NCBI GenBank assembly: GCA_003194525.1
Contig: NBIV01000033.1
Span: 124,001 to 188,000, forward strand
Direction: 5' to 3'
Origin: Gracilariopsis chorda
Taxonomy: Eukaryota > Rhodophyta > Florideophyceae > Gracilariales > Gracilariaceae
DNA: 64,000 bases
The notes under the pieces were generated by a model. That model was not told where the DNA came from. It worked only from the letters and a program-made list of their open reading frames with translations, and ran no database searches. Position numbers and translations under genes: made by a program. Shown piece by piece: positions 1 to 64,000 of the stretch. Every line of letters begins with the position of its first letter. Position 1 is the first letter of the stretch.

Positions 1-441
1 CTTCGTAGTCTCGCTCTGCTCGTCCTCATCTTTTTTCTGTTTCGTCTCTGCTGCTCTCTGAGGCTTTTTCGAGTAAATCACGCCAGCCGTGAGCAAGCTC
101 ATAGCCACGATAATGCTAAAGTACGGCTTGAGATAAGCTTTGTGCGGAATATTCCATGCTTTCCAAAGTCGCCATCCTACAACTCCACCAAAGAGTAGCG
201 GAAAGATAAACGCGAGATGAACGCTGATCATCATCAGTTTGTAGCCCTTTTCACCCTTCTTTACAGTTGGGTCTCTCGACCCCGCAGCCAAGAGGAAGCA
301 AATAACTGCACCACCGTTTCCCATGTAGATCGCTGACATAGCATTCTTCGCCTGATTGGAATCTTGGAAAGCCAGCGCTCCACATATCATCAAGGTTAAA
401 CCATATATAGTCATCATCTCCGAAGCAGAAAAGTTTCCCAT
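1..441 (-). CDS. Small four-helix membrane protein, 3' end beyond window
   Basis: An open frame starts at an ATG at 441-439 and reads without a stop to the window edge, giving 147 visible residues, so the C-terminus is missing. Four hydrophobic segments lie at about residues 10-26, 35-54, 70-90 and 107-123, followed by a charged Lys/Glu/Asp-rich tail from about 125. The first half, Gly-rich with small residues in the helices, recalls TMEM14/UPF0136 proteins of plastid or mitochondrial membranes, but the match is by eye and weak. No N-terminal targeting peptide is evident. The gene is convergent with nothing visible; its upstream region is the 1.6-kb gap to the metalloprotease gene. Confident as a coding region, unsure of function. 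Confidence 0.7.
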   Translation of the reverse strand, partial: MGNFSASEMMTIYGLTLMICGALAFQDSNQAKNAMSAIYMGNGGAVICFLLAAGSRDPTVKKGEKGYKLMMISVHLAFIFPLLFGGVVGWRLWKAWNIPHKAYLKPYFSIIVAMSLLTAGVIYSKKPQRAAETKQKKDEDEQSETTK

Positions 442-1459
442 TTTGGTTTGGGTTTATATCGGGGTCAAAGGAATTGGGTGGGTTCTGTGAACAGACGGTT
501 CACCAGCTATATGCAATGATGCAGTAGATGAAAGCGTTGAAGTGAATGCAGGGATTGCCAGCCTTCTATCGCATCATTATCGTACTGGTTCGTATTACGA
601 ACTTCGTAAGGCACAAGATGCCGTGCAGGCGAACGGAATGATTGTGGTTCAAATTGAAAATGATTCACTCAGTAGAAGACAATCAAGTTCCCTCAGTCTA
701 ATCTTGGCTGTTCAATAGAAAAAGGTTACCAATGGTAACTCACCATAAGAAGAACTTTGAACTACACAACGGAATTACACGAAGTAATTGGATAATTAAG
801 ACTACAATCGCACGAGCAGGAAAAATGGTGATTCACAAAATCCATAGAACGGCCCAAGACAAGTTTACAGGACTTGGGGTCAACGTTTGCCCAGAATGTT
901 ACTGTACGGGGGTCAACCCCCATTGCGACAGCACGAATCTGCATAGCTTGTCCTCCTGAGAGACATCGCTCAATGAGGAGCGTGATTTCCACCATTGTGA
1001 CAATTTTTCACGCTCCTGGCAACTCCGTTCACGCTCTTGCGATTTAAGGTCTCGGGATTGCGCATCACATGTCCTTCTCGTCATGAAGTGTGCGGCACGA
1101 ATGGCATCAAAGCAGCGCTAACGATACAGTCTGATACACACATGTAGAACCAGAAAAACAAAACGGCGACTTCCCTCCAGCCCTGGCTGCAGGATGACTG
1201 CGAGAAGGATCGCAGGATCGCCATTTGCCTCTCCATTCACAAAAGGAAATTGTTCTAAAACTGCATTGCATGCTCGGACGCGTGACTTGCAAATTTGATG
1301 CTAGGAAGGAACATTTCAAGAAGATTCTACTGTGGCATCGATCAACCCAACAGTTTACATGTTTAACAGACTGGTTCCATGAAGACAAGGGGCAATCTAC
1401 GTATCCCTGTAGCCTTCTGTCTATCGTTCACCTCTTTCATCCGCTACGGTAAAAGAGGC
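442..1459. other. Intergenic region, no gene seen
   Basis: No open frame here has protein-like composition or recognisable motifs. Positions 724-737 (GGTTACCAATGGTA) resemble the GGTACCAA-GGTA motif seen in several other gaps of this window. The first 150 bases presumably hold the promoter of the minus-strand membrane-protein gene. Confidence 0.5.
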
Positions 1460-1655
1460 GCGCGTGTGTGTACATGAGCTCGTGTTCCTGATTACAGGAC
1501 TACAGTAGGGGTTAGTATGAAAAAAAAGCCCCCTCTCTCTCCAGATAAACCAGTTTCTGTTCTGGCCATGTTCTTACAAGGACTGCTAGCGTATTGCTAA
1601 CCATTACGATTGATTCGACGTCAAGCCCTTGCCTCTCGGAGAGGTAGAGGAGGTG
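1460..1655 (-). mobile_element. Truncated LINE 3' end (second copy)
   Basis: This stretch aligns by eye with 24000-24165, the 3' untranslated end of the LINE fragment described below. Shared blocks include TGAGCTCG, GACTACAGTAGGG/GACTACGGTAGGG, CCCCTCTCTCT, TCTGGCCATGT and CCTCTCGGAGAGG, in the same order. Both copies start next to a GT run on the plus strand (short here, long there), meaning a CA tail on the element's own minus strand. Similarity ends after the GGAGAGG block, so this copy keeps only the last 190 bases or so, as expected from 5' truncation. Confidence 0.6.
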
Positions 1656-2085
1656 AACCATACTCAAAATGACGACGGTCAACCTCCGCATGCTGCCAGT
1701 TCTCTGCAGGGAGGCGTGAAAGACAGCAGAATCGACGAGTTCAGCGAAGAAGATCTATGCACCTGCAAAGGACCTGGAATCCGGAGAAGCCTGACAAGTG
1801 CTAGCAATCTTAACCTTATTCGAACGTGGAAAGCGGGCGCACATGATGTAAGGCTCATACACAATGGTCTTTGAGCAAGTAGAGGTACAGAACAGACGTA
1901 TTTACATGACGACAAAAAAACGACTGGGACCACCAAAAAACCATGGTGGCAAATTAGTTTCGAAGTCTACGGAAGCTAGCCGGCGTAACAATAATAATGA
2001 GCTAGACTATATAGTGACTAGAGAAAGGACGGATGATGTTTCACATACGACCAAGAGAGAAAAAAGTTAGAGCCAATGCATCTTC
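1656..2085. other. Intergenic region, no gene seen
   Basis: About 430 bases between the LINE tail and the stop of the metalloprotease gene. Nothing supported as a gene. The last 100 bases presumably hold the 3' UTR and polyadenylation signals of the minus-strand gene. Confidence 0.4.
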
Positions 2086-4275
2086 CTAGCAGATGTTGAT
2101 TTCGACCATGTTGCACGTCCTACAAGCGCATCGATTCCCAGATGGCTTGCAAGTCCTACAAGATTTCTTGCATGTCCGACATCCAGAAGTGGTGGTTGGT
2201 TTGCATGATGAAGGCTTGGTAGAAGACTGCTTGACGCTAGTTTGCTTTGTAGATGGCGGTTTTGTCGATGGCGGCAATCGCTTGCAAGACGAGGAAGAAG
2301 TCTTTTTCTTCGAAGGCGGGCAACTGGAAGACGATGGCCGGGCGGAGCTGCTCTTTGACGATGATTTGCAGCATCTCGAACTTGTCTTGCATGTTGACGG
2401 TTCATACTTGCAGCAGTAGCACTTGCAACAAACGACGGTGGTCGGTTTGCACGTCTTCTTGATCGACTTTTCACACGAATGGGTGCGCTTGTGGGAGCAA
2501 GACCTGCGAGAGCTCTTATGAGAGCAATGCTTGCGGCACTTGTGCTTACACTTTCGAGTGGCAGGCGCATCCGCATCATAATGGTGTACAGATGCAACGG
2601 GAGGAGGTGGAGTAACAGGCTTACAAAACACGCAGTAACACTTATCGATACACTTTCCAGATGAAGGGCAAGTCTGTTTGCAGTACGAATCTTTGCTCGA
2701 TTTGGCCTTGGAGGGACGATGGGAGGTGGTGGTAGTTGTGGCAGGGCGCTTACTTTTCTTGGTTGAAGATTTCTTGCTCCTTCCCCAAAAATCGGACAGC
2801 GATGTCTTTGATGTTGCCGAAGTAGTGTGACCATGACGAGAGCGATAACTGCTCGACGAGCGAGACGTGGTCTTGCCTCTTCTTGACGAGGAAAAGAAGC
2901 TCGTGGGAGAAGTAAACGAAAAGTTTTTTCTCTTCCGCAAGCACAGCATAAGACAAAGCGCCAACAGTAAGAGAGCTAGCAGGAACGCCAAAATGGCCAA
3001 CAAAATAATGCCCCATGTGGGAAATCCTCCCACAGATCCTTCCTCAGCGACGATCAAACCCGGCGGCACCAGGAAGCCCGCATGCAATGTTGGGTCTTCA
3101 AAGTCGGACTGCTGCGGCACGGTTTGCGGAACGGGGTTAGGAAGCTTCGTACAGGCGGTATTCGCGCCTAGAATCTTCGGGTTGAGCGTGGCCTGTTGCA
3201 TGACGATTATGGTTGGTCCGACGATATGTTGAGGGATTCCTATCTTAACGGTGGGGAACATGAGAGAGTCCTCCTCTTTGGAATGATCTGGATCAAAGTG
3301 ATAGATGGAGCTCTTGCGCATGAAGACTCGTGGGGAGTGCAACTTGGCGATGAGTCTGTTGTTGAAACCCCAGTAGAGTTGGTTATTACACACGGCATCG
3401 GCAAGTAGTTGATTGGTGGAGCGACCGAGGTCTGTGGCGAGTTGCTGATCGGAGAGATAGCCAAGCACAGGGCATCCTCCACGGGTGACGAGAAATGAAT
3501 CGAAGCGGGTACGATAGTCTTTGTAGATGGAAGCGGTCTGTAGCACGCCACCAGGATACTGATCGCCCCGTTTGACCTCAGCGACGATACTGCCAGCGAA
3601 GAGCACGTTATGGTACACCTCATGCAGAATAACTGTAACCAGGTCATACTGATTGTTTGGAACATTTCCATCATCGCCGTCGTACCAAGGTGTTTTGGTA
3701 TTGACGGTGACAAGAACGTCATATTTACCGTCACCATTCTTCTTGCCATTAAGGTCTCTTCCACGGATTGCTTCAGCTGCAGCAACTGGCAGAACAGTGT
3801 TGAATGTATCTTTCATGCGAACGAAGAAGGTTCCGCCTCCGTTTGCCAGGTTTTCCTGCACGCCGAGGTCAGCGAATCGAACTTGCATAAGCACGAGTTG
3901 TGGGGATTTCCAACTCTGTTCACAAATGGATACGACTTTAGTGATGACTCTTTGAATGTTGATGTTGGGTGGGGCGTTGTGAACGTGACATTCAAAGTTG
4001 GAATTTGCACCTTTTCCCTTGAACTTCTTTGTACGGGCGGTGGGGTTGAGGTTGTAGGAAAGTTGGGAAGTTCGGTTGGTGGGAGATGCGGGAATGTCGG
4101 ATTGGGTTGTCCAGGATTCGGAGGGGATTAGAGAATATCTGTCAGCTTCGAGGAGCTGGGCCCAGTGATCGGGCACATGTTTTGCGGAGCGGAGCGGGAT
4201 GGCGAAGACAGGATGGAGAATGGTGAGAGAAAGAATGCATAGCGAGACGAGGTGAAACGGCTGTGAGCGCCGCAT
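2086..4275 (-). CDS. Secreted/membrane HExxH metalloprotease with Cys-rich tail
   Basis: A single-exon frame of 729 residues from ATG 4275. Residues 1-25 form a signal peptide ending in VFA. The ectodomain (about 90-385) carries HEVYH at 218-222, the HExxH signature of zinc metalloproteases, within DLVTVILHEVYHNVLFAG. Near 322-355 comes SSIYHFDPD followed by SLMFPTVKIG and QHIVGP, the layout of a family of secreted zincins with a SLMxP-G-xxHxxGP motif after the zinc site. A transmembrane helix spans about 421-446, followed by RKRK, so topology is type I with about 280 residues predicted cytosolic. That tail is Ser/Lys/Arg-rich and, from about 545 on, very rich in Cys and CxC/CC motifs. Such composition suits metal binding, crosslinking or wall anchoring, but no known domain is recognised. 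Substrate unknown. The gene faces a G-rich divergent promoter region. Confidence 0.85.
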   Translation of the reverse strand: MRRSQPFHLVSLCILSLTILHPVFAIPLRSAKHVPDHWAQLLEADRYSLIPSESWTTQSDIPASPTNRTSQLSYNLNPTARTKKFKGKGANSNFECHVHNAPPNINIQRVITKVVSICEQSWKSPQLVLMQVRFADLGVQENLANGGGTFFVRMKDTFNTVLPVAAAEAIRGRDLNGKKNGDGKYDVLVTVNTKTPWYDGDDGNVPNNQYDLVTVILHEVYHNVLFAGSIVAEVKRGDQYPGGVLQTASIYKDYRTRFDSFLVTRGGCPVLGYLSDQQLATDLGRSTNQLLADAVCNNQLYWGFNNRLIAKLHSPRVFMRKSSIYHFDPDHSKEEDSLMFPTVKIGIPQHIVGPTIIVMQQATLNPKILGANTACTKLPNPVPQTVPQQSDFEDPTLHAGFLVPPGLIVAEEGSVGGFPTWGIILLAILAFLLALLLLALCLMLCLRKRKNFSFTSPTSFFSSSRRGKTTSRSSSSYRSRHGHTTSATSKTSLSDFWGRSKKSSTKKSKRPATTTTTSHRPSKAKSSKDSYCKQTCPSSGKCIDKCYCVFCKPVTPPPPVASVHHYDADAPATRKCKHKCRKHCSHKSSRRSCSHKRTHSCEKSIKKTCKPTTVVCCKCYCCKYEPSTCKTSSRCCKSSSKSSSARPSSSSCPPSKKKTSSSSCKRLPPSTKPPSTKQTSVKQSSTKPSSCKPTTTSGCRTCKKSCRTCKPSGNRCACRTCNMVEINIC

Positions 4276-4342
4276 GATGCGTTAGGGAGGGAGCGTGAAT
4301 GCAAAAAAGAGTACGGGGGTGCTGTCTTGTTTGCAGAAAGGT

Positions 4343-4490
4343 GAAGCCAAGCACGGGGGCGGGGGGTGGGGGTGGGGGGTGACGTTGGAAGGAGGGGAGG
4401 GGAGCGAAGTGAGAGAGGGCAGGGGGGTAGGGTAGGGGGGGGTAAGCGTGGAGGGTGTGGGGCGGAGGAGCGGGGGGGGGGGGGGCGCTC
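4343..4490. repeat. G-rich tract with quadruplex-forming potential
   Basis: The plus strand has many closely spaced runs of 4-7 G (for example 4353-4378) and a run of about 14 G near 4472-4485. Several windows satisfy four G-runs with loops of 1-7 bases. It lies 70-215 bases upstream of the metalloprotease ATG, so it is C-rich on that gene's coding strand. Confidence 0.75.
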
Positions 4491-5181
4491 GAGAGTGGGA
4501 GAAGGGGAAACGTTCAGCGAGGGCGGTGGCTTTAAGCGAAGGCGGCAGCGCAAAAGGCAGGCGGGAGAGCGGCTCCGGGAAGCGGCGTGTTCCAAGCGGC
4601 GCTGGGTAAGCGCCGGAGATGCGCGTGACGTGCGCCATAGCGATGGGGCGCGCCACATCAGCCGTGCGCCACGTGTGGACGCTGGGTGATTTGTTCGCTG
4701 CGCTGGTTGGATGACGCTTGGGACGAGCTGATGTGGCGCTGGCGTTGGCGCGGCTGTGATTGGGCGGTGGCGGGTGATGGCGGGTGATGCGTGACACGTC
4801 GCGTTCGCTGATGCGCGCGTGCGCCAGCGCCCAAGGCGCGCATCGGGTGCCCCGGTAGCCGAACACGGCGCAGGCTACCGACGGAGGCGCGAACGGCTAC
4901 CACTGTCGGCTACCGCGCAACGAACATGAATTATCTTCCCGTAGGGTTTCGTTCCGCCTCCCCCCCCAACCACGGCCCGCCATCGTCTTCCAGCCCGCCC
5001 GCCGCGCCGAGATGCGTCCTTCATATCTCCATCCCATACCCACCCAGCAAACATAACAAGCAGCTTTCCCCCCGACGCGTGGATAAGTCCCCCAAACTTG
5101 CTCACTCGTCCCAAACAGACCGCACCACAGTCGTCGCCCGTCGTCGCCCGTCGTCGCCGTCCCCGCCAAACCCGTGCAGCA
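4491..5181. other. GC-rich divergent intergenic region
   Basis: Between the minus-strand metalloprotease and the plus-strand plastid protein. Contains short direct repeats (GGCGGGTGAT twice near 4763-4785; GTCGTCGCCC three times near 5131-5160). Probably the shared promoter region; no gene recognised despite long GC-driven open frames on both strands. Confidence 0.5.
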
Positions 5182-5553
5182 ATGGCCTTCATCCAAGTCG
5201 CCCCGCTCCGCCAGCAACGCAACACTGTCTGCACCCCGCCCAAGGTGTGTGCAAAAGCGTTGTCATCGCCTGCTCACCACACCTCGCGTGTCAAGCCCGC
5301 GCTCGTCTTCACACTCTCCGTAACAGCCGCTGCGTTGCTCGTCGCGCACCCAGTGCACGCCATTTCTCTACCGTCATTACCGTCATTGCCGTCGTTGCCG
5401 TCAATTGACTTCTCCTCCTCGGATAAGGGTGAGCAAGCCGACGTCAAGGACTCCGCCTCAAAGTTTTCTGATGAGCAGGAAACCAAAGTGGATGATATGA
5501 TGGCCAAGTTGCGAGCGAAGAGCAAAGCAAACGTAGACAAGTCCAAGCGTTGA
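5182..5553 (+). CDS. Small plastid, probably thylakoid-lumen, protein
   Basis: The start chosen is the ATG at 5182, giving 123 residues; an upstream in-frame ATG at 5098 only adds Arg-rich low-complexity residues. The N-terminus MAFIQVAPLRQQRN fits a red-algal plastid transit peptide, which typically begins MAF and is rich in basic and hydroxyl residues. A second hydrophobic segment at about 40-57 ends in VHA, a lumenal signal-peptidase type site, so the leader is bipartite. The mature part is only about 65 residues. It begins with a (LPS)n stretch encoded by four copies of a 9-bp unit, then an acidic and Lys-rich helical tail. No known domain is recognised; a small lumenal or thylakoid-associated factor is the inference. 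Confidence 0.75.
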   Translation: MAFIQVAPLRQQRNTVCTPPKVCAKALSSPAHHTSRVKPALVFTLSVTAAALLVAHPVHAISLPSLPSLPSLPSIDFSSSDKGEQADVKDSASKFSDEQETKVDDMMAKLRAKSKANVDKSKR

Positions 5554-5654
5554 TCCCAACTTGGCTTCGATTCAATAAATATAAAACGATACTCTACTGT
5601 AGTCTCATTGGCTGTTGCAAATTGTTTGCACAATTTGTCCAAACTCGCACGATT

Positions 5655-5669
5655 CCCCCCCCCCCCCCC
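5655..5669 (+). repeat. Homopolymer run of about 15 C
   Basis: Uninterrupted C run in the 232-base gap between two plus-strand genes, about 115 bases upstream of the next ATG. Homopolymers of this length are prone to length change and sequencing error. Confidence 0.9.
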
Positions 5670-5784
5670 GTCAAGTCCGCAACCGTTTCGCAACCGAAAA
5701 ACAACCTCCTTCACTCCGCACCTGCTCCCCGAACACAAACTACCATCACCAAACACAACCACTCTCCCACAACCACTGTCAAAA

Positions 5785-6309
5785 ATGAACGCTGACACCC
5801 CTTCGCAAGAGCACCTCACGACCGACACTCTAGCGCCCGTAGCAGAACTCCAGGAGTACGGCGCCTCAATAATATCCGAGTTAGATCGCGCCGAAGCCGA
5901 ACTCAACGACTCCGAAAACCAACCGTTCAGCGGTATCAGCCCGCAAGTAATGCAAGACATCTCCGAGCTCCGCAAAAAGCAGTTTGATATGTTTCGTCAA
6001 CACGTCGAGATTGAGCAACAATACAAGATTCAAAACGCCGTTTCAGAAGGGAACAACGTTCATCAACCCGGTTTCACCAGTATTGCAAAGACCTTGCGCA
6101 AGAAGGAAAAAGCTACCGCCGGATTGCTGCACAAACTCGAACAGTTTGATGGTCAGTTGAGAGATGTTATGGATAAGTTCGAAACCTGCAGAGCAGCGCA
6201 GCGCGAACAGGACAGCTCTGTTCAAACTGACCATCTTCATCACAATCAGCCTCAACAACCTCACCGCTCTACTCCCGCCACGAATGCTCATCTCAACGAC
6301 GATAACTAA
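5785..6309 (+). CDS. Coiled-coil protein of unknown function
   Basis: The ATG at 5785 follows AAAA in good context and gives 174 residues. The upstream extension of this frame crosses a C15 run and looks non-coding. Two helical, coiled-coil-prone segments are visible: about residues 30-90 (VAELQEYGASIISELDRAEA, later MQDISELRKKQFDMFRQHVE) and about 110-145 (LRKKEKATAGLLHKLEQFDG). The C-terminal 30 residues are His/Gln/Asn-rich and probably disordered. Size and layout recall small subunits of helical-bundle complexes such as BLOC-1/BORC or Mediator, but no family motif is recognised. It converges with the giant gene on the other strand 236 bases downstream. Confidence 0.65.
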   Translation: MNADTPSQEHLTTDTLAPVAELQEYGASIISELDRAEAELNDSENQPFSGISPQVMQDISELRKKQFDMFRQHVEIEQQYKIQNAVSEGNNVHQPGFTSIAKTLRKKEKATAGLLHKLEQFDGQLRDVMDKFETCRAAQREQDSSVQTDHLHHNQPQQPHRSTPATNAHLNDDN

Positions 6310-6545
6310 CCCTAAAAAAACGCATGCATTTCACAGCCTATCTCGCCGACACACGGTCGTCTCATGACGTGCATCCCAAAACTCTTGGAAGGAGTATCTT
6401 GTAAGTTTATTTTCAAGCACAAGGGAAGCGCATCGTAAACGATGCATGGACGAACATTTCCGGTGGATAATTTCAGCGAACGCTGACATGTACATCTTTC
6501 CACCCTCCTCAAGTCAAAACGAAAAAAACGAAAAGGAAGAACAAG

Positions 6546-9500
6546 TTAGGTGTGATAGTAGTCTACACGTGCTCCGCCAGTGAGTTGTGCAATTCGCTCA
6601 GCAGGTTTGGTTTGTTCTCCCACCGCGTCTGCTCGAACTCGTTTTCTGGGAAACACGTCCACCAACGCCTGGCCAAGGAACACAACAATTGGAATACGCT
6701 TCTCTCGCGAAAATCGAGACACGTACTCAATCAGTGCTCTAGCCGAAGCCATCACGTCTGGTGAAACAATGTTATGAATTCGATTGGAAGCGCGAGAAAG
6801 CTCTGCACTCAATTCGTCATCTTCAAGATGACTCGCTAACACTTTCATATGTACAGCTGGTGTGAACATAAGAATGCAGTACGGTGTCATTCGCCGAAGC
6901 CCGAACACGGCGTCGCTAGAATGTACCAAGTCCGCATACGAAAACATGAATACAGGAATGAAGGCCCCAATGTCCTTCTTCGACGTCGGATTGTCAGAGA
7001 CATTTGATAACATTATCATAGATGCTTCCTTCAAATCGGCCGTTGTGGCGCTGCCCAGTCCAGTTAGTTTCAGGAAATCTACACGCTGCTGGTTCCTGCG
7101 CCCAAAAGCTGCAAATAGATTAAGTCCAAACAGCTTAACACCTTTTCGCGACTGAGACAACGGCGATGATAATGGCCCTGTAGGACGCGCCACTGCTTCC
7201 ACAGCATTTGGGTCCAAAAAGCCGCCTACGTCAAGAAAGGACACCAGATTCGTTGGGTCCATATGATTCAAACGAAGGAGACCTTGAAAAGCGAGCTGCT
7301 GTCTCCGTGCCTCCTCCGTATTCTCAAGATCCAGCAGATCCCTTCGCGACGATCCAAAAGTGATGAACCTGACAAGCTTTCGAGCAGCTGTAAAAGTGCG
7401 GTCCTCATTGCCGTAGTAATGTGACAGTGTTGTAGTGGGTTCCTCTTCCTGTAGTCCCCGGATTATATCCAGAAGACAATGAGAACGAATCACAACATGA
7501 TCAAAAAATAACTCCCAAGGCAGGATCTGTAGAGGCAAGTCAGCAACAAGAACTATGGGTCTGCTTCTCGATCTCTGAGCAATGGCCGATGAGCTAAGTA
7601 CATTTCGTGGTGCGCGTAACACATTATGACCAAGCCCCTTTATAATTTCCGAGTCTCGGTCTTTATGCCACAAGCCATCTCTCTTGAATCCTTTGACCAG
7701 TTCATAAAGATATAAGAGTTCTCCGTCCTTCGGTGACCGCAACCAGTCGTCTTCTTTCCGATTTTGACTGCTCGTTGAGAATCTAACAGACGTGGAATCC
7801 CGGTGGTTGTTCTGCTTCCCACCAAAAGCAATACGTTCGACACTTCCGCCATTATCAACCGCATAGTAACCAATCAAACCATGTGCATACAATATATAAA
7901 CAAGGCGTCTGCCAATTGATTCGGGGACGGTCCACTCTTTCCTTGATAGTGGATTGCAGTGTACCCAACTCATAAGAGCATCATTGTTGCGACTTTGCAA
8001 TTGCTCAAAGGTAATAGCACCGTGCTCATACCGATTTGTTTCCGTCTTTATACGGTGAAGATGGGCCCATACTTTCTCTGCAATACTGTCACCAAAGATG
8101 GGTGACGACCCATCTGTTTGTACAACGCCATCGTCAAACTCTTCACGAATTGTTTTAACAAGAAAAGATAAGTCATTTCGCGGTCTTCTTGAGCTTTTCT
8201 TCGCTTCATCGTCAAAGACATCGGCAGTAACATTCCGTGAATTCTTTACAGCTTCTTCCAATATCGTTTCATCCCTTCTCTCCGGGACACCAGCTTCTGG
8301 GCTTCTTATAGATTGTTGATCCTGGTCTGCATCAGACTGAGCGTCAGACGTGGCAACAGAGGATTTTGTCTCCTTTTGAGAAAGCTGGACTGATGGGATT
8401 TCTTTCGTTCCCGATGTGCTGGCGGAATTCACAGACTCCACAAAGCGACTTCTTGGAGAGTTCGTACGAGCGTTGGTATGAGATAATCCAAAATGACCGA
8501 TACTGCGAACGTCGTCGTCGCCATCAGCACCTTCGTCCAGAATGTGCATAGCTCCCAAACCTAAATCTGGTTTGAAAGGAAAGATCATTTCTGCATCTCG
8601 ACCAAGTGTGTGGGGTACATACTCCGGGCCTGTTTTGGACGTGCTGAAGAAATTAATTGGGATCAATACTGCTCCAGTTCCTTTCACGGCGCTAATAACT
8701 TGCTGACGGGGACGATTGATGATAAAGGAAAATCCTTGACGTCCAAGGGCAACTCCTTCATCGCCAATCATATGCAGAAAGGCTCCAGCTGGGCGCCTTG
8801 ATGTCCTGCTTTCAGAGGACGCTTCTGACAAACGATCGGACTTGATGTCACTGATAGGGCTATAGTTTTGTTTTGGGCTCCTTGAAGAGGAATCTTCGCC
8901 TACGAGACGGTTCTCCTTACGTTCTGAGTGCCCGTTTGTGCTGCAAGATGACTTTGAATTCTTTCGAGTTTGGCTTCTGATACTGGCCTTAGTGGACAGA
9001 GCTCTTGGTTCCTCCAATACACTTTCGTCGCTAGAAAGCGAGGTATCCTTGTGAGGCTCTGATGCCAAGTTCATCTTCTTATCAATCGAAAGGTGCAGTG
9101 TGACGTATGCTTCGAAAAGACGTAGATGAGTGTTCATCTCGGTAAAGTTAATTGTGCGCGAGTCACACATCACAAGACGCACAAGTCTTCCACACAAGTC
9201 ACGAAGACGAGCAAGAGTTGAGACTGGCGCAATTGAGCACAGGACAACAGTGAAATCCTCGGCATCAGTTAAAAGACGCGAGAAAAGCTTCCACGCCTCT
9301 GAAACCCATACAGACCATGAAGCTGATGATTGTCCCTGTATACACTTCACTTCCGCCAAAGCCGCCATTGCGTCGATGAGAAGTAGCGGAACGTTAGCTG
9401 CAGTGGCAGTTGTAATGATATTGTGCACAACATCAACAACTTCTGGAAACGCAATTTCTCGGTCAAGAAGCTTGCAAGCGGAACTTAAAGGCACGCCACC

Positions 9501-12500
9501 CCCGGCCTCAGCCCTGGGGACTACTTTGCGAAAAACATAATCAATACAAGTTCGAGCCCACCGGAGGTCAGCCTTTGCTGCCCCGATCTCGTCGCCTGCT
9601 GCATCGTAGTACTTGCTGGCCGTTTCGAAAGCAGCCATAGTAAGTTCAGCTAGTCGAGCATTGAAACCTGTGGAGTCATTTGGCATGCTCATAGCGTCAT
9701 CTTTTCGATCATGAGCTGTTGAAGGAGAAGACATTTCGTAGAGAACTTTTCCTTTCAGATAATGCAATCGCCCTTGGTCCCAGAAGGAATTCTCGTCGCA
9801 GCTGTCCAAGACCTTGTCCGCCAGCTCCAGAGCGTCGGACAGACGACCCCCATGCGTTAACGCCCGTATTCGTAGAAACGTGATTTGCAGGCTGTAATGT
9901 CGACCACGTCCTTCTCCTTGAGAATCCTTCTCTGCATCATGCATCCGAAAAATCGATAGCCTTTGCCCATCAGCAGAACTACGAGACCGCCGATTATCAT
10001 CGACACCAAGCGCTTTCGCAGCATGCTGGAATGTTCTCTCCATCTCATCAAGGAGCTCAAGACACCTCGTGATCTCTCTACGCTTGAGACAAATTCGGGC
10101 CATGACTTCCAAAACCATATACTGAGATGGGTATGGAATGGACATGCCAAGGAGCCCACGGCACCTGCTATCAGCAGCATCGTAATCTGCCCTGGCGTAT
10201 TCCGTCTTCGCTTGTAAAAACTCTACTCGAAATCTATCCGAATCTGCTGCATCTTCCTGTTCGGCTTCTATTCGGAGAAGCTCTCGTTGTTCTTCCTCGT
10301 GCTCAGATCCATCCGGGATTTGGCTGATCATCGTGTTTTGTGTTTCGTGACCAAATGACAAGGCCCTCTCTGTCTTCGCAACCTCAGGGTATTCTTTGCC
10401 TATTGGTTCGCTCGCGCGCCTTTCTTCACTTAATGTGGCTGCATCACCGTCAGGGACAACCTTCTTCTTTGATGCAATCAAATGCAACGGAAACAAAAGA
10501 GCAAATAGTCTCATCAAAGTGGAACTCTTTGGATAATCCCGTGGTTGAGGTGGGACGGCCACCGTGGAGTACTGCCTCGCACGCCTTTCGATAACATTAG
10601 CTGATTGCCTTATCGTAGAGTCTATCGTTGCAGTGATCGGTGTTTCAAAGAACGACGCGAGAGCATTCTTTCGGCTGGGAAACCCTGAGGTTCCTGGTAG
10701 CAGCTTTGGAAAAGCACTGCCCGGCATGTACCGGCGGAATTTGTTCTTAGTTTTCTTTGCAAGCCTACGCTTGTACCGCTGCAAAAGGACTCGCAAGCGC
10801 TCTTCGTAAATCAATGCTGAAAATGCTCGAAGAGGTACTATGCTTGCCTGAAAGCATCCTGTGTCGAAGCATATTGTATGTAACTGAATACACAAGTGTA
10901 GAAAATCGTTCCTAAACCCATTCTTCGGGTGGACCATGTACCGCAAATTGAAAAGCAAAGTCAACGCCCTTCTCCAGTCACTGTTACTCACGGCAGCATC
11001 AACGACGTTCAGTACGGCAGATCGATACACTTGTTTGTCCATGTTGCGTACCCTTCGAGCCTCAACAGCCGCTTCGAGTGCAGCAATTCCATATCTATGC
11101 TTTGAATGCGATAGAGTAAGAACCCCATATTCGCGCAGAATAGCTCCTGCTAATGGGGACGAAACAAAGGCAACAGGGGAAACCCGTAGCATGCTCGAGA
11201 AAAAACAGTTTGGAAGCCCTGGGACATCTGGAAAGTTGTGAAGCGAAAGTAGACCTTCAAATGAGAAACGTTCGGCAAGCGCAGGATCTCGTTCATAAAG
11301 CCTGCTATGATGTGCAAGAGCGAGAGATACTTTTGCACGGACCGTACCTGCTGTAGAAGGAAGTGAGGCCCATAAGGAGCGCAGTTCGCTGATGAGTTCA
11401 GAAGAGCTAACGCGGCGTGTTTCGTCGACAAGAGCGTCAGACTCGTCGGTTTTACTCCTTGTCTTGGAGAGGTGCAGTACTGAGAATTCTGCGCCCAGAT
11501 CAATGGAGGAGCCATCGACTGGGGAAATTCCGCATCCTGTCAAGAATAAGCTCGATGCCACATCGGCATGGAGCAGTCTCTCCAGAGAACTGCCATCCGA
11601 AGATTCATCGAAACCAGCCTTCGTGCGCCAGTACAGCCCGTGCATCAAGTCAACAACGGTTTGTCGTAAGTTACTAGGAACGGCATGCCCGTCTCGGATG
11701 CGATGAAGTTTTGAACTAGAAGACCGTTCTTCAAGCAGGTCGTTCGTAACTTCTTCATATTCCTTCGATGCACTGTTACATCGCTCAAGGGTAACCGCGG
11801 GAATCACAGCCCGGATACCACAATGGGCACGACTCTCTGCTTGAAAAAGTTCTACTGCAGCTTTCGCAGCAGGGGTAACAGTTGCCGCAGCAACCCCAAG
11901 ACATATGCACGCCCTTGAGAACCAAACTGCTTCATTGCCGCTCTCTGTTACAACTTCTCTAGCAAGCCGCAAAGCATCCAACAACGCAGCGAGCATTTGA
12001 AGCCGGTCCATGCGATCAGCCTTGTCACGGGGCGGAGTGTTCTTAGCAACAGAAGAAACCTTCGAGAACGAATTCAAAACCAGTCTACGCACTCTCGATT
12101 GTTTGATACGCAAAGAGACTTGCGACCGCACAACCTTCCACATTGCCTCCAAGAGACGAAGCCCCCATTCTGGAGACAGAAACTGAAGACAAGAATTGAA
12201 AGCATCAATATCTTCGATCGGTTCAATATTAAAGTTGAGATTACAAATGGCTGAAGGGTGCCATTGCGGGGTTACAGGCAGTCCATGTTCTATGCGTTTG
12301 GAAAACACAGGATCTTTGCTTCGCACGAACCGCCGCAAGAAGTTTTCATGTTCTCGAGGTCCCATCAGCTGCCCGTTAAACGCTTGTGTTGGTTTCGGGT
12401 ACATTTGTGGGGCAGATAACGCACTCGCAGCCCCAGCAACTCTTCCTAGATAGTTGCGCAGTTCGGCCTCAACAAGGTTTCCATGTTGTGGCCCGGTAGC

Positions 12501-15122
12501 CCATCTGGAAAGGTTTGACTGCGAGGCGTCACGCTTATTGTTGCTTGGCAGGGCGTCACCCGTTCCAGGAACGATAGACTGGTCGTCTCCCACATGATTC
12601 GGAAGCGGCATTGCAGATGCCTCTCTAGTAAGCGGAGATGGGCCATTGGTAGAACCGAGGGAGTCATCACCATTAGGATGATCGTCATTACATCTTTGGA
12701 TAGTAATGTTGAGTTCCCTTTCCAATTGGGCGTCCCAGTCTTCTACATCGTCCTCACCAAAGTCTCCAAAGTCACCCATATTGTAATCGAAAGAAGACGC
12801 TGTAATCTGATTTGCTCTCGTGACGGGCATACTATCAACTTTCGTATCCCCACCTTGTGAGATGTTCTTCGTGATCAAATCGTACTGGTCGCGAAGGTCG
12901 ATTCCGATTTCCTTGATCCGTGAACGAACACTAGAAGCAGCTTTATTTGCATCAGCATACCCAAACGCGTTAGCAACCAAGCCAGTCAGAGAAGCCATAT
13001 CAGCAGCAGCAGGAAACGAACGCATTTCACCTAGGCACAGCACAGTCGTCCACATTGCTAAGACCAGCAAAGGTGGCGAAAACATGCAAAAGCGCATAAA
13101 CGGAGAACCAAGCACTGGAGGCCTCGGTGGAGCCTTCTCTGCAATCATCCGCGAGATGCTATCAACGATATAATCACAGTAAAGACGTATGGCAGAATCA
13201 TGATCCTGTAGATCAAACGCCAGTTCAGCTTGGACAAATTTGCAGCGAAGTTGCCACCACAAAGCACGTTGATGTGATGCAACAAGGTCACCATCACGTT
13301 GCGGTTGAGTGCTCAACTTTGCAGCGTGCGCTATGGCATGCTTCAATGCACGACCCGCTTCAGCCATCGCACCGACTGTGCGATGAAGCAAACAATTCTC
13401 ATACTCCAGTTCCGTTGCAAGCGCCAATGCAAAATTGGTCGTAACGTGATCCGAGAGAATATGAATGGCCTCATGAACGAGAGCTATTGCTTCTCGAAAG
13501 TTGGAACGGCGCTTCTGGATATTGGCGAGCGCGAGACGTAGACGAGCCGACTGCGTTCGATCGTTTTGCAAATGCGCACATTCAAGTTTCCATAGTAGGA
13601 TTTCCGGTGCAAGGTCGAGGTTGTGTGCTGCCAAAGAAGCTATATCAGCATCTCTTGACAGCAAATACGTAGCTCTTGTGCGATGTTCAAGGGCAATGGT
13701 ACCTCCAGAGTCGCGTACCAGCGCATCAAAGTGAATACGGATATTTGCACTGTGAGTCGCAAAAAGGTGTTTGACTCGCGAGCAGCTAGGATGGGCAGCA
13801 GCAGCTTGATAGCCGATACCGGGAAACATCAAAAGGGAAGCATGCGTGAGTGTTGGGGTGGCAAACGCGTTTACGGGAATCTGTCGTATGTGCAAGTGAT
13901 GATCGCTGTCAAGTAAAGGAGGAAACTGAGAAGGTTGTGAGAACGAGTTAAGATTGGAATCAGAAGTAGATTGAATAAGCCATTGCGGAAAGGAATGTTT
14001 TCCAGCTTCACGAGCGGATGCAGTAGCAGGTGGAGAGCTTTGTTCAAGGTCAAAGTCATCGGCCCAGTCATCTGTTTCCGCAGCTGGATCGAAGACACCG
14101 ATGACATTACGCACGGGCGCTGCTGACTCTGCAGTTTGCTCTAGGGCATCGTCAAACGCGCGGAGGGTTATGGTGTCGCGATGGGAAAGAGGTGGGGTGG
14201 GCGGGATGACATTCTGCTTCTGACGAGAGAGAGGTGGTTGTGAGGTGGGAACGGGTTGAACATCGTCATCGGAAAGTTCGTCAATGCCCCAATCATCTTC
14301 CTCAGACACGTCTCGGGTATTGCTTTGCGTGGGCTGGGTATCTAGACGAGAGAGGGCTGGGGTAGGGGTTGAGGGGGAGGGTGCGGCGGGTCGCACAATG
14401 TTTACAGCGGGAGATTGGAGGCGTGATGGGGTAGCAAGGGCTCGACGGTCATCGGAGGCAATTGAACTCTTGTCGGAAGGGTTTCGATAGAAGCGGGTTT
14501 CATCAGGACGTGACAAGCGCAGTCGATCTTTGGCGCGCGGGCGTTTGGGATGACGTGGGGGCGTGGAAGGAGGATACGGCTTTTCCTTGTCGCGCTCTTT
14601 GTCCTTGTTGAAGAACCATCGCGAACGATGGGAGTGTTTCGAAGGGGCACGAGGAGGGGAGGTTGGGACGGTAGAATGGGTGACTAAATCGGACTCGACG
14701 CGGAGGGAATGGGTTGAGGAGGAGGAGGAGGGCGAGGAGGACGGGGAAGAGGCGGAGGATCGAACGGAGGGCGAATGCGAGGAAAGAGGCTGATGTGAGA
14801 CGGCGGAGTGGAAGGAGTGCAGCGAGGAGGAAGACTGAGATGGCGAGCGGGATGGGGAGGGCGATGATGGGGAAGGGGTCATGCCGAGGGGGTGGGGGGA
14901 AGGAAGCGGCGCAAAGGGAGGGGACGAAGAAGGGGAGACGGAGGCGCAGGTGGAGGCGGTGGGAGACACGCTCAGCGACACGCAGCAGAGCAGCCGGGCG
15001 ATGGTGCAGCTGCCTGCGCGTTTGTTGGTCATGGCATAGTCCACCAAGGCACGCGCGCTCTCCGGCGCCACTCGCAGCAAGTGGAGTTGCAAATCGGCGC
15101 GCACGTCCGTTGCCATCGCCAT
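6546..15122 (-). CDS. Giant TPR-type protein with CHAT-like C-terminal region
   Basis: One uninterrupted frame of 2858 residues from ATG 15122 (MAMATDVRADLQLHLL); the 21 codons upstream have only a GTG. Residues about 1-60 look folded. About 65-330 is Ser/Pro/Arg-rich and disordered. Three acidic Trp motifs occur: EEDDWGIDELSDDD near 275, TDDWADDFDLE near 354 and EDDVEDWDAQLE near 790. From about 430 to 2200 there are many helical repeat stretches of TPR type, for example EAIALVHEAIHILSDHV and RALTLLFNLRYMVHPKNGF, interrupted by acidic or Ser-rich linkers (about 2070-2350). Near 2525, LVADLPLQILPWELFFD matches the lead-in strand of CHAT/caspase-like folds such as separase-type proteins, but I see no clear catalytic His-Cys pair, so it may be a pseudo-enzyme. 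Likely a scaffold; function unassigned. Confidence 0.8.
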   Translation of the reverse strand: MAMATDVRADLQLHLLRVAPESARALVDYAMTNKRAGSCTIARLLCCVSLSVSPTASTCASVSPSSSPPFAPLPSPHPLGMTPSPSSPSPSRSPSQSSSSLHSFHSAVSHQPLSSHSPSVRSSASSPSSSPSSSSSTHSLRVESDLVTHSTVPTSPPRAPSKHSHRSRWFFNKDKERDKEKPYPPSTPPRHPKRPRAKDRLRLSRPDETRFYRNPSDKSSIASDDRRALATPSRLQSPAVNIVRPAAPSPSTPTPALSRLDTQPTQSNTRDVSEEDDWGIDELSDDDVQPVPTSQPPLSRQKQNVIPPTPPLSHRDTITLRAFDDALEQTAESAAPVRNVIGVFDPAAETDDWADDFDLEQSSPPATASAREAGKHSFPQWLIQSTSDSNLNSFSQPSQFPPLLDSDHHLHIRQIPVNAFATPTLTHASLLMFPGIGYQAAAAHPSCSRVKHLFATHSANIRIHFDALVRDSGGTIALEHRTRATYLLSRDADIASLAAHNLDLAPEILLWKLECAHLQNDRTQSARLRLALANIQKRRSNFREAIALVHEAIHILSDHVTTNFALALATELEYENCLLHRTVGAMAEAGRALKHAIAHAAKLSTQPQRDGDLVASHQRALWWQLRCKFVQAELAFDLQDHDSAIRLYCDYIVDSISRMIAEKAPPRPPVLGSPFMRFCMFSPPLLVLAMWTTVLCLGEMRSFPAAADMASLTGLVANAFGYADANKAASSVRSRIKEIGIDLRDQYDLITKNISQGGDTKVDSMPVTRANQITASSFDYNMGDFGDFGEDDVEDWDAQLERELNITIQRCNDDHPNGDDSLGSTNGPSPLTREASAMPLPNHVGDDQSIVPGTGDALPSNNKRDASQSNLSRWATGPQHGNLVEAELRNYLGRVAGAASALSAPQMYPKPTQAFNGQLMGPREHENFLRRFVRSKDPVFSKRIEHGLPVTPQWHPSAICNLNFNIEPIEDIDAFNSCLQFLSPEWGLRLLEAMWKVVRSQVSLRIKQSRVRRLVLNSFSKVSSVAKNTPPRDKADRMDRLQMLAALLDALRLAREVVTESGNEAVWFSRACICLGVAAATVTPAAKAAVELFQAESRAHCGIRAVIPAVTLERCNSASKEYEEVTNDLLEERSSSSKLHRIRDGHAVPSNLRQTVVDLMHGLYWRTKAGFDESSDGSSLERLLHADVASSLFLTGCGISPVDGSSIDLGAEFSVLHLSKTRSKTDESDALVDETRRVSSSELISELRSLWASLPSTAGTVRAKVSLALAHHSRLYERDPALAERFSFEGLLSLHNFPDVPGLPNCFFSSMLRVSPVAFVSSPLAGAILREYGVLTLSHSKHRYGIAALEAAVEARRVRNMDKQVYRSAVLNVVDAAVSNSDWRRALTLLFNLRYMVHPKNGFRNDFLHLCIQLHTICFDTGCFQASIVPLRAFSALIYEERLRVLLQRYKRRLAKKTKNKFRRYMPGSAFPKLLPGTSGFPSRKNALASFFETPITATIDSTIRQSANVIERRARQYSTVAVPPQPRDYPKSSTLMRLFALLFPLHLIASKKKVVPDGDAATLSEERRASEPIGKEYPEVAKTERALSFGHETQNTMISQIPDGSEHEEEQRELLRIEAEQEDAADSDRFRVEFLQAKTEYARADYDAADSRCRGLLGMSIPYPSQYMVLEVMARICLKRREITRCLELLDEMERTFQHAAKALGVDDNRRSRSSADGQRLSIFRMHDAEKDSQGEGRGRHYSLQITFLRIRALTHGGRLSDALELADKVLDSCDENSFWDQGRLHYLKGKVLYEMSSPSTAHDRKDDAMSMPNDSTGFNARLAELTMAAFETASKYYDAAGDEIGAAKADLRWARTCIDYVFRKVVPRAEAGGGVPLSSACKLLDREIAFPEVVDVVHNIITTATAANVPLLLIDAMAALAEVKCIQGQSSASWSVWVSEAWKLFSRLLTDAEDFTVVLCSIAPVSTLARLRDLCGRLVRLVMCDSRTINFTEMNTHLRLFEAYVTLHLSIDKKMNLASEPHKDTSLSSDESVLEEPRALSTKASIRSQTRKNSKSSCSTNGHSERKENRLVGEDSSSRSPKQNYSPISDIKSDRLSEASSESRTSRRPAGAFLHMIGDEGVALGRQGFSFIINRPRQQVISAVKGTGAVLIPINFFSTSKTGPEYVPHTLGRDAEMIFPFKPDLGLGAMHILDEGADGDDDVRSIGHFGLSHTNARTNSPRSRFVESVNSASTSGTKEIPSVQLSQKETKSSVATSDAQSDADQDQQSIRSPEAGVPERRDETILEEAVKNSRNVTADVFDDEAKKSSRRPRNDLSFLVKTIREEFDDGVVQTDGSSPIFGDSIAEKVWAHLHRIKTETNRYEHGAITFEQLQSRNNDALMSWVHCNPLSRKEWTVPESIGRRLVYILYAHGLIGYYAVDNGGSVERIAFGGKQNNHRDSTSVRFSTSSQNRKEDDWLRSPKDGELLYLYELVKGFKRDGLWHKDRDSEIIKGLGHNVLRAPRNVLSSSAIAQRSRSRPIVLVADLPLQILPWELFFDHVVIRSHCLLDIIRGLQEEEPTTTLSHYYGNEDRTFTAARKLVRFITFGSSRRDLLDLENTEEARRQQLAFQGLLRLNHMDPTNLVSFLDVGGFLDPNAVEAVARPTGPLSSPLSQSRKGVKLFGLNLFAAFGRRNQQRVDFLKLTGLGSATTADLKEASMIMLSNVSDNPTSKKDIGAFIPVFMFSYADLVHSSDAVFGLRRMTPYCILMFTPAVHMKVLASHLEDDELSAELSRASNRIHNIVSPDVMASARALIEYVSRFSREKRIPIVVFLGQALVDVFPRKRVRADAVGEQTKPAERIAQLTGGARVDYYHT

Positions 15123-15339
15123 GTTTCCGCTTTCAACTTCAGCACGCCCGGCCAGTACACGATGTCCACGTGGCTCACTGGACACGTTCTCTCACCATTT
15201 TGTAGTGCTACGTGTACACTGTACACATTCCGCGGCTCATCTGTCCAGCGAAATTTGGTTGCGCAGCGAAGGGAAAAATGGGCACACAACTCCCTGCACT
15301 GGCCCTTGCTGTAAGCGCTTCATCGAGTTGGGACCAAAG

Positions 15340-15411
15340 CAGATACCCTTGGTAAGCCAGATACCCTTGGTAAGCCAGATACCCTTGGTGAACCAGATAC
15401 CCTTCGGTACC
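15340..15411. repeat. Tandem repeat, 4 x 18 bp, upstream of giant gene
   Basis: Four head-to-tail 18-bp units starting at 15340, 15358, 15376 and 15394: two copies of CAGATACCCTTGGTAAGC, then variants ending GGTGAAC and CGGTACC. Read on the minus strand, each unit contains TTACCAAGGGTATCTG. The array lies 218-290 bases upstream of the giant gene ATG. A further related half unit (GATACCCTTCGTACC) occurs at 21676-21690, just beyond the transposon that splits this gap. Confidence 0.9.
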
Positions 15412-15473
15412 AACGGTGAGTTACGGGAAATGTCAAAGGTTAGAAGGCTGCCGTGTCAAAGAGATTTACAACG

Positions 15474-15483
15474 GTAAGATAGA
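15474..15483 (+). repeat. Target site duplication of the MULE, left copy
   Basis: GTAAGATAGA, repeated exactly at 21668-21677 on the other side of the element. Ten bases fits the 8-11 bp duplications made by Mutator-like transposases. Confidence 0.93.
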
Positions 15484-15831
15484 GGCCAGGGGATAATCTA
15501 CACAGCGTAGCCGGCGTAAAAAATTGATTGAAAAGGAACAGCTCAGCACGAGCTCTCCAAAAAACTGACCCAGCTCAATGACCGGCATATGCACATTCTG
15601 CTGCGGCCAATCACAGCCCTCTATTGTCCCAGTAGACCAATAAAACAAAAATGAGCAACTCAAACCAGCAACAACGTACCCCTAAGCGCCAAGTGTTCAT
15701 CCGTCTTTGATCCCTAATCGCGCACCTGAAGACACATTCGCACACCATCTCTCCCGCCGTCGATGCCAGATCTCTAGCACCACAGTCACGCACTACTCCC
15801 ACTCCCACCTCCTTCATCCTATCCAGATCTC
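15484..15831 (+). repeat. MULE left terminal inverted repeat
   Basis: 348 bp, starting GGCCAGGGG and ending ...CCTATCCAGAT. Reverse complement of 21323-21667. Contains an extra CAC triplet near 15778-15783 relative to the right copy. Confidence 0.95.
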
Positions 15832-15923
15832 ATTTCTATCCATTACTAGCGTCTCCGAGTACGCTGTACTCATACTCTGATTACTATAGCTTCACTTCTT
15901 TTTTATGTCTCGCCTCAAAAGCC

Positions 15924-18900
15924 ATGGGAGACCTCAGTGCGCATGTTGGTAAGTACACACTAGACACACTCCTAAGAAACACGTCTCGTTCTAACAAAAT
16001 ATTTGCTCCAATTTTGCTTTCGATACAGCCTCCAATTTGAAGTTCGGAACGCAGCTTGATATATTAATGACAAGCGATATCGATAAACGGGTAAGCAAGA
16101 TCTGTAGATCTTTTTATCTAAATGTAGAGAGAAACACGGGACTGCGAATCACAACTTCCATACCTCGGTTTAAGTTGATTCATGATCATGTTTACTCTAT
16201 CGTAGATGCAGAGCAGAAAGAATTACACCCTGTTTCCCTCGTTCACAGCTCAAAAATGCGATCTTATCTTTGCAGTGACCTCATCACAAGCGCGATTATG
16301 GACATGAAACCGAAGCCTGGTGTATGTTTCTGTCCGTGCGATACAGGTGTTGCGCTGTCTGGCTTCTCGAAGCGGCAAAAGAAGTTATCTAACGAGGAAG
16401 AAGAAGCATTTTTGTCCATGATGAAGAAGTCGTTTTCAGTTAACGTATCAGGGCACTCTGGTGAGATTCACACGGTTATCGTTCCCTTGAACCTGCGCAA
16501 TGAACATTGGGGTATACTACTAGGAACGCGATATATGGATGTTGATGGAAACAAGGTAGAGAAGCCCACGGTCTACTTTGGGGATAGTCTACGTTTCAAG
16601 TGTCCACCGCCGGTCTTGAAGCTTTTTAAGAAAGCATATGACTACAGCATTCTTCATGGAAACAGTAAGGCTATCGTTTCACGGAAAAATGTAGTCTTGG
16701 ACGTCAAGAATTACTACCGCCAAGCGGACAGTTACAGCTGTGGATGCTACGTAATCTCATTCTTTACTGAGTTTGCGTCTGATCGAGGATGCGCTCCGGA
16801 CAAAACCTATGCACAGGGGTACAGTTCTGAGCTCTCCGAGCGATATCGTTGGATGTCGATAAGGAGCCGGTTGGTACAAACTTTGATGGCAGGTCAGTAC
16901 TTTGCCACTGAAAAAGTGACGGAAACAATGGTCAGCGAGTACCGAATTAAACACCGAGAGCACATGTTTGAGGCTAGGGATCGAGGTTTGTCGCGAATAA
17001 AAAACATTCAGAGTCAGACAAGCCAGCGAGGCCAAACCATAAGTCCAGGGTCCGAGGCGGTGTATAAAGACGCCACTGTCCGAGAAGAGAAGGTGCAGGA
17101 GTCCAATAGTCCGAGAAAAACGAATGGGGGCACTTGTGAGCGCATAGAAATGGTAGAACAGAGGGACGATTCTACAGAATTGGGGACACTGGAATCTCTT
17201 GGAAGCGATTGGGGCACTGGGAATGGTAAATTCGACAGCGACGAGGTTTACGCCGAGACATCTGACGATATATGTATAAAATTAAGAGAGGAGAAACGGC
17301 CGAGACTGGAAGCTCGTCTTGAGAAAATTGAGCTGCTGAATAGAGGTCTCTCCACGGTGTCTATGGACCGTGTACCTCGAAAGATACGTTTTGAAGATAG
17401 CTACAATGTAGCTTCTTCCGTTGTTCAAGACCTACTTCTCACCGTTTTGAGTAGTTTGGATAACGGTTGTGTCCCGCAGCTACACCTGCCAAATGAAGTG
17501 GATCATGTGGACGACTTAGTAGGAATCCTAAAGTCACTGGCCACAAAGAATGGTTGGATGTATGGTGTCCACTACTTTCGAACAGTTTGCAGGAGAGTTA
17601 AGGGAAACGATAGGGCTGCTACAGGAAGGATGCGCTGTATGAATTCGAATTGTCCTTCGAACATCTCTTTCCACCTCATCAGACGTACAAAGAAGTGGGA
17701 GATATCTTATTGTCTGAATCACAACCATGACCCCCTATCGAGCATCAGAAAGAAGATTGACAAGCGAATTGAGATTATTAGGCGATCTCTTATCTCGCGC
17801 TATAGGACTTGGAGAAAGGATGGAGTACCTGGGATGAATGAACTGCATTGGAAGATGTTGGAAAACAGTTTGCTGCCGAGGACAGGGTTTTTACCAGAAA
17901 GACCTTTTCGTTGGGATAATGGACGACTGGAAAGAGTGTCTTATGGAAAACCTCTTGAACCAGGTTCAAACAAACGTTTGACGTCTAAAATAGCAGTAAA
18001 GCCACTTTCTTCATCCCATGCCAACCGCTTTCATCCGGACTCTGAGCAATGCACATCGCTCCAGAATACCAATACAGCCTCTGCGCATAGAAAGCTCGCG
18101 ATTGGAGAAGGTGGAGAAGATGCTATCGGGCTCGGTGTAGGAGACGTGAGAGAGAATGATGACAATGCTCTCATTGTAGGAGACGTAGTGGAGCAGGGAC
18201 ATAATCGAGGCATTGTAGAGGACGTATCTGGCTCCAAAATTACCTCTGCTGTTTTGACGAATGGGAAGGAGCCTTTCGAGATTGACAGAGGATCGCCTGC
18301 AGACGACAGACCTGGGGTTTTGGAGAAGCGTGAAGAACGATATCCAGAAACTTCACTTGAGAACTTTGAGTTGAGTGTAGCAATGGCCTCTGGAGTCTCT
18401 ACCGATAAGGCTGTCATGGAGGAGGATGGGTCGCTTTCCACACGCAGTATTGAACTGGGTGAGGAACGAAGCTCCGAAGGCGGTGAAGATCCAATTGAGC
18501 TTATAGAACGCTTTCTGGACGACGATGAGGAGCTCCCTCTCGACTTATTTCACGTGCCTATAGTGGACTTGGAAGGCATTAGTAGGGCTACTGGCCAGAT
18601 TGAGATTCTGGAAACTGATGGGGAGGATGGCAAACAGGATGACGACAACAGTTCGACTGTTGAGTACTATCAGAACGAGGATATAGAAGAGTGCTTTAAG
18701 GCTGCTGTTCTCGCATTTCTTCAATCGCTTCCTTTGAATTCCCCTGGCCATGATGTTCTGAAGGAAGTTCAACATATTGCCGACTGTATGGGATTCTACA
18801 TATTTGTGAGAACTTCTATCTATGTTGGTTTTAAGGAGAAGGAAAGGAAAAGTAACGGAGTAGCCGGAGATCAGCGAGTTCTACAAAAAAGCATTCTGAA

Positions 18901-21211
18901 GTGCCAGAAGTACAACGATAAGAAAGACCGTTGTTCGTTTTCGATGACGATCAAGACGGTTTCAGATAGTAATAATGGACGAAGCTACGTCGCTGACCTC
19001 ACAGCGGCGAGGCATACACATCCGTCAACCCAACACGGAGCTGTGAAGTATTTAGCTCCGAAAATGAGAGCTGAAGCAATTCACATGACAGGAAAGCTAC
19101 ACATGTCTTTCCAGGACACCATTCGGTACCTCGAAGACAAGTACAAGAAGCCGATCAATCCTATATCTGCACGAAAGCAACTAGGATATGCGGGCTCAGT
19201 GAGTAACCCGAAAGACTTGGAGTGCATGCGGTTGAGCGAGATTCTTATTGAGCTCAATAGAGAGGATCCAAGAAACAAATTCTTCTTTAAGTGTGACTCC
19301 GCTGGACGAATGAAGCTGGCTTGCTGGTCATTGAAAGAGTGGTTGGAGGACTACGAAAATTTTGGGATAGTACCTGGTGTATCCGTTGATTGCAAAGCCA
19401 TAGCAAATCGATATGGGTATCCACTCTTCACTGTGAATGGAAGAGCAAACGATGGGTTCACCTTAACTTTCTTTATGGGTTTCATTTCAGGAGAAACGAC
19501 GGCTGACTTCACTGAGGTGCTGTCCTGCTTTAGGTCGATCATTCCAATGTCACCGGCAATGATAACAATGGACCAAAGCATTCCATGCATCAACGCTGTG
19601 GAGCAAGTGTTTGATAGGTCATTCGTGTCTTTAGATGAATGGCATCTTAACCAGAACCAAATGCGCAACGTGACATCATGGTGCGCCCATATAAAACGCC
19701 AGTCTTGGTGTGACGATATGTCGAGGGACTTGTTTGCTATGCGAAGATCACGAACGGTACAAAACTTTTTGAGACGCAGGGAGTCTTTCCAAAGAAAGTA
19801 CTTTGAACATTTCGGGGAAAGACCTCCAGTTTGGTATCGATACCTTTACTTGAAGAAGCCGCACATGGTCGTGAGCTGCTTTAAAGACCTAGCCGTCCCT
19901 AAGAGGTACCTTTTCCAAGGTACTGGCTACACGGAGGCATCCAACTTTGGGTACAAGGCCTATATTCTGTCTAAGAAGGTTCCCTTCTCTCATATTCCCT
20001 ACGAAATTCGTCGACAAACATTGAAAAGAAACGACAAGCGACAGGAAGCACGCACAAAGTCAGTATCTTCTTTGAGCAGTAGATATCGATCTCTACGAGA
20101 TTGCCAGCTACCGTTACCTGACGCAGTTCTGAACTCCCTTCTACTAGAGTACACGACGTACTCTCTCACGAAGTTCAAAGAGCTGAGCATCGAAAGCGCA
20201 AAACACTTTGCGGTTATCTCAACATCTGTGATCGAGTACGACACCGCGACCTGTTGCGGACTGGTTTTAGAACACGGGAGCTCAATTGGTCCAGTAGCGC
20301 GATTTGAACTGCAGCAGCGAAGACCTCCGACCTCTTCATCCACGATTTTGCAGCCACAGTCTACACCAGTTGTCGTCTTGTTCGCAACTACGGTTACTCC
20401 AACTGATAATGGCCCAGAGAGCAATCTTCTCGCATCATGCAGCTGTCGCATGTCCCTAACAATGGGGTTTCCGTGTAGACACATTGTGAGATGTGCATAT
20501 GTATACCCAGAAGAACTTCTCAGACTACCAGATCTAAGTCACGTTTTGGACGACTGCATCCCCATTCACCAACTTTTTGATCCATACTGGAAAGCATCTG
20601 ATCGCGGAATTTCTGTTCAACATACAAGCGAAGCACGAAAGCAGGCAGGAGTGTATAAAGAAGAAGAGTTAGAAAAGCTGCTGCGCACATCCGCTAGAAA
20701 AGAGACGGATATTGATTTCGATGACATAGTGTGCAAAAAAGAAGACGCGGAGGTGCAGAACTACGTGACGAGAGCAGCTGGAATCGCCCTATTTGATCAA
20801 TGCCACAAACTTGCATCAAGCATGACTATGAATGCGGTGGAGCGCGTCCACCAAATCTTGGAAAAAGTCCGTGACGTGTTATCTCAAGGATCGGTGCCAC
20901 CACTTTCTTTAGTCTCAGACTTAGAGAGCCTTCCTGGTTTGCAAAGAAACCTCGTTGTGACTTCGGCTTCTGGAAATAAGGAACACACAGCGATCAAACC
21001 ACCAAATAAAGGATATGTTAGAATGAAACGCAGAATCAAAGGATACACGGAGAGATTCAACTCGAAGAAAAAACGTACATCTTCTTCATCTTGGGAGCTA
21101 CGAGACGTATGTCAGGAATCATCGCAACGGCAATCGAGTCTCTCTTCTTCTGATATAGACAGAGCACAGCGGAAGGCTCTGAGCATAGTTGAAAGCATTT
21201 CAAGAGGTTAG
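15924..21211 (+). CDS. MULE transposase fused to Ulp1-type protease, two exons
   Basis: Exon 1 is 15924-15948 (MGDLSAHV plus one base); the ATG sits in GCCATGG. The intron 15949-16028 starts GTAAGTAC and ends TTTCGATACAG. Exon 2 is 16029-21211. Joined length is 1735 residues with no stop; the long frame of exon 2 has no ATG near its start, which supports the splice. Domains in order: Ulp1/SENP C48 peptidase (about 140-265) with NEHWGILL His168, FGDSL Asp194 and RQADSYSCGCY Gln240/Cys246; a C-C-HxH module of GCM/FAR1/WRKY type (about 530-580); acidic linkers; a second such module (about 966-1008, ending RHTHP); MULE transposase (about 1060-1300) with Asp in VSVDCKAIA (near 1127), MDQSIP (near 1189) and SLDEWHLN (near 1210); a SWIM finger CSCx(n)CRH near 1480-1494. 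It acts in the nucleus to excise and insert the element. Ulp1-bearing MULEs are known from plants. Confidence 0.92.
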
Positions 21212-21322
21212 GAGGTGTTAGTAGTTGAATCAAAGTAAATTCTTGTTTTAAGAGCCTCCAAGTAACGTACGAGAATGACATTGGACGAGTGAAGGCGCAT
21301 GAAACGTGCAAGAAACGCGGGA

Positions 21323-21667
21323 ATCTGGATAGGATGAAGGAGGTGGGAGTGGGAGTAGTGCGTGACTGTGGTGCTAGAGATCTGGCATCGACGGCGGGAG
21401 AGATGGTGTGCGAATGTGTCTTCAGGTGCGCGATTAGGGATCAAAGACGGATGAACACTTGGCGCTTAGGGGTACGTTGTTGCTGGTTTGAGTTGCTCAT
21501 TTTTGTTTTATTGGTCTACTGGGACAATAGAGGGCTGTGATTGGCCGCAGCAGAATGTGCATATGCCGGTCATTGAGCTGGGTCAGTTTTTTGGAGAGCT
21601 CGTGCTGAGCTGTTCCTTTTCAATCAATTTTTTACGCCGGCTACGCTGTGTAGATTATCCCCTGGCC
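21323..21667 (-). repeat. MULE right terminal inverted repeat
   Basis: 345 bp, reverse complement of the left repeat apart from one missing triplet. It begins about 110 bases after the transposase stop codon and ends CCCCTGGCC directly before the second copy of GTAAGATAGA at 21668-21677. Confidence 0.95.
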
Positions 21668-21677
21668 GTAAGATAGA
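21668..21677 (+). repeat. Target site duplication of the MULE, right copy
   Basis: GTAAGATAGA, exact copy of 15474-15483. The bases that follow (TACCCTTCGTACC) continue the 18-bp tandem-repeat pattern of the left flank, which places the original target at the edge of that array. Confidence 0.93.
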
Positions 21678-22097
21678 TACCCTTCGTACCAAGGTTGTCG
21701 CTCGCCTCTTCTGAGCGCCTCTCGGGATCGCAAATACGCACCACGTATGCACGGTACACGTCGACACAACCGCGTCAAGGCATATACGTTTCTTCTATCT
21801 TCGCCGTAGCAACAACGAATTCGTGTGGTGCGACCAATATGGATACAACCAACGTCTTGTTCCCTATTTACAATCACCTGTTGGTCATTGCCGAACAAAA
21901 GCTTGATTCAGAGCCTTGCAAGCGTAGGTAATTTGAAGGGGCATCACCTGTTTCTCGCCAACAGCTCTCGCTTCGCCACTGTCAGATCGAGTAAACTGTT
22001 GAAGGCAAAACCATCGTCAAAACATGCCCGACAAGCTCTCTCGCCAACACGACCACTCTCATCCGTCCCTTTCTCTCCATTGCGAAAACGCCAAAAC

Positions 22098-23696
22098 ATG
22101 TCCATGTCCATGTCCATAGACGTCTTGATTGTCGGCGCAGGTCCATCCGGCTTAGTGCTAGCAACTGAGCTAGCGCGCCGAGCCGTTAACTTTCGCATAA
22201 TCGACTCCAAGCCCGCCTCTTCACCCACCTCCCGTTCCTTCACCCTGCATGCACGCACAATGGAAATGTTCCATGACATTGGTCTTTCGCATACCTTTCT
22301 CAAAGAGGGCTTGCAGAACCACGGCTTCTTGTTTAACTTTCAAGGCCAACCCACGCGTCCACGCCTAGATTTTGAGCACCTGGACACCGCCTTTCCGTTC
22401 ATATTAATGCTCAGTCAAGACCGCATCGAAAGCACCCTCCTGGACCACCTGAGTACCCAGTATGACGTGCACGTTGACTGGAATACAACTCTAACCAACT
22501 TGAGCTTTGAAGAAAGCCAACACGCGTATTCTGCAATAATTCAACTGCCTGATGGTGCAAGACAGCAAGTTCATCCCAAGTGGATCGCTGGCTGCGATGG
22601 TGTTCACAGCAAAACGCGCGTCGAAGCCGGCTTGTCGTTAGAAGGCGAAATGTATGAAGATATTATCCAATTGATGGATGCTCACGTAAATGGCTTTCAA
22701 GGAGACGATGATCGCGTGCATTACTACATGTCAAAGAACAAGTTCTTGTTCCTGGCACGCCTTCCGAATGACATGCACCGCATACTCGTCAGTGACAAGA
22801 GAGATGTCGGTGAATTGGATATCGAAGAAGCACGCCAAGTGTTTCAAGACGTAGTGGATTCCTTTCTTGAAGGAGTCACGTTAGATACGCCAAAATGGGT
22901 GTCCAAATGGCGCGTATGGAAGAAGTTAGCGAAGACATATACCAAAATGAATGTTGTATTGGTTGGAGATGCAGTGCACACCCATTCACCATCTGGAGGA
23001 CAGGGAATGAACTGCGGTATGCAAGATGCGTACAACCTTGGATGGAAACTTGCTCTTGTTGTGCAAGGAAAGGCTGCAAGCGCTTTGATCAAGAATTACG
23101 AAAGTGAGCGAAAGCGGATTGGCGCGCAGGTTGTTGCAGGTTCAGATGCGATACACAATGTCATCCTGGCACATGGTAAAGGATTGAAGGGTCGACTGGA
23201 ACTCACAAAGAAAGAAGGCTGGCATGATGAGGCTGTGCAGCGTATTTCAGGGTTGAGTTATCATTACCGAGATGTAGAGCCACTTTCGTCGGATTTGGAA
23301 GAAAGAAGTGGTGCGAGAGCAGGTGAACGTGCTGTCGATGTTGAGTTGGAGGACGAGATCAGGTTGCATGATGTGATACGAGGGCCAGGGTTCACTTTGC
23401 TGCTGGCAAGCGGCGCTGACGTGAAAGTGGCGGAAATGCTAGACATGATCCGTGTGGCGCGTAGTGGCCTCGGTAAAGATGTGAAAGTTGTGGTGGTTGG
23501 GAAGGTTGCAGATTTGCCGGAGGGAGCTGCTGATCAATGTATTGCCGACAAACGGGGTGGGTTTGAGGAGCGCTATGGGACCACCGATGGGGGACACGCC
23601 ATTCTGGTGCGACCTGACGGCTATATTGCCATTCACCTCGCCTTGGGTGAGCAAAAGACCATGCATGATACCATTCAGCGGATACTGTGCAGATAA
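22098..23696 (+). CDS. FAD-dependent aromatic-type monooxygenase
   Basis: From ATG 22098 the protein has 532 residues; the frame stays open back to 21825, which would add 91 residues (MVRPIWIQ...), so an N-terminal targeting extension is possible but unsupported. Motifs of the class A flavoprotein (PHBH/PheA/TfdB) monooxygenases are in order: VLIVGAGPSGL (ADP binding, about 9-19), AGCDGVHSKTR (DG motif, about 165), VLVGDAVHTHSPSGGQGMN (GD motif, about 285), then YNLGWKLA. A C-terminal thioredoxin-like region begins near 420 (GPGFTLLLASGADV). The enzyme should hydroxylate an aromatic or similar substrate with NAD(P)H and O2; substrate unknown. ATG lies in a short TGTCCA repeat. Before the MULE insertion its start lay about 720 bases from that of the divergent giant gene. 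Confidence 0.9.
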   Translation: MSMSMSIDVLIVGAGPSGLVLATELARRAVNFRIIDSKPASSPTSRSFTLHARTMEMFHDIGLSHTFLKEGLQNHGFLFNFQGQPTRPRLDFEHLDTAFPFILMLSQDRIESTLLDHLSTQYDVHVDWNTTLTNLSFEESQHAYSAIIQLPDGARQQVHPKWIAGCDGVHSKTRVEAGLSLEGEMYEDIIQLMDAHVNGFQGDDDRVHYYMSKNKFLFLARLPNDMHRILVSDKRDVGELDIEEARQVFQDVVDSFLEGVTLDTPKWVSKWRVWKKLAKTYTKMNVVLVGDAVHTHSPSGGQGMNCGMQDAYNLGWKLALVVQGKAASALIKNYESERKRIGAQVVAGSDAIHNVILAHGKGLKGRLELTKKEGWHDEAVQRISGLSYHYRDVEPLSSDLEERSGARAGERAVDVELEDEIRLHDVIRGPGFTLLLASGADVKVAEMLDMIRVARSGLGKDVKVVVVGKVADLPEGAADQCIADKRGGFEERYGTTDGGHAILVRPDGYIAIHLALGEQKTMHDTIQRILCR

Positions 23697-23944
23697 AGCA
23701 TTTGGCCTGACCCGGATGCCCCGTGCGTTCCCAACAAATCCGCGGGTAAAGGGGAAAGGCTCTGCACTATGTAGGAATTAAACTAGTGTACCCGTAAAAG
23801 AGAGAGAGCGAGAAGGCTAGCAGTTTTCCCTCTAAAGTCCCTTATCCTAGCCCGATAGATACCGCTTCCGCACTGATATACCCTCGGAGCTACTCGTAGC
23901 CCCTCTTCTGCGCTCGCCAGAGATGATAGCTCTTCTTCCTCTTC

Positions 23945-23945
<1 letters not shown>

Positions 23946-24011
<66 letters not shown>
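23946..24011. repeat. (TG)n microsatellite at LINE tail
   Basis: About 32 uninterrupted TG units. It directly abuts the 3' end of a minus-strand LINE fragment, so on the element's strand it is a CA tail. Confidence 0.95.
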
Positions 24012-24013
<2 letters not shown>

Positions 24014-25010
24014 ATATGAGCTCGCGTCTCTAATTCCAAGACTACGGTAGGGATTACATTGAGCAGAACCCCTCTCTCTCTAGATACACCAACAGCTTTT
24101 CTGGCCATGTCCTTACTATTGATTCGGCGTCAGAGCCCTGCCTCTCTCGGAGAGGCGGGAGCTCTCGACGCCGGGATGCCGCTCATCGGCGGCATCTAAG
24201 GACGAAATGGTCTACACTATTAAGTATGTTGAGCCCACATCCGAGCAGGCAGAAGCATTTCCTGTTGTTGAGAAAAGTGGAGACTGGATGTAGCGTCGGA
24301 ACGTGACCTGTAAATATCTGCGACAGGGCTGTATGCGCCCTCCTTAGAGTCAATACCTTTGATACTGTCTCTGGGACTTCGCTTACTAGCTCTGTGCTAG
24401 TAAGACGGACGCGGGTTCTCTGTTTCACTTCCAGGAAGTCGATCTCTTTCTGGAGCTGCTGCGCTAAGGGGAGACCAAGGCTCTTCCTTGCAAGTTCGTC
24501 GGCAGCTTCGTTTTGTGGCAACCCGCAGTGTCCCGGTATCCAAACAATTTGACATTGGCAATAGTTAGTTATCAATGTCATGCATTCAGAGATGTCTTGT
24601 AGCTGGCGTGCTTGGCGTCGTTGAGACGTTTGTTGTTGTTGTTCTTTATGGGCGCACATTGTCTAATTGCGACGCTGTGGTAGAGCTTATCATAATTCCT
24701 TCTCAATCTCTCAACTAAGGTTAACCGCTAGCCACTCCTCGTGAATGACAAGTTCTATCTACCCCGTTACACCATTCTTAACTTCCGACTCACAATATTG
24801 TTGATGGCTGTTGCTTGCTCCCACCCTGCTGCAGCCGTGTTACGCTCACCAACTGGTATTCCAAGACGTAGTAGAATGGTGCAAAACTTCTACGGGAGAC
24901 CCGAATGTATAATCCATTTCGTTCTGGCGCGTTTCGCCTCTTCCAGACTTTGCTCTGCTAATCCTTCCTCAACTCGAGAGAACGCCAGGTAAGGGGTACA
25001 CCACGACAAG
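24012..25010 (-). mobile_element. 5'-truncated LINE with RNase H domain
   Basis: The frame 24659-24183 encodes 158 residues of a non-LTR retrotransposon C-terminus: QCQIVWIPGHCGLPQNEAAD and ELARKSL are the RNase H active-site helix region, followed by the post-RNase H stretch RRAHTALSQIFTGHVPTLH and a closing Cys/His motif (CFCLLGC ... HFVLRC). Upstream, at about 24990-24740 on the minus strand, are LINE-like residues (RLGIPVGERNTAAAGWEQAT, then INNIVSRKLRM) with in-frame stops between the blocks, so it is dead. Most of the reverse transcriptase is missing. The 3' UTR (24182-24012) recurs at 1460-1655. An I-like, RNase H-bearing clade is the best guess. Confidence 0.8.
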
Positions 25011-25825
25011 GCGGATTCCATGTACCACGTTCGCGCCACCCAGAAGATCTGGTGACATCTTACTCTCCCTTTTCTCTTTTCCCTTGGCGATAAAGGGCGG
25101 TAAGATCGGGTTGGGGCCCGTGTGTGCTGTAGATCACAGCGTAAGCTCAGAAAAACCCTGTAAAACCATTCAGATCCTTGTACAGGCAGTGTTGTCGCTT
25201 CCTAAAATCCCTGGTTTCCGTTGGAGACCCATCGCGATCCCGCCAGAGTTTCCGTGGGAACCTCCATGATCCTTCTGGGAAAAGTTAGGGAAAGGTTGGT
25301 AAGATCTGCAGTGTTGCACGTGCCTTGTCCCTTCTGTTTCGCACAGATAAGCGGGGGTCTTTTTCCGACGCTACCGCCCAGGTCTTCGGGCTGTCGGTGC
25401 GCCGACTGCCGGGGCGATTTTACGGACATCCCGGGTCCGTGGAGGCGATCAGTCCGCCGATCGCCTGGACGAGTTTAACGACCTCCCGGGTCTAGAGTTT
25501 TCCATTAACAGGTGTGTGAGACAGCTTGCGATGCGCAGTGTGTTCGTAACTGTTACCGCAGAGGTTATAGAAATAATTCGCATACCTATTGGCGGATGCA
25601 TCGAAGGTGATTACACCGATTGCGGCAGCGGCAGTTGTTGTGGGCACTGTTCCTTTGTGTGCTGTTTTACGTTAAGGTTTTTACGAGCTTCATGTGATAA
25701 GGGTTAAAGGGTTAGCGACCGCTAGCCCTCTAGGAAGGTTACCATTTTGAACTCGTGAAAATCAGAACCAGCGCTACGTTATCAGTGCTGTTGGCAGTAC
25801 AACAGCGCTTTTGCTGTCTATCCGC

Positions 25826-25933
25826 ATGGAAGCCAGGAGGTTGAACAAACAAATTGTCGTACTATGTTTGGCAAGCATTTTCCTCTTGTCTCCCGCGTTT
25901 GTCCACCTTGCGTATGCAACAACAACTTCTTAG
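25826..25933 (+). CDS. Possible first exon or micropeptide with signal peptide
   Basis: The ATG at 25826 opens a 35-residue frame with two Arg, a hydrophobic core (IVVLCLASIFLLSPAF) and an Ala-Tyr-Ala end, an almost perfect secretory signal peptide, then TAG. A GTATGC donor-like site lies inside it (after CACCTTGC), so it could be the first exon of a spliced secreted protein, but I cannot identify the next exon. Chance is possible. Confidence 0.25.
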   Translation: MEARRLNKQIVVLCLASIFLLSPAFVHLAYATTTS

Positions 25934-27055
25934 AAAGCACTCCGCTTTGAGTAGGACCTGACAGCGAGTGGAGCGAAAAACGACTGAAAACGCAATGCTG
26001 CATCAGAAAGAGGGTTTCTGATGTTATAGGTGAACTCTCCTACCCGGAACCTTCCGGGGAAAGACACTCATGACTGCTGTATTGCAGAAGAGTGATAGAT
26101 ACAAAACTCACGCAATAGAGCACGCGGAGGCAGCTGACGTGTGCCGACACTCCACCCCACCCCCATAAATAGGGCTCTGCCGGGCGATCTCTCGTCCCGG
26201 GAGAAGAGGGCATTGTACGATCAGGTAAATAGTTGTTAAAGCGCACGCTGGCATGCTCCTCCCAGAAGGCGGGGCGATATAGATCACAAGTGTTGAGAAG
26301 AGAGGAACCACTAGCGTCTATCTATCATACATTGCTTCTTTGGGATTCGATATTTTGTTTAGCGTACGATCATCATGATATCGATAGGTTCCATAGCAGT
26401 ACGACACCATCGTACAGGAAGAGGCCAGTTTTTGATGAATGGTAGTTGCATTGTGATTTTACTCAACCACAGCTTCGGAGCTGGGGCTTAGAGGTTCGGC
26501 GGGTAGAAACATTCTTCGGAATCAGTGCAACTACTGCTACAGCAACAACCTGAGTCGGTGCTAGAGTCGTTTCTTGGTCGCAGTTCTTGTGAATAGTCGT
26601 TGGACCGGAGTCCATTGTCAGAGCTTTATCAGTTGTTGTTTGTTGACAATTGTTCTGCAGGGGAGCCTACGGGCCAACGTTTGCGGTGAGCGTGTCTCTG
26701 GTGTTGTTGATTTTGGGCAAGAGCTGGTTCCGACTCCTTACAAAGAATTGCAAAAAGAGAGGTGTGGGCTTCGAAGGTCAAGTTCCCAGACAGATCGGAG
26801 TGGGGATCCGTTTGGAAGGGGTTGTTCGATGTATTCGAGGAGGAAAGTGGACTGGTAACGACCGTTTCGCCGATGGTGTTGAGGAGGAACGTGAGCGCTT
26901 AACGACTGGCGAAACAATGCACTGTAAACGGTGGCCGTGCAAGAAGCGCTGACTTTTCGAGGGCCATCAGCTACAGCAGTGCCATTCCAACACGAAACTA
27001 AACAGCATCACGGTTTCCAGGCGGGCAGCTACAATGCTGAGGCTGTTCAAGATGG

Positions 27056-27319
27056 TCATTTTGGTGTGGCAGAACTGGGTGTGCGCGGAGTGTATGGGAT
27101 TAACGGTGGCACGGAGTGAATGGGTGCATAGTCGAGGGTAGCTGGCCGTCGGAACTCGCACGTACCCTTCGGTACGTAGGCGGTGAGTGGGCGGCTGGGA
27201 GAGACGAAAGCAGCTTGCATCTCGAAGATCATGCTCATGATGAAACTCGCGATGCAAACTGCAGATACAGGGAAGGTAGCGGACATGCGCCGAACCGAGG
27301 AGCTGGTCCGAGCAAGCAT
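27056..27319 (-). CDS. Possible small secretory protein
   Basis: 87-residue frame from ATG 27319, with a second ATG 11 codons on. A hydrophobic stretch at about 15-32 (FPVSAVCIASFIMSMIF) is followed by a Pro/Thr/Arg-rich region (PPLIPYTPRTPSSATPK). It resembles a secreted or membrane-anchored small protein, but no homologue is recognised and the frame may be fortuitous. Confidence 0.2.
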   Translation of the reverse strand: MLARTSSSVRRMSATFPVSAVCIASFIMSMIFEMQAAFVSPSRPLTAYVPKGTCEFRRPATLDYAPIHSVPPLIPYTPRTPSSATPK

Positions 27320-27581
27320 TCGGTCAGGCGCAGCACTACGGATTTATTTTGGGAACATTTACAGTTCTGATGACATGGCAGGAGGATGCATTGTTAATGC
27401 ATTAAGGCGTGGACCATTTGCGTCTATGCGCTCCGTAGTCTCCGCAACACGTGTGAACAATGACACAATGAAGATCTTCTTCGAATGGACGGTCCTCAGC
27501 ATCGGGCCCTAGTGGATATGACACACGCACACTACTTTCGCAACGTTCAACGAGTAGAAAAGCCAGCCACCTCTACGCAAA

Positions 27582-27582
<1 letters not shown>

Positions 27583-27628
<46 letters not shown>
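27583..27628. repeat. (AG)n microsatellite
   Basis: About 22 AG units following GGAAG. No associated gene or element end recognised. Confidence 0.93.
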
Positions 27629-28585
27629 GTTTGTTTACTGCGTGTTTGGCTCAAAGGAAGAGGGCTACCAAAAAGGCACACCGTGTGTAAAAGGGCTAGA
27701 CGCCCTGCTGATGATGTGCACATATACCCTTCGCCGTTGTAGATACTACTACCTACAAGAAAGAGAGCATATCCTATCGGTACGGCCTCCCGGCTACTTT
27801 CGCATTGATCCCTCTTGGGAGCAGCCTTCCAAATTGGAAGGCTGCGCCAACACGGATCAATTGGAAGTTCCAATGAGAGACAAGTGTCCTGAGAGGACAA
27901 AACTCGAGCCAAATCTCCTTACCGTTGGGTCGTGGCACAGTGTGCCAGGCACTCTGACCGCTGCTGTTTTTCTGTTTGACGCGCATGTGTACATCCGCCA
28001 CCGTCGCTCTTTCTCCAACGCGTTGTTCTGCTCCTAGGCGTCTATCCAAGTATCCTTGCAAACCTTTTCCACACCGCCGTTTCTCACCGTGGCGAGGTTA
28101 AATCACATCTGCGCTTCGATCATGCGAGCACATCACCGACCACTACATTTCTCGCGATTACCAGTCCACCACACATATTCACAGCGCATTGCACGCATTA
28201 TTCCAAGACATCTTGTCGAAAACACCAATCAATCAGGTGCATGTAGGACACAACAAGGATGCCACCTCCGGCCACGTGCAAAGCTTCTGCTCTCCTCTCT
28301 CTACTAAATGGCGCGCGCATCTCACCTCATAAACCTCTCGCCCTCGCCATCACATCCTTCTCACCCTCTTTCCATTCAGTAACTCAAAACTTCATATCGT
28401 TCGCTGCCACCAATACCCGCCGTGACAACGCACCTCACCTTCGAAAAATCAATCAAGTCCTCCGTCCTCGTGCCACGTCTTGGTGCTCTCAACTGCCCCC
28501 GCCGCCCCGCCTACCTACATCTGCATTTGGTACCAAAGGTACTTCCACTTTAGGGTCCAAATTCCCTCGCCTCTGAAAGGCATAA

Positions 28586-29878
28586 ATGAAATGCCACTAT
28601 GGCACATTCCCGACATCGACCGCAGTGTCCGCTATGTCTCCATCTCCTCCACCCCCGGTAGCTACAATACCATCCGTCGTCTTATCTGTTTTGACAGCCG
28701 TTTCATCCTTTCGAACCGACGATGAAGGAGACCCTGCGCAGCCGTCAAAATGGCGACAACGCATCGTTCAGTTCGACGTTTCGCATAATGCAATGGCCCT
28801 CGCTTTTTTCGCATTCACTGCCACTCTCAACATTGCCACCCGCATAGGATTTCCGATCGCGCTCTCAACTTTCTTCTTCATCCTCTCCTCCTTCGTCTTG
28901 GCTCTGTGTCTCACTCTTACCGCCATCCGCACAATCATCTACCCCGATGCAATTCGTCAAGATTTCGGCAATCCCAGACTCATCAACTTTTTCTTTCTAC
29001 CAGCCATTATAGCTCCAATTGTCCTTCTCACTCTCCCTCCCCCAATCCGAATGTACAACGTCTCACAAGCTCTCTTCTACGTTTTCTTCGTCTACCAGCT
29101 CGCACTCAGTCTTCACACTTACGGTCAATGGTTACATGTATCAAATCCTGTAGCATCTGTATATCCCCTGCTGTTTATGCAAACCATTGCATTCTTTCTT
29201 CTTTCCATACTCGCTTCCACTCTCAACTTAACGGATCAAGCCGTGTTCCTGCTTGTTCCAGGTATATTGTTCTGGCTTGTTATCTTCGTCACCGTTTTTC
29301 AACATATGACCCCCGCCCTAAAAAGCGCTCGACAATCTCCGAACCCCATCTTCTTCCTCTTTCTAGCACCACCTGCCCAGGCAACTATCGCCATTTTAAC
29401 TCTACAAGCAGCTCGACTTGGCCCTATGTCAAACATGCCGCCGCAGTTTTTGCGTCTACCGTCTCCGCTACCATGGACTATTCACTCTGAAATTGCCCTC
29501 TATGTAGATCTCTTCATTTACGCGTTGCTTCTGCGATTGCTACCCACTTGGCTGGATCAATCCTTCAGTGTAGTATGGTGGGCATATGTCTTTCCCATGT
29601 CTGGCGCTGCCTCCGCAATAATTCTGCGCTATGAGGCGCACCCTACGTTGTTCTGGAAGATCTTGGCTTCGGTCGCTCTCGCGATGGCGGCTTCAGCGTT
29701 GCTTATAGTCTCGCTTCTAACGCTACGTGGTGCATGGAGAGGTGATTTTCCCAAGAACGCTGGATGCCAAACTGCGTATCTACGGCACTACATGAACTTG
29801 AACGAGAAGAAGGCCTATGCAAATATGTCGTCCTCGTCTTTCTCATCGTTCTCGTCATCGGTCACGGAGGAAGTGTAA
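28586..29878 (+). CDS. SLAC1/TehA/Mae1-type anion channel or C4-dicarboxylate carrier
   Basis: 430 residues from ATG 28586; an alternative ATG at 28634 (MSPSPPPPV) is equally plausible. A short Pro/Ser-rich N-terminus precedes about ten hydrophobic helices between residues 65 and 390, the count of the TDT superfamily (bacterial TehA, fungal Mae1/Ssu1, plant SLAC1). Family-like blocks include HNAMALAFFAFTATLNIAT in helix 1, GNPRLINFFFLPAIIAP and WWAYVFPMSGAASAIILRY near the end. These proteins form trimeric plasma-membrane channels for anions such as nitrate, chloride, malate or sulfite; the substrate here is not predictable. The C-terminal tail is Ser-rich with many Ser/Phe codons and could be regulated by phosphorylation. 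Convergent with the GT61 gene. Confidence 0.85.
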   Translation: MKCHYGTFPTSTAVSAMSPSPPPPVATIPSVVLSVLTAVSSFRTDDEGDPAQPSKWRQRIVQFDVSHNAMALAFFAFTATLNIATRIGFPIALSTFFFILSSFVLALCLTLTAIRTIIYPDAIRQDFGNPRLINFFFLPAIIAPIVLLTLPPPIRMYNVSQALFYVFFVYQLALSLHTYGQWLHVSNPVASVYPLLFMQTIAFFLLSILASTLNLTDQAVFLLVPGILFWLVIFVTVFQHMTPALKSARQSPNPIFFLFLAPPAQATIAILTLQAARLGPMSNMPPQFLRLPSPLPWTIHSEIALYVDLFIYALLLRLLPTWLDQSFSVVWWAYVFPMSGAASAIILRYEAHPTLFWKILASVALAMAASALLIVSLLTLRGAWRGDFPKNAGCQTAYLRHYMNLNEKKAYANMSSSSFSSFSSSVTEEV

Positions 29879-30330
29879 AGATCCTTTTTTACGGGCAATT
29901 GAAGCTCAAGGCGAGCCTCTTGACCGTTGTAATTAAACATATCCTTTCCAATACTTATCTCTTCAGTAGTCCACTCCTTCGTCATATGTATCCTCTGCGA
30001 GATTATGCATTTGCCAAAAAAAGGGGTCCAGTGTATGACGACGTCATTTCCGGTCATGTGATTCTACGCACTTCTCAGCCATGGGCCCGTGACATATCCC
30101 AGCCTTTCAAGCGCGAGCGTTATTGTCTTGATAGCCTCCGGGATGTCCACCCAAACTTGCTCATTCTTGAACGCCCCACAGGGGTTCAGCATATGAGGCG
30201 TATGGTCCTCACATCGGGCCTTGTAGGCGGCATCTGTCGTGCCTGTGATTTTCAAAGGCGAAAAAGCGCTGTGCGTCAGTTTGGCCGTCATTTGCGATTC
30301 GGTATTTTCTACAAAGCGAGTGCATACTCG
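29879..30330. other. Convergent intergenic region
   Basis: 450 bases between the stops of the anion-channel and GT61 genes. No gene seen; the plus-strand open frame that crosses it overlaps the channel gene in another frame and looks fortuitous. Confidence 0.5.
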
Positions 30331-31968
30331 TTACATACCCGGATCCATTCGACTCTGCAACTCATAATACCAAACCTTACATGATTCGGCCATAACATTG
30401 AACAAGTAATCCACACACCCGACAGGCATAACCTCAATCAGTGCGCTGAAGGTTTCCGTCAAAGGAACAACGTCTATGTAAGTCTTCTGGCCGGATACCG
30501 TTGAGCACATCAAAAAACACCTCAACGGAACGGCTCGCGTAACTTACCTGTGCCTAGGCATGTAGATCATTCCCATAGACTGCGAACCGTGAGGTGTCAA
30601 CAAAACACCGGCCTTCGAGAACAGACGCACATGATCTTCAGCAGTTTGAATTCGTGCGGTGCTCACAATTTCTACTTCGAATCGTTTTCGCTCGAAGAAG
30701 GCGCGTAGTTGCCGTTCCAGCTCTTGGATATTTCCGATTCCTCGGGTGATATGTCGATCAAGCACAATAATCTTTCGAGGAGGACGGGGGTAGAAAATCT
30801 GCCCCACACGGACCAAATCCGGTTCTTGAATTCCGAACAAGGCATGTGCACGTTGTCGCATGGAGCGACAAACACGCTCGTGACCAAGAGAAGCCAGCTT
30901 TGCACCTGACACCAAACTGGATGTGCACACGAGATCCACCTCTGACGACTCGTACAACTCACGGTGAAACAACAGTTGATGGTTTTTGGTGAGATTAGGA
31001 TAAGCCTTTAACAACGTCTCTGCCCATCGTTTTTGCTTTGTATTATGCGAGAGTTGCGCAGCGGACAGAGTGGGGTACAGTGCGTTGAGGTTGAGTTGGA
31101 GCGTCAACGCATAGTTGAGACGGTTGATGTCTCGAGAAGTCTGCACACCAAAGTCTTCAATGCCTTGTGGAAGATAGACATGACGTCGTGGAACAGAGAA
31201 AACCCCCTGAACGGACGGTGACGGTGTCCCGCGAGATTGAGTATTGTGAAGTTGGATTGAACGCTGCCACAGCTCTACGTCGAGCATCCATGCAATATCC
31301 ATGAGCAGGTGCATATTGTGACTGTTATTAACGTAGTCCAGATCGACGAGCCACAAAGGTGAAGAAAGCCACAGCATCCGAGCGCGGGGCAGGAGTAGTA
31401 ATGGAGAATCATGAATTGAACTTCGTAGTATCGGTTCAGCGGCCAGTCTGGCGCTGAGCAGAGAAGCCGACGTGCGATAGAACGCGTTCATACAGCTTTG
31501 TTGAGGCACAACCGTGTGATTCAGAAGTGGCCAGTGACGCGGACCATAATAGCGTGGATCGGCGGATTGGAAGCGGAATGAACACCAGTTGTCTGATGGA
31601 ACAGGGGTGAAGTCCTCGTAAGAGTCGTCGACAAGGTAGACCTGTGGCCTGTCAAATGGGATTTGGTGCGAGGTGTTTACACAGATGAATCCATTGAACT
31701 GACAAGATTGGGCGAGGGCCTGATATTCTCGGCACGCTGTTCTGACCGTTTTGACGATGTGATCAGCGTGGAGTGACCTCAGATGGTTTAACCAAAGAGC
31801 CGGATGGAGACGAGGATGGCGTATGTGCAAAAGGTATGGCAAAGTAAAGGCACAAATGACAGAAAAGAACAAAAGCAAAGTTGTCATACGAAGCGCTGTA
31901 TACCAGATGTGGTAGGGGTGTAGCTTGGGTTTGCGACCAAGAATGTTCGAGTGAGTCGGGGCATGCAT
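30331..31968 (-). CDS. GT61-family glycosyltransferase, two exons
   Basis: Exon 1 is 31968-30548 from ATG 31968 (MHAPTHSNILGRKPK); exon 2 is 30445-30331. The intron (30547-30446, 102 bases) starts GTAAGTTACG and ends ACCTTCAG. The join makes Ser from AG+C and gives 511 residues. It restores the GT61 (DUF563) core, in which an HGxQ/HGAG block with its Met/Phe-Pro follow-up is closely followed by an IEV/IEI-P block: here TPHGSQSMGMIYMP, then ALIEVMPVG. A single helix at about 28-48 makes it a type II Golgi membrane protein. GT61 members transfer xylose, arabinose or N-acetylglucosamine onto N-glycans, proteins or wall polysaccharides; the acceptor is unknown. The preceding minus-strand gene ends 168 bases upstream of this ATG. 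Confidence 0.85.
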
Positions 31969-32135
31969 GATGGCGGTGTTAAGTGGTACGTCGTCATGTG
32001 GAAGAGACAAGCGACGAGGAAGATCCGCACACCGTCGAAAGTGCAAGGCTCCTAAACATTGTCAGTAGCGGACGCACGGACGGTGAGCGTGACGCATTCC
32101 CAAAGTTATGACAAAATGCGTACTGTCGAGGACAA

Positions 32136-32813
32136 TCATCGCACCGGTCTAGCCGAAATGGGTGCATCTTGTATAATAGCATCAACATCAACCGCGGACG
32201 GACCGAATCGGTCGAATGGCGTCTCGAAGATACCGAACAACCGTTGTCGATCGCGCTGCACGAAAAGTGGTGCTAAATGCAGTCGCTTTGCCACAGTACG
32301 CAATCGTCGCCGATTTGCTCCGTAGTCAAACGCATTTGAGCGACGTTCAGCGCGAAAATGGAGCAGCGCATCGTCGGGCGGTAAATAAAACTCTAGGTCA
32401 TCGACGCCGTCGACGAGAAAGTGGAGGTAGGAATGCTTTTGTTCGAGCAGTTCGGCGTTGTTGAATTGTAATACGATGGAGAGTAGGTCGTGTTGTAGAA
32501 GAGAGGGCTTGGTTTCTGAGAGATCGTATTCGAGTGGCTCGACGAAAGAAGGGGGCTCGTCATGTTGAGATACTATGCAGGATAGGCGAGGCGGTTCGCA
32601 CGGGGCTAGCATACCGTCGACGAGGCCGAGAGGCATCGGACGCGCAGGGAGGGCATTGACGAGGAGGGTGGCAGAGACACAGACTGAGGCGAATATGGTA
32701 AGCGCGGGGGCGCGAGTCGGGGTGGGAACGAAGGCGATGGTTTGACAAGACTGCAGCGTGGCGGTGATGACGGAGACGCGACTGCCCATTGTGGATTGTC
32801 GAACGATATCCAT
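32136..32813 (-). CDS. Unrecognised secretory or type II membrane protein
   Basis: 225 residues from ATG 32813, with a second Met at codon 9. A long, broken hydrophobic region at about 12-55 could be an uncleaved anchor. The remaining domain (about 80-225) has dense aromatic and acidic blocks: QHDLLSIVLQFNNAELLEQK, HSYLHFLVDGVDDLEFYLPP, ANRRRLRTVAKRLHLAPLFV and RLFGIFETPFDRFGPSAVDV. The composition is that of a globular enzyme domain. LVDG and the LFGI-ETP-D block vaguely recall LicD/fukutin-type transferases, but this is not a firm match. Same strand as the GT61 gene and just upstream, so a related Golgi role is possible. Confidence 0.6.
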   Translation of the reverse strand: MDIVRQSTMGSRVSVITATLQSCQTIAFVPTPTRAPALTIFASVCVSATLLVNALPARPMPLGLVDGMLAPCEPPRLSCIVSQHDEPPSFVEPLEYDLSETKPSLLQHDLLSIVLQFNNAELLEQKHSYLHFLVDGVDDLEFYLPPDDALLHFRAERRSNAFDYGANRRRLRTVAKRLHLAPLFVQRDRQRLFGIFETPFDRFGPSAVDVDAIIQDAPISARPVR

Positions 32814-33919
32814 CGTGAGTGCCCTTTACTCCGCTCTTGTCCCAATACTTCTTCTACGACGATACCGAGCGTTAGTCAGCGGCGGTGGTTGTGCAGATGA
32901 GCGATGATAGAGCAAGATTCAGATGGAATGCTACCGTCGTTTTTGGCTTCGCAGGTCCTGCACCTAATCAGTGATTAGTAACCACCAATCAACTGAGCAG
33001 AAGTGTCCTGTGGTGACCGCCCTCCAATTCGCCAGATAGTTATGCTGGGCATCGGCGTGCCTCGGATGATAAGAATCTCCCAAGCTCAAATTGTCCCTCG
33101 TTCCCTGGAGTGCCAGCCTACTGGTGCCAACGGTACCCACGATACCGTGTATTTATCCGTGCGTAGAACTTCACGGTTCTCTGCGAACCAGCCGTCCGTG
33201 ACAGGTCTCAACGAGACGTACAGGGATATGTTTAACCCGCGAGGTGATGCTGGCATTCAAAAAGGTGATTATCACCTCACTATGATGACGGTTCAGTTGT
33301 AACGAGCGCGCGACCAGCGACGACACACGACCAGTTAGAATCACAGAGGTAAGCTAAGGCTCGCGGCCGTTAACCTTGCTAGCCCTTGCCGTTGATGCCG
33401 ATGGTACCAAAGGCACACGTAGAACGTTACATCCGTTAGACTTTCAACGCGTCTGCTGCCTGCTGGGAAAATTGATTACAGGGGCAAGACGTTAGCGCGT
33501 GCCTACATCTTCTCCAGTCTGCAAAGTAAAGTTTCGCCTGGTACCAAAGGTAGGTACGTAACTTATAGTGTGTCCCTGAAATTAGGGTTGTCTATGAAGC
33601 CAAGGTCAATCAGTTCTGAGATTTAGCCCTGCGCGCGAGTTAGCGCGGCTAAGCGAAAGGGATGTCTGAACACAATCGGGCTTAAATGTTGTAACGAACG
33701 TCACGAATGTAACAAATGCAACCACTACAGGCTTGATCGTTACGTTCGGAACAGCATCATCACCCCTCGCGTTCCCCTGACATCAACACACACGTTTGTG
33801 ATTTCATTAACAGGGGAGACAGGCGTAGCACTGTTACCTCTCGTACCGCTCTTGACTCCTGCCTTCTCTAGTAGATACGAAGCCGCTTATCATTCCGTGT
33901 GAACCTCGAAGAGCTCGCA
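32814..33919. promoter_or_regulatory. Divergent intergenic region with repeated GGTACC motifs
   Basis: 1.1 kb between two divergent genes. No gene seen. Three related motifs occur: GGTGCCAACGGTACCC (33123-33138), GGTACCAAAGGC (33403-33414) and GGTACCAAAGGTA (33540-33552). A regulatory role is inference only. Confidence 0.4.
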
Positions 33920-34960
33920 ATGGCCTCAGCGACACGTTTTCTGCTTGCACTGGCAACCACCCTTTTAACCTTTCACAACACCTCGGCTTTCTCCGTCAAG
34001 CGACTCCTCGAGGCTTACTTCCCCTGTGCCGCCCTCCGTATCTCACAGCCCGATTGGACAACCACCTACTTCGAACCATCTTTATTGCCTTCATCCGCTC
34101 AAAATTCCACTCTTGAAGAACTCGCCGCCTTAGCGCGCGACCGCAATTTCTCTTGCTTCGAAAAAGTGCCCGGCACGAACCACACTTTGCAATGCAGCAC
34201 CTCCGGCTATACTTTAGTACCAGCGACACGTCCAAAGTACGCTGTCATCTTCCTCGCTGGTCTCTATCGAAAGGGCTTCGAAGCTGCTGCTCTTCCCATA
34301 TTCCCGCTCATAATTCAACAAGACCCGACCATGTTCGATGAACTTATCATTCATTACCCGCTCATCCCGTTCCGCACCATTACTTTCAGCCAATTTACAG
34401 AACCTCCGTTAACCATAGGCCGTGCTTGGTTCGACTTGCTTCCGCCCCCCCGCTCGACAGCCCCAGAAGATTTGCTAGCCGCGCAGTTTGATCGCCTTGG
34501 TCTCTATCGTGCGGCTCAACGGATCGATTTCATTACTCGTGCACAGCACTGTCTGCATGGCATTCCAACCGACCGTGTAGCCCTTCTAGGTCACTCTTTG
34601 GGAGGATTTGCATTACTGGAAACAGTTATGTCCACCGATTTGAGCCCTGCTGCCGCCATAACGGTCTCTGGAATTCTTCCGCGTGTCGGCGACTACCTCA
34701 GGCCGAATACATTGCCGTATAACCCGTCGAGGAGATCGTATAACCTTACAATGGTACATGCTACGGAGGATGATGTCATACCATTTCAGTTCGGCAATGC
34801 CTCCGCACAGATTCTACAACCCTTGTTCACTTCTTTGGGTGGAGGTTTTCGTTTTGTAGCTCCACAAGGTTTCGACCATTTCTCCAAGATTTTCTTCCAG
34901 TACGAAGGACTGTACCCACTGATTGCTGAGGCGCTTAGAAACGGGTTTATCAAAAACTAG
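33920..34960 (+). CDS. Secreted alpha/beta hydrolase (esterase/lipase type)
   Basis: 346 residues from ATG 33920; the frame extends seven codons upstream only to a GTG. Residues 1-24 form a signal peptide (RFLLALATTLLTFHNTSA). The nucleophile elbow is LLGHSLGGFAL (Ser near 225), the acid is probably Asp in HATEDDVIPF (near 287) and the base His in GFDHFSKI (near 321), the order of a Ser-Asp-His alpha/beta hydrolase. Before the elbow, YAVIFLAGLYRKGFEAAALP supplies the first strand and oxyanion loop. Six or so N-x-S/T sites and paired Cys fit a secreted glycoprotein. Likely a carboxylesterase, lipase or phospholipase; substrate unknown. Followed by about 150 bases and then the Harbinger element. 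Confidence 0.85.
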   Translation: MASATRFLLALATTLLTFHNTSAFSVKRLLEAYFPCAALRISQPDWTTTYFEPSLLPSSAQNSTLEELAALARDRNFSCFEKVPGTNHTLQCSTSGYTLVPATRPKYAVIFLAGLYRKGFEAAALPIFPLIIQQDPTMFDELIIHYPLIPFRTITFSQFTEPPLTIGRAWFDLLPPPRSTAPEDLLAAQFDRLGLYRAAQRIDFITRAQHCLHGIPTDRVALLGHSLGGFALLETVMSTDLSPAAAITVSGILPRVGDYLRPNTLPYNPSRRSYNLTMVHATEDDVIPFQFGNASAQILQPLFTSLGGGFRFVAPQGFDHFSKIFFQYEGLYPLIAEALRNGFIKN

Positions 34961-35327
34961 GATCGTTTTCTGTTACTTGCAGACTCGCTGGTTTGTCTGC
35001 ATCACTTGAGATGAGATCGATCAAGAAAGTAGATTTGCCGGCAGTGTGTGTACCGTTGAAGATATTGTATTATCCTTTGTTTCGAGAAAGCCGTTGCATC
35101 ATATGCAGAGTTTAAGGCCCGTTCTACACCAGGCGAGACAACCCAAAACTCTGTCCAAAATCTCCATTGTGAAGGGAATTTCCCATTTCGAGGGACATAT
35201 CTGAAATGTCCAAATCGGAATGCGAATTATCTTCATCTTGGGGTCGCCACATGACCGACCCCAGATTCGAGACAGTTCTAGTCTCGGGACTCCGCACATA
35301 CGCACGGCACGTATCCGGCCATATACG

Positions 35328-36508
35328 ATGCCTACAACTCAAAAAGGGTTGCTTGCGGCCCTAATTGCGATTCTTGCATGCGACGAACATGATATACATG
35401 CCATTTCGTCTGCCACGCATGCCACTTCAAGCGACATCATTCCATTCCTTTTAGAAAGAGTCGATAGGCGACAAAGTTCCCCTGAAAGGGCATGGACACT
35501 ACATCGCAACAATCCAAATTGGTTCTTCGACTATGCGTCGTCTCCCGACTTTATTGCATCTGCATCATGAAAATAAATGTTTCGTATTTCGTACCTATTG
35601 TTTGGGCCAATAACAGAAAATCTGCGCCCATTTATCGAACGCAGCAATGAACATTACCGGCGATCTTTAAAGGCTGAGATAAAGTTAGCAGTTTTCTTGC
35701 TTTATGTTGGTGGATCAAAATGCGAACGATCTGCATGCCAACTGGGATTAGGTTGCAGTACAGTTTTTTCTGTAGTCTTGAAAATCTTGGGAGCACTTGT
35801 GTGACATTATTGTTCGGAAATACACTTCCCTACGGAGGAGAAAGAAGTAGCAAAAGTAATGAAAGGATTTCAAGATATTCGGGTTCTAGCATACTGCGTA
35901 GGGGCAGTTTATGGAATGCATGTTAAGTGGCTTACTTTTTCAAATGAGCAGTTTTACGAATACCACTGCTACAAATGGTATCCTAGTATCGACATCTTTG
36001 CAGTCGTTGAAGCCTATCGTCACTTTTTTTATGCTGGTACTGGTAGGCTGGCATCCTTGGCGACGCCACAATATTTGAACGATCAAAATTGAAAAAGAAT
36101 ATTGACAATGGAACATGGCTTGAAGCAGGCATTCCTGACCTCATTAAATCTGGGGTAAATGTGAGGCCATTCTTGATTGGAGACTGTTCATTTTGACCAT
36201 TCCGAAACATGATGAAACCAACAACTGCGCGCGAGCAGCAATCGCTTTTCGTACTGCGCGTATGGAATTCAATTGCTAGTCAAACGCAAAAGCCAGTAGA
36301 ATGCGCTTTAAGAATGTTGAAGCATAGGTTTTTGGCTCTAAAATATCTCATTAAACTGCCTCAAGAATATCATATCACTGCATTGTGGCATGCGTGTTTG
36401 ATACTGCATAAACTGAGCTTAAATTATGGCAGTTTTGAACACAGCGTTATTTTGCAGATTGAACCAAAAGATAGGGCAGAACGTACTACAGACAGCAACT
36501 TTGGTTAA
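35328..36508 (+). pseudogene. Harbinger transposase (DDE_4 nuclease), degenerate
   Basis: From ATG 35328, in order: RPFIERSNEHYRRSLKAEIK, then LAVFLLYVGGSKCERSACQL with LGLGCSTVFS (helix-turn-helix region typical of Harbinger nucleases); VLAYCVGAVYGMHVKW (first Asp region, where the usual GAIDGTH has Tyr for Asp); YEYHCYKWYPSIDIFAVVEA; RPFLIGD (second Asp); QKPVECALRMLKHRFLALK (Glu region). In-frame stops occur at 35568-35570, 35574-35576 and 35802-35804, and the frame shifts before the last third (near 36080). With the first catalytic Asp lost as well, the gene is inactive. Confidence 0.8.
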
Positions 36509-36599
36509 ATACAATGCGATACTTTGCTTTGTTACGTCATCAAAAATCTAAGGGAGAGATATAACTTATATTTTACTGACTAAGAGCTCTAGAATGCCT

Positions 36600-37076
36600 C
36601 AGATGTTTTAAGCGCTTGTCATTACTGCGTTACAGATCACTGGTGATACCGGCATGTCTATTGTCTTGCTTTTAGATGAATTGTCGCATATTTTTGTTGT
36701 GCAACGTTTTAAGCTGTTTGCAAGTGCTTGTAGAAACGCGTTTGTTGTCAATTTTTTCGTCGGTTGGGAGCTGCGCTGGTGGATCATGAAGAGCTTTTCC
36801 ACGTTCCAATTCGTGCATTTCTTTGTAATGGCCGGGAGTCTTATACAATTCTTCGTCATCTCCGTCTCTCCAAGACTGCTTAACTTTTGCAATGAAAGTT
36901 GAATACTCTCGCTTTATGCGAGTAAACTTTTTTTGCCAACCTTTGGCGGTTCGGCGGGTGCTATGCTCTTTTTCTTCTAGTTTGGTCGCTTCTGCGAAGA
37001 CCTCTTTCGAACTTTTCTTCTGTAGCTTTCGCTCGCCATATCATGCCTTTTCCATCATTTTGATCAGGAGCAAAAC
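36600..37076 (-). pseudogene. Harbinger Myb/SANT-like accessory gene, 3' part
   Basis: Read on the minus strand from about 37070, one frame gives RRTAKGWQKKFTRIKREYS, then SWRDGDDEELYKTPGHYKEM and HELERGKALHDPPAQ. This is the pattern of the trihelix Myb-like protein encoded by PIF/Harbinger elements, with a P-x-Y-x-x-M block after the third helix. The 5' part of the gene is not recognised; an LTR-type block starts at 37077. Confidence 0.6.
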
Positions 37077-37770
37077 TGTAGTGCAAAAACCGAAGGTTGG
37101 GTATCACAGTGAAGGTGTCTGGGGCCCTGCTCCCTGTGGAGGCAGATCCAGTGACAGAGCCCTCTGTATACCTGTAATACGGGCGTAACTCCGTAGGTAT
37201 TTCGGATGGAACACAGAGGTGGACAAAGAAACGTGAACCGAAGCCGGAAAGGCGGTACAACCAGAGATCATTGTGCCACGCGATACGGCTGTTTAGAATA
37301 TACCCGGTGTAGGGTGCCTTCCGAGGACGGGGAAAAACCACCCGACGAAGGGTGTTCATGCACGAGATGTAGCGGACGAAGTACTCAATACAGGGTCGAT
37401 ACCAGTACCATACGGTAGATAATGTCACACGACAACTATAACACAGAGTATCTGTAGGTTTACTGAGCGGGTGAATTGAGCGAACCGAATGCGGTGACCC
37501 TCCGCGAGGAGTAGTATATGGCGCAACGACGTCACAATCCAGAGCCGGACACTACTGGTCAAACTGAACAGTTATGAATGACCGAAGTCTCGGGTTAACT
37601 TTACTTAGTGCTCACGACGACGAAGTCGCGCTCACCTAAGTAGGTACACTACCATAATAAACTATAATAATTAAATACAATAGTGCACACCCCCTCAGGT
37701 CCACACACGTGGCCAGGCCAGTGTCAGGCCCTCTGAGGGGTCAACCCAAGTAAACTATGACACTACAGCA
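37077..37770 (+). mobile_element. Solo LTR-like remnant inside the Harbinger element
   Basis: Starts TGTAGTG and ends CACTACA, an inverted pair as at LTR ends. Bases 37585-37655 in reverse complement resemble the outer end of the LTR at 46791 (shared ACCT-CTTAGGTG and AAGTAAA blocks), and 37640-37770 resembles the end of the solo LTR at 40390-40942 (shared CACTACC-AT, TAAA-rich stretch). No clean target duplication was found, so the exact ends are uncertain. No coding content assigned. An old fossil. Confidence 0.5.
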
Positions 37771-38501
37771 TGGTGCTGTCGCACACGCGCACACGCGTCT
37801 ACTCATCCTGCAATCCATTATAGATTCCTACCTTTCTAGGTGAAACTTCAAACAGTAAACCATCCCATTGGCATCACCTCGTACGGTTCCAACTCATATA
37901 CGGTAGAGCCGTCATGGTAGCTGCGTCGCACTCCTATGAGTAGCATCATCGCGATTTCCACGCATTTCCCGTTGCACCACAAACACAGTCTCGTGGTCGT
38001 AGTGGTGCTTGTCTGAGCATTGTCTTTTTCTCCTTCCTGTTTTGTGTTGGTCTACTTCTGGCGTTATTTCTGCGGCTGAAACAATTAGTCCAGTGTCTTC
38101 GATTTTCGTTAGGTTGCGTAGAGATTGGATGTGGGAACCATTTTATGGAGCTGGGTAAGTCTGGTACGATTTCTGATGGAGGAGACATTTTGCCACATTC
38201 CAAACTCTTGTTTTGTTCGTCGGAGGATCCCATTGGTAGTGGCAGGTTTATGATCAAGTACTGAAGATCAGTTGAGTGTACAAGGGAATACAGAGATCGA
38301 GGAGGTTTTGGGACTTTCGAATTCTGTTTGTAATCGTTTCGGTTTGGCGCGAAAAAGTGCTTGACATCTCTCTGCAGCTGTCCAGTTGGTTTCTACACCT
38401 ACTGAGATGTCTTTTGGCTAGTCAGAATATCTCTCGGACAATTTTGGCCAGAAAGCCGTCTCGCAAACTTCTGGGCCTTTTTTGGTGTAGAAGAGGCCTA
38501 A

Positions 38502-39184
38502 GACTAGCACTGCCACAACTGATCAAGTGAGTGAGCCTAAAATTCACAACCGTGAAGTGTAGTGTGTATCTGACCAGCGACCTCATATGAGGTCAATTTT
38601 AATTACTCTAGAACTTTTTCAAAACCTTAAAACTTTTCCGAAAACTTTTTCGCTTTGATCTTCTTCTGATTCCTTCTACGCTGAAAGCGCTGAACCATGT
38701 CCACAACACATCACCAACAGTCGTAGCTGTCGAATCAAGCACTATTCTCAACAACATTCGTACACTATGGCCCCGTCCGCAGATCTTCGCAGAACTGTTG
38801 GAACAACTGTCAACAGCCGTGCTCGTCTTCTTACAAATGACGCTGAATGCAAACGTTATTATGGATCTCTATGAAAATCAACAACAGTACAAGGTTCTGT
38901 CCTCAATTTTGACACTAAAAAGGTCAACAATCGAAATCTCACTTTTCTGACAGTGAACTTTAGTCTACCGAACCGAGAAAAAGAGGTAACCCCACCTCTA
39001 TCCAGTTTCAAGTAAGGTACCGGTGTTGACGAAGCCGTGAATGCTGCAGAATAACCGATTACCGGGATTGAACCCATCATTACGCAAAATATCGAGGAAT
39101 ATGCTCTTGTGACACCATCTCAGATGCAATTTTAGCAGCTGCAAACAAGTTTATTAAGCGAACATACACCCTTTCCAATGAACT
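38502..39184. other. Left flank of piggyBac-like element, non-coding or decayed
   Basis: AT-richer than the genic half. May include the decayed N-terminus of the piggyBac transposase and its left end; a TTAA (the piggyBac target) occurs near 38598, but no terminal repeat was identified. Confidence 0.3.
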
Positions 39185-41443
39185 GTGATTCATGGTCGTG
39201 TGTGGGAAACCTGTACGACGTTGAGTTCTCTGAATGATTGTATGCAAATGCATCAGTGGAAAGTGATTGGCCCAGCCGGAGATTTTATCTCACCGCGTCA
39301 CGTTCCTCCAAACATGAGCGCATTAGATTTAATCCTTTGGATGGTTCCTATGCATCATTTGCAGTTCATAGTGAACAGAAAAAAATATTCGGTTAGAAAT
39401 CAAAAACGCTCGGAGGACTTCGGGAGGAGAACTGCTCAAATACTTTGGAATTCTTATCCTCATGACTCGCATTGAGTTCTCGAACAGACGGGATCTTTGG
39501 AGCACAGAGCCTTTTTCTAAGTTTATTCCTCAGCCAGATATTGGTGTTGCGATGTCACGGAACAGATTTGAAATGATTAGAAGTTCAATTTGCTTCAGCA
39601 CAAATGGTGTGACTGAAGAGCAAGGAATCGCGCGTTGGTCCTTCGTAGCAAATTTTGTGAAGGCAATCGATGACCATCGTCGGTCTTTTTTCACGCCACC
39701 ACATGCCTTATGTATTGACGAAGGAATGTCACGATGGAACGGATTAGGCAATAATTGGATTGATGTCGGGCTTCCACAATCTACGGCATTAGATAGAAAA
39801 CCGGAAAAGGGTCTTGAAATGAAGGCCGTATGTTGTGCATGAAGTGGCATAATGCTGAAAATTGAGCTCAATATGGGTCGTAATATTCCGGAACAAGTTT
39901 TTGATTCTGATAACTCCCATAGAACGGAAGTCTTACTTCGCTTAGTGCAACCATGATTTGGATCACGAAGGATGGTATGGGTGGATTTCTTCTTTGCTTC
40001 TGTTAGTACCGCGAAAGCATTACTGGAGAAAGTTTTAATGTTTACTAGAGTTGTCAAAAATGCTACTCTTGAATATCCTATGACACATCTCCCCGAAACT
40101 ATTCTATCGAACAAGGGAGATTTTGTATCTATGCTATCAAAAGGAAGCATTATCAATAATGATATAATGGCTATAATGTGGATGGACAGAGAGAGAAGGT
40201 ATTTCGTGTCAACCTCTGGCACGCTTCATCCTGGTTTACCTACTATTCGAGAATGGTGGAGACGGGAAGGAAATATTTCTAAGAAAGTGGAATTGGAGGT
40301 CGCAATTCCCGAAGTGTGTGAAGAGCATTAAAAAACTGTTCAGTGGTCGATCGCCATAACAGATGCAGGCAATATGATCTGAGTCTGGATGTGATACAAT
40401 CCATCGGGTGTCAAGTACCAGTGGGGTAGTCCATTCGGAAGACCTTTGGCGGGAGCGCGACGAGGGCTCGACCTGAAGGGTGGAAGTTGGGTAACCGAAT
40501 GGGTGTGGCAGCACCAAACCACTAGGGGCGCAAGATAACCAGGCGGGCTTACCGTAACCAATCGGTAGTGTTGGTAGTACGGCGCACATGGGTTAGTAAA
40601 GCCTGAATAGTCTTGACTAAACCAAAAGATTGACTGTAGAAACCAGTTGGTATCACAGTTAGCCAAGAGGTGCTTGCCTTTACCATGCTTGGTGAGGGAG
40701 CACTGCACCCACCTTAACGGTGAGCGAGGCTCAACCTCAGGTGCACTTGGCTACGTGGCATACGTTGGGGCTGGACCTAGTGGCCTGGCCCCACACCACA
40801 GTAGCGGGGTGTCACTACCTATCTAAAATATTTATATAAAATAGTAAACTAGTTAGTTAGCCACTCTAACCCACGTGGCACACTTATCAATTGGTCCAGT
40901 GAGAGTTGCACTGCTCATGGGGTCAGATCTCGCTGTATCACACTGGAGAAGAAAAATAAAGTGAAAGAGTGGTCATTTTGAGTGAATTGCTCTCTTTTAG
41001 CGATTTGTATTGTGGACGCGTGGAATTTATACAAAGCCACAAATGGAACCAGAAACGTGAAGAATCCGCAAAACTTCTATTGCCGATTGGCTGATGAAAT
41101 AATTGAGAATACATGGGATACCCCAGGTCTAATGAATAGAGATGAGCATGAATGTGAAAATGTTCATGAGAAGCCAATGTTTGCAGGCACTGGATTGCAT
41201 TTAATGCGAACGAAGAGACAGAGAAAAACTAAGGATGGCAAGATTACAAAAGCTTTATATCAAGGACGATGCAATTCTTGCAAAGGTAATACAAAGTCCA
41301 AGTTTTTATGTTCTGTATGCTATATCAGGAAGGAAAAAGAAGTGTTTTTATGTCGCACTGGTAGTATTAGATATTGTTTTATGAAACACATTGAAGCGTG
41401 TCACGGTATAACGCAGTTCGGAAGCTGGTACAGATGTCAATAA
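39185..41443 (+). pseudogene. piggyBac-like transposase, broken and interrupted by an LTR
   Basis: Blocks of the piggyBac (DDE_Tnp_1_7) fold appear in order: MTRIEFSNRRDLWS with MSRNRFEMIRSSICFS (about 39462-39600); PPHALCIDEGMSRWNGLG with first Asp and KPEKGLEMKAVCC (39700-39840); VFDSDNSHR region with second Asp; FFFASVSTAKALLEK and ATLEYPMTHLPE (39980-40110); MWMDRERRYFVST (40170-40215). After a solo LTR (40390-40942) comes the C-terminal part: CIVDAWNLYKATNGTRN and a Cys-rich RING/ZnF-like tail (CNSCKGN, CSVC, CFMKHIEAC) ending at 41443. The nuclease part has in-frame stops near 39840 and 39954 and another at 40329-40331. Dead. Confidence 0.8.
40390..40942 (+). mobile_element. Solo LTR, 553 bp, inserted in the piggyBac gene
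   Basis: Begins TGTGATACA and ends TGTATCACA, an inverted pair, and is flanked by the exact 5-bp duplication CTGGA (40385-40389 and 40943-40947). A single LTR left by recombination between two ends of a retrotransposon. Its 3' third resembles the remnant at 37640-37770. Family within the LTR order not determined. Confidence 0.88.
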
Positions 41444-41750
41444 CCTTGTCAAACTTTGGTTTTTGTAGTAAAAATCTATGTTTGAATGCAAAAGTCTACC
41501 ATAAGTTCATTTTGCCTTAAGCCCCCTACTAATTCAATCCGTGTTACTTGGACTTGTTAGATAATTTAAACTCTATGAAGAAACTGCCCTTTTAATAGAT
41601 GTCACTTTATTCTTTTGCTGTTCAAGTGGGTTTTTAAAACGTTCTGAGAGCTTAAATATATGTAGAACTAGTCGAGCTCCGGAAGGAGTTTTGGAGTTTG
41701 AATAAACTCAGCAATATTCGAACTCATGTTTTGTTGCTTGCATATGACCC

Positions 41751-41788
41751 GACGACCACTGAGCTGCTCTTATGGCTCAGTGGTCGTC
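41751..41788. repeat. Perfect 14-bp inverted repeat, 10-base loop
   Basis: Arms GACGACCACTGAGC (41751-41764) and GCTCAGTGGTCGTC (41775-41788). It would form a strong hairpin. It lies between the piggyBac remnant and a copia gag fragment; no function assigned. Confidence 0.9.
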
Positions 41789-41895
41789 TTCCACAACTAC
41801 TTATAGTTCAAAAACAGCCCGTTGGCCATTTCTCAAGTTCTAATTTTGAAATGTGGGGCCATGCGGATCAGATTTCACGTGCCTGTGTGCTGACC

Positions 41896-42498
41896 TCATA
41901 TGAAAATATTAATTATAGGCAATCTTGCCCAAGACATGCCAAGCACAGCAATACGAAGATAACAATTCTTGTGGGCTTCGGAGCGGAAATTTGGAGGACA
42001 CTGAGGCGAAAGTTCTTCGATCAAAGTTACGGTCTTCTTTAGACCTTCCGAAAATGCTTTGATTTCGTTCTCGGACATCAACCTTTTGATTCGTAATATC
42101 TTCAACATGCTGTAAACCTGAATTTGTTGGGCATTGCTGTTATACTCTGTAAGCATAAGTTTCGCAGTATCATTAAAAACCATATCATCCTTAGCATTGC
42201 TAAAGGAGAATGTACGAGCAGGGCCATCGAGAATGTTTACGAGGTAATCCCCTTTCTGAGTTGCACCCAAACGATGCTGTCGTGCACAGACGTTATAATA
42301 CCGAAGTGTGAGCTCGATTGACTGCCTCAAGTCACCAGTAAATCGGTTGTCCTTGAAGTGCTGGAAGACATAATATGTCTTTCTCGTGTCATTTGAATGT
42401 CCGTTACCACCAATATGAGAACTGTCATTGCGTGCACTAGCCTGGCGAGACGTTTCTTCTATGTTCAGTACAGCTTGAACCGGCACAGAGAAAGGCAC
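41896..42498 (-). mobile_element. Ty1/copia gag-like fragment
   Basis: About 200 residues with the copia gag pattern seen in algae and oomycetes: FTGDLRQSIELTLRYYNVCA, QKGDYLVNILDGPARTFSF, YSMLKILRIKRLMSENEIKA, PPNFRSEAHKNCYLRIAVLG. A fossil fragment. It cannot be the gag of the copia pol fragment at 45.1-46.4 kb because on the minus strand it lies beyond that copy's 3' LTR, so it is a second copy. Confidence 0.65.
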
Positions 42499-43186
42499 TG
42501 CTTGAGGGGCAGCCCGAGTGCTAGTCTGAGCTTAAGCATCGTCAGCACCTGGTAGATGTGGTAGGACGACCGTACGGGCGTCAGATCATGACGGACGACA
42601 GAGAACACCGACGGGCGATGAAGCGGGAGACCGGACGGTGAACAGATGGCAAGAGTGCACCTGACTGGCATGGTGCACCTGGGGTCTGTTGGGACGGGAT
42701 ACACGTGTCCGACCGGAAGGAAAGGCGGGCGTGTCTGCAAGACCCTAGATACGTTTTAATTAATTTTTTGGTAGTGCATACGCAGGCCCGCCATTGGGCC
42801 ATATCTGCCGAGGTGGTTCGTCACCAAGGTGCACCTCGGGGCCAGCAATTCTACTTAGGATGAGAGTAGCCCCCGACCCCCATGAACGAGTAAAGGCAGA
42901 CGTCATCCCACTAAACGGACTAGTTTCTTGTTCTAGTTGGCGATACAGACTGCCCACTAGCTTGTCCTACTGCTCCGCACGGTAAACCACGAGCCTTGCA
43001 CGACCGCCAACACTCTAAGCGTGCTCCCTGACAACGCCTGATGCAGTTCCCCGTCCGGTTCCACAGCCCTCGACCGGCGTCTCCTGACTTCTACCGTTCG
43101 GATCACCGAACCCATCTTCCGCCCGGGGTTTCTAGGAAATCATTTTACTGGCCGCTGAGGCACGTCCAACCGGTCATCATCTTGTG
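42499..43186. other. Non-coding, possibly LTR-derived
   Basis: GC-rich block upstream (on the minus strand) of the gag fragment, where a copia leader and 5' LTR would be expected. Ends not recognisable; no gene seen. Confidence 0.3.
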
Positions 43187-43744
43187 CTAAAGCATTGCGC
43201 TTCCCCACAGTGAAGACGATCGTACTATACCAACAATTTTACCTAGGCTTGGACCTGATGTTCCATAATTCGGAAAGACGGTAGTAGCACTCGACAAGCA
43301 AGAAGCCGAGTGACTTTGGCGGTAAAACTCCACGCCCGTCTTCATAGTGTCCCGAGATGCGTCTAGCAGATTCATAAACCAAAAACGGGTGATGAGAGAT
43401 CTGTTGCTTGCCTCGCGTGATTCAAAATGAAGCGAAGTTACGAAACCTTCAGGAACAGTGTGGAGCTCGTACAGCTCCAAGGTATCACAAAGCAGCTGCA
43501 CAGGAAACAACGGAGCACTGAAAAACTCCACATTCAACGTGCTTTCCGGAGACAGCATGAGGCTTTTCAGCATTGCCTCAACCTCTGCCTTGCGAGAAGC
43601 TGTAAACGGGATGATTTTGTTGGTTTCACCTACTACTGGGTACATGGTGAGAGTATACAACGCGCAATCCCCAAGCTGCTTTACAGTTTCGGTGCTTAGC
43701 TCAGCAACAGCAGTAGACCGTTTCAGACGTTCATAACGGGACAC
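43187..43744 (-). other. Open frame of unknown nature
   Basis: 185 codons open, without an ATG at its start (GTG). The product, for example VKQLGDCALYTLTMYPVVGE and LCDTLELYELHTVPEGFVTS, has protein-like composition but matches no family I know. Given the surroundings it may be an exon, a captured gene piece or part of a mobile element. Confidence 0.3.
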
Positions 43745-44859
43745 CGGCTGGGAGTGAGTTGAAGCCCTTGCTCATGAACAAGGTAGATTGTTTGGTAGCG
43801 TGAGCAGATTGAACAGTACAAAGCAATCACGAATCCGGATTGTCATGTGAATGCTGGGCATGTCCTCCCCGCGTCCTATCTTGCACGATCAAGATAGTGT
43901 AAAGCGCGAGGGTACTGTTGAAATGGTTTAGATAGTAGGCAACGGATTGCTTGGCGCGCCAGCGTCTCTTCGCTACGCTACAAAGCTCTTCTCTAGAAAG
44001 AAACGTCTGATACCCAAAAACCTGCTATGTTGCCCTTCGAGTTGAAGGAGCTGCATAGGTAGCAGTATATTTATTGCGGAGATGCGCGCATTGTAGGCGG
44101 CCTAAACCGGCGTAAGCGGTGCAAATACACCAAAAAATAAATCTCCCTGGGTGGTTTTCTGCTTTTCCATAAATGGCACGTCGAAAATGTAAGCAAACTT
44201 TCAACAACATATATTGGAAAATGAAAAGCTAATGGCCTTTACATTTTGTTTGATGTTTTCAATTTTGTCAAGTTGTGTATCGCCCATTCCCTTTTTGACT
44301 GGGGTGCATCGAAAATCGATTTTCGCTCTCTATAAGGACTACTGTCGTGAAAGTGACGCGTTCAGGATCGCGTACACAGTATTGTAGAGTTCGATCAGGG
44401 CCTCTTTTAGTGGATATTTCAATTTTTTCTATCCATTTTGCCACATCTTTACTGATTCACCGTCAGCATTAAACATTAACGGATGTATCGGATCCAAAGG
44501 CTCAGAATTTGTTGGGGTTGGGCACATAGTGGTGGTAATTTTAAACATTCGAAACGAGAGCACAGGCAAATGCAAAAAAAAGTGAAGCGAGAGGTGACCT
44601 AATGTGAGTTCTAGTTTTTCGTGTTTCTTCGTAAGTCCAACAAGTTTACACACGGCTTTCTTAATTACGTACAGTTTTCTGCTTCTTCTCCTCCTGCTGC
44701 GAGGAGAGGTCTAAAAGAGCAGCGCGAGCAATGCCAGCTGTAATACTGATTGAGTGTCTCACTGTCCGGTCTTGGCTGCAACATTAAAAAGCAACAAAAC
44801 GGCTTGCTCTTCTCCTTTGGATGTAGTGGGGGAATGCCTTGGTTTTTATCCATTTCAGT
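43745..44859. other. No gene recognised
   Basis: 1.1 kb of AT-rich sequence between an unknown frame and a copia LTR. No family or repeat end identified. Confidence 0.4.
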
Positions 44860-45132
44860 TGTATTAAAATGAGTACAGAAATTTTTTCGTAACGATGATG
44901 ATGATGTTGATGAGAGTGGAGTACAACAAAGATAATAGTAAAGATGTTGCCGGACAGATGGCTGACGCCATCTATTCTTTGCCTTTTATACTAAACTAGG
45001 CAAATAAATATTCGCATAGGCTATTATGCTGTGAACCTGAGACAGACTCTTGCCATAATCGGCACCTACGCAATACTACATAATTTGCGTAGGTGCCTGA
45101 GAGTTGTGTGAGTGCCCAATATGTTAACTACA
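44860..45132 (-). repeat. Ty1/copia 3' LTR
   Basis: 273 bp; on the plus strand it starts TGTATTAAAAT and ends TTAACTACA. On the element's (minus) strand a TATA-like GTATAAAAGG lies in the middle, and a polypurine tract (GAAGAAAAAGAGCC) lies a few bases before its start, on the side of the pol fragment. Bases 45061-45097 form a perfect 13-bp inverted repeat (GGCACCTACGCAA) with an 11-base loop. Confidence 0.7.
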
Positions 45133-46380
45133 CGAGCTTATTACTGGCTCTTTTTCTTCACACAAATCATCTCTATTGTTAAATTCTTTTACTTCTTGTT
45201 CCAGTCTCGAGTTATCCATTGATCAATTTTTTGTTTTAACTCATTCTTCATTGCAAATGACGTGTACACGTCGTTCGAAATGTTCTTCGTAAAAATATCA
45301 GTTGGATTGTTTTTAGATTTAACAAGACCAACATTGGATATTTTTTGGGCATTGTATGCCTCATGAACAGACTTGATATCTATTAAGATTCTTTTCTACG
45401 CGGTTGCAGACGATTTAGTTTTCACATCAAACAGGCTTCTGGAGATGGTAAACATTCTTAGCGGGATATATTGCTTCACCATTTGTTCCAGATCGTGTTT
45501 TAATGTATATTAGTAGTCAAATGCGTCAGCAAACGCATATACTCCTGCTCCTAGTACTGATCTCACAAATCGAAGAATCTTGGAACTCCGATGATGAATA
45601 ATGTTGCACTTATGGCACATGTCCGATAGTAGCACTAGATATCCCAGCTGAGAAATCAATCCCAGCTGAGAAGTCATATCGTAGTTGTTAGAGAAGGACG
45701 CGTCTGAATGAACCCATAGATGATTTGATGTTTTATCTAATTCACAGTAACGGAGTCTTGAGTTTTCTGGTTTCAGTTGCTTCATGATCATATGCATCCT
45801 GTTGACGATCTTACAATTGAAACTCTCCTTCGAAACGTGTGCTGTTTAGTTAACGAAGTATGAAATATGTGGATTGGAGTGAACAATCCAAGCCAGTTGG
45901 GCGCGCTTTGAACGAAATTCTTCGAATGAATCTTGGTTGTTCATAGGTTTAATCTTCTGCACATAGTCGTCCTGATCTAGCTCATACTTCCCTGTTCCAG
46001 ATACAATTTGTAAGCGTGCAAATTTGAAATTATCATGAATTCTATTCCCCGAATTAAATCTTTCCAGGGTCTTGTTGGTCAATGTCACGAAATCTTTCGT
46101 TCATGTAATAATCGATTCATCGACGTAGAAACCAATAATTCTGGTGAGTGTCCCTTGAGGTCTTTTGAAGAAAGCTGAAATATCTTCTTTGACGGGGCTC
46201 ATCTTCAAATTGTTCTTGAAGTGGGAAAAGATCGTTACGTTCCAATAGTGGCCGGCATCAGGTAATCCGTAAAGCGCTTTTATTAGAAGAGTCACGTAAT
46301 CACGTAAAATGTTCATATCCGGTGGCGGTTTGGTGTAGACAGTACGTGCAAGATTCCAGTTACTTTGTACGTGCGCTTCA
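45133..46380 (-). mobile_element. Ty1/copia pol fragment (RT and RNase H)
   Basis: On the minus strand: copia reverse transcriptase (LIKALYGLPDAGHYWN near 46285, then the YVDE region), connection region, and RNase H (DASFSNNYDMTSQLG near 45700 and RSVLGAGVYAFADAFDY near 45520), then polypurine tract and 3' LTR. The 5' half (gag, protease, integrase) is absent. A fossil with several breaks. It abuts unknown sequence and then the LTR of gypsy element 2. Confidence 0.8.
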
Positions 46381-46386
46381 GTTACA

Positions 46387-46790
46387 TCATGGCTCTATAT
46401 GGTCCATTTTCTGCACTGCCGCAATTGACATAATGAGTCTGATCGTACCATGCCTCAGAGTTGTCGCATTGTGGATTACATACTTTTGGTCTTTGTGGAG
46501 CAAAACACCTCCTTCTGGTGTCGCTTTTACACTCTTTATAGGCATTACCGATGCACGGAATGGCTCCAATTGTGGGTTCAATTGTGCCAATGTTTGGTGT
46601 AAATTGTCCCCCCTTTGGGTGAATTTTAGATGGCATGGTACAGGACAAACGCGTGGCACGCGTGGGAGTTTTTGGCTCCGATTTTGGAATTTATTTACTA
46701 GGTTAGCGCACTTTGGCCCCTGACACTGGGTTCTCGACGTGCATGGCCCGCAGAAGGTGTGCACTCATTTGCATAACTAGTTTAGATAAT
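46387..46790 (-). other. Cys-containing frames of unknown origin
   Basis: Two overlapping minus-strand frames. One (46648-46382) has paired Cys (IPCIGNAYKECKSDTRRRCF, then CNPQC and NCGSAENG), reminiscent of a short Cys-rich extracellular module. It lies between copia and gypsy remnants and may belong to either or to neither. Confidence 0.25.
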
Positions 46791-47843
46791 TGTAGTGAAC
46801 CTTACTTAGGTGGGAGTGACCTCGCGGTCGCGAGCGCAAAGTAAACTAAACGAATGTTGGTCTTTAAAACCAAAGTTCTAGTCTGACAAACTAGAGCCAG
46901 ATCTGGTCGCAACGGCCTTCGTAGGTTTACGACTCCATCTGGAGAGTAACCAGGCTTGGTTTCAGTACGACTATCCCCTTGGGACCGCTCAGGACATCTG
47001 TGTAAGTACACCGACCGTGGGTGTAACATTTTACTGTTTATGTTGTGTATTCTGTTCCAGGACAGATCTCCGCCCCAGTATTGGGTGGTTCATTGGTTGT
47101 TTTTACCGCTTTATCCCTTGATTCTCGGGTCTGTTGCCACTGTGTGCACGAACCTTGCCCGCTTGTTGCTTGCTCTTTTTCCCCTTCGGGACACTACACT
47201 CGCTGTGTACGCTGTCTACTTCTGCTCACTCGGGTTCTTCTCTGATTTCGTTCCTCTCAGAATTCTTCTTAATCACCTCTACAGGCAAAGCCAGTACGCA
47301 ACGTTGTTGTGAGGTGTACGCGCGGACCTCCTACTCAGGCGAAATGTCCGGGAACGGTGGCGGTGGGTTTTGCGCACGGTGTGTAAGGCCCTGCAGCTAC
47401 CGAGTTGGAAAAGGCGGAACGGTGAAGGTGCAGAGTAGCGCAAGGCTAACTGTGGTGAGGTCAAGTACGGAAACACACGTAGCCCAAAAAGATACCACGC
47501 GCCTAAGCAGGGAGGCCGTACAACGGTAGATATCCGATACGGCAAAGCCTGTACAGGACTTTGACGAGTTGCATCTCCTACTACGACTTAAAATTCGTGC
47601 CAAAGAACTAAGACCAAGAGCGTAGTAGGAAGTACCATGAGTTTACTTGGTGAGGGTGTCGGCCGCGCTAGCGGAGAATAAATATCTAGCTAGGCTGCGC
47701 CACACGGGTTTGGCTTACCGTTTGCTGGGCACTAGCTGCCACCAGCATACACTTTTGCTACTACAAATACTACACTAGCCGACTAGCGGAAGGGCTCCTA
47801 CAGCCAGAAAACCATTCTGATAAACGGTCTTTACTTTTTCACA
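46791..47843 (-). repeat. 3' LTR of gypsy element 2
   Basis: About 1053 bp; on the plus strand begins TGTAGTGAACC and ends TTTTTCACA. The bases just inside (47844-47857) are a polypurine tract on the minus strand (GAGAAGGGGGGGTC), as expected before a 3' LTR. The outer end has a relative at 37585-37655. The target duplication cannot be checked because the 5' LTR lies beyond the window. Confidence 0.65.
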
Positions 47844-47999
47844 GACCCCCCTTCTCATACTTTTGTCCGTCTGCGCACAGCCCTCTTCGATTTCCGTATA
47901 CGGTCTCTTTCACCCGTTCTACTCGACGCGTCCTCATCAGAATCCTCTCGTACTTCATTTTCATCTCGCTTGGTTCTGCATCCCAATTCAAACTCCATC

Positions 48000-48800
48000 A
48001 TGCCGCAGGTTGGAGAGAATTGGGTCAGCCCTGACACAGAGTTCGACCATCGCCGCCTTCCAGGACGCACACCAATTTCCCGTCGTCGGATTGTTCTCCC
48101 CTCTCCCGTCGATGAGTACGTTGCTGCCACAGCTCAGCGGTTCGATGCTTTTCGCTTCTCCGCCATCCCAGTACGTCCGAGCATCAGTTATACGGCAGGG
48201 AATAAACGCATTCGCGACGGTGCATGGGAAGCCCGATGGGTGCACACGCGAATCCGAGTCTATGACAGACCCCACCTAAATGCCGTACGAACGGAACTCG
48301 CCGTATCCTTTGATATGCCGTGGGTTCGGTGCGCACAGGACCAAGATTATCAACACAGACTTGCCGTAATTTTCAGCCGCCTTCGAAATCAATATGAATC
48401 AAAGTCCGACACGGAACCCTTCCCACCACCATGCCACAATCTCCTTACTCTGGTCGCGTGGCGGGCGCCATTAGACAGATTTTACCTCACCTGTGAGCGT
48501 GAGCACTGGGGTGATGACATCAGTGATGAGGCATGCATCCGGAGCTGTCACTCACTGTTCGTCGGATGGCACAACCACGGGTTGGACGATCTTCTTCGTC
48601 CGAAGCGGCAGTGCTTATATCTTCCCGTTCCGCAGGAGGAGCGGATGTTCGACGTCTGGAGGTATCTCTGTGTGCCGACTTCCCCGATTGCAGCATACTA
48701 TTCGGGGGTGATGCTCGCCGAAAGGCGGCTGCCATCCATCGCCTGCACTGTTCTCCAAACGGAATGGGCAGTGTCATGCTCACATTACAACCGACACTAG
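48000..48800 (+). CDS. Antisense accessory frame A of gypsy element 2
   Basis: 266 residues from ATG 48000, on the strand opposite to the element's gag-pol and reading away from the 3' LTR, whose inner edge is 157 bases upstream. No known domain. Blocks shared with the copy in element 1: LPSPVDEYV followed by FDAFRFSAIPV; WVRCAQDQDYQHRL; FPPPCHNLLTLV with APLDRFYL; CLYLPVPQ and VPTSPIAAYY. No transmembrane segment or signal peptide is seen. This frame looks whole while the surrounding pol is decayed. Role unknown. Confidence 0.65.
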   Translation: MPQVGENWVSPDTEFDHRRLPGRTPISRRRIVLPSPVDEYVAATAQRFDAFRFSAIPVRPSISYTAGNKRIRDGAWEARWVHTRIRVYDRPHLNAVRTELAVSFDMPWVRCAQDQDYQHRLAVIFSRLRNQYESKSDTEPFPPPCHNLLTLVAWRAPLDRFYLTCEREHWGDDISDEACIRSCHSLFVGWHNHGLDDLLRPKRQCLYLPVPQEERMFDVWRYLCVPTSPIAAYYSGVMLAERRLPSIACTVLQTEWAVSCSHYNRH

Positions 48801-49194
48801 AAGTGACAGTACGGCTGGTGCATTTATGAAGAAGTGCAACTAAGTTGCTGACAATAGCATAGTAGTACGTGGCTTAGCTTTTTCTTACGTGGTAGCGCGC
48901 CGAGTAGAGAGCATCTAGGCAGTAGGAGAGGCCACGAGAGCTCTATAGAAGAGCTTTCGGAGCGATCAGTAAAGAACGAACGACGGACAGGCGTCCGGTT
49001 GAAGCTCTCTGCACCTCCGTTCTCTCCCATCATCACAGGCAGTGCTGTCATGCTTCACGTTTCTATACGCGGCCCGTAACGGACTACCAATGCAGTTGAA
49101 GTTCTCCGACTGGCGCCTTGGACAAGATGGTGACTTGGACGCTCCGGTTTGACGGCGGTTCAGGCTCTCATGTGAGCTGGTTCTCTTCATCCGG

Positions 49195-49626
49195 GTGCTA
49201 GGGGTCCAAAACCTAGTCCGCGGAACCGCATTCGACGCGGAAGAGGCCAAATCTCTCCTGGATTACGTCGTCATGATCGACTGGGAAAGGACACCGAGCC
49301 CAGAATACTTGTGGTACGACTACCAAGAAGACCATTTCACGGATATTCCAAGGCATCTTGTAAAGCTTGATGACGGCGATGAGTACAGGAACAACCCTTC
49401 CTATCTGCTGGAGTCACAGTGGATGGCCACCCCTCGGGACTACGCTCCACATGATTTTCCACAAGACGCGGAGTTCGTTCGGGAGTGCCTCGCTGGTATG
49501 CAATGGTTCAATACCGTCAGCAGAGAAGACGATGAAAAAGGTACATTGGCCGTCCAGTCCGAAGCGACACATGATTTGGCTCGGACACGCCCAGGCGTTC
49601 GCTACATGCAACAGCGCCGGGTTTAA
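49195..49626 (+). CDS. Antisense accessory frame B of gypsy element 2
   Basis: About 140 codons, 390 bases downstream of A on the same strand. The diagnostic block is LLDYVVMIDWERTPSPEYLW with YDYQEDHF, shared with the copy in element 1. No ATG opens it; an AG lies just before the conserved part in both copies, so B may be a downstream exon of the A transcript (inference). No known domain recognised. Confidence 0.5.
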   Translation: MLGVQNLVRGTAFDAEEAKSLLDYVVMIDWERTPSPEYLWYDYQEDHFTDIPRHLVKLDDGDEYRNNPSYLLESQWMATPRDYAPHDFPQDAEFVRECLAGMQWFNTVSREDDEKGTLAVQSEATHDLARTRPGVRYMQQRRV

Positions 49627-50639
49627 TCGGTCACTATCAAACCAGATTCGGTAGCTGCGCTGCATCACTTCCATCGGAATTCCGTCGTGTCTGTGGAGCC
49701 CGAATTGTCCACAGATAGAATTTATCTTTGAGCAGCACTGTACCAAGCCTATCGCAAGTTGAACGACCGGTGTGGGAGTTTTAAGTGCCGGTATTGGATA
49801 GCATCACGCCCGCACTGAGCCACGCGATGGAATGGGTAGCAGAAGTGAAGCGCCATGCGAGCTTGTGAATTGCTGCGTCTCACCAGTTTAATAATATAAT
49901 CAGTCAGAGGAGGCGTAGTGCTGAGGCTGTGCTCGGGAATGCAGATAGTGTGTTTGCCTTCAAGGAGGCAACCGATTTTATGAGGGGAGTGGCGGTGACT
50001 TTAGTGGTCGAAGCATCGGGTGCCAAAGGAGAGTTGGGCAAGGAGCATGTATTTCCCGCCAATAACAGAGCCGATGGGACAGGTGTTCTATCGTCGGATG
50101 GGAGGCATGGCGATTCTCAGAAGCAAGACACGTGCTGACCGATTGAAATTGATCAAGTAAAGTAAATGAACAATTTTGTGAGCAGTGCGACATACGGTTG
50201 AACTTGTTCATGCGCCCGAGCTCCGAATGCCGGCCAGGAGACCACAAACAGGGCATTTTCCGGAGAGTTCAAATCCACATCCAGATTCGTTCTGCGATGC
50301 ATAGAAGCTGAGATACGGGCAATTCTTTCTTTCGGCCACTCTTTCGGCTTGCAAGCTGGTCTAAAAAAATCTTAACAATTCTGTGGCGGATTATTTGATT
50401 CTCCGTCGTGCGCATTGGGTAACCCTTTTGCGCTGCAAACGTATATGCTTTCCAGGTTAGCTTCTCGAGGAGTGAACCTTCAGCATTGTGGACACCTTTT
50501 CGGAGTCGGTAGTAGAACCACGTTGTCATTGGTACTGTGCGCCGCATCCAGATAGGGACGCTATATCGGGTGCGTGGAACGTGAACGTGACTAACCTTGA
50601 TTAGGGGTCCCGTTCTGGTGCGATGCTAAGATCAACTTG
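49627..50639. other. Element 2 interior between frame B and chromodomain end
   Basis: About 1 kb of retrotransposon sequence. A 92-codon minus-strand frame (50547-50269, sense to the element) starts with ATG and has a basic helical composition (RIVKIFLDQLASRKSGRKKE), but matches nothing I know. Otherwise nothing is recognised. Confidence 0.3.
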
Positions 50640-50777
50640 GATTTTAGGAGTTCCTTGTTCGTCGCTTAGCACCCCTCTTCTCTGTAGACGACGCGTCCTC
50701 GCGGCGAGCCGTTCTTCGGAAATAATGCTCCACAAAGTTGTGTGGAACGTTCCGCTTCGGTTCCCATGTGGGCTTCT
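50640..50777 (-). mobile_element. End of element 2 chromodomain region
   Basis: Minus-strand residues of chromodomain type (TWEP, later VEHYFRR) next to the left boundary of element 1; the preceding part of the same domain lies beyond the other boundary at 61945-62000. This places element 1 within element 2. Confidence 0.75.
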
Positions 50778-51306
50778 TGTAGTGCAATAGACCTAAGGTC
50801 AGAACACTGGCAAGCTGGAGTGCTGAAGTGGTGGACGAAGGACCAGAGCACTACGGGCACGTGTCAAATTTATCCACGTAGGTTAGAGATAATTGTGATC
50901 TGAAGTGTGAACTCCGATGGACCTGGGGCTGCAGTACAGTGCACTGTAGAATAATGTAGTAATTGATTTAACTTATTAGTAGTAACTACCGGTGGTCTAA
51001 AGCGTCTCGCCGACTACATTAGTTGGCTCGAGTGCAGCCAGCCACTGAGGAGTATAGGCAAGCAGCACCTCCGTCCTCTAACCGCCTCCAAGCTTCCGGC
51101 GGACACATGATTCAAATCCATCGTTACGAGTAGTCCCGACCTGTAAGGACCTCACATAATTCCCGACCATTGCGCTTGCACGTCAAAAAGTCCCCAGGAC
51201 GCAACTAGACCCATTGAACGGTAACCTTAGTGGTTGGTACTCTGCCGCCGCTACCCGTAGTAGGTACTACTTCCCCACTTGGTCTTTAGACCAGTAATCT
51301 AGTACA
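50778..51306 (+). repeat. 5' LTR of gypsy element 1
   Basis: 529 bp, TGTAGTGCAATAG ... CTAGTACA. A possible primer-binding site beginning TGGTCCCCC starts three bases after it (51309). Confidence 0.85.
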
Positions 51307-51433
51307 TCTGGTCCCCCGACCTAGAACAGTACAAGGACAGTCGTTTGGAATCTTAAGACCGAAGGAAATCGAACAGTACTTCTACCATTGGACTACTTTT
51401 CGTCGTTTGTTACCTGAACGCAACTGTGAACTC

Positions 51434-53520
51434 ATGGATAACCAACCCCATAACTCTACAACAGACGCCAAACAAGGAACCCCAGCAGCCGCAGTGGCCG
51501 ATTTGGACACTCCTGCACGGGTATCCGCCCGAGGGGACAGTGCAAGTGACCACAGGAGCACGCGCAGCCGTTCCGGTGGACGTACGATTGACCCAGTAGA
51601 CAACCCCAAACGGCTCATTGGGGACTCGCCATTGGTCGCACGACTTTGCGAGAGGGTCGAACAGTTGGAACAGCGGGTCAACCAAAGAAATATTGCACTA
51701 CAGCCTCAGGACTCAGCCGCACTAGCCCTGAATGCCCAAATGGTGGACGAGGTAGCCACTCTCCCATGGCCGCAACTATGTTCTTGGTGTGAGTACCAAG
51801 TGGAGCAATTCCTGAGGGACCATTTGGATAGGGCACTTCGCGACCGCCTCTGCATGTTGGCTGAACGACTAACTCTTCAGGTCGTTCACTTGGATGTCCT
51901 AGTGGATTAAATCGCCACGACCATCCAGGGGGATGTCACACGCCAGGTAGGCCAACTTGGCAGCTCTTGAGCTTTTTCTCAAAGTATACCGTTGTTTTTC
52001 CATCGGTCAGACCGGCCCAGACCCCAGGGAGCAGCTACAGAATTAGCCCCTCGGCTGGGAAACCATCAGAAACGCCCACTGAACCATCCACCGCATGGGG
52101 TAGAGAGACCTCAGAGGCAGAGAGTCCGCGTGGAAGATGAGCCCATTGGTCAATACGGCATTTGGAATGCCTCGGAATACCATCGGGTCAGTGAAGAGCC
52201 TGTCCCGAGGGAGTATGGAAGTGCCGAAGACCAGAGGAAAAAGAAGAGAAACCGAAGGTCAAAGAGGTCGAGCCGTTGGAAGAGAAACCATTCGGACTCC
52301 AGTGATGACGACCATTCAGACTCCTCCAGCACCTCCGATACCGATGCGGATGAGGCAGACGTTCGGCGACTCAGACCATTGGCAACGACTAATGAGCTTT
52401 TCCAGAAGGTCTTGGACGTGAACATGTACCGCCTCTTGGATCGGTTCAAGCGGTACACATCATCGGTCACCGAGAATATTGCTAATTGGGCCAAGAGGAT
52501 GCAAGTGACCATCCAGGACAAGTTTTCTGGGAAGGATCCCATTCCAGTCCTCAGGTTCTTGAGTTCGTTCCAAATGGCCTGTGACCAGAACGGTATCAAT
52601 GGCGGAGCTGCAATGTATCTATTTCAGTTCTTTCTCAGTGTTCAAGCGAAAGACTATGTGGTTGCCAAGATATCTGGGTCGGCCAATCCTGTAGATGCCT
52701 GCGACAGGGAGCTCTAAAGAACCTAAACTGAGGTCTTTCATTGTTTATTGGAGACTTATGCTTCCGATCACCACATAATGCATGCCTATCAGGAAGTCTT
52801 TGGATACCATCAAGGTTCCAATGTGACCAAAACGGACTTTGCTGACCAACTTTGGACACGTGCACGCCGTTGCAGAAACCTTTTTTCTGAAGGTTGGCTG
52901 AAGCAATACTTTATTGCAGTTCTGTTACCAGGCATACGGACTCACGTCCGTAATCAATACACCGCCCATCCGGACCTTTCGCTATGTCAGCTGGTGAGGT
53001 TCACCGAAGGATACGGGAGGACCTATAGGAACCCCCTCCGTGCGGGTGATATGGATACCAGAGGACGCGCCAGACCTCTGGCGAAGGAAGGAAGGGCCCT
53101 TCTGGTCGAGTCGCAGACCGATACGACTCAGCCTTTTGACACTCTGAAACTGCAGACGCACTTGCAGTGAGCTTCTCTTCGACCCCATGTGGTGCACCAT
53201 CGGTTCTGGCCTCAGAGGCGACCACACCATCTGCTCCGGCTACTCCCAGATTTTCTCAAGTGACCCCGCGGAAGGATATTTTTACGAAGTCCAATCAGCC
53301 ATGTTTCATTTGCCTGTCCATGGCCCGTCTATGTCAATGCGTCCAATTTATGCCTGAGGATATCCTTAAGGCCTTCCTGGCCCGTAGAAAGGAGAACTAT
53401 CAGGTGCGCCGCGCGGAAAGCTATTACCGAAGGCCAATTAATCAGAGGACCACAGAGACTCCGGGGAGTTCAAAGTACGTAAAACCCCTTACGACCCCCG
53501 TGCAGTAACCTCAGGTCAAT
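51434..53520 (+). mobile_element. gag region of gypsy element 1
   Basis: Begins at an ATG at 51434 with a Ser/Arg/Pro-rich N-terminus, then an acidic Ser/Asp-rich stretch (near 52290-52360) and a capsid-like helical part (KFSGKDPIPVLRFLSSFQMA near 52530, later RQ-type helices to about 53150). Fossil coding. Confidence 0.7.
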
Positions 53521-53809
53521 ATGCTGGACGAGCCTGCCGATGCAGTCGAGCTCCCTGACCATCAGAACCATCCCGTGGCACTGAAGCCACAAGAAAACGA
53601 CCGGAAAGACGCATAGCGGCGTGCAGTTCCGCTAACACCAACTGCCTCAGTACGCCAGATCGGAAGGCCCGAAAGGAGGAGAAGAAGTTAGAACCGAAGG
53701 ACGGAGATTATCTGGACTCCAGTCACGCGTACGCCGTAGGCCAGTGGAAAGACCTTGAGCAAGCAGTATGTGTCCTATGGAAGGAGAATTATAAAGTACA
53801 CGAGACCCT

Positions 53810-56000
53810 TGGACTGCAAACGAACACCACGCAGGCTTTCACTGCCGTGTTGGACACGGGTGCAGGCCCAAACCTGGTACATCCTAAGGTCTTACCGTTC
53901 GGCTGGGAGAGGATGCTGCAGGAAAGGAAGACGCCAAGGGTGGCGGACGCGTCGCGCAGACCAATAGGTATCTCCGGGGTCATCCCACTTTTCATCCAAT
54001 TGGGACACCTGAAGGTCAGGACTTGGTTTCTTGTATGTCCAAACCTGGAGGCAGAGGGTATCTTAGGGACGAGTTTTCTTGATAGATATGTAAAAGCTAT
54101 CTATCCTGACCAAAAGAAAGTTGCATTCCATCGAGGACCTCCATTTTCCATTGTTGCAGCACGGCCCGGACCCGAATCCACCCCCTCAAGACCGAGGTTT
54201 CCCAAGCGGACGGTTTCCAATAAGGTAAGCTTGGCCAAGACGATAGTAATACAGCCGATGACCCAAGTGGCGGCCGCTGCAGTGTGCAAGTCCTCAGGTC
54301 TTACGTCTTTGCAGAATCATCCCAATTTGGTCACGAATCATTTATCGTTGATGGCCAAAGGAGTGATCAATGTTGCACATAGTAGTCCATTCGTGATCAG
54401 GATGAGCAATTTCCGCGGCAAACACACTAGGCTGCCCAAAGGTACGGTAGTTGGCATTACCCTACCTGCCCCGGTGGCCATAATGCAGGTTCAGCTCAGA
54501 AACCTGCCGTCGAGTAGCGAGCCATTGGCCAATTGGGAGAACGAAGTTAACCTCTGTGAGGATTTGGAGCCCAATAGGAAACAGGTCATTGACTTCCTGA
54601 AGCACTTTGCCGGAATGTGGAGTGGCGAACTGGGACAGATAGATGCGACGAAACACTGTATCGAACTCAAGGATGGAGCCAAGCCGCAGTACCAGCACCC
54701 TTATAGGACAGGCCTGAAAGGAAGGGAAATAGTGGCGAAAGAGATGGAGAAGATGCGGACTGTCGGAGTAATTGAATGTGCCCCACCCAATGAGTCCGAA
54801 TGGGCAAGCCCTTTTGTCCTTGTGGCCTAGAAAGATGGCACTCTACGGTTTTGCATTGATTTCCGGAAGCTCAATGCAGTGAACAAATGGGAAATTTATC
54901 CTATTCTGAGGATGGATGACTGTCTTGATTCCCTGGGGGAGGCGCAAGATTTTACCACGTTGGACGCAAATTGCGGCTACTGGCAAGTACCAATGGACGA
55001 CAAGGCTAAGGCCTTGACTACATTTACGACCCACGAGGCACTGTTCCGATTCAAGTACATGCCCTTCGGACTGATGAACGCACTGGCGACCTTCCAGAGG
55101 GCAATGGATATCATACTATCCTGGGTCAAATCGAAGTTTGCACTGGTCTACTTGGATGACATCATCATGTTTTCGAGGTCCGTTGGTGAACACTTTTCTC
55201 ATGTGAAGACTGTCGTAAGGTTACTACAGCAGGCCCGTATCACTCTAAAGCTGAGGTTTTTCTTCCAGCCCTCTGTACACTATCTTGGCCATGTGGTTTT
55301 TCCTAGTAAGCTCAAAGTGGCAAAAACTATTACAAAGACCATTACGGATGTGAAAACCCCGAGGAACCACACGGAACTGCAATCCGTTTTAGGTCTATGC
55401 AATGTGTACCGAAGGTTTGTCCCTGGGTTCACGAAGATTGCTTCTCCGCTGAACGAGATGCTCAAGAAAAGGACCCCTTCGGAATTTGATGACCTAATGG
55501 ACGAGCAGTTCGAAGCCTACCAGAGCCTCAAGGACCATTCGCTAAACTTCATAATTTTGGTCTTGCCCAGGGCAAACAAACTGTACATACTCGATACTGA
55601 TGCCCCGGCGACCCACGTTGGATGCGCACTCCTCCAAGAGCAGGATTCTCCGAAGGACTATCGATCGATTGGATACTGGAGCCGTTCGTTAACGAAGACC
55701 AGAAGGGACTACAGCAAGTCCGAATGAGAATGTTTCGCTATTGTCTGGTCAGTTTTACACCTGCGGCCTTACCTGGACGATACTCAGTTTACCACTAGGA
55801 CAGACCACAATGCCCTCCAATGGCTTTTGAATATGAGCGATGCGTCATCCCTTTTGGCCCGCTGGAGACTCCAGTTGGCCAAATTTAATTACGACGTTAC
55901 CTATAGGCCTGGCTTAAAGCACCAAGCCGCCGATGCATTATCTCGTATCCTGACCGACGGCACGGATCAAACCCGATTGGACGATCAGATTCCCACCATA
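53810..56000 (+). mobile_element. Protease, reverse transcriptase and RNase H of gypsy element 1
   Basis: Aspartic protease signature DTGAGPNLV near 53855; reverse transcriptase from about 54640 with LDANCGYWQVPMDD, FKYMPFGLMNALATFQRAMD and LVYLDDIIMFS; RNase H from about 55560 with the DTDAPATHVGCALLQ and ADALSR blocks. Typical Ty3/gypsy order. Fossil coding with several breaks. Confidence 0.85.
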
Positions 56001-56089
56001 TAAGATGGTCAATAGGATGCAGACGATGATCCGGAAATGGGTTACTTGTTAGGAGAAGTTACCACTAGCCAAGGGAATTAGGCAGAACC

Positions 56090-57480
56090 TAAGGTCATGT
56101 TATGCACTATTGACTGGGAAGACCCATCCTTGAAAGTCCACGTGGCCGAAGCGGAAATAGGAGACCTCACCCTCATTTCCCTCGAGGAGTTCCTTGTGGC
56201 CCAGAAGGGTGATGAACAGTGTGTACAGTGGGCTAATGAAGTCGGGTCCCTTTGGTCTTTGTTTGATTATGACCGTCGTGGAGTATTGCGCCGCCGCTCT
56301 CCACTTGACGGGGCAATACAGCGCGTTGTTCCAAAGGCCCCTCAGGCAAGGCTTCTATATCTGGCTCATTACCCTCGGTTGTCTGGCCACCAATGCGGGA
56401 TGAGAATGTATCAGACCTTAAGAAGATTCTTCTATTGGCCCCTCATGGCCAAAGACATAATGGAGACCGCATAGAGATGCGCAGCATGCGCTAAAACCCG
56501 GGGGACACGAGCGCTGCACCATGGGAAGCCTAAGTTATTCTCCGCGGCGGGACCTTTGGAATTCTTTGCTATGGACATCCTAGGACCTTTCCCTAATTCG
56601 ACCCATGGGCACTCCTTCATCTTGGTTATTACTGACTGGTTTTCCAAGATGAGGCGTGCTATTCCCCTAAGGTTCACCATAGCAAGTGTTGTTGCCATGG
56701 TGTTTCTGGTTCTTTTGATGTACCCCTATGGTCTGCCTTTATATCTGTTGACCGACAACGGCCCACAATTTGTCTCAAAGTTCTTCGAACATGTGAGCTC
56801 GGCCTTAGGTCTGAAACACCTCCTGACCACCGCCTACCATCCGCCGACCAATGGAAAAGCTGAGCCTTATAATAGGACGCTGGCCTCTAGGTTGAGCCAC
56901 TATGTGGCTGAGCACAAGTTGGACTGGAATGATTACGTCTAACGTTTGGTCTATGCCCACAATAACCAAGTCCATTGTCCACGGGTACGGTACCCTTTGA
57001 ACTTACCCTGTTCCGGGCACCTCCGCCCTACATGGTCGACCTACAGGATACAGGCATCCCTCAGGACGTTACTGGCGAAATGACACCAGCTCAGGTCAAA
57101 AGGTATTGCGTAAGCGAATCGATTCTATCCTGAAGGCCGCCCAGACCCATTTGGACAAAGCACAGAAGCGCTACAAAGCGGACTTTGATAAAGCCATCTG
57201 GTTTGTACCATAGTGTTTCTCCGGAGACTATGTCCATTTGGACCTGCCACCCAAAGAAAAACACGAGCCCGAGAACATTGCAGCCAAGTTGGTACCTCGT
57301 TCCACCGGAACATATATGGTAATCAAGTCCACTAGCCATACGGTTACAATAGACTAAGACGGCCTTCAGGATATTGTGTCGACGGACCGCGTGTCCATGG
57401 CGACTAGCCCGTCTGTCGGCCCAATGCACCAACCTACCGGAAGTGCGAGCGTAGCACAGGCCGTTGCGCGCACATCCCCA
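56090..57480 (+). mobile_element. Integrase of gypsy element 1
   Basis: HHCC-type zinc region (HYPRLSGHQCGMRMYQTLRR near 56370, then CAAC), catalytic core (AMDILGPFPNSTHGHSFILV near 56570, LLTDNGPQFVSKFF near 56750, PTNGKAEPYNRTL near 56850) and a C-terminal region with a GPY-like stretch to about 57400. Fossil coding. Confidence 0.85.
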
Positions 57481-59267
57481 CGCGTTCTGACCTAGCCACC
57501 TCCCGCCCCACCCTCACCAAGTACTACAGTGGTCGACGCGCCCCCCTCCAGGCTTTCATTACCATCTGGACCGCCGACCTCGGCGGTGCCGCCGGTTTCA
57601 CGTGCCATTACAGACGGCCCTCTTGGTTCTCAGGTCAATAAAGCGGGTCCACAGGGTGCCGTTGCTGAAGACTCGGCGCAACATGCCGCGCTCCGAGGAA
57701 CAGACCATGGATACAGCGGCCGCAAAATCGATTCGTCAGAAGACGACTATGGAGCCTTCCGGGACATGTATTTACCAGAGGAGAACCGCTGCGAATAAGT
57801 CGTAGACCGCATTGCCTCCACTGGACTTGACAAAAAAGGTAAGGTGCTCCACAAAGTCCGCTGATATAGCTATGGCCCTGAGGAAGACCACCAGATACCG
57901 CCTGAAAATATCCCGGCGAATTTTATTAATCGCTACTGGACGAAAATGGGCTACACAAAGCGCGATCTCCGAAAAGGGCGTATCCTTGACCACACATTCA
58001 CTGCTAAGGCGTCCCAAAACGACGCTGGCCGATAGGAACCCGCTCGTCTCACGGTGCATCGGCAACCCGCCTCTTGGCCACGCCGCCCACTCTGTCTTCC
58101 TCGACAGGCCCGCAAGGAGAACAGTGGCAACGCCAACTTTGAACCCATGGAACCGGCCTTAGAAAAGCATACCCGAAGGGTCTGTGAAGTGCAAATCGCA
58201 CTTTGAGACCCAAGGTGTAACTCTACTAAAAGCCATCCATGGGAAACTAACCGTTTTCCAGGGCCAAAAGCGTCAAAGTTCACGATAGCCTACCCGGGAA
58301 TGCCCGCTGATGTCGATACAACAAGATACCCGCGTGTTGTACCGTGCGAGAATCACACCCCCTGGCCTCAGGACCGCCTGTATCAACGGCAAACCATTAA
58401 TCTCGGAGACCGGCCCAGGGCCGCCCAGCGGACATTCTCGCTAAACCCATGGGGCCATCCGGAATGCCCACGTGGTATCAAACAGCGGACTGTGCAATGG
58501 CATATCGTGGCGGTGCCCCATTGGTCTACTATTGGCACACGGAGCGTGCCCTTAAGGAGGGGTGGGAAATTATGGCCACAAGATTATTTTGAAGTCGCCA
58601 AAAACCACCTCTTACCAATAGGACTGCCCGCATGCCACGGCGTGTCCTCGAACTGCCTCCCACGGCACCGCCTTCACCGTCTTTCTCAGGCCGAACTATG
58701 GCCAAAACGAAACCGCAGCGACTTCAGACCCCCTTAATTGAACTTCAAAGAAAGGTCCCAAGGGTTCTGGGGGGTGCGAATGATGGCCAAAGGTGTACGT
58801 TTTGACCTCAAAAAAACACGGACCATGGGACTTGAGTAAGGACCCAGGGCCTGAAGGTTAAAACTAACCAGAACGGGCGCAAGGAACCCACCCTATGCCC
58901 CCACGAGGAATGGAGTCCCAGAGGATGTGAGGCGCGTAAATAATGCCTGAAGGCCTAACAGCTGACCTTACAAACGTAGAAAACTAGGTCTACATTAGAG
59001 AAGGGGGGCCTGAAGGACGAATATAAACGCAGACATCCCGATGTAGGACCTATGTGGACAGTATTGAATACTCAAGGCTTTACTTAGTATGCCAGCGACC
59101 AGGTAAGCCGAGGGAACAGCAGAAGAACCGACGCCCGCGCGCTTGCTAGCTGGGCTATGGCCCGACGCGGACTAGTGAGCCAGAGAATGGTCTGTGTCCG
59201 TCAGGTTCAGACCGAATCGGCTATCCAAGTCGGCCGCCACCGAAGTTGAAAGAACTTTAGAGTTCTC
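57481..59267. other. Element 1 interior between integrase and antisense frames
   Basis: 1.8 kb, Pro-rich near 57500-57620 on the plus strand, otherwise without recognisable domains. May contain the remainder of the pol C-terminus and untranslated sequence. Confidence 0.4.
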
Positions 59268-59900
59268 CTACAGAATGGTCGCCAATGCCTCCTTCACCTC
59301 TCGGTTCCTCCCCACCAGGGACTCGTACCGAGACGCCTTACGAACCCACGACTGCACCGCATGCAGCACCTCGACGACCCCAATGGGCTCGGTTACGCCT
59401 GCCGAACGGCAAACCCCGGTGAGCTCCTCATAGGCTCGAGTTACAGCCAAAGGTATCGCAGGCCGCGGATGCAGCGCTGGCGCAACGACCGAAGGGGCAG
59501 CGACGGTGACTGCCAAAGACCCGCCGGGACTAGTAACTGTGGTTGTTGGACCAATGGACGTCTCGGCATGCTCGAACACAGGCTGCTCTGAAGGTGGCAC
59601 CCAAGAGGAAGGAGGGACAGGCATGGTTGGCGGACCTTCGGAAGGAGGTTGCAAGCCAGCGGCATCAAACCCAATGGCCTGCTGATAATAGTCCAGGATG
59701 GTCCGACGCGGTACGTCGACTGGGGTATCCAATAAGGGCTTCACGTCGTAGGCCTTCCCATCCTTGCGACCAAAAGGATGCTCCAGAATCGGCCAGAACT
59801 CGTCTGCGTCGTAGTCGTACCACAGGTATCCAGGGGTCTTCGCCCAATCGACCTGCAGGACATAATCTAAAAGCTCCTCCGTGTGCTCCGCGCTATACAA
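59268..59900 (-). mobile_element. Antisense accessory frame B of gypsy element 1
   Basis: About 210 codons on the strand opposite to gag-pol. Conserved block LLDYVLQVDWAKTPGYLWYD plus YDADEF matches B of element 2. The rest is longer than in element 2: a Pro-rich linker (PPSEGPPTMPVPPSSWVPP) and a helical C-terminus (VLHAVQSWVRKASRYESLVG). No ATG at its start; an AG lies about 20 bases before, in line with a downstream exon (inference). Confidence 0.5.
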
Positions 59901-60005
59901 CGTCCCTCGGACTATTTTCTACAATCCTAGCTTGTGAATGAACGCGATGAGGTGGGGAGGCAGGGGCATCAATCGGCCTTCAGGACTCGGAATGATTTCG
60001 TCATT

Positions 60006-61163
60006 CTAAATAAGTTGGTCGGCCTCACGGACATTCGCATGCACACCGTTACGAGCAGTATCCAAAAAGGCATTGAGGTAGAATACCGCACATTCTGCAA
60101 AGAAGACCTGCCAGGTAAGCCAGGGGAGCCGCTGATGGAAATCTCCTCGGAGTTGGGTGGTGTGATAAGCCACAATGGACGGAGTGGGGACCATGAGGAG
60201 ATTAGATACATGCAAAAGCGACGCCTCAGGGCTCGCAGCGACCACAGGAACTGTAAGATATACGTTGGACCTACAAGACGGCGGCATGTCGGGGTATTTG
60301 AACTGATGACAGCAGAAAAAGTACTTCAAATTCATCCGGATACGGCCGTCGGGTTCGATCATGTCATTTCAATAGGACCTGTTGGTAATCCAGTACAGCT
60401 GATCATAAGGCAGCTTGTAGCACATCAGCCCCAGGAAGTTGTGGTCGCCAGGCGGGAAGGAAGACCGGGGGTAACCTTGTAAGAGATGTAGGTCCGCGAG
60501 CAGCTGGTTAACTCTCCATTGGTATTCTTTTTCTTCGTCGCATCGGACGAATGCCATGTTCGGGAGGACCACTGTACGGCAACGCGCCACCGCTCAGACG
60601 TCCGCAGGGAGATGTAGCCAACTGTTACACAAAGAGGTCTCTCGCGCTTTCTTCTTCTCACGGATATAAATCGGAACTGCTGCGAATGTACGGGCGTCCA
60701 GATATTCGTCCTCGTATCGGATAAATTCCTCGACGTAACTGGGCAAATGGGTACTCCTTACGCCCATCGGATTACACCCCAAGGTATGGTCATACGTCTC
60801 CGCAGGATGGGCGTACGTGCTGCTGGCGGGGACTAAAGCTATTGGGGAGGATTCAACAGTGACGGCCAACCACGGGATGCGTTCACCGTCTTCAAACGGT
60901 GGGCGAGGGCCACAAGGGGTTAAATACGAATGTGTTGCAAATGACATGCCGAGTGGAGTAACCGCAAAACAGAATGGAAAAGGGTCGTAGTGGGAGGTTT
61001 CTGGGTGCACTATAACGTGGATACCAGCGGTTTCCGCGCGCAATCGCCGTGGTGGTAGAAGGGACAACCCGCAAGAAGCGGAGCGAACGAAGTGGTTGCG
61101 AACGCGCTTTAGCGACACCCCAGTCGTAAACTTGGGCCCACAATGGAGCCACAAATGATGCAC
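60006..61163 (-). mobile_element. Antisense accessory frame A of gypsy element 1, degraded
   Basis: Spread over more than one frame, with blocks colinear with A of element 2: LPSYVEEFI followed by LDARTFAAVPI (near 60715), FVRCDEEKEYQWRV (near 60550), FPPGDHNFLGLM with LPYDQLYW (near 60430), VYLTVPV and VPTPSIVAYH (near 60270-60180). It begins about 250 bases from the 3' LTR. Broken, about two or three times. Confidence 0.6.
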
Positions 61164-61419
61164 CTATCCCCGTGGCCACTGGAATTCGATACAAAAAAGG
61201 AACGCAAGCACGACCAATGGGCGATCCATGTTGCTTCCCAGCCCTTACGAAGGCTTACTAGGGGGGTGCTCAATTAGTCAATCGACCATTTGGATTGCGA
61301 TCAGCGCTAGTGCAGCTATCGCTGCCAACCGTTAAACTGTAGTACACGGAAATGGGCGTCAAAGAAGAGGGGGCCGACGGTGAATTCTGCCGAGGCCGCA
61401 GAGACTAAGGAGAAGAGTA

Positions 61420-61944
61420 TGTAGTACAATAGCCTTGAGGTCAGATGGCTGGCAAGCTGGAGTGCCGAAGTGGTGGACAAAGGACCAGAGCACTACTGGC
61501 ACTTGTCAATATTAGCCGCGTGGGTCAAAGATAATTGTGATCTGAAGTGTGACCTCCGGTGGACCTGGCACTGCAGTACAGTGCACTTTAGAATAATGTA
61601 ATATTCTATTTAATTTTTTAGTAGCAGTTACCGGTGGTCTAGAGCATCTCGCCGACTATACTAGATGACTCGAGTGCAGCTGGCTACTGAGGAGTATAGG
61701 CAAGCACTATCTCCGTCCTCTAGTCGCCCCCAGCCTTCCAGCCGACACAGGCTTCTTAGCCACCGTTACGAGTGCGCCCAACCTGTAGGGACCTCAGAGA
61801 ACGCCCGCCCATACTGCACGTCAGAAAGTGCCCATGACACAACTAGACCCATTGAACTGTCACAGTAGTGGCTGGTACTCTGCCGCCGCTATCCCTAGTA
61901 GGTACTACTTCCCCACTTGTCCTTTAGACTAGTATTCTACTGCA
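61420..61944 (+). repeat. 3' LTR of gypsy element 1
   Basis: 525 bp, TGTAGTACAATAG ... CTACTGCA, preceded by a purine-rich tract (61402-61418). Same orientation as 50778-51306. Confidence 0.85.
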
Positions 61945-64000
61945 CTTCTTGAAGCCGTACCACTTAATGCGGACCAGTTCTTCTCTGTCTTTGGCAACTC
62001 CGTGGTTGATGACCGTCTCGAACATCCATTCCTTTCCTGCCGATGTCGGATCAGAAGACTTGGTGTTACGGTTCTCCGCGTCTGGGACTGTGCCAGGGTC
62101 AACCGATACCGGGTTTTCTGTGATTGCAGAGCCCCCAGATATTGGTTTGAGCCGGGATTCCAGGACTGGCGGTTCCGTTCGCCCTTCATTTTCCTCCGCT
62201 TCTTCTAGTGCGACCGGGTTTGGTGAGACCTTCTCGGAAACTGGAGGTCCAGCGGCCGTCAACTGGTCAATAATAACTGTATCGTGTTGCCCGTCGACGT
62301 CGAGGGTGACCGTACTTTCGGTAGGACGTATGACCTTGTAGGGCCCTTCTGAGTTCGGTATTAGTTTCTGGACGATGTTCTCGTACTCGGTTGATGCTTT
62401 TTTCCGAGGCGGGATGCCCAAGTAAACCACATCAACCTCCTTAAAGATCGGTTTGTACCGTATTTGGGAGTCGTAGAAGGCTTTGTAGCGCTCCTGTGCC
62501 GTACCTAATATTGTGTAAGCCAGCTTCATGAGTTCCAAGATCCAGGCATGCTTGACGCGCTTGGTTTCTTCTGGTGTCGGAACCAGAGATGTAGCTTGCG
62601 GAAGTGGGGATGTAAGGTCATCCAGTACGATCCCTGGAGGGTGCCGAGTGAGGGAGAGGTCGAAAGGAGTGAAACCAGTTGATCGCTGAATTTGCAGGTT
62701 ATACCCCTACACGAGGGGCTAAATGAGATTGTCCCAGTTCTCTTGGTGTTCGGATACACACTGCCGCAGGCGGTTGATCAACAATTTGTTAAACCTTTGG
62801 GCCTTCGCATTCGTCTGCGGATGATAGACAGCTGTAAGTACACGCTTAATTCCGAGATTCGCTGCAAGCAACTCGAAATACTTGGCCACGAACTACAGGC
62901 GGTTGTCGGTAAGTAGGTAGGTAGGAATTCCGTAAGGGTAGACCCATTTCTCCAACAAAGCGATGGAAACGTCAGTCGCTTTCGTATCTGACAGCGGTAA
63001 GGCTCTGGTGAGCTTTGTAAAGTGGTCCGTTATTACCAGCATATACTTGCTTCGGCGTCCTGTTTTCGGCCGTGGGCCAAGGATGTCCATATCCACGAAT
63101 TTGAATGATCCTAATGCCGGAAACAACTTCAATTATTTCTGATTCTTGAAGTAGGTTCCGCGAACGGCTCGATATCGTTCTGATTGTGAGACTGTGTCAT
63201 ACACATGTTGTGACATAAAGGGCCAGAAGAGGTCCCTTCGCAATGTGTAATAAATCTTGACCGAGCCCAGTTTCCCAGCCAGGCGTGGATAGTGGGAGAG
63301 GTAGAGTACTCTCTTTAGTAGAGACTCCAGTACGACCCGTTGTATGGCCCAATCAATTGGCGAAATTCTGCATACTATTCCGGAGCGGTTGTAGTCGAAC
63401 TGGGACTTCGGATCTCCAACTGATAGGGCTTTCTCCTTGCAGAACGGCTCTTCAACTGGGCGGCGATAAACTCTTTGACCGTTATCGGGGTGACGTCAGG
63501 TTGTTTCAGTACGGTTGCCATATCTTCCAAGGGTACTCCTGTGTCCGTAGTCGTCGGAAAACTCACCAGTACATCCTTGTAAACTTTTCCGTTCACGGTA
63601 ACATCTGTGACGACATATTTCGACTCGGATTCCTATTCGTACGCGAACAGAAATGGTATTTCGTCCTCGACGCGCGTATAATCGTTCCCGTTGGTCGCCA
63701 TGTAAGACGGTGCGTCTGCGGACAAATGCTTGATTGCGGGGTGGTACTGGACTTCGAAGTTGAACTCCGCGAGACGCAAGTGCCATACTGCAAGTCTTCC
63801 CGTCGCATCGGTTATATTGAGGAGCCAACGTAAGGCATTGTGACTCGTCCGAACGGTGAGCTGTTGTCCTTCCAGGTAAGGTCTCAGGAGCAACATACTC
63901 CATACGATGGCCAAGCATTCTTTTTATAAGGAGCTTTAATTCCTTTGCGGTGCGGTTAGTGAACGGCTCCAATATCCGATGGGATGGTAGTCCTTTGCAT
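61945..64000 (-). mobile_element. Element 2 pol part: integrase and RNase H
   Basis: Minus strand, from the window end: RNase H (LAEFNFEVQYHPAIKHLSA near 63740), zinc-region and linker, integrase core (LGPRPKTGRRSKYMLVITD near 63080, IPTYLLTDN near 62910), integrase C-terminus (FYDSQIRYKPIFKEVDVVYL near 62460; GPYKVIRP near 62340) and the first half of a chromodomain (LVRIKWYGFKK near 61960). Fossil coding with several breaks. Confidence 0.82.

Follow-up and report, generated by a model that had tools for sequence, protein, structure and literature searches.

A candidate accessory gene carried antisense between pol and the 3′ LTR of chromovirus-type elements in the red alga Gracilariopsis chorda

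Introduction

What is a long reading frame doing on the wrong strand of a retrotransposon, squeezed between its integrase and its 3′ LTR? The question is raised by a 64,000-nucleotide stretch of the Gracilariopsis chorda genome (contig NBIV01000033.1, positions 124,001 to 188,000; here “the window”), which holds two nested gypsy elements, element 2 being lodged inside element 1 just past the element 1 integrase. A first-pass annotation made from the letters of the window had noted in both elements two antisense frames, A and B, and had read them as a pair of accessory genes. The antisense coding region between integrase and 3′ LTR is confirmed in both, with clear protein similarity between the two. 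A and B are instead pieces of one antisense gene, here called aORF, which in intact copies forms a single frame of 738–829 codons.

The two nested elements of the window

Element 1 runs on the minus strand. Its 3′ LTR lies at 47308..47843 and the other LTR falls outside the window. Homology stops at the outer end, 47308 (TG terminus), in 11 of 11 copies, whose flanks are unlike; the inner end at 47843 was inferred from a CACA terminus and, in minus-strand reading, an abutting purine tract. From this homology end and purine tract, the LTR measures about 536 bp, and not 1053 bp as initially proposed. The remainder of its pol (integrase, RNase H) occupies 61950..64000 on the minus strand and ends at the window edge, with pieces at 61927-62706 and 63636-63923; the integrase piece, which has no Pfam match, was recognised by 31-38% similarity.

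Element 2 (50778-61944) is on the plus strand and is delimited by a 5′ LTR at 50778..51306 (529 bp) and a 3′ LTR at 61420..61944 (525 bp), identical at 439 of 525 aligned positions and flanked by the target-site duplication (TSD) CTTCT at 50773-50777 and 61945-61949. A primer-site-like TGGTCCCCCGACC is found two bases past the 5′ LTR, and the purine tract AAGGAGAAGAGTA directly precedes the 3′ LTR. Of the two window elements, it alone gives Pfam matches to reverse transcriptase (RT) and RNase H (RVT_1, RT_RNaseH_2), in a plus-strand frame at 54831..55727. Its RT is 70% identical to that of the intact C69 element described below, and its integrase frame (56475..56942, plus strand) 67% identical. 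No tRNA genes were found in the window.

The aORF is broken in both window copies. In element 1 its first part (the former A) spans 48000..48773 on the plus strand, beginning with a methionine at 48000 that aligns with the methionines of other lineages, and its second part (the former B) spans 49038..49623 on the same strand, with an open frame at 49153-49623. The two are split by a 264-bp insertion at 48774..49037, bordered by GGCAGTG repeats at 48767-48773 and 49038-49044; at this point 8 of the 11 related copies compared continue uninterrupted, the remaining three being unaligned there. In element 2 the aORF lies at 59121..60809 on the minus strand (C33:183658-184809 and 183121-183633), with B and then A in the same frame and stops within. 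The A domain of this copy, once described as open over 266 codons, contains two TGA codons, and the longest antisense stop-to-stop frames in the 59.2-61.4 kb region are of 216 and 189 codons.

Intact copies elsewhere in the genome

One family has 12 listed copies that retain the aORF region; nine of them show a stop-free frame of 738 codons, whereas the other three whole copies (C196, C67 and C124) have a stop or a broken frame. A second family has a stop-free frame of 774 codons in five copies and of 829 codons in one. Counted from the likely start, the aORF is about 640-720 codons long. The C69 element is intact and young, with LTRs 99.8% identical, the TSD ATCCC, a gag frame of 753 codons, and a pol in which Pfam recognises RT, RNase H, integrase and Chromo domains. 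Having these pol domains and a C-terminal Chromo in one frame, together with LTRs and a TSD, it is a chromovirus; Chromo domain matches were obtained in two lineages (E = 5.7e-10 and 3.6e-9).

In the C69 copy on L071 the LTR is at 1911-2388, the aORF at 2711-4927 and the end of pol at about 5756. The aORF thus has the chromodomain end of pol on one side and the 3′ LTR on the other, and is read against gag-pol, the layout of the class of such genes termed aORF-3R. The C156 and C144 copies, the LTRs of which are not delimited, also have it past the end of pol and on the opposite strand. The matches listed for the genome comprise 162 aORF loci. Integrase lies downstream and antiparallel in 85 of the 88 that have a listed integrase within 8 kb (three exceptions; median gap 903 bp), while the 74 loci without a listed integrase stand outside this orientation count. 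The expectation that further antisense copies would be found in gypsy elements is thus borne out at the assessable loci.

Of 151 integrase loci, 66 have no aORF among the matches listed. One related gypsy element of the genome, with 870-bp LTRs that are 100% identical and 424 bp separating its pol from the LTR, has no aORF. An AT-rich LTR tract was considered as a sign of an antisense promoter. It occurs in 4 of the 4 LTRs looked at and is uninformative in this respect, since one of these belongs to an element without aORF.

Selection on the frame

Between lineages, synonymous change in the aORF is near-saturated and nonsynonymous change much lower: pN is 0.20 against a pS of 0.76 for L033/L035, and 0.40 against 0.71 for L064/L071 (636 codons). 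Differences at the three codon positions of L033/L035 amount to 0.25/0.20/0.54. When all six frames were compared in eight pairs selected by the analyst, the aORF frame had 0 stops and each of the other five had 5-44 stop-bearing codon pairs; its pN/pS was the lowest in seven pairs and tied in one. Between closer copies dN/dS is higher, at 0.34-0.98 (median 0.62 in family 1), values which fit decaying copies and are not by themselves strong support for selection. Judged on its lack of stops, the low nonsynonymous against near-saturated synonymous change and the stops of the other frames, the aORF is a protein-coding gene that purifying selection has maintained in several lineages now far diverged. 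The idea that chromovirus-type elements carry a conserved accessory gene on the antisense strand is accordingly upheld at this distance, where pN/pS is well under that of the other frames, and more weakly among closer copies.

The aORF protein

The protein comprises a conserved part about 370-400 residues long, a proline-rich linker and a C-terminal stretch. Four full-length proteins were compared, and three of them have a short basic motif (KRQR, KRPR or KRAR); the L074 lineage has no KRxR motif and its protein ends in an RG repeat. P0001 was modelled with AlphaFold from a six-row alignment and from the single sequence; mean pLDDT was only 39.0 and 32.9, so that the fold, and the predicted helical nature of the C-terminal stretch, are weakly supported.

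No Pfam family was assigned to the four window pieces, whole proteins, halves or nine aligned members, which gave only sub-threshold noise (zf-C2H2_11, E = 0.074; SIP, 0.19; APAF1_C, 0.27). None of the nine alignment members matched PF04195 (TRP28) at E values up to 10, in a search where HMMER filters drop most weak hits, and the PDB gave no match by sequence (best E = 0.089). Among 5.8 billion proteins there were two matches, P0001 and P0002, one of them probably chimeric; a repeat search, which scored the 7994 candidates with most shared words, returned the same two. IMG/VR and GTDB contigs yielded no relative; for a scan of this kind, alignment A1 was too diverse.

Loss of the gene by deletion

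Five different deletions take out all or much of the aORF. One of them, 1927 bp long, removes residues 1-582 together with upstream sequence and is common to at least 18 copies that are 98-100% identical to intact siblings; on this ground the aORF appears dispensable in cis. Eight of the 18 listed copies with this deletion keep a stop-free pol frame of 1500 codons. Since the LTRs of deletion copies were unreadable, counting these 18 as separate recent insertions rests on their internal identity and their presence on 18 different contigs. In the youngest family, for which 40 of 136 candidates were scored, the listed copies comprise 20 deleted ones (three different deletions) versus 12 whole. 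C295, of a sister lineage, and C289, of another lineage, are also without all or much of the gene.

Could the missing segments be introns removed by splicing? Inspection of four junctions by eye showed no clear GT-AG ends. The repeats AGCGGGGTG and AACCGGCCA, shared at two of the deletion junctions, would suit template switching; for the C292 and C295 junctions, no shared stretch of more than 5 bases is found in the L071 sequence. The excess of deletions would also be expected of a gene that does the element no good or does it harm.

What the gene may do

Three readings deny that there is a single protein gene, and all are improbable. If only an antisense regulatory RNA mattered, as the non-coding antisense transcripts of other elements such as Drosophila micropia suggest (discussed in PMC7264820), the long frame would be a by-product; this is hard to reconcile with the skew of L033/L035 differences to third codon positions and with a stop-free frame confined to the aORF, and is very unlikely. 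Slightly less credible still are two genes joined by A-to-B splicing, as first suggested: A and B are indeed apart in element 1, but what separates them there includes an insertion specific to that copy and bordered by target-site repeats, and in intact copies the frame runs on unbroken. The least credible is a sense strand coding for an env-like or other protein, with the antisense frame as its shadow. The C69 copy does have sense frames of 174, 163 and 177 codons, yet each of the three sense frames shows 8-36 stop-bearing codon pairs over the eight pairs, with pN/pS above that of the aORF frame in seven of them and equalled by one sense frame in the remaining pair; these stops and ratios rule out sense coding and a chance ORF alike.

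Two further readings accept the gene and deserve more weight, each being unlikely rather than negligible. The protein might restrain its own element as a copy-number control, in which case losing it would free the element and deletion copies would spread faster, as the 20 deleted versus 12 whole copies and the losses in C295 and C289 could indicate. Selection among copies should nevertheless purge a self-repressor, yet the aORF is kept across near-saturated lineages, and the copy numbers of one family cannot separate repression from help in trans. Somewhat less probable is a passenger, captured from a host or virus and doing little or nothing for the element: repeated loss with amplification retained would suit it, as would the related element with 870-bp LTRs, but purifying selection across lineages and an unchanged place and orientation at 85 of the 88 assessable loci speak against it. 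As for a chance capture of a host gene, which the first-pass annotation had named as a way to be wrong, no relative was seen outside gypsy elements, a check that covers the 88 of 162 loci placeable beside an integrase and the protein database with its two hits, P0001 and P0002.

The preferred reading, at a probability of about 0.6, is that of a Ty3/gypsy chromovirus clade with a third, antisense gene, whose product is a putative trans-acting nuclear accessory or regulatory factor. The protein would be made from an antisense transcript starting in or beside the 3′ LTR, enter the nucleus, self-associate via its C-terminal helices and act in trans on the RNA, cDNA, integration or expression of the element. 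Action in trans would allow siblings without aORF to amplify as long as intact copies exist. A more tentative extension, possible but on balance doubtful, makes this antisense-encoded nuclear family, hitherto unreported and independent of plant TRP28, a shared good in trans, with template-switch deletion elements parasitising their intact siblings. If true, a retroviral-type accessory gene and its natural cheaters would be found together within one genome.

Comparison with known antisense genes

Antisense ORFs between pol and the 3′ LTR are already known as a class in plants and one fungus. In the titles and abstract openings covered, no antisense ORF was described in red-algal elements or chromoviruses, and no description of the aORF protein was found. 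What is new is the set of five deletions, one of them common to at least 18 near-identical copies. Because a single genome contains intact young copies of a chromovirus antisense gene, several lineages of it that have diverged and variants that lost it naturally, the role of such a gene becomes directly addressable.

In flowering plants, Retand-lineage elements have antisense ORFs with a TRP28 domain (PF04195), according to PMC11963269, which also reports Smc-type domains in such ORFs, mentions defective elements among the active ones, and in 2025 still gives as unknown what antisense extra ORFs do for the gypsy elements of plants. Retand is a non-chromovirus lineage, whereas the elements described here carry a Chromo domain; TRP28 is reported from flowering plants only, and the aORF family, lacking it, is apparently unrelated by sequence to the plant members of the class. 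Another such gene is gene23 of maize Grande, described in PMC7264820 as an antisense gene with its own promoter and a nuclear protein. Its position and orientation are those of the aORF, and the basic C-terminus makes a similar nuclear role plausible for the aORF protein. Boty of Botrytis/Sclerotinia, a fungal element with an antisense ORF (same source), is alike in position, orientation and occurrence outside plants.

The HBZ protein of HTLV-1 is unrelated, much smaller and belongs to infectious retroviruses. It is a nuclear protein from a retroviral antisense gene (PMC11963269), and the likeness to the aORF product, whose nuclear regulatory role is putative, is one of analogy only: that of a regulator of the nucleus encoded on the antisense strand.

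One antisense gene in place of two

The first-pass annotation placed two antisense genes, A and B, in both gypsy elements of the window. Both parts are present in each element, but they are not two genes: a search for A and B across the genome from which the window comes (91.3 Mb in 1081 contigs) places the two within a single open frame at many sites. At least 130 matches were obtained with A of element 1, and at least 163 with B of element 2. This frame, here called aORF, runs to 738 codons in a set of ten nearly identical copies, of which the one on contig C196 carries a TAG; the combined frame of a second family has 774 or 829. Within element 1 it is divided by a 264-bp insertion (48774–49037) with the 7-bp repeat GGCAGTG on both flanks; the insertion is absent from eight of 11 related copies, which are continuous there, the other three being unaligned at that point, and no second copy of it was found in the examined loci or the rest of the window. 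In element 2 the A and B parts share a frame interrupted by stops. Joining A to B by splicing, as proposed, thus need not be assumed.

Element 2 (50778–61944, plus strand) has a CTTCT duplication at either end, LTRs of 529 and 525 bp identical at 439 of 525 aligned positions, and plus-strand frames for reverse transcriptase (RT) and integrase. It is inserted into element 1, which lies on the minus strand with its 3′ LTR at about 47308–47843, and whose integrase and RNase H resume beyond element 2; that integrase piece has no Pfam match. The 1053-bp LTR earlier assigned to element 1 is unsupported, because in all 11 related copies the similarity ends at 47308.

The window holds other mobile sequences. 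A Mutator-like element (15484–21667) has 345-bp inverted repeats (15484–15828 and 21323–21667), 100% identical, around a plus-strand frame of 1724 codons (16037–21211) that matches MULE transposase and SWIM, with a sub-threshold match to Ulp1 protease (Peptidase_C48). Decayed transposase frames at 39375–40331 match DDE_Tnp_1_7 (E 3.4e-17, and 0.0018, below the cut-off), a piggyBac-type family, and a minus-strand RT fragment at 46104–46394 belongs to RVT_2 (E 8.3e-10), a copia-type family.

Position within the element

The arrangement is seen whole in a young copy on contig C69. Its 478-bp LTRs are 99.8% identical, and it has an ATCCC duplication, a gag frame of 753 codons (Retrotrans_gag, E 0.0053, below the cut-off) and a pol frame carrying RT, RNase H, integrase and Chromo domains; the antisense frame is situated between the end of pol and the 3′ LTR. 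The copies on C156 and C144 likewise have it past the pol end on the opposite strand, and in C144 a Chromo domain was detected. Merging coordinates among the matches listed gave 162 aORF loci and 151 integrase loci. A listed integrase lies within 8 kb of 88 aORF loci, and in 85 of these it follows aORF downstream, encoded on the other strand at a median distance of 903 bp (exceptions C12:252272, C12:262126 and C145:140763), so the expectation of further antisense copies near gypsy integrases holds. The 74 aORF loci without integrase and 66 integrase loci without aORF, among the matches listed, bear little weight.

Primer-site-like sequences (TGGTCTCCCGACC, TGGTCCCCCGACC, TGGTCTCCTGACT) stand 2 or 3 bases past the 5′ LTR in three lineages, one without aORF. 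Directly 3′ of the 5′ LTR, TGGTCYCCYGAC is common to L072, L069 and the window from 51307 onward, lineages with and without aORF, which perhaps use the same tRNA primer.

Coding and selection

Copies within families are decaying, and constraint there is modest: median dN/dS in family 1 is 0.62 in the aORF frame vs. 0.66–0.90 in other frames, and pairs at least 70% identical range from 0.34 to 0.98. Between lineages the signal is strong, in keeping with the suggestion that the gene has been maintained. The L033/L035 pair gives pN 0.203 against pS 0.757, with differences of 0.25/0.20/0.54 by codon position, and L064/L071 gives pN 0.400 and pS 0.706 over 636 codons. All six frames were compared in eight hand-chosen pairs, two of them from within family 1 and the other six crossing lineage or subfamily boundaries. 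No pair shows a stop in the aORF frame, whereas each of the other five frames has 5–44 stop-containing codon pairs; the pN/pS of the aORF frame is the lowest in seven of eight, tying in L009/L013 with one antiparallel frame. The third positions of that frame coincide with those of aORF, and its pN/pS, low in all pairs, is a shadow of the aORF frame. aORF is thus coding and selected.

Elements that lack the gene

A related gypsy element at C43:133472–142833 (L069 5473–10000 plus L070 1–4833), with identical 870-bp LTRs and a CATGC duplication, is inserted into an aORF-bearing element, where it separates pol from aORF. The inserted element itself lacks aORF, with only 424 bp from the listed end of its pol frame to the LTR and no Chromo match in the stretch scanned. 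Its pol shares 42–53% identity with the pol of aORF-bearing elements, as against 48–70% among the latter over differing stretches; the decayed integrase piece of element 1 is 31–38% identical to all others compared. Since identities over the whole shared pol length are nearly equal for L070/L071 (47.6%) and L071/L074 (47.8%), a single origin of aORF within a sub-clade is no more than a guess.

The gene has also been lost. A DNA search from pol end to 3′ LTR scored the best 40 of 136 candidates and so gives minimum numbers. It recovered at least 12 C69-family copies retaining the region, exclusive of contig pieces C960 and C2:1–2309 and of sister copies 83–88% identical. Eight span the whole query; C67 is without its last 47 bases, C124 without its last 193, and C43 and C18 are broken closer to pol. 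The 735-codon aORF is open in nine of the 12; C196 is interrupted by its TAG, and C67 and C124 read through 18 and 11 stops, so that a frame-shift is probable in both. At least 18 copies, 98–100% identical and on 18 different contigs, their age judged from internal identity alone, have one common 1927-bp deletion removing upstream sequence and residues 1–582. Eight of these 18 keep a pol frame of 1500 codons without a stop, and one more has a TAA. Further deletions occur in C292 (2005 bp) and C4 (2668 bp), in the sister-lineage copy C295 (about 1337 bp, roughly the first half of aORF) and in the second-family copy C289 (residues ~40–595). Nine-base repeats at two junctions suggest that reverse transcriptase switched templates there.

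The protein

Nine aligned sequences reveal a conserved region of some 370–400 residues followed by a proline-rich stretch. A Met shortly N-terminal of a DHR/DHT motif, aligned in all rows extending there, is the likely start. Three of four full-length proteins carry a basic motif (KRQR, KRPR or KRAR), and the fourth has an RG repeat at its end. The C-terminal stretch is drawn as helices by poor predicted models, whose mean pLDDT (39.0 and 32.9) is too low for fold comparison. The protein has no Pfam family and no relative among solved structures. Two matches emerged from 5.8 billion proteins: P0001 (674 residues, 35% identical, source contig of 2530 bases) and P0002, which combines DnaA domains (PF11638, PF00308) with the C-terminal portion of an aORF product and is probably a chimeric assembly.

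Role and relation to known systems

The gene, its frame, selection and position are established, as is the amplification of copies without it. The reading we favour is that the antisense strand encodes a trans-acting accessory protein: a promoter on that strand would drive aORF, and the protein would enter the nucleus, self-associate and act in trans. It is possible instead that the protein represses its own element, or that aORF is a passenger gene, but selection across lineages speaks against both.

Antisense ORFs between pol and the 3′ LTR form a known class, aORF-3R, described in PMC7264820 from plants and one fungus. Antisense ORFs for TRP28, the PF04195 protein, occur in 97% of clusters of Retand, a non-chromovirus plant lineage, according to PMC11963269. 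Set against that account, the protein described here has no TRP28 match, although the two may be distant homologues, and its elements are chromoviruses; aORF therefore appears, by sequence, to be a new form within the aORF-3R class, new both in its protein and in its chromovirus hosts.
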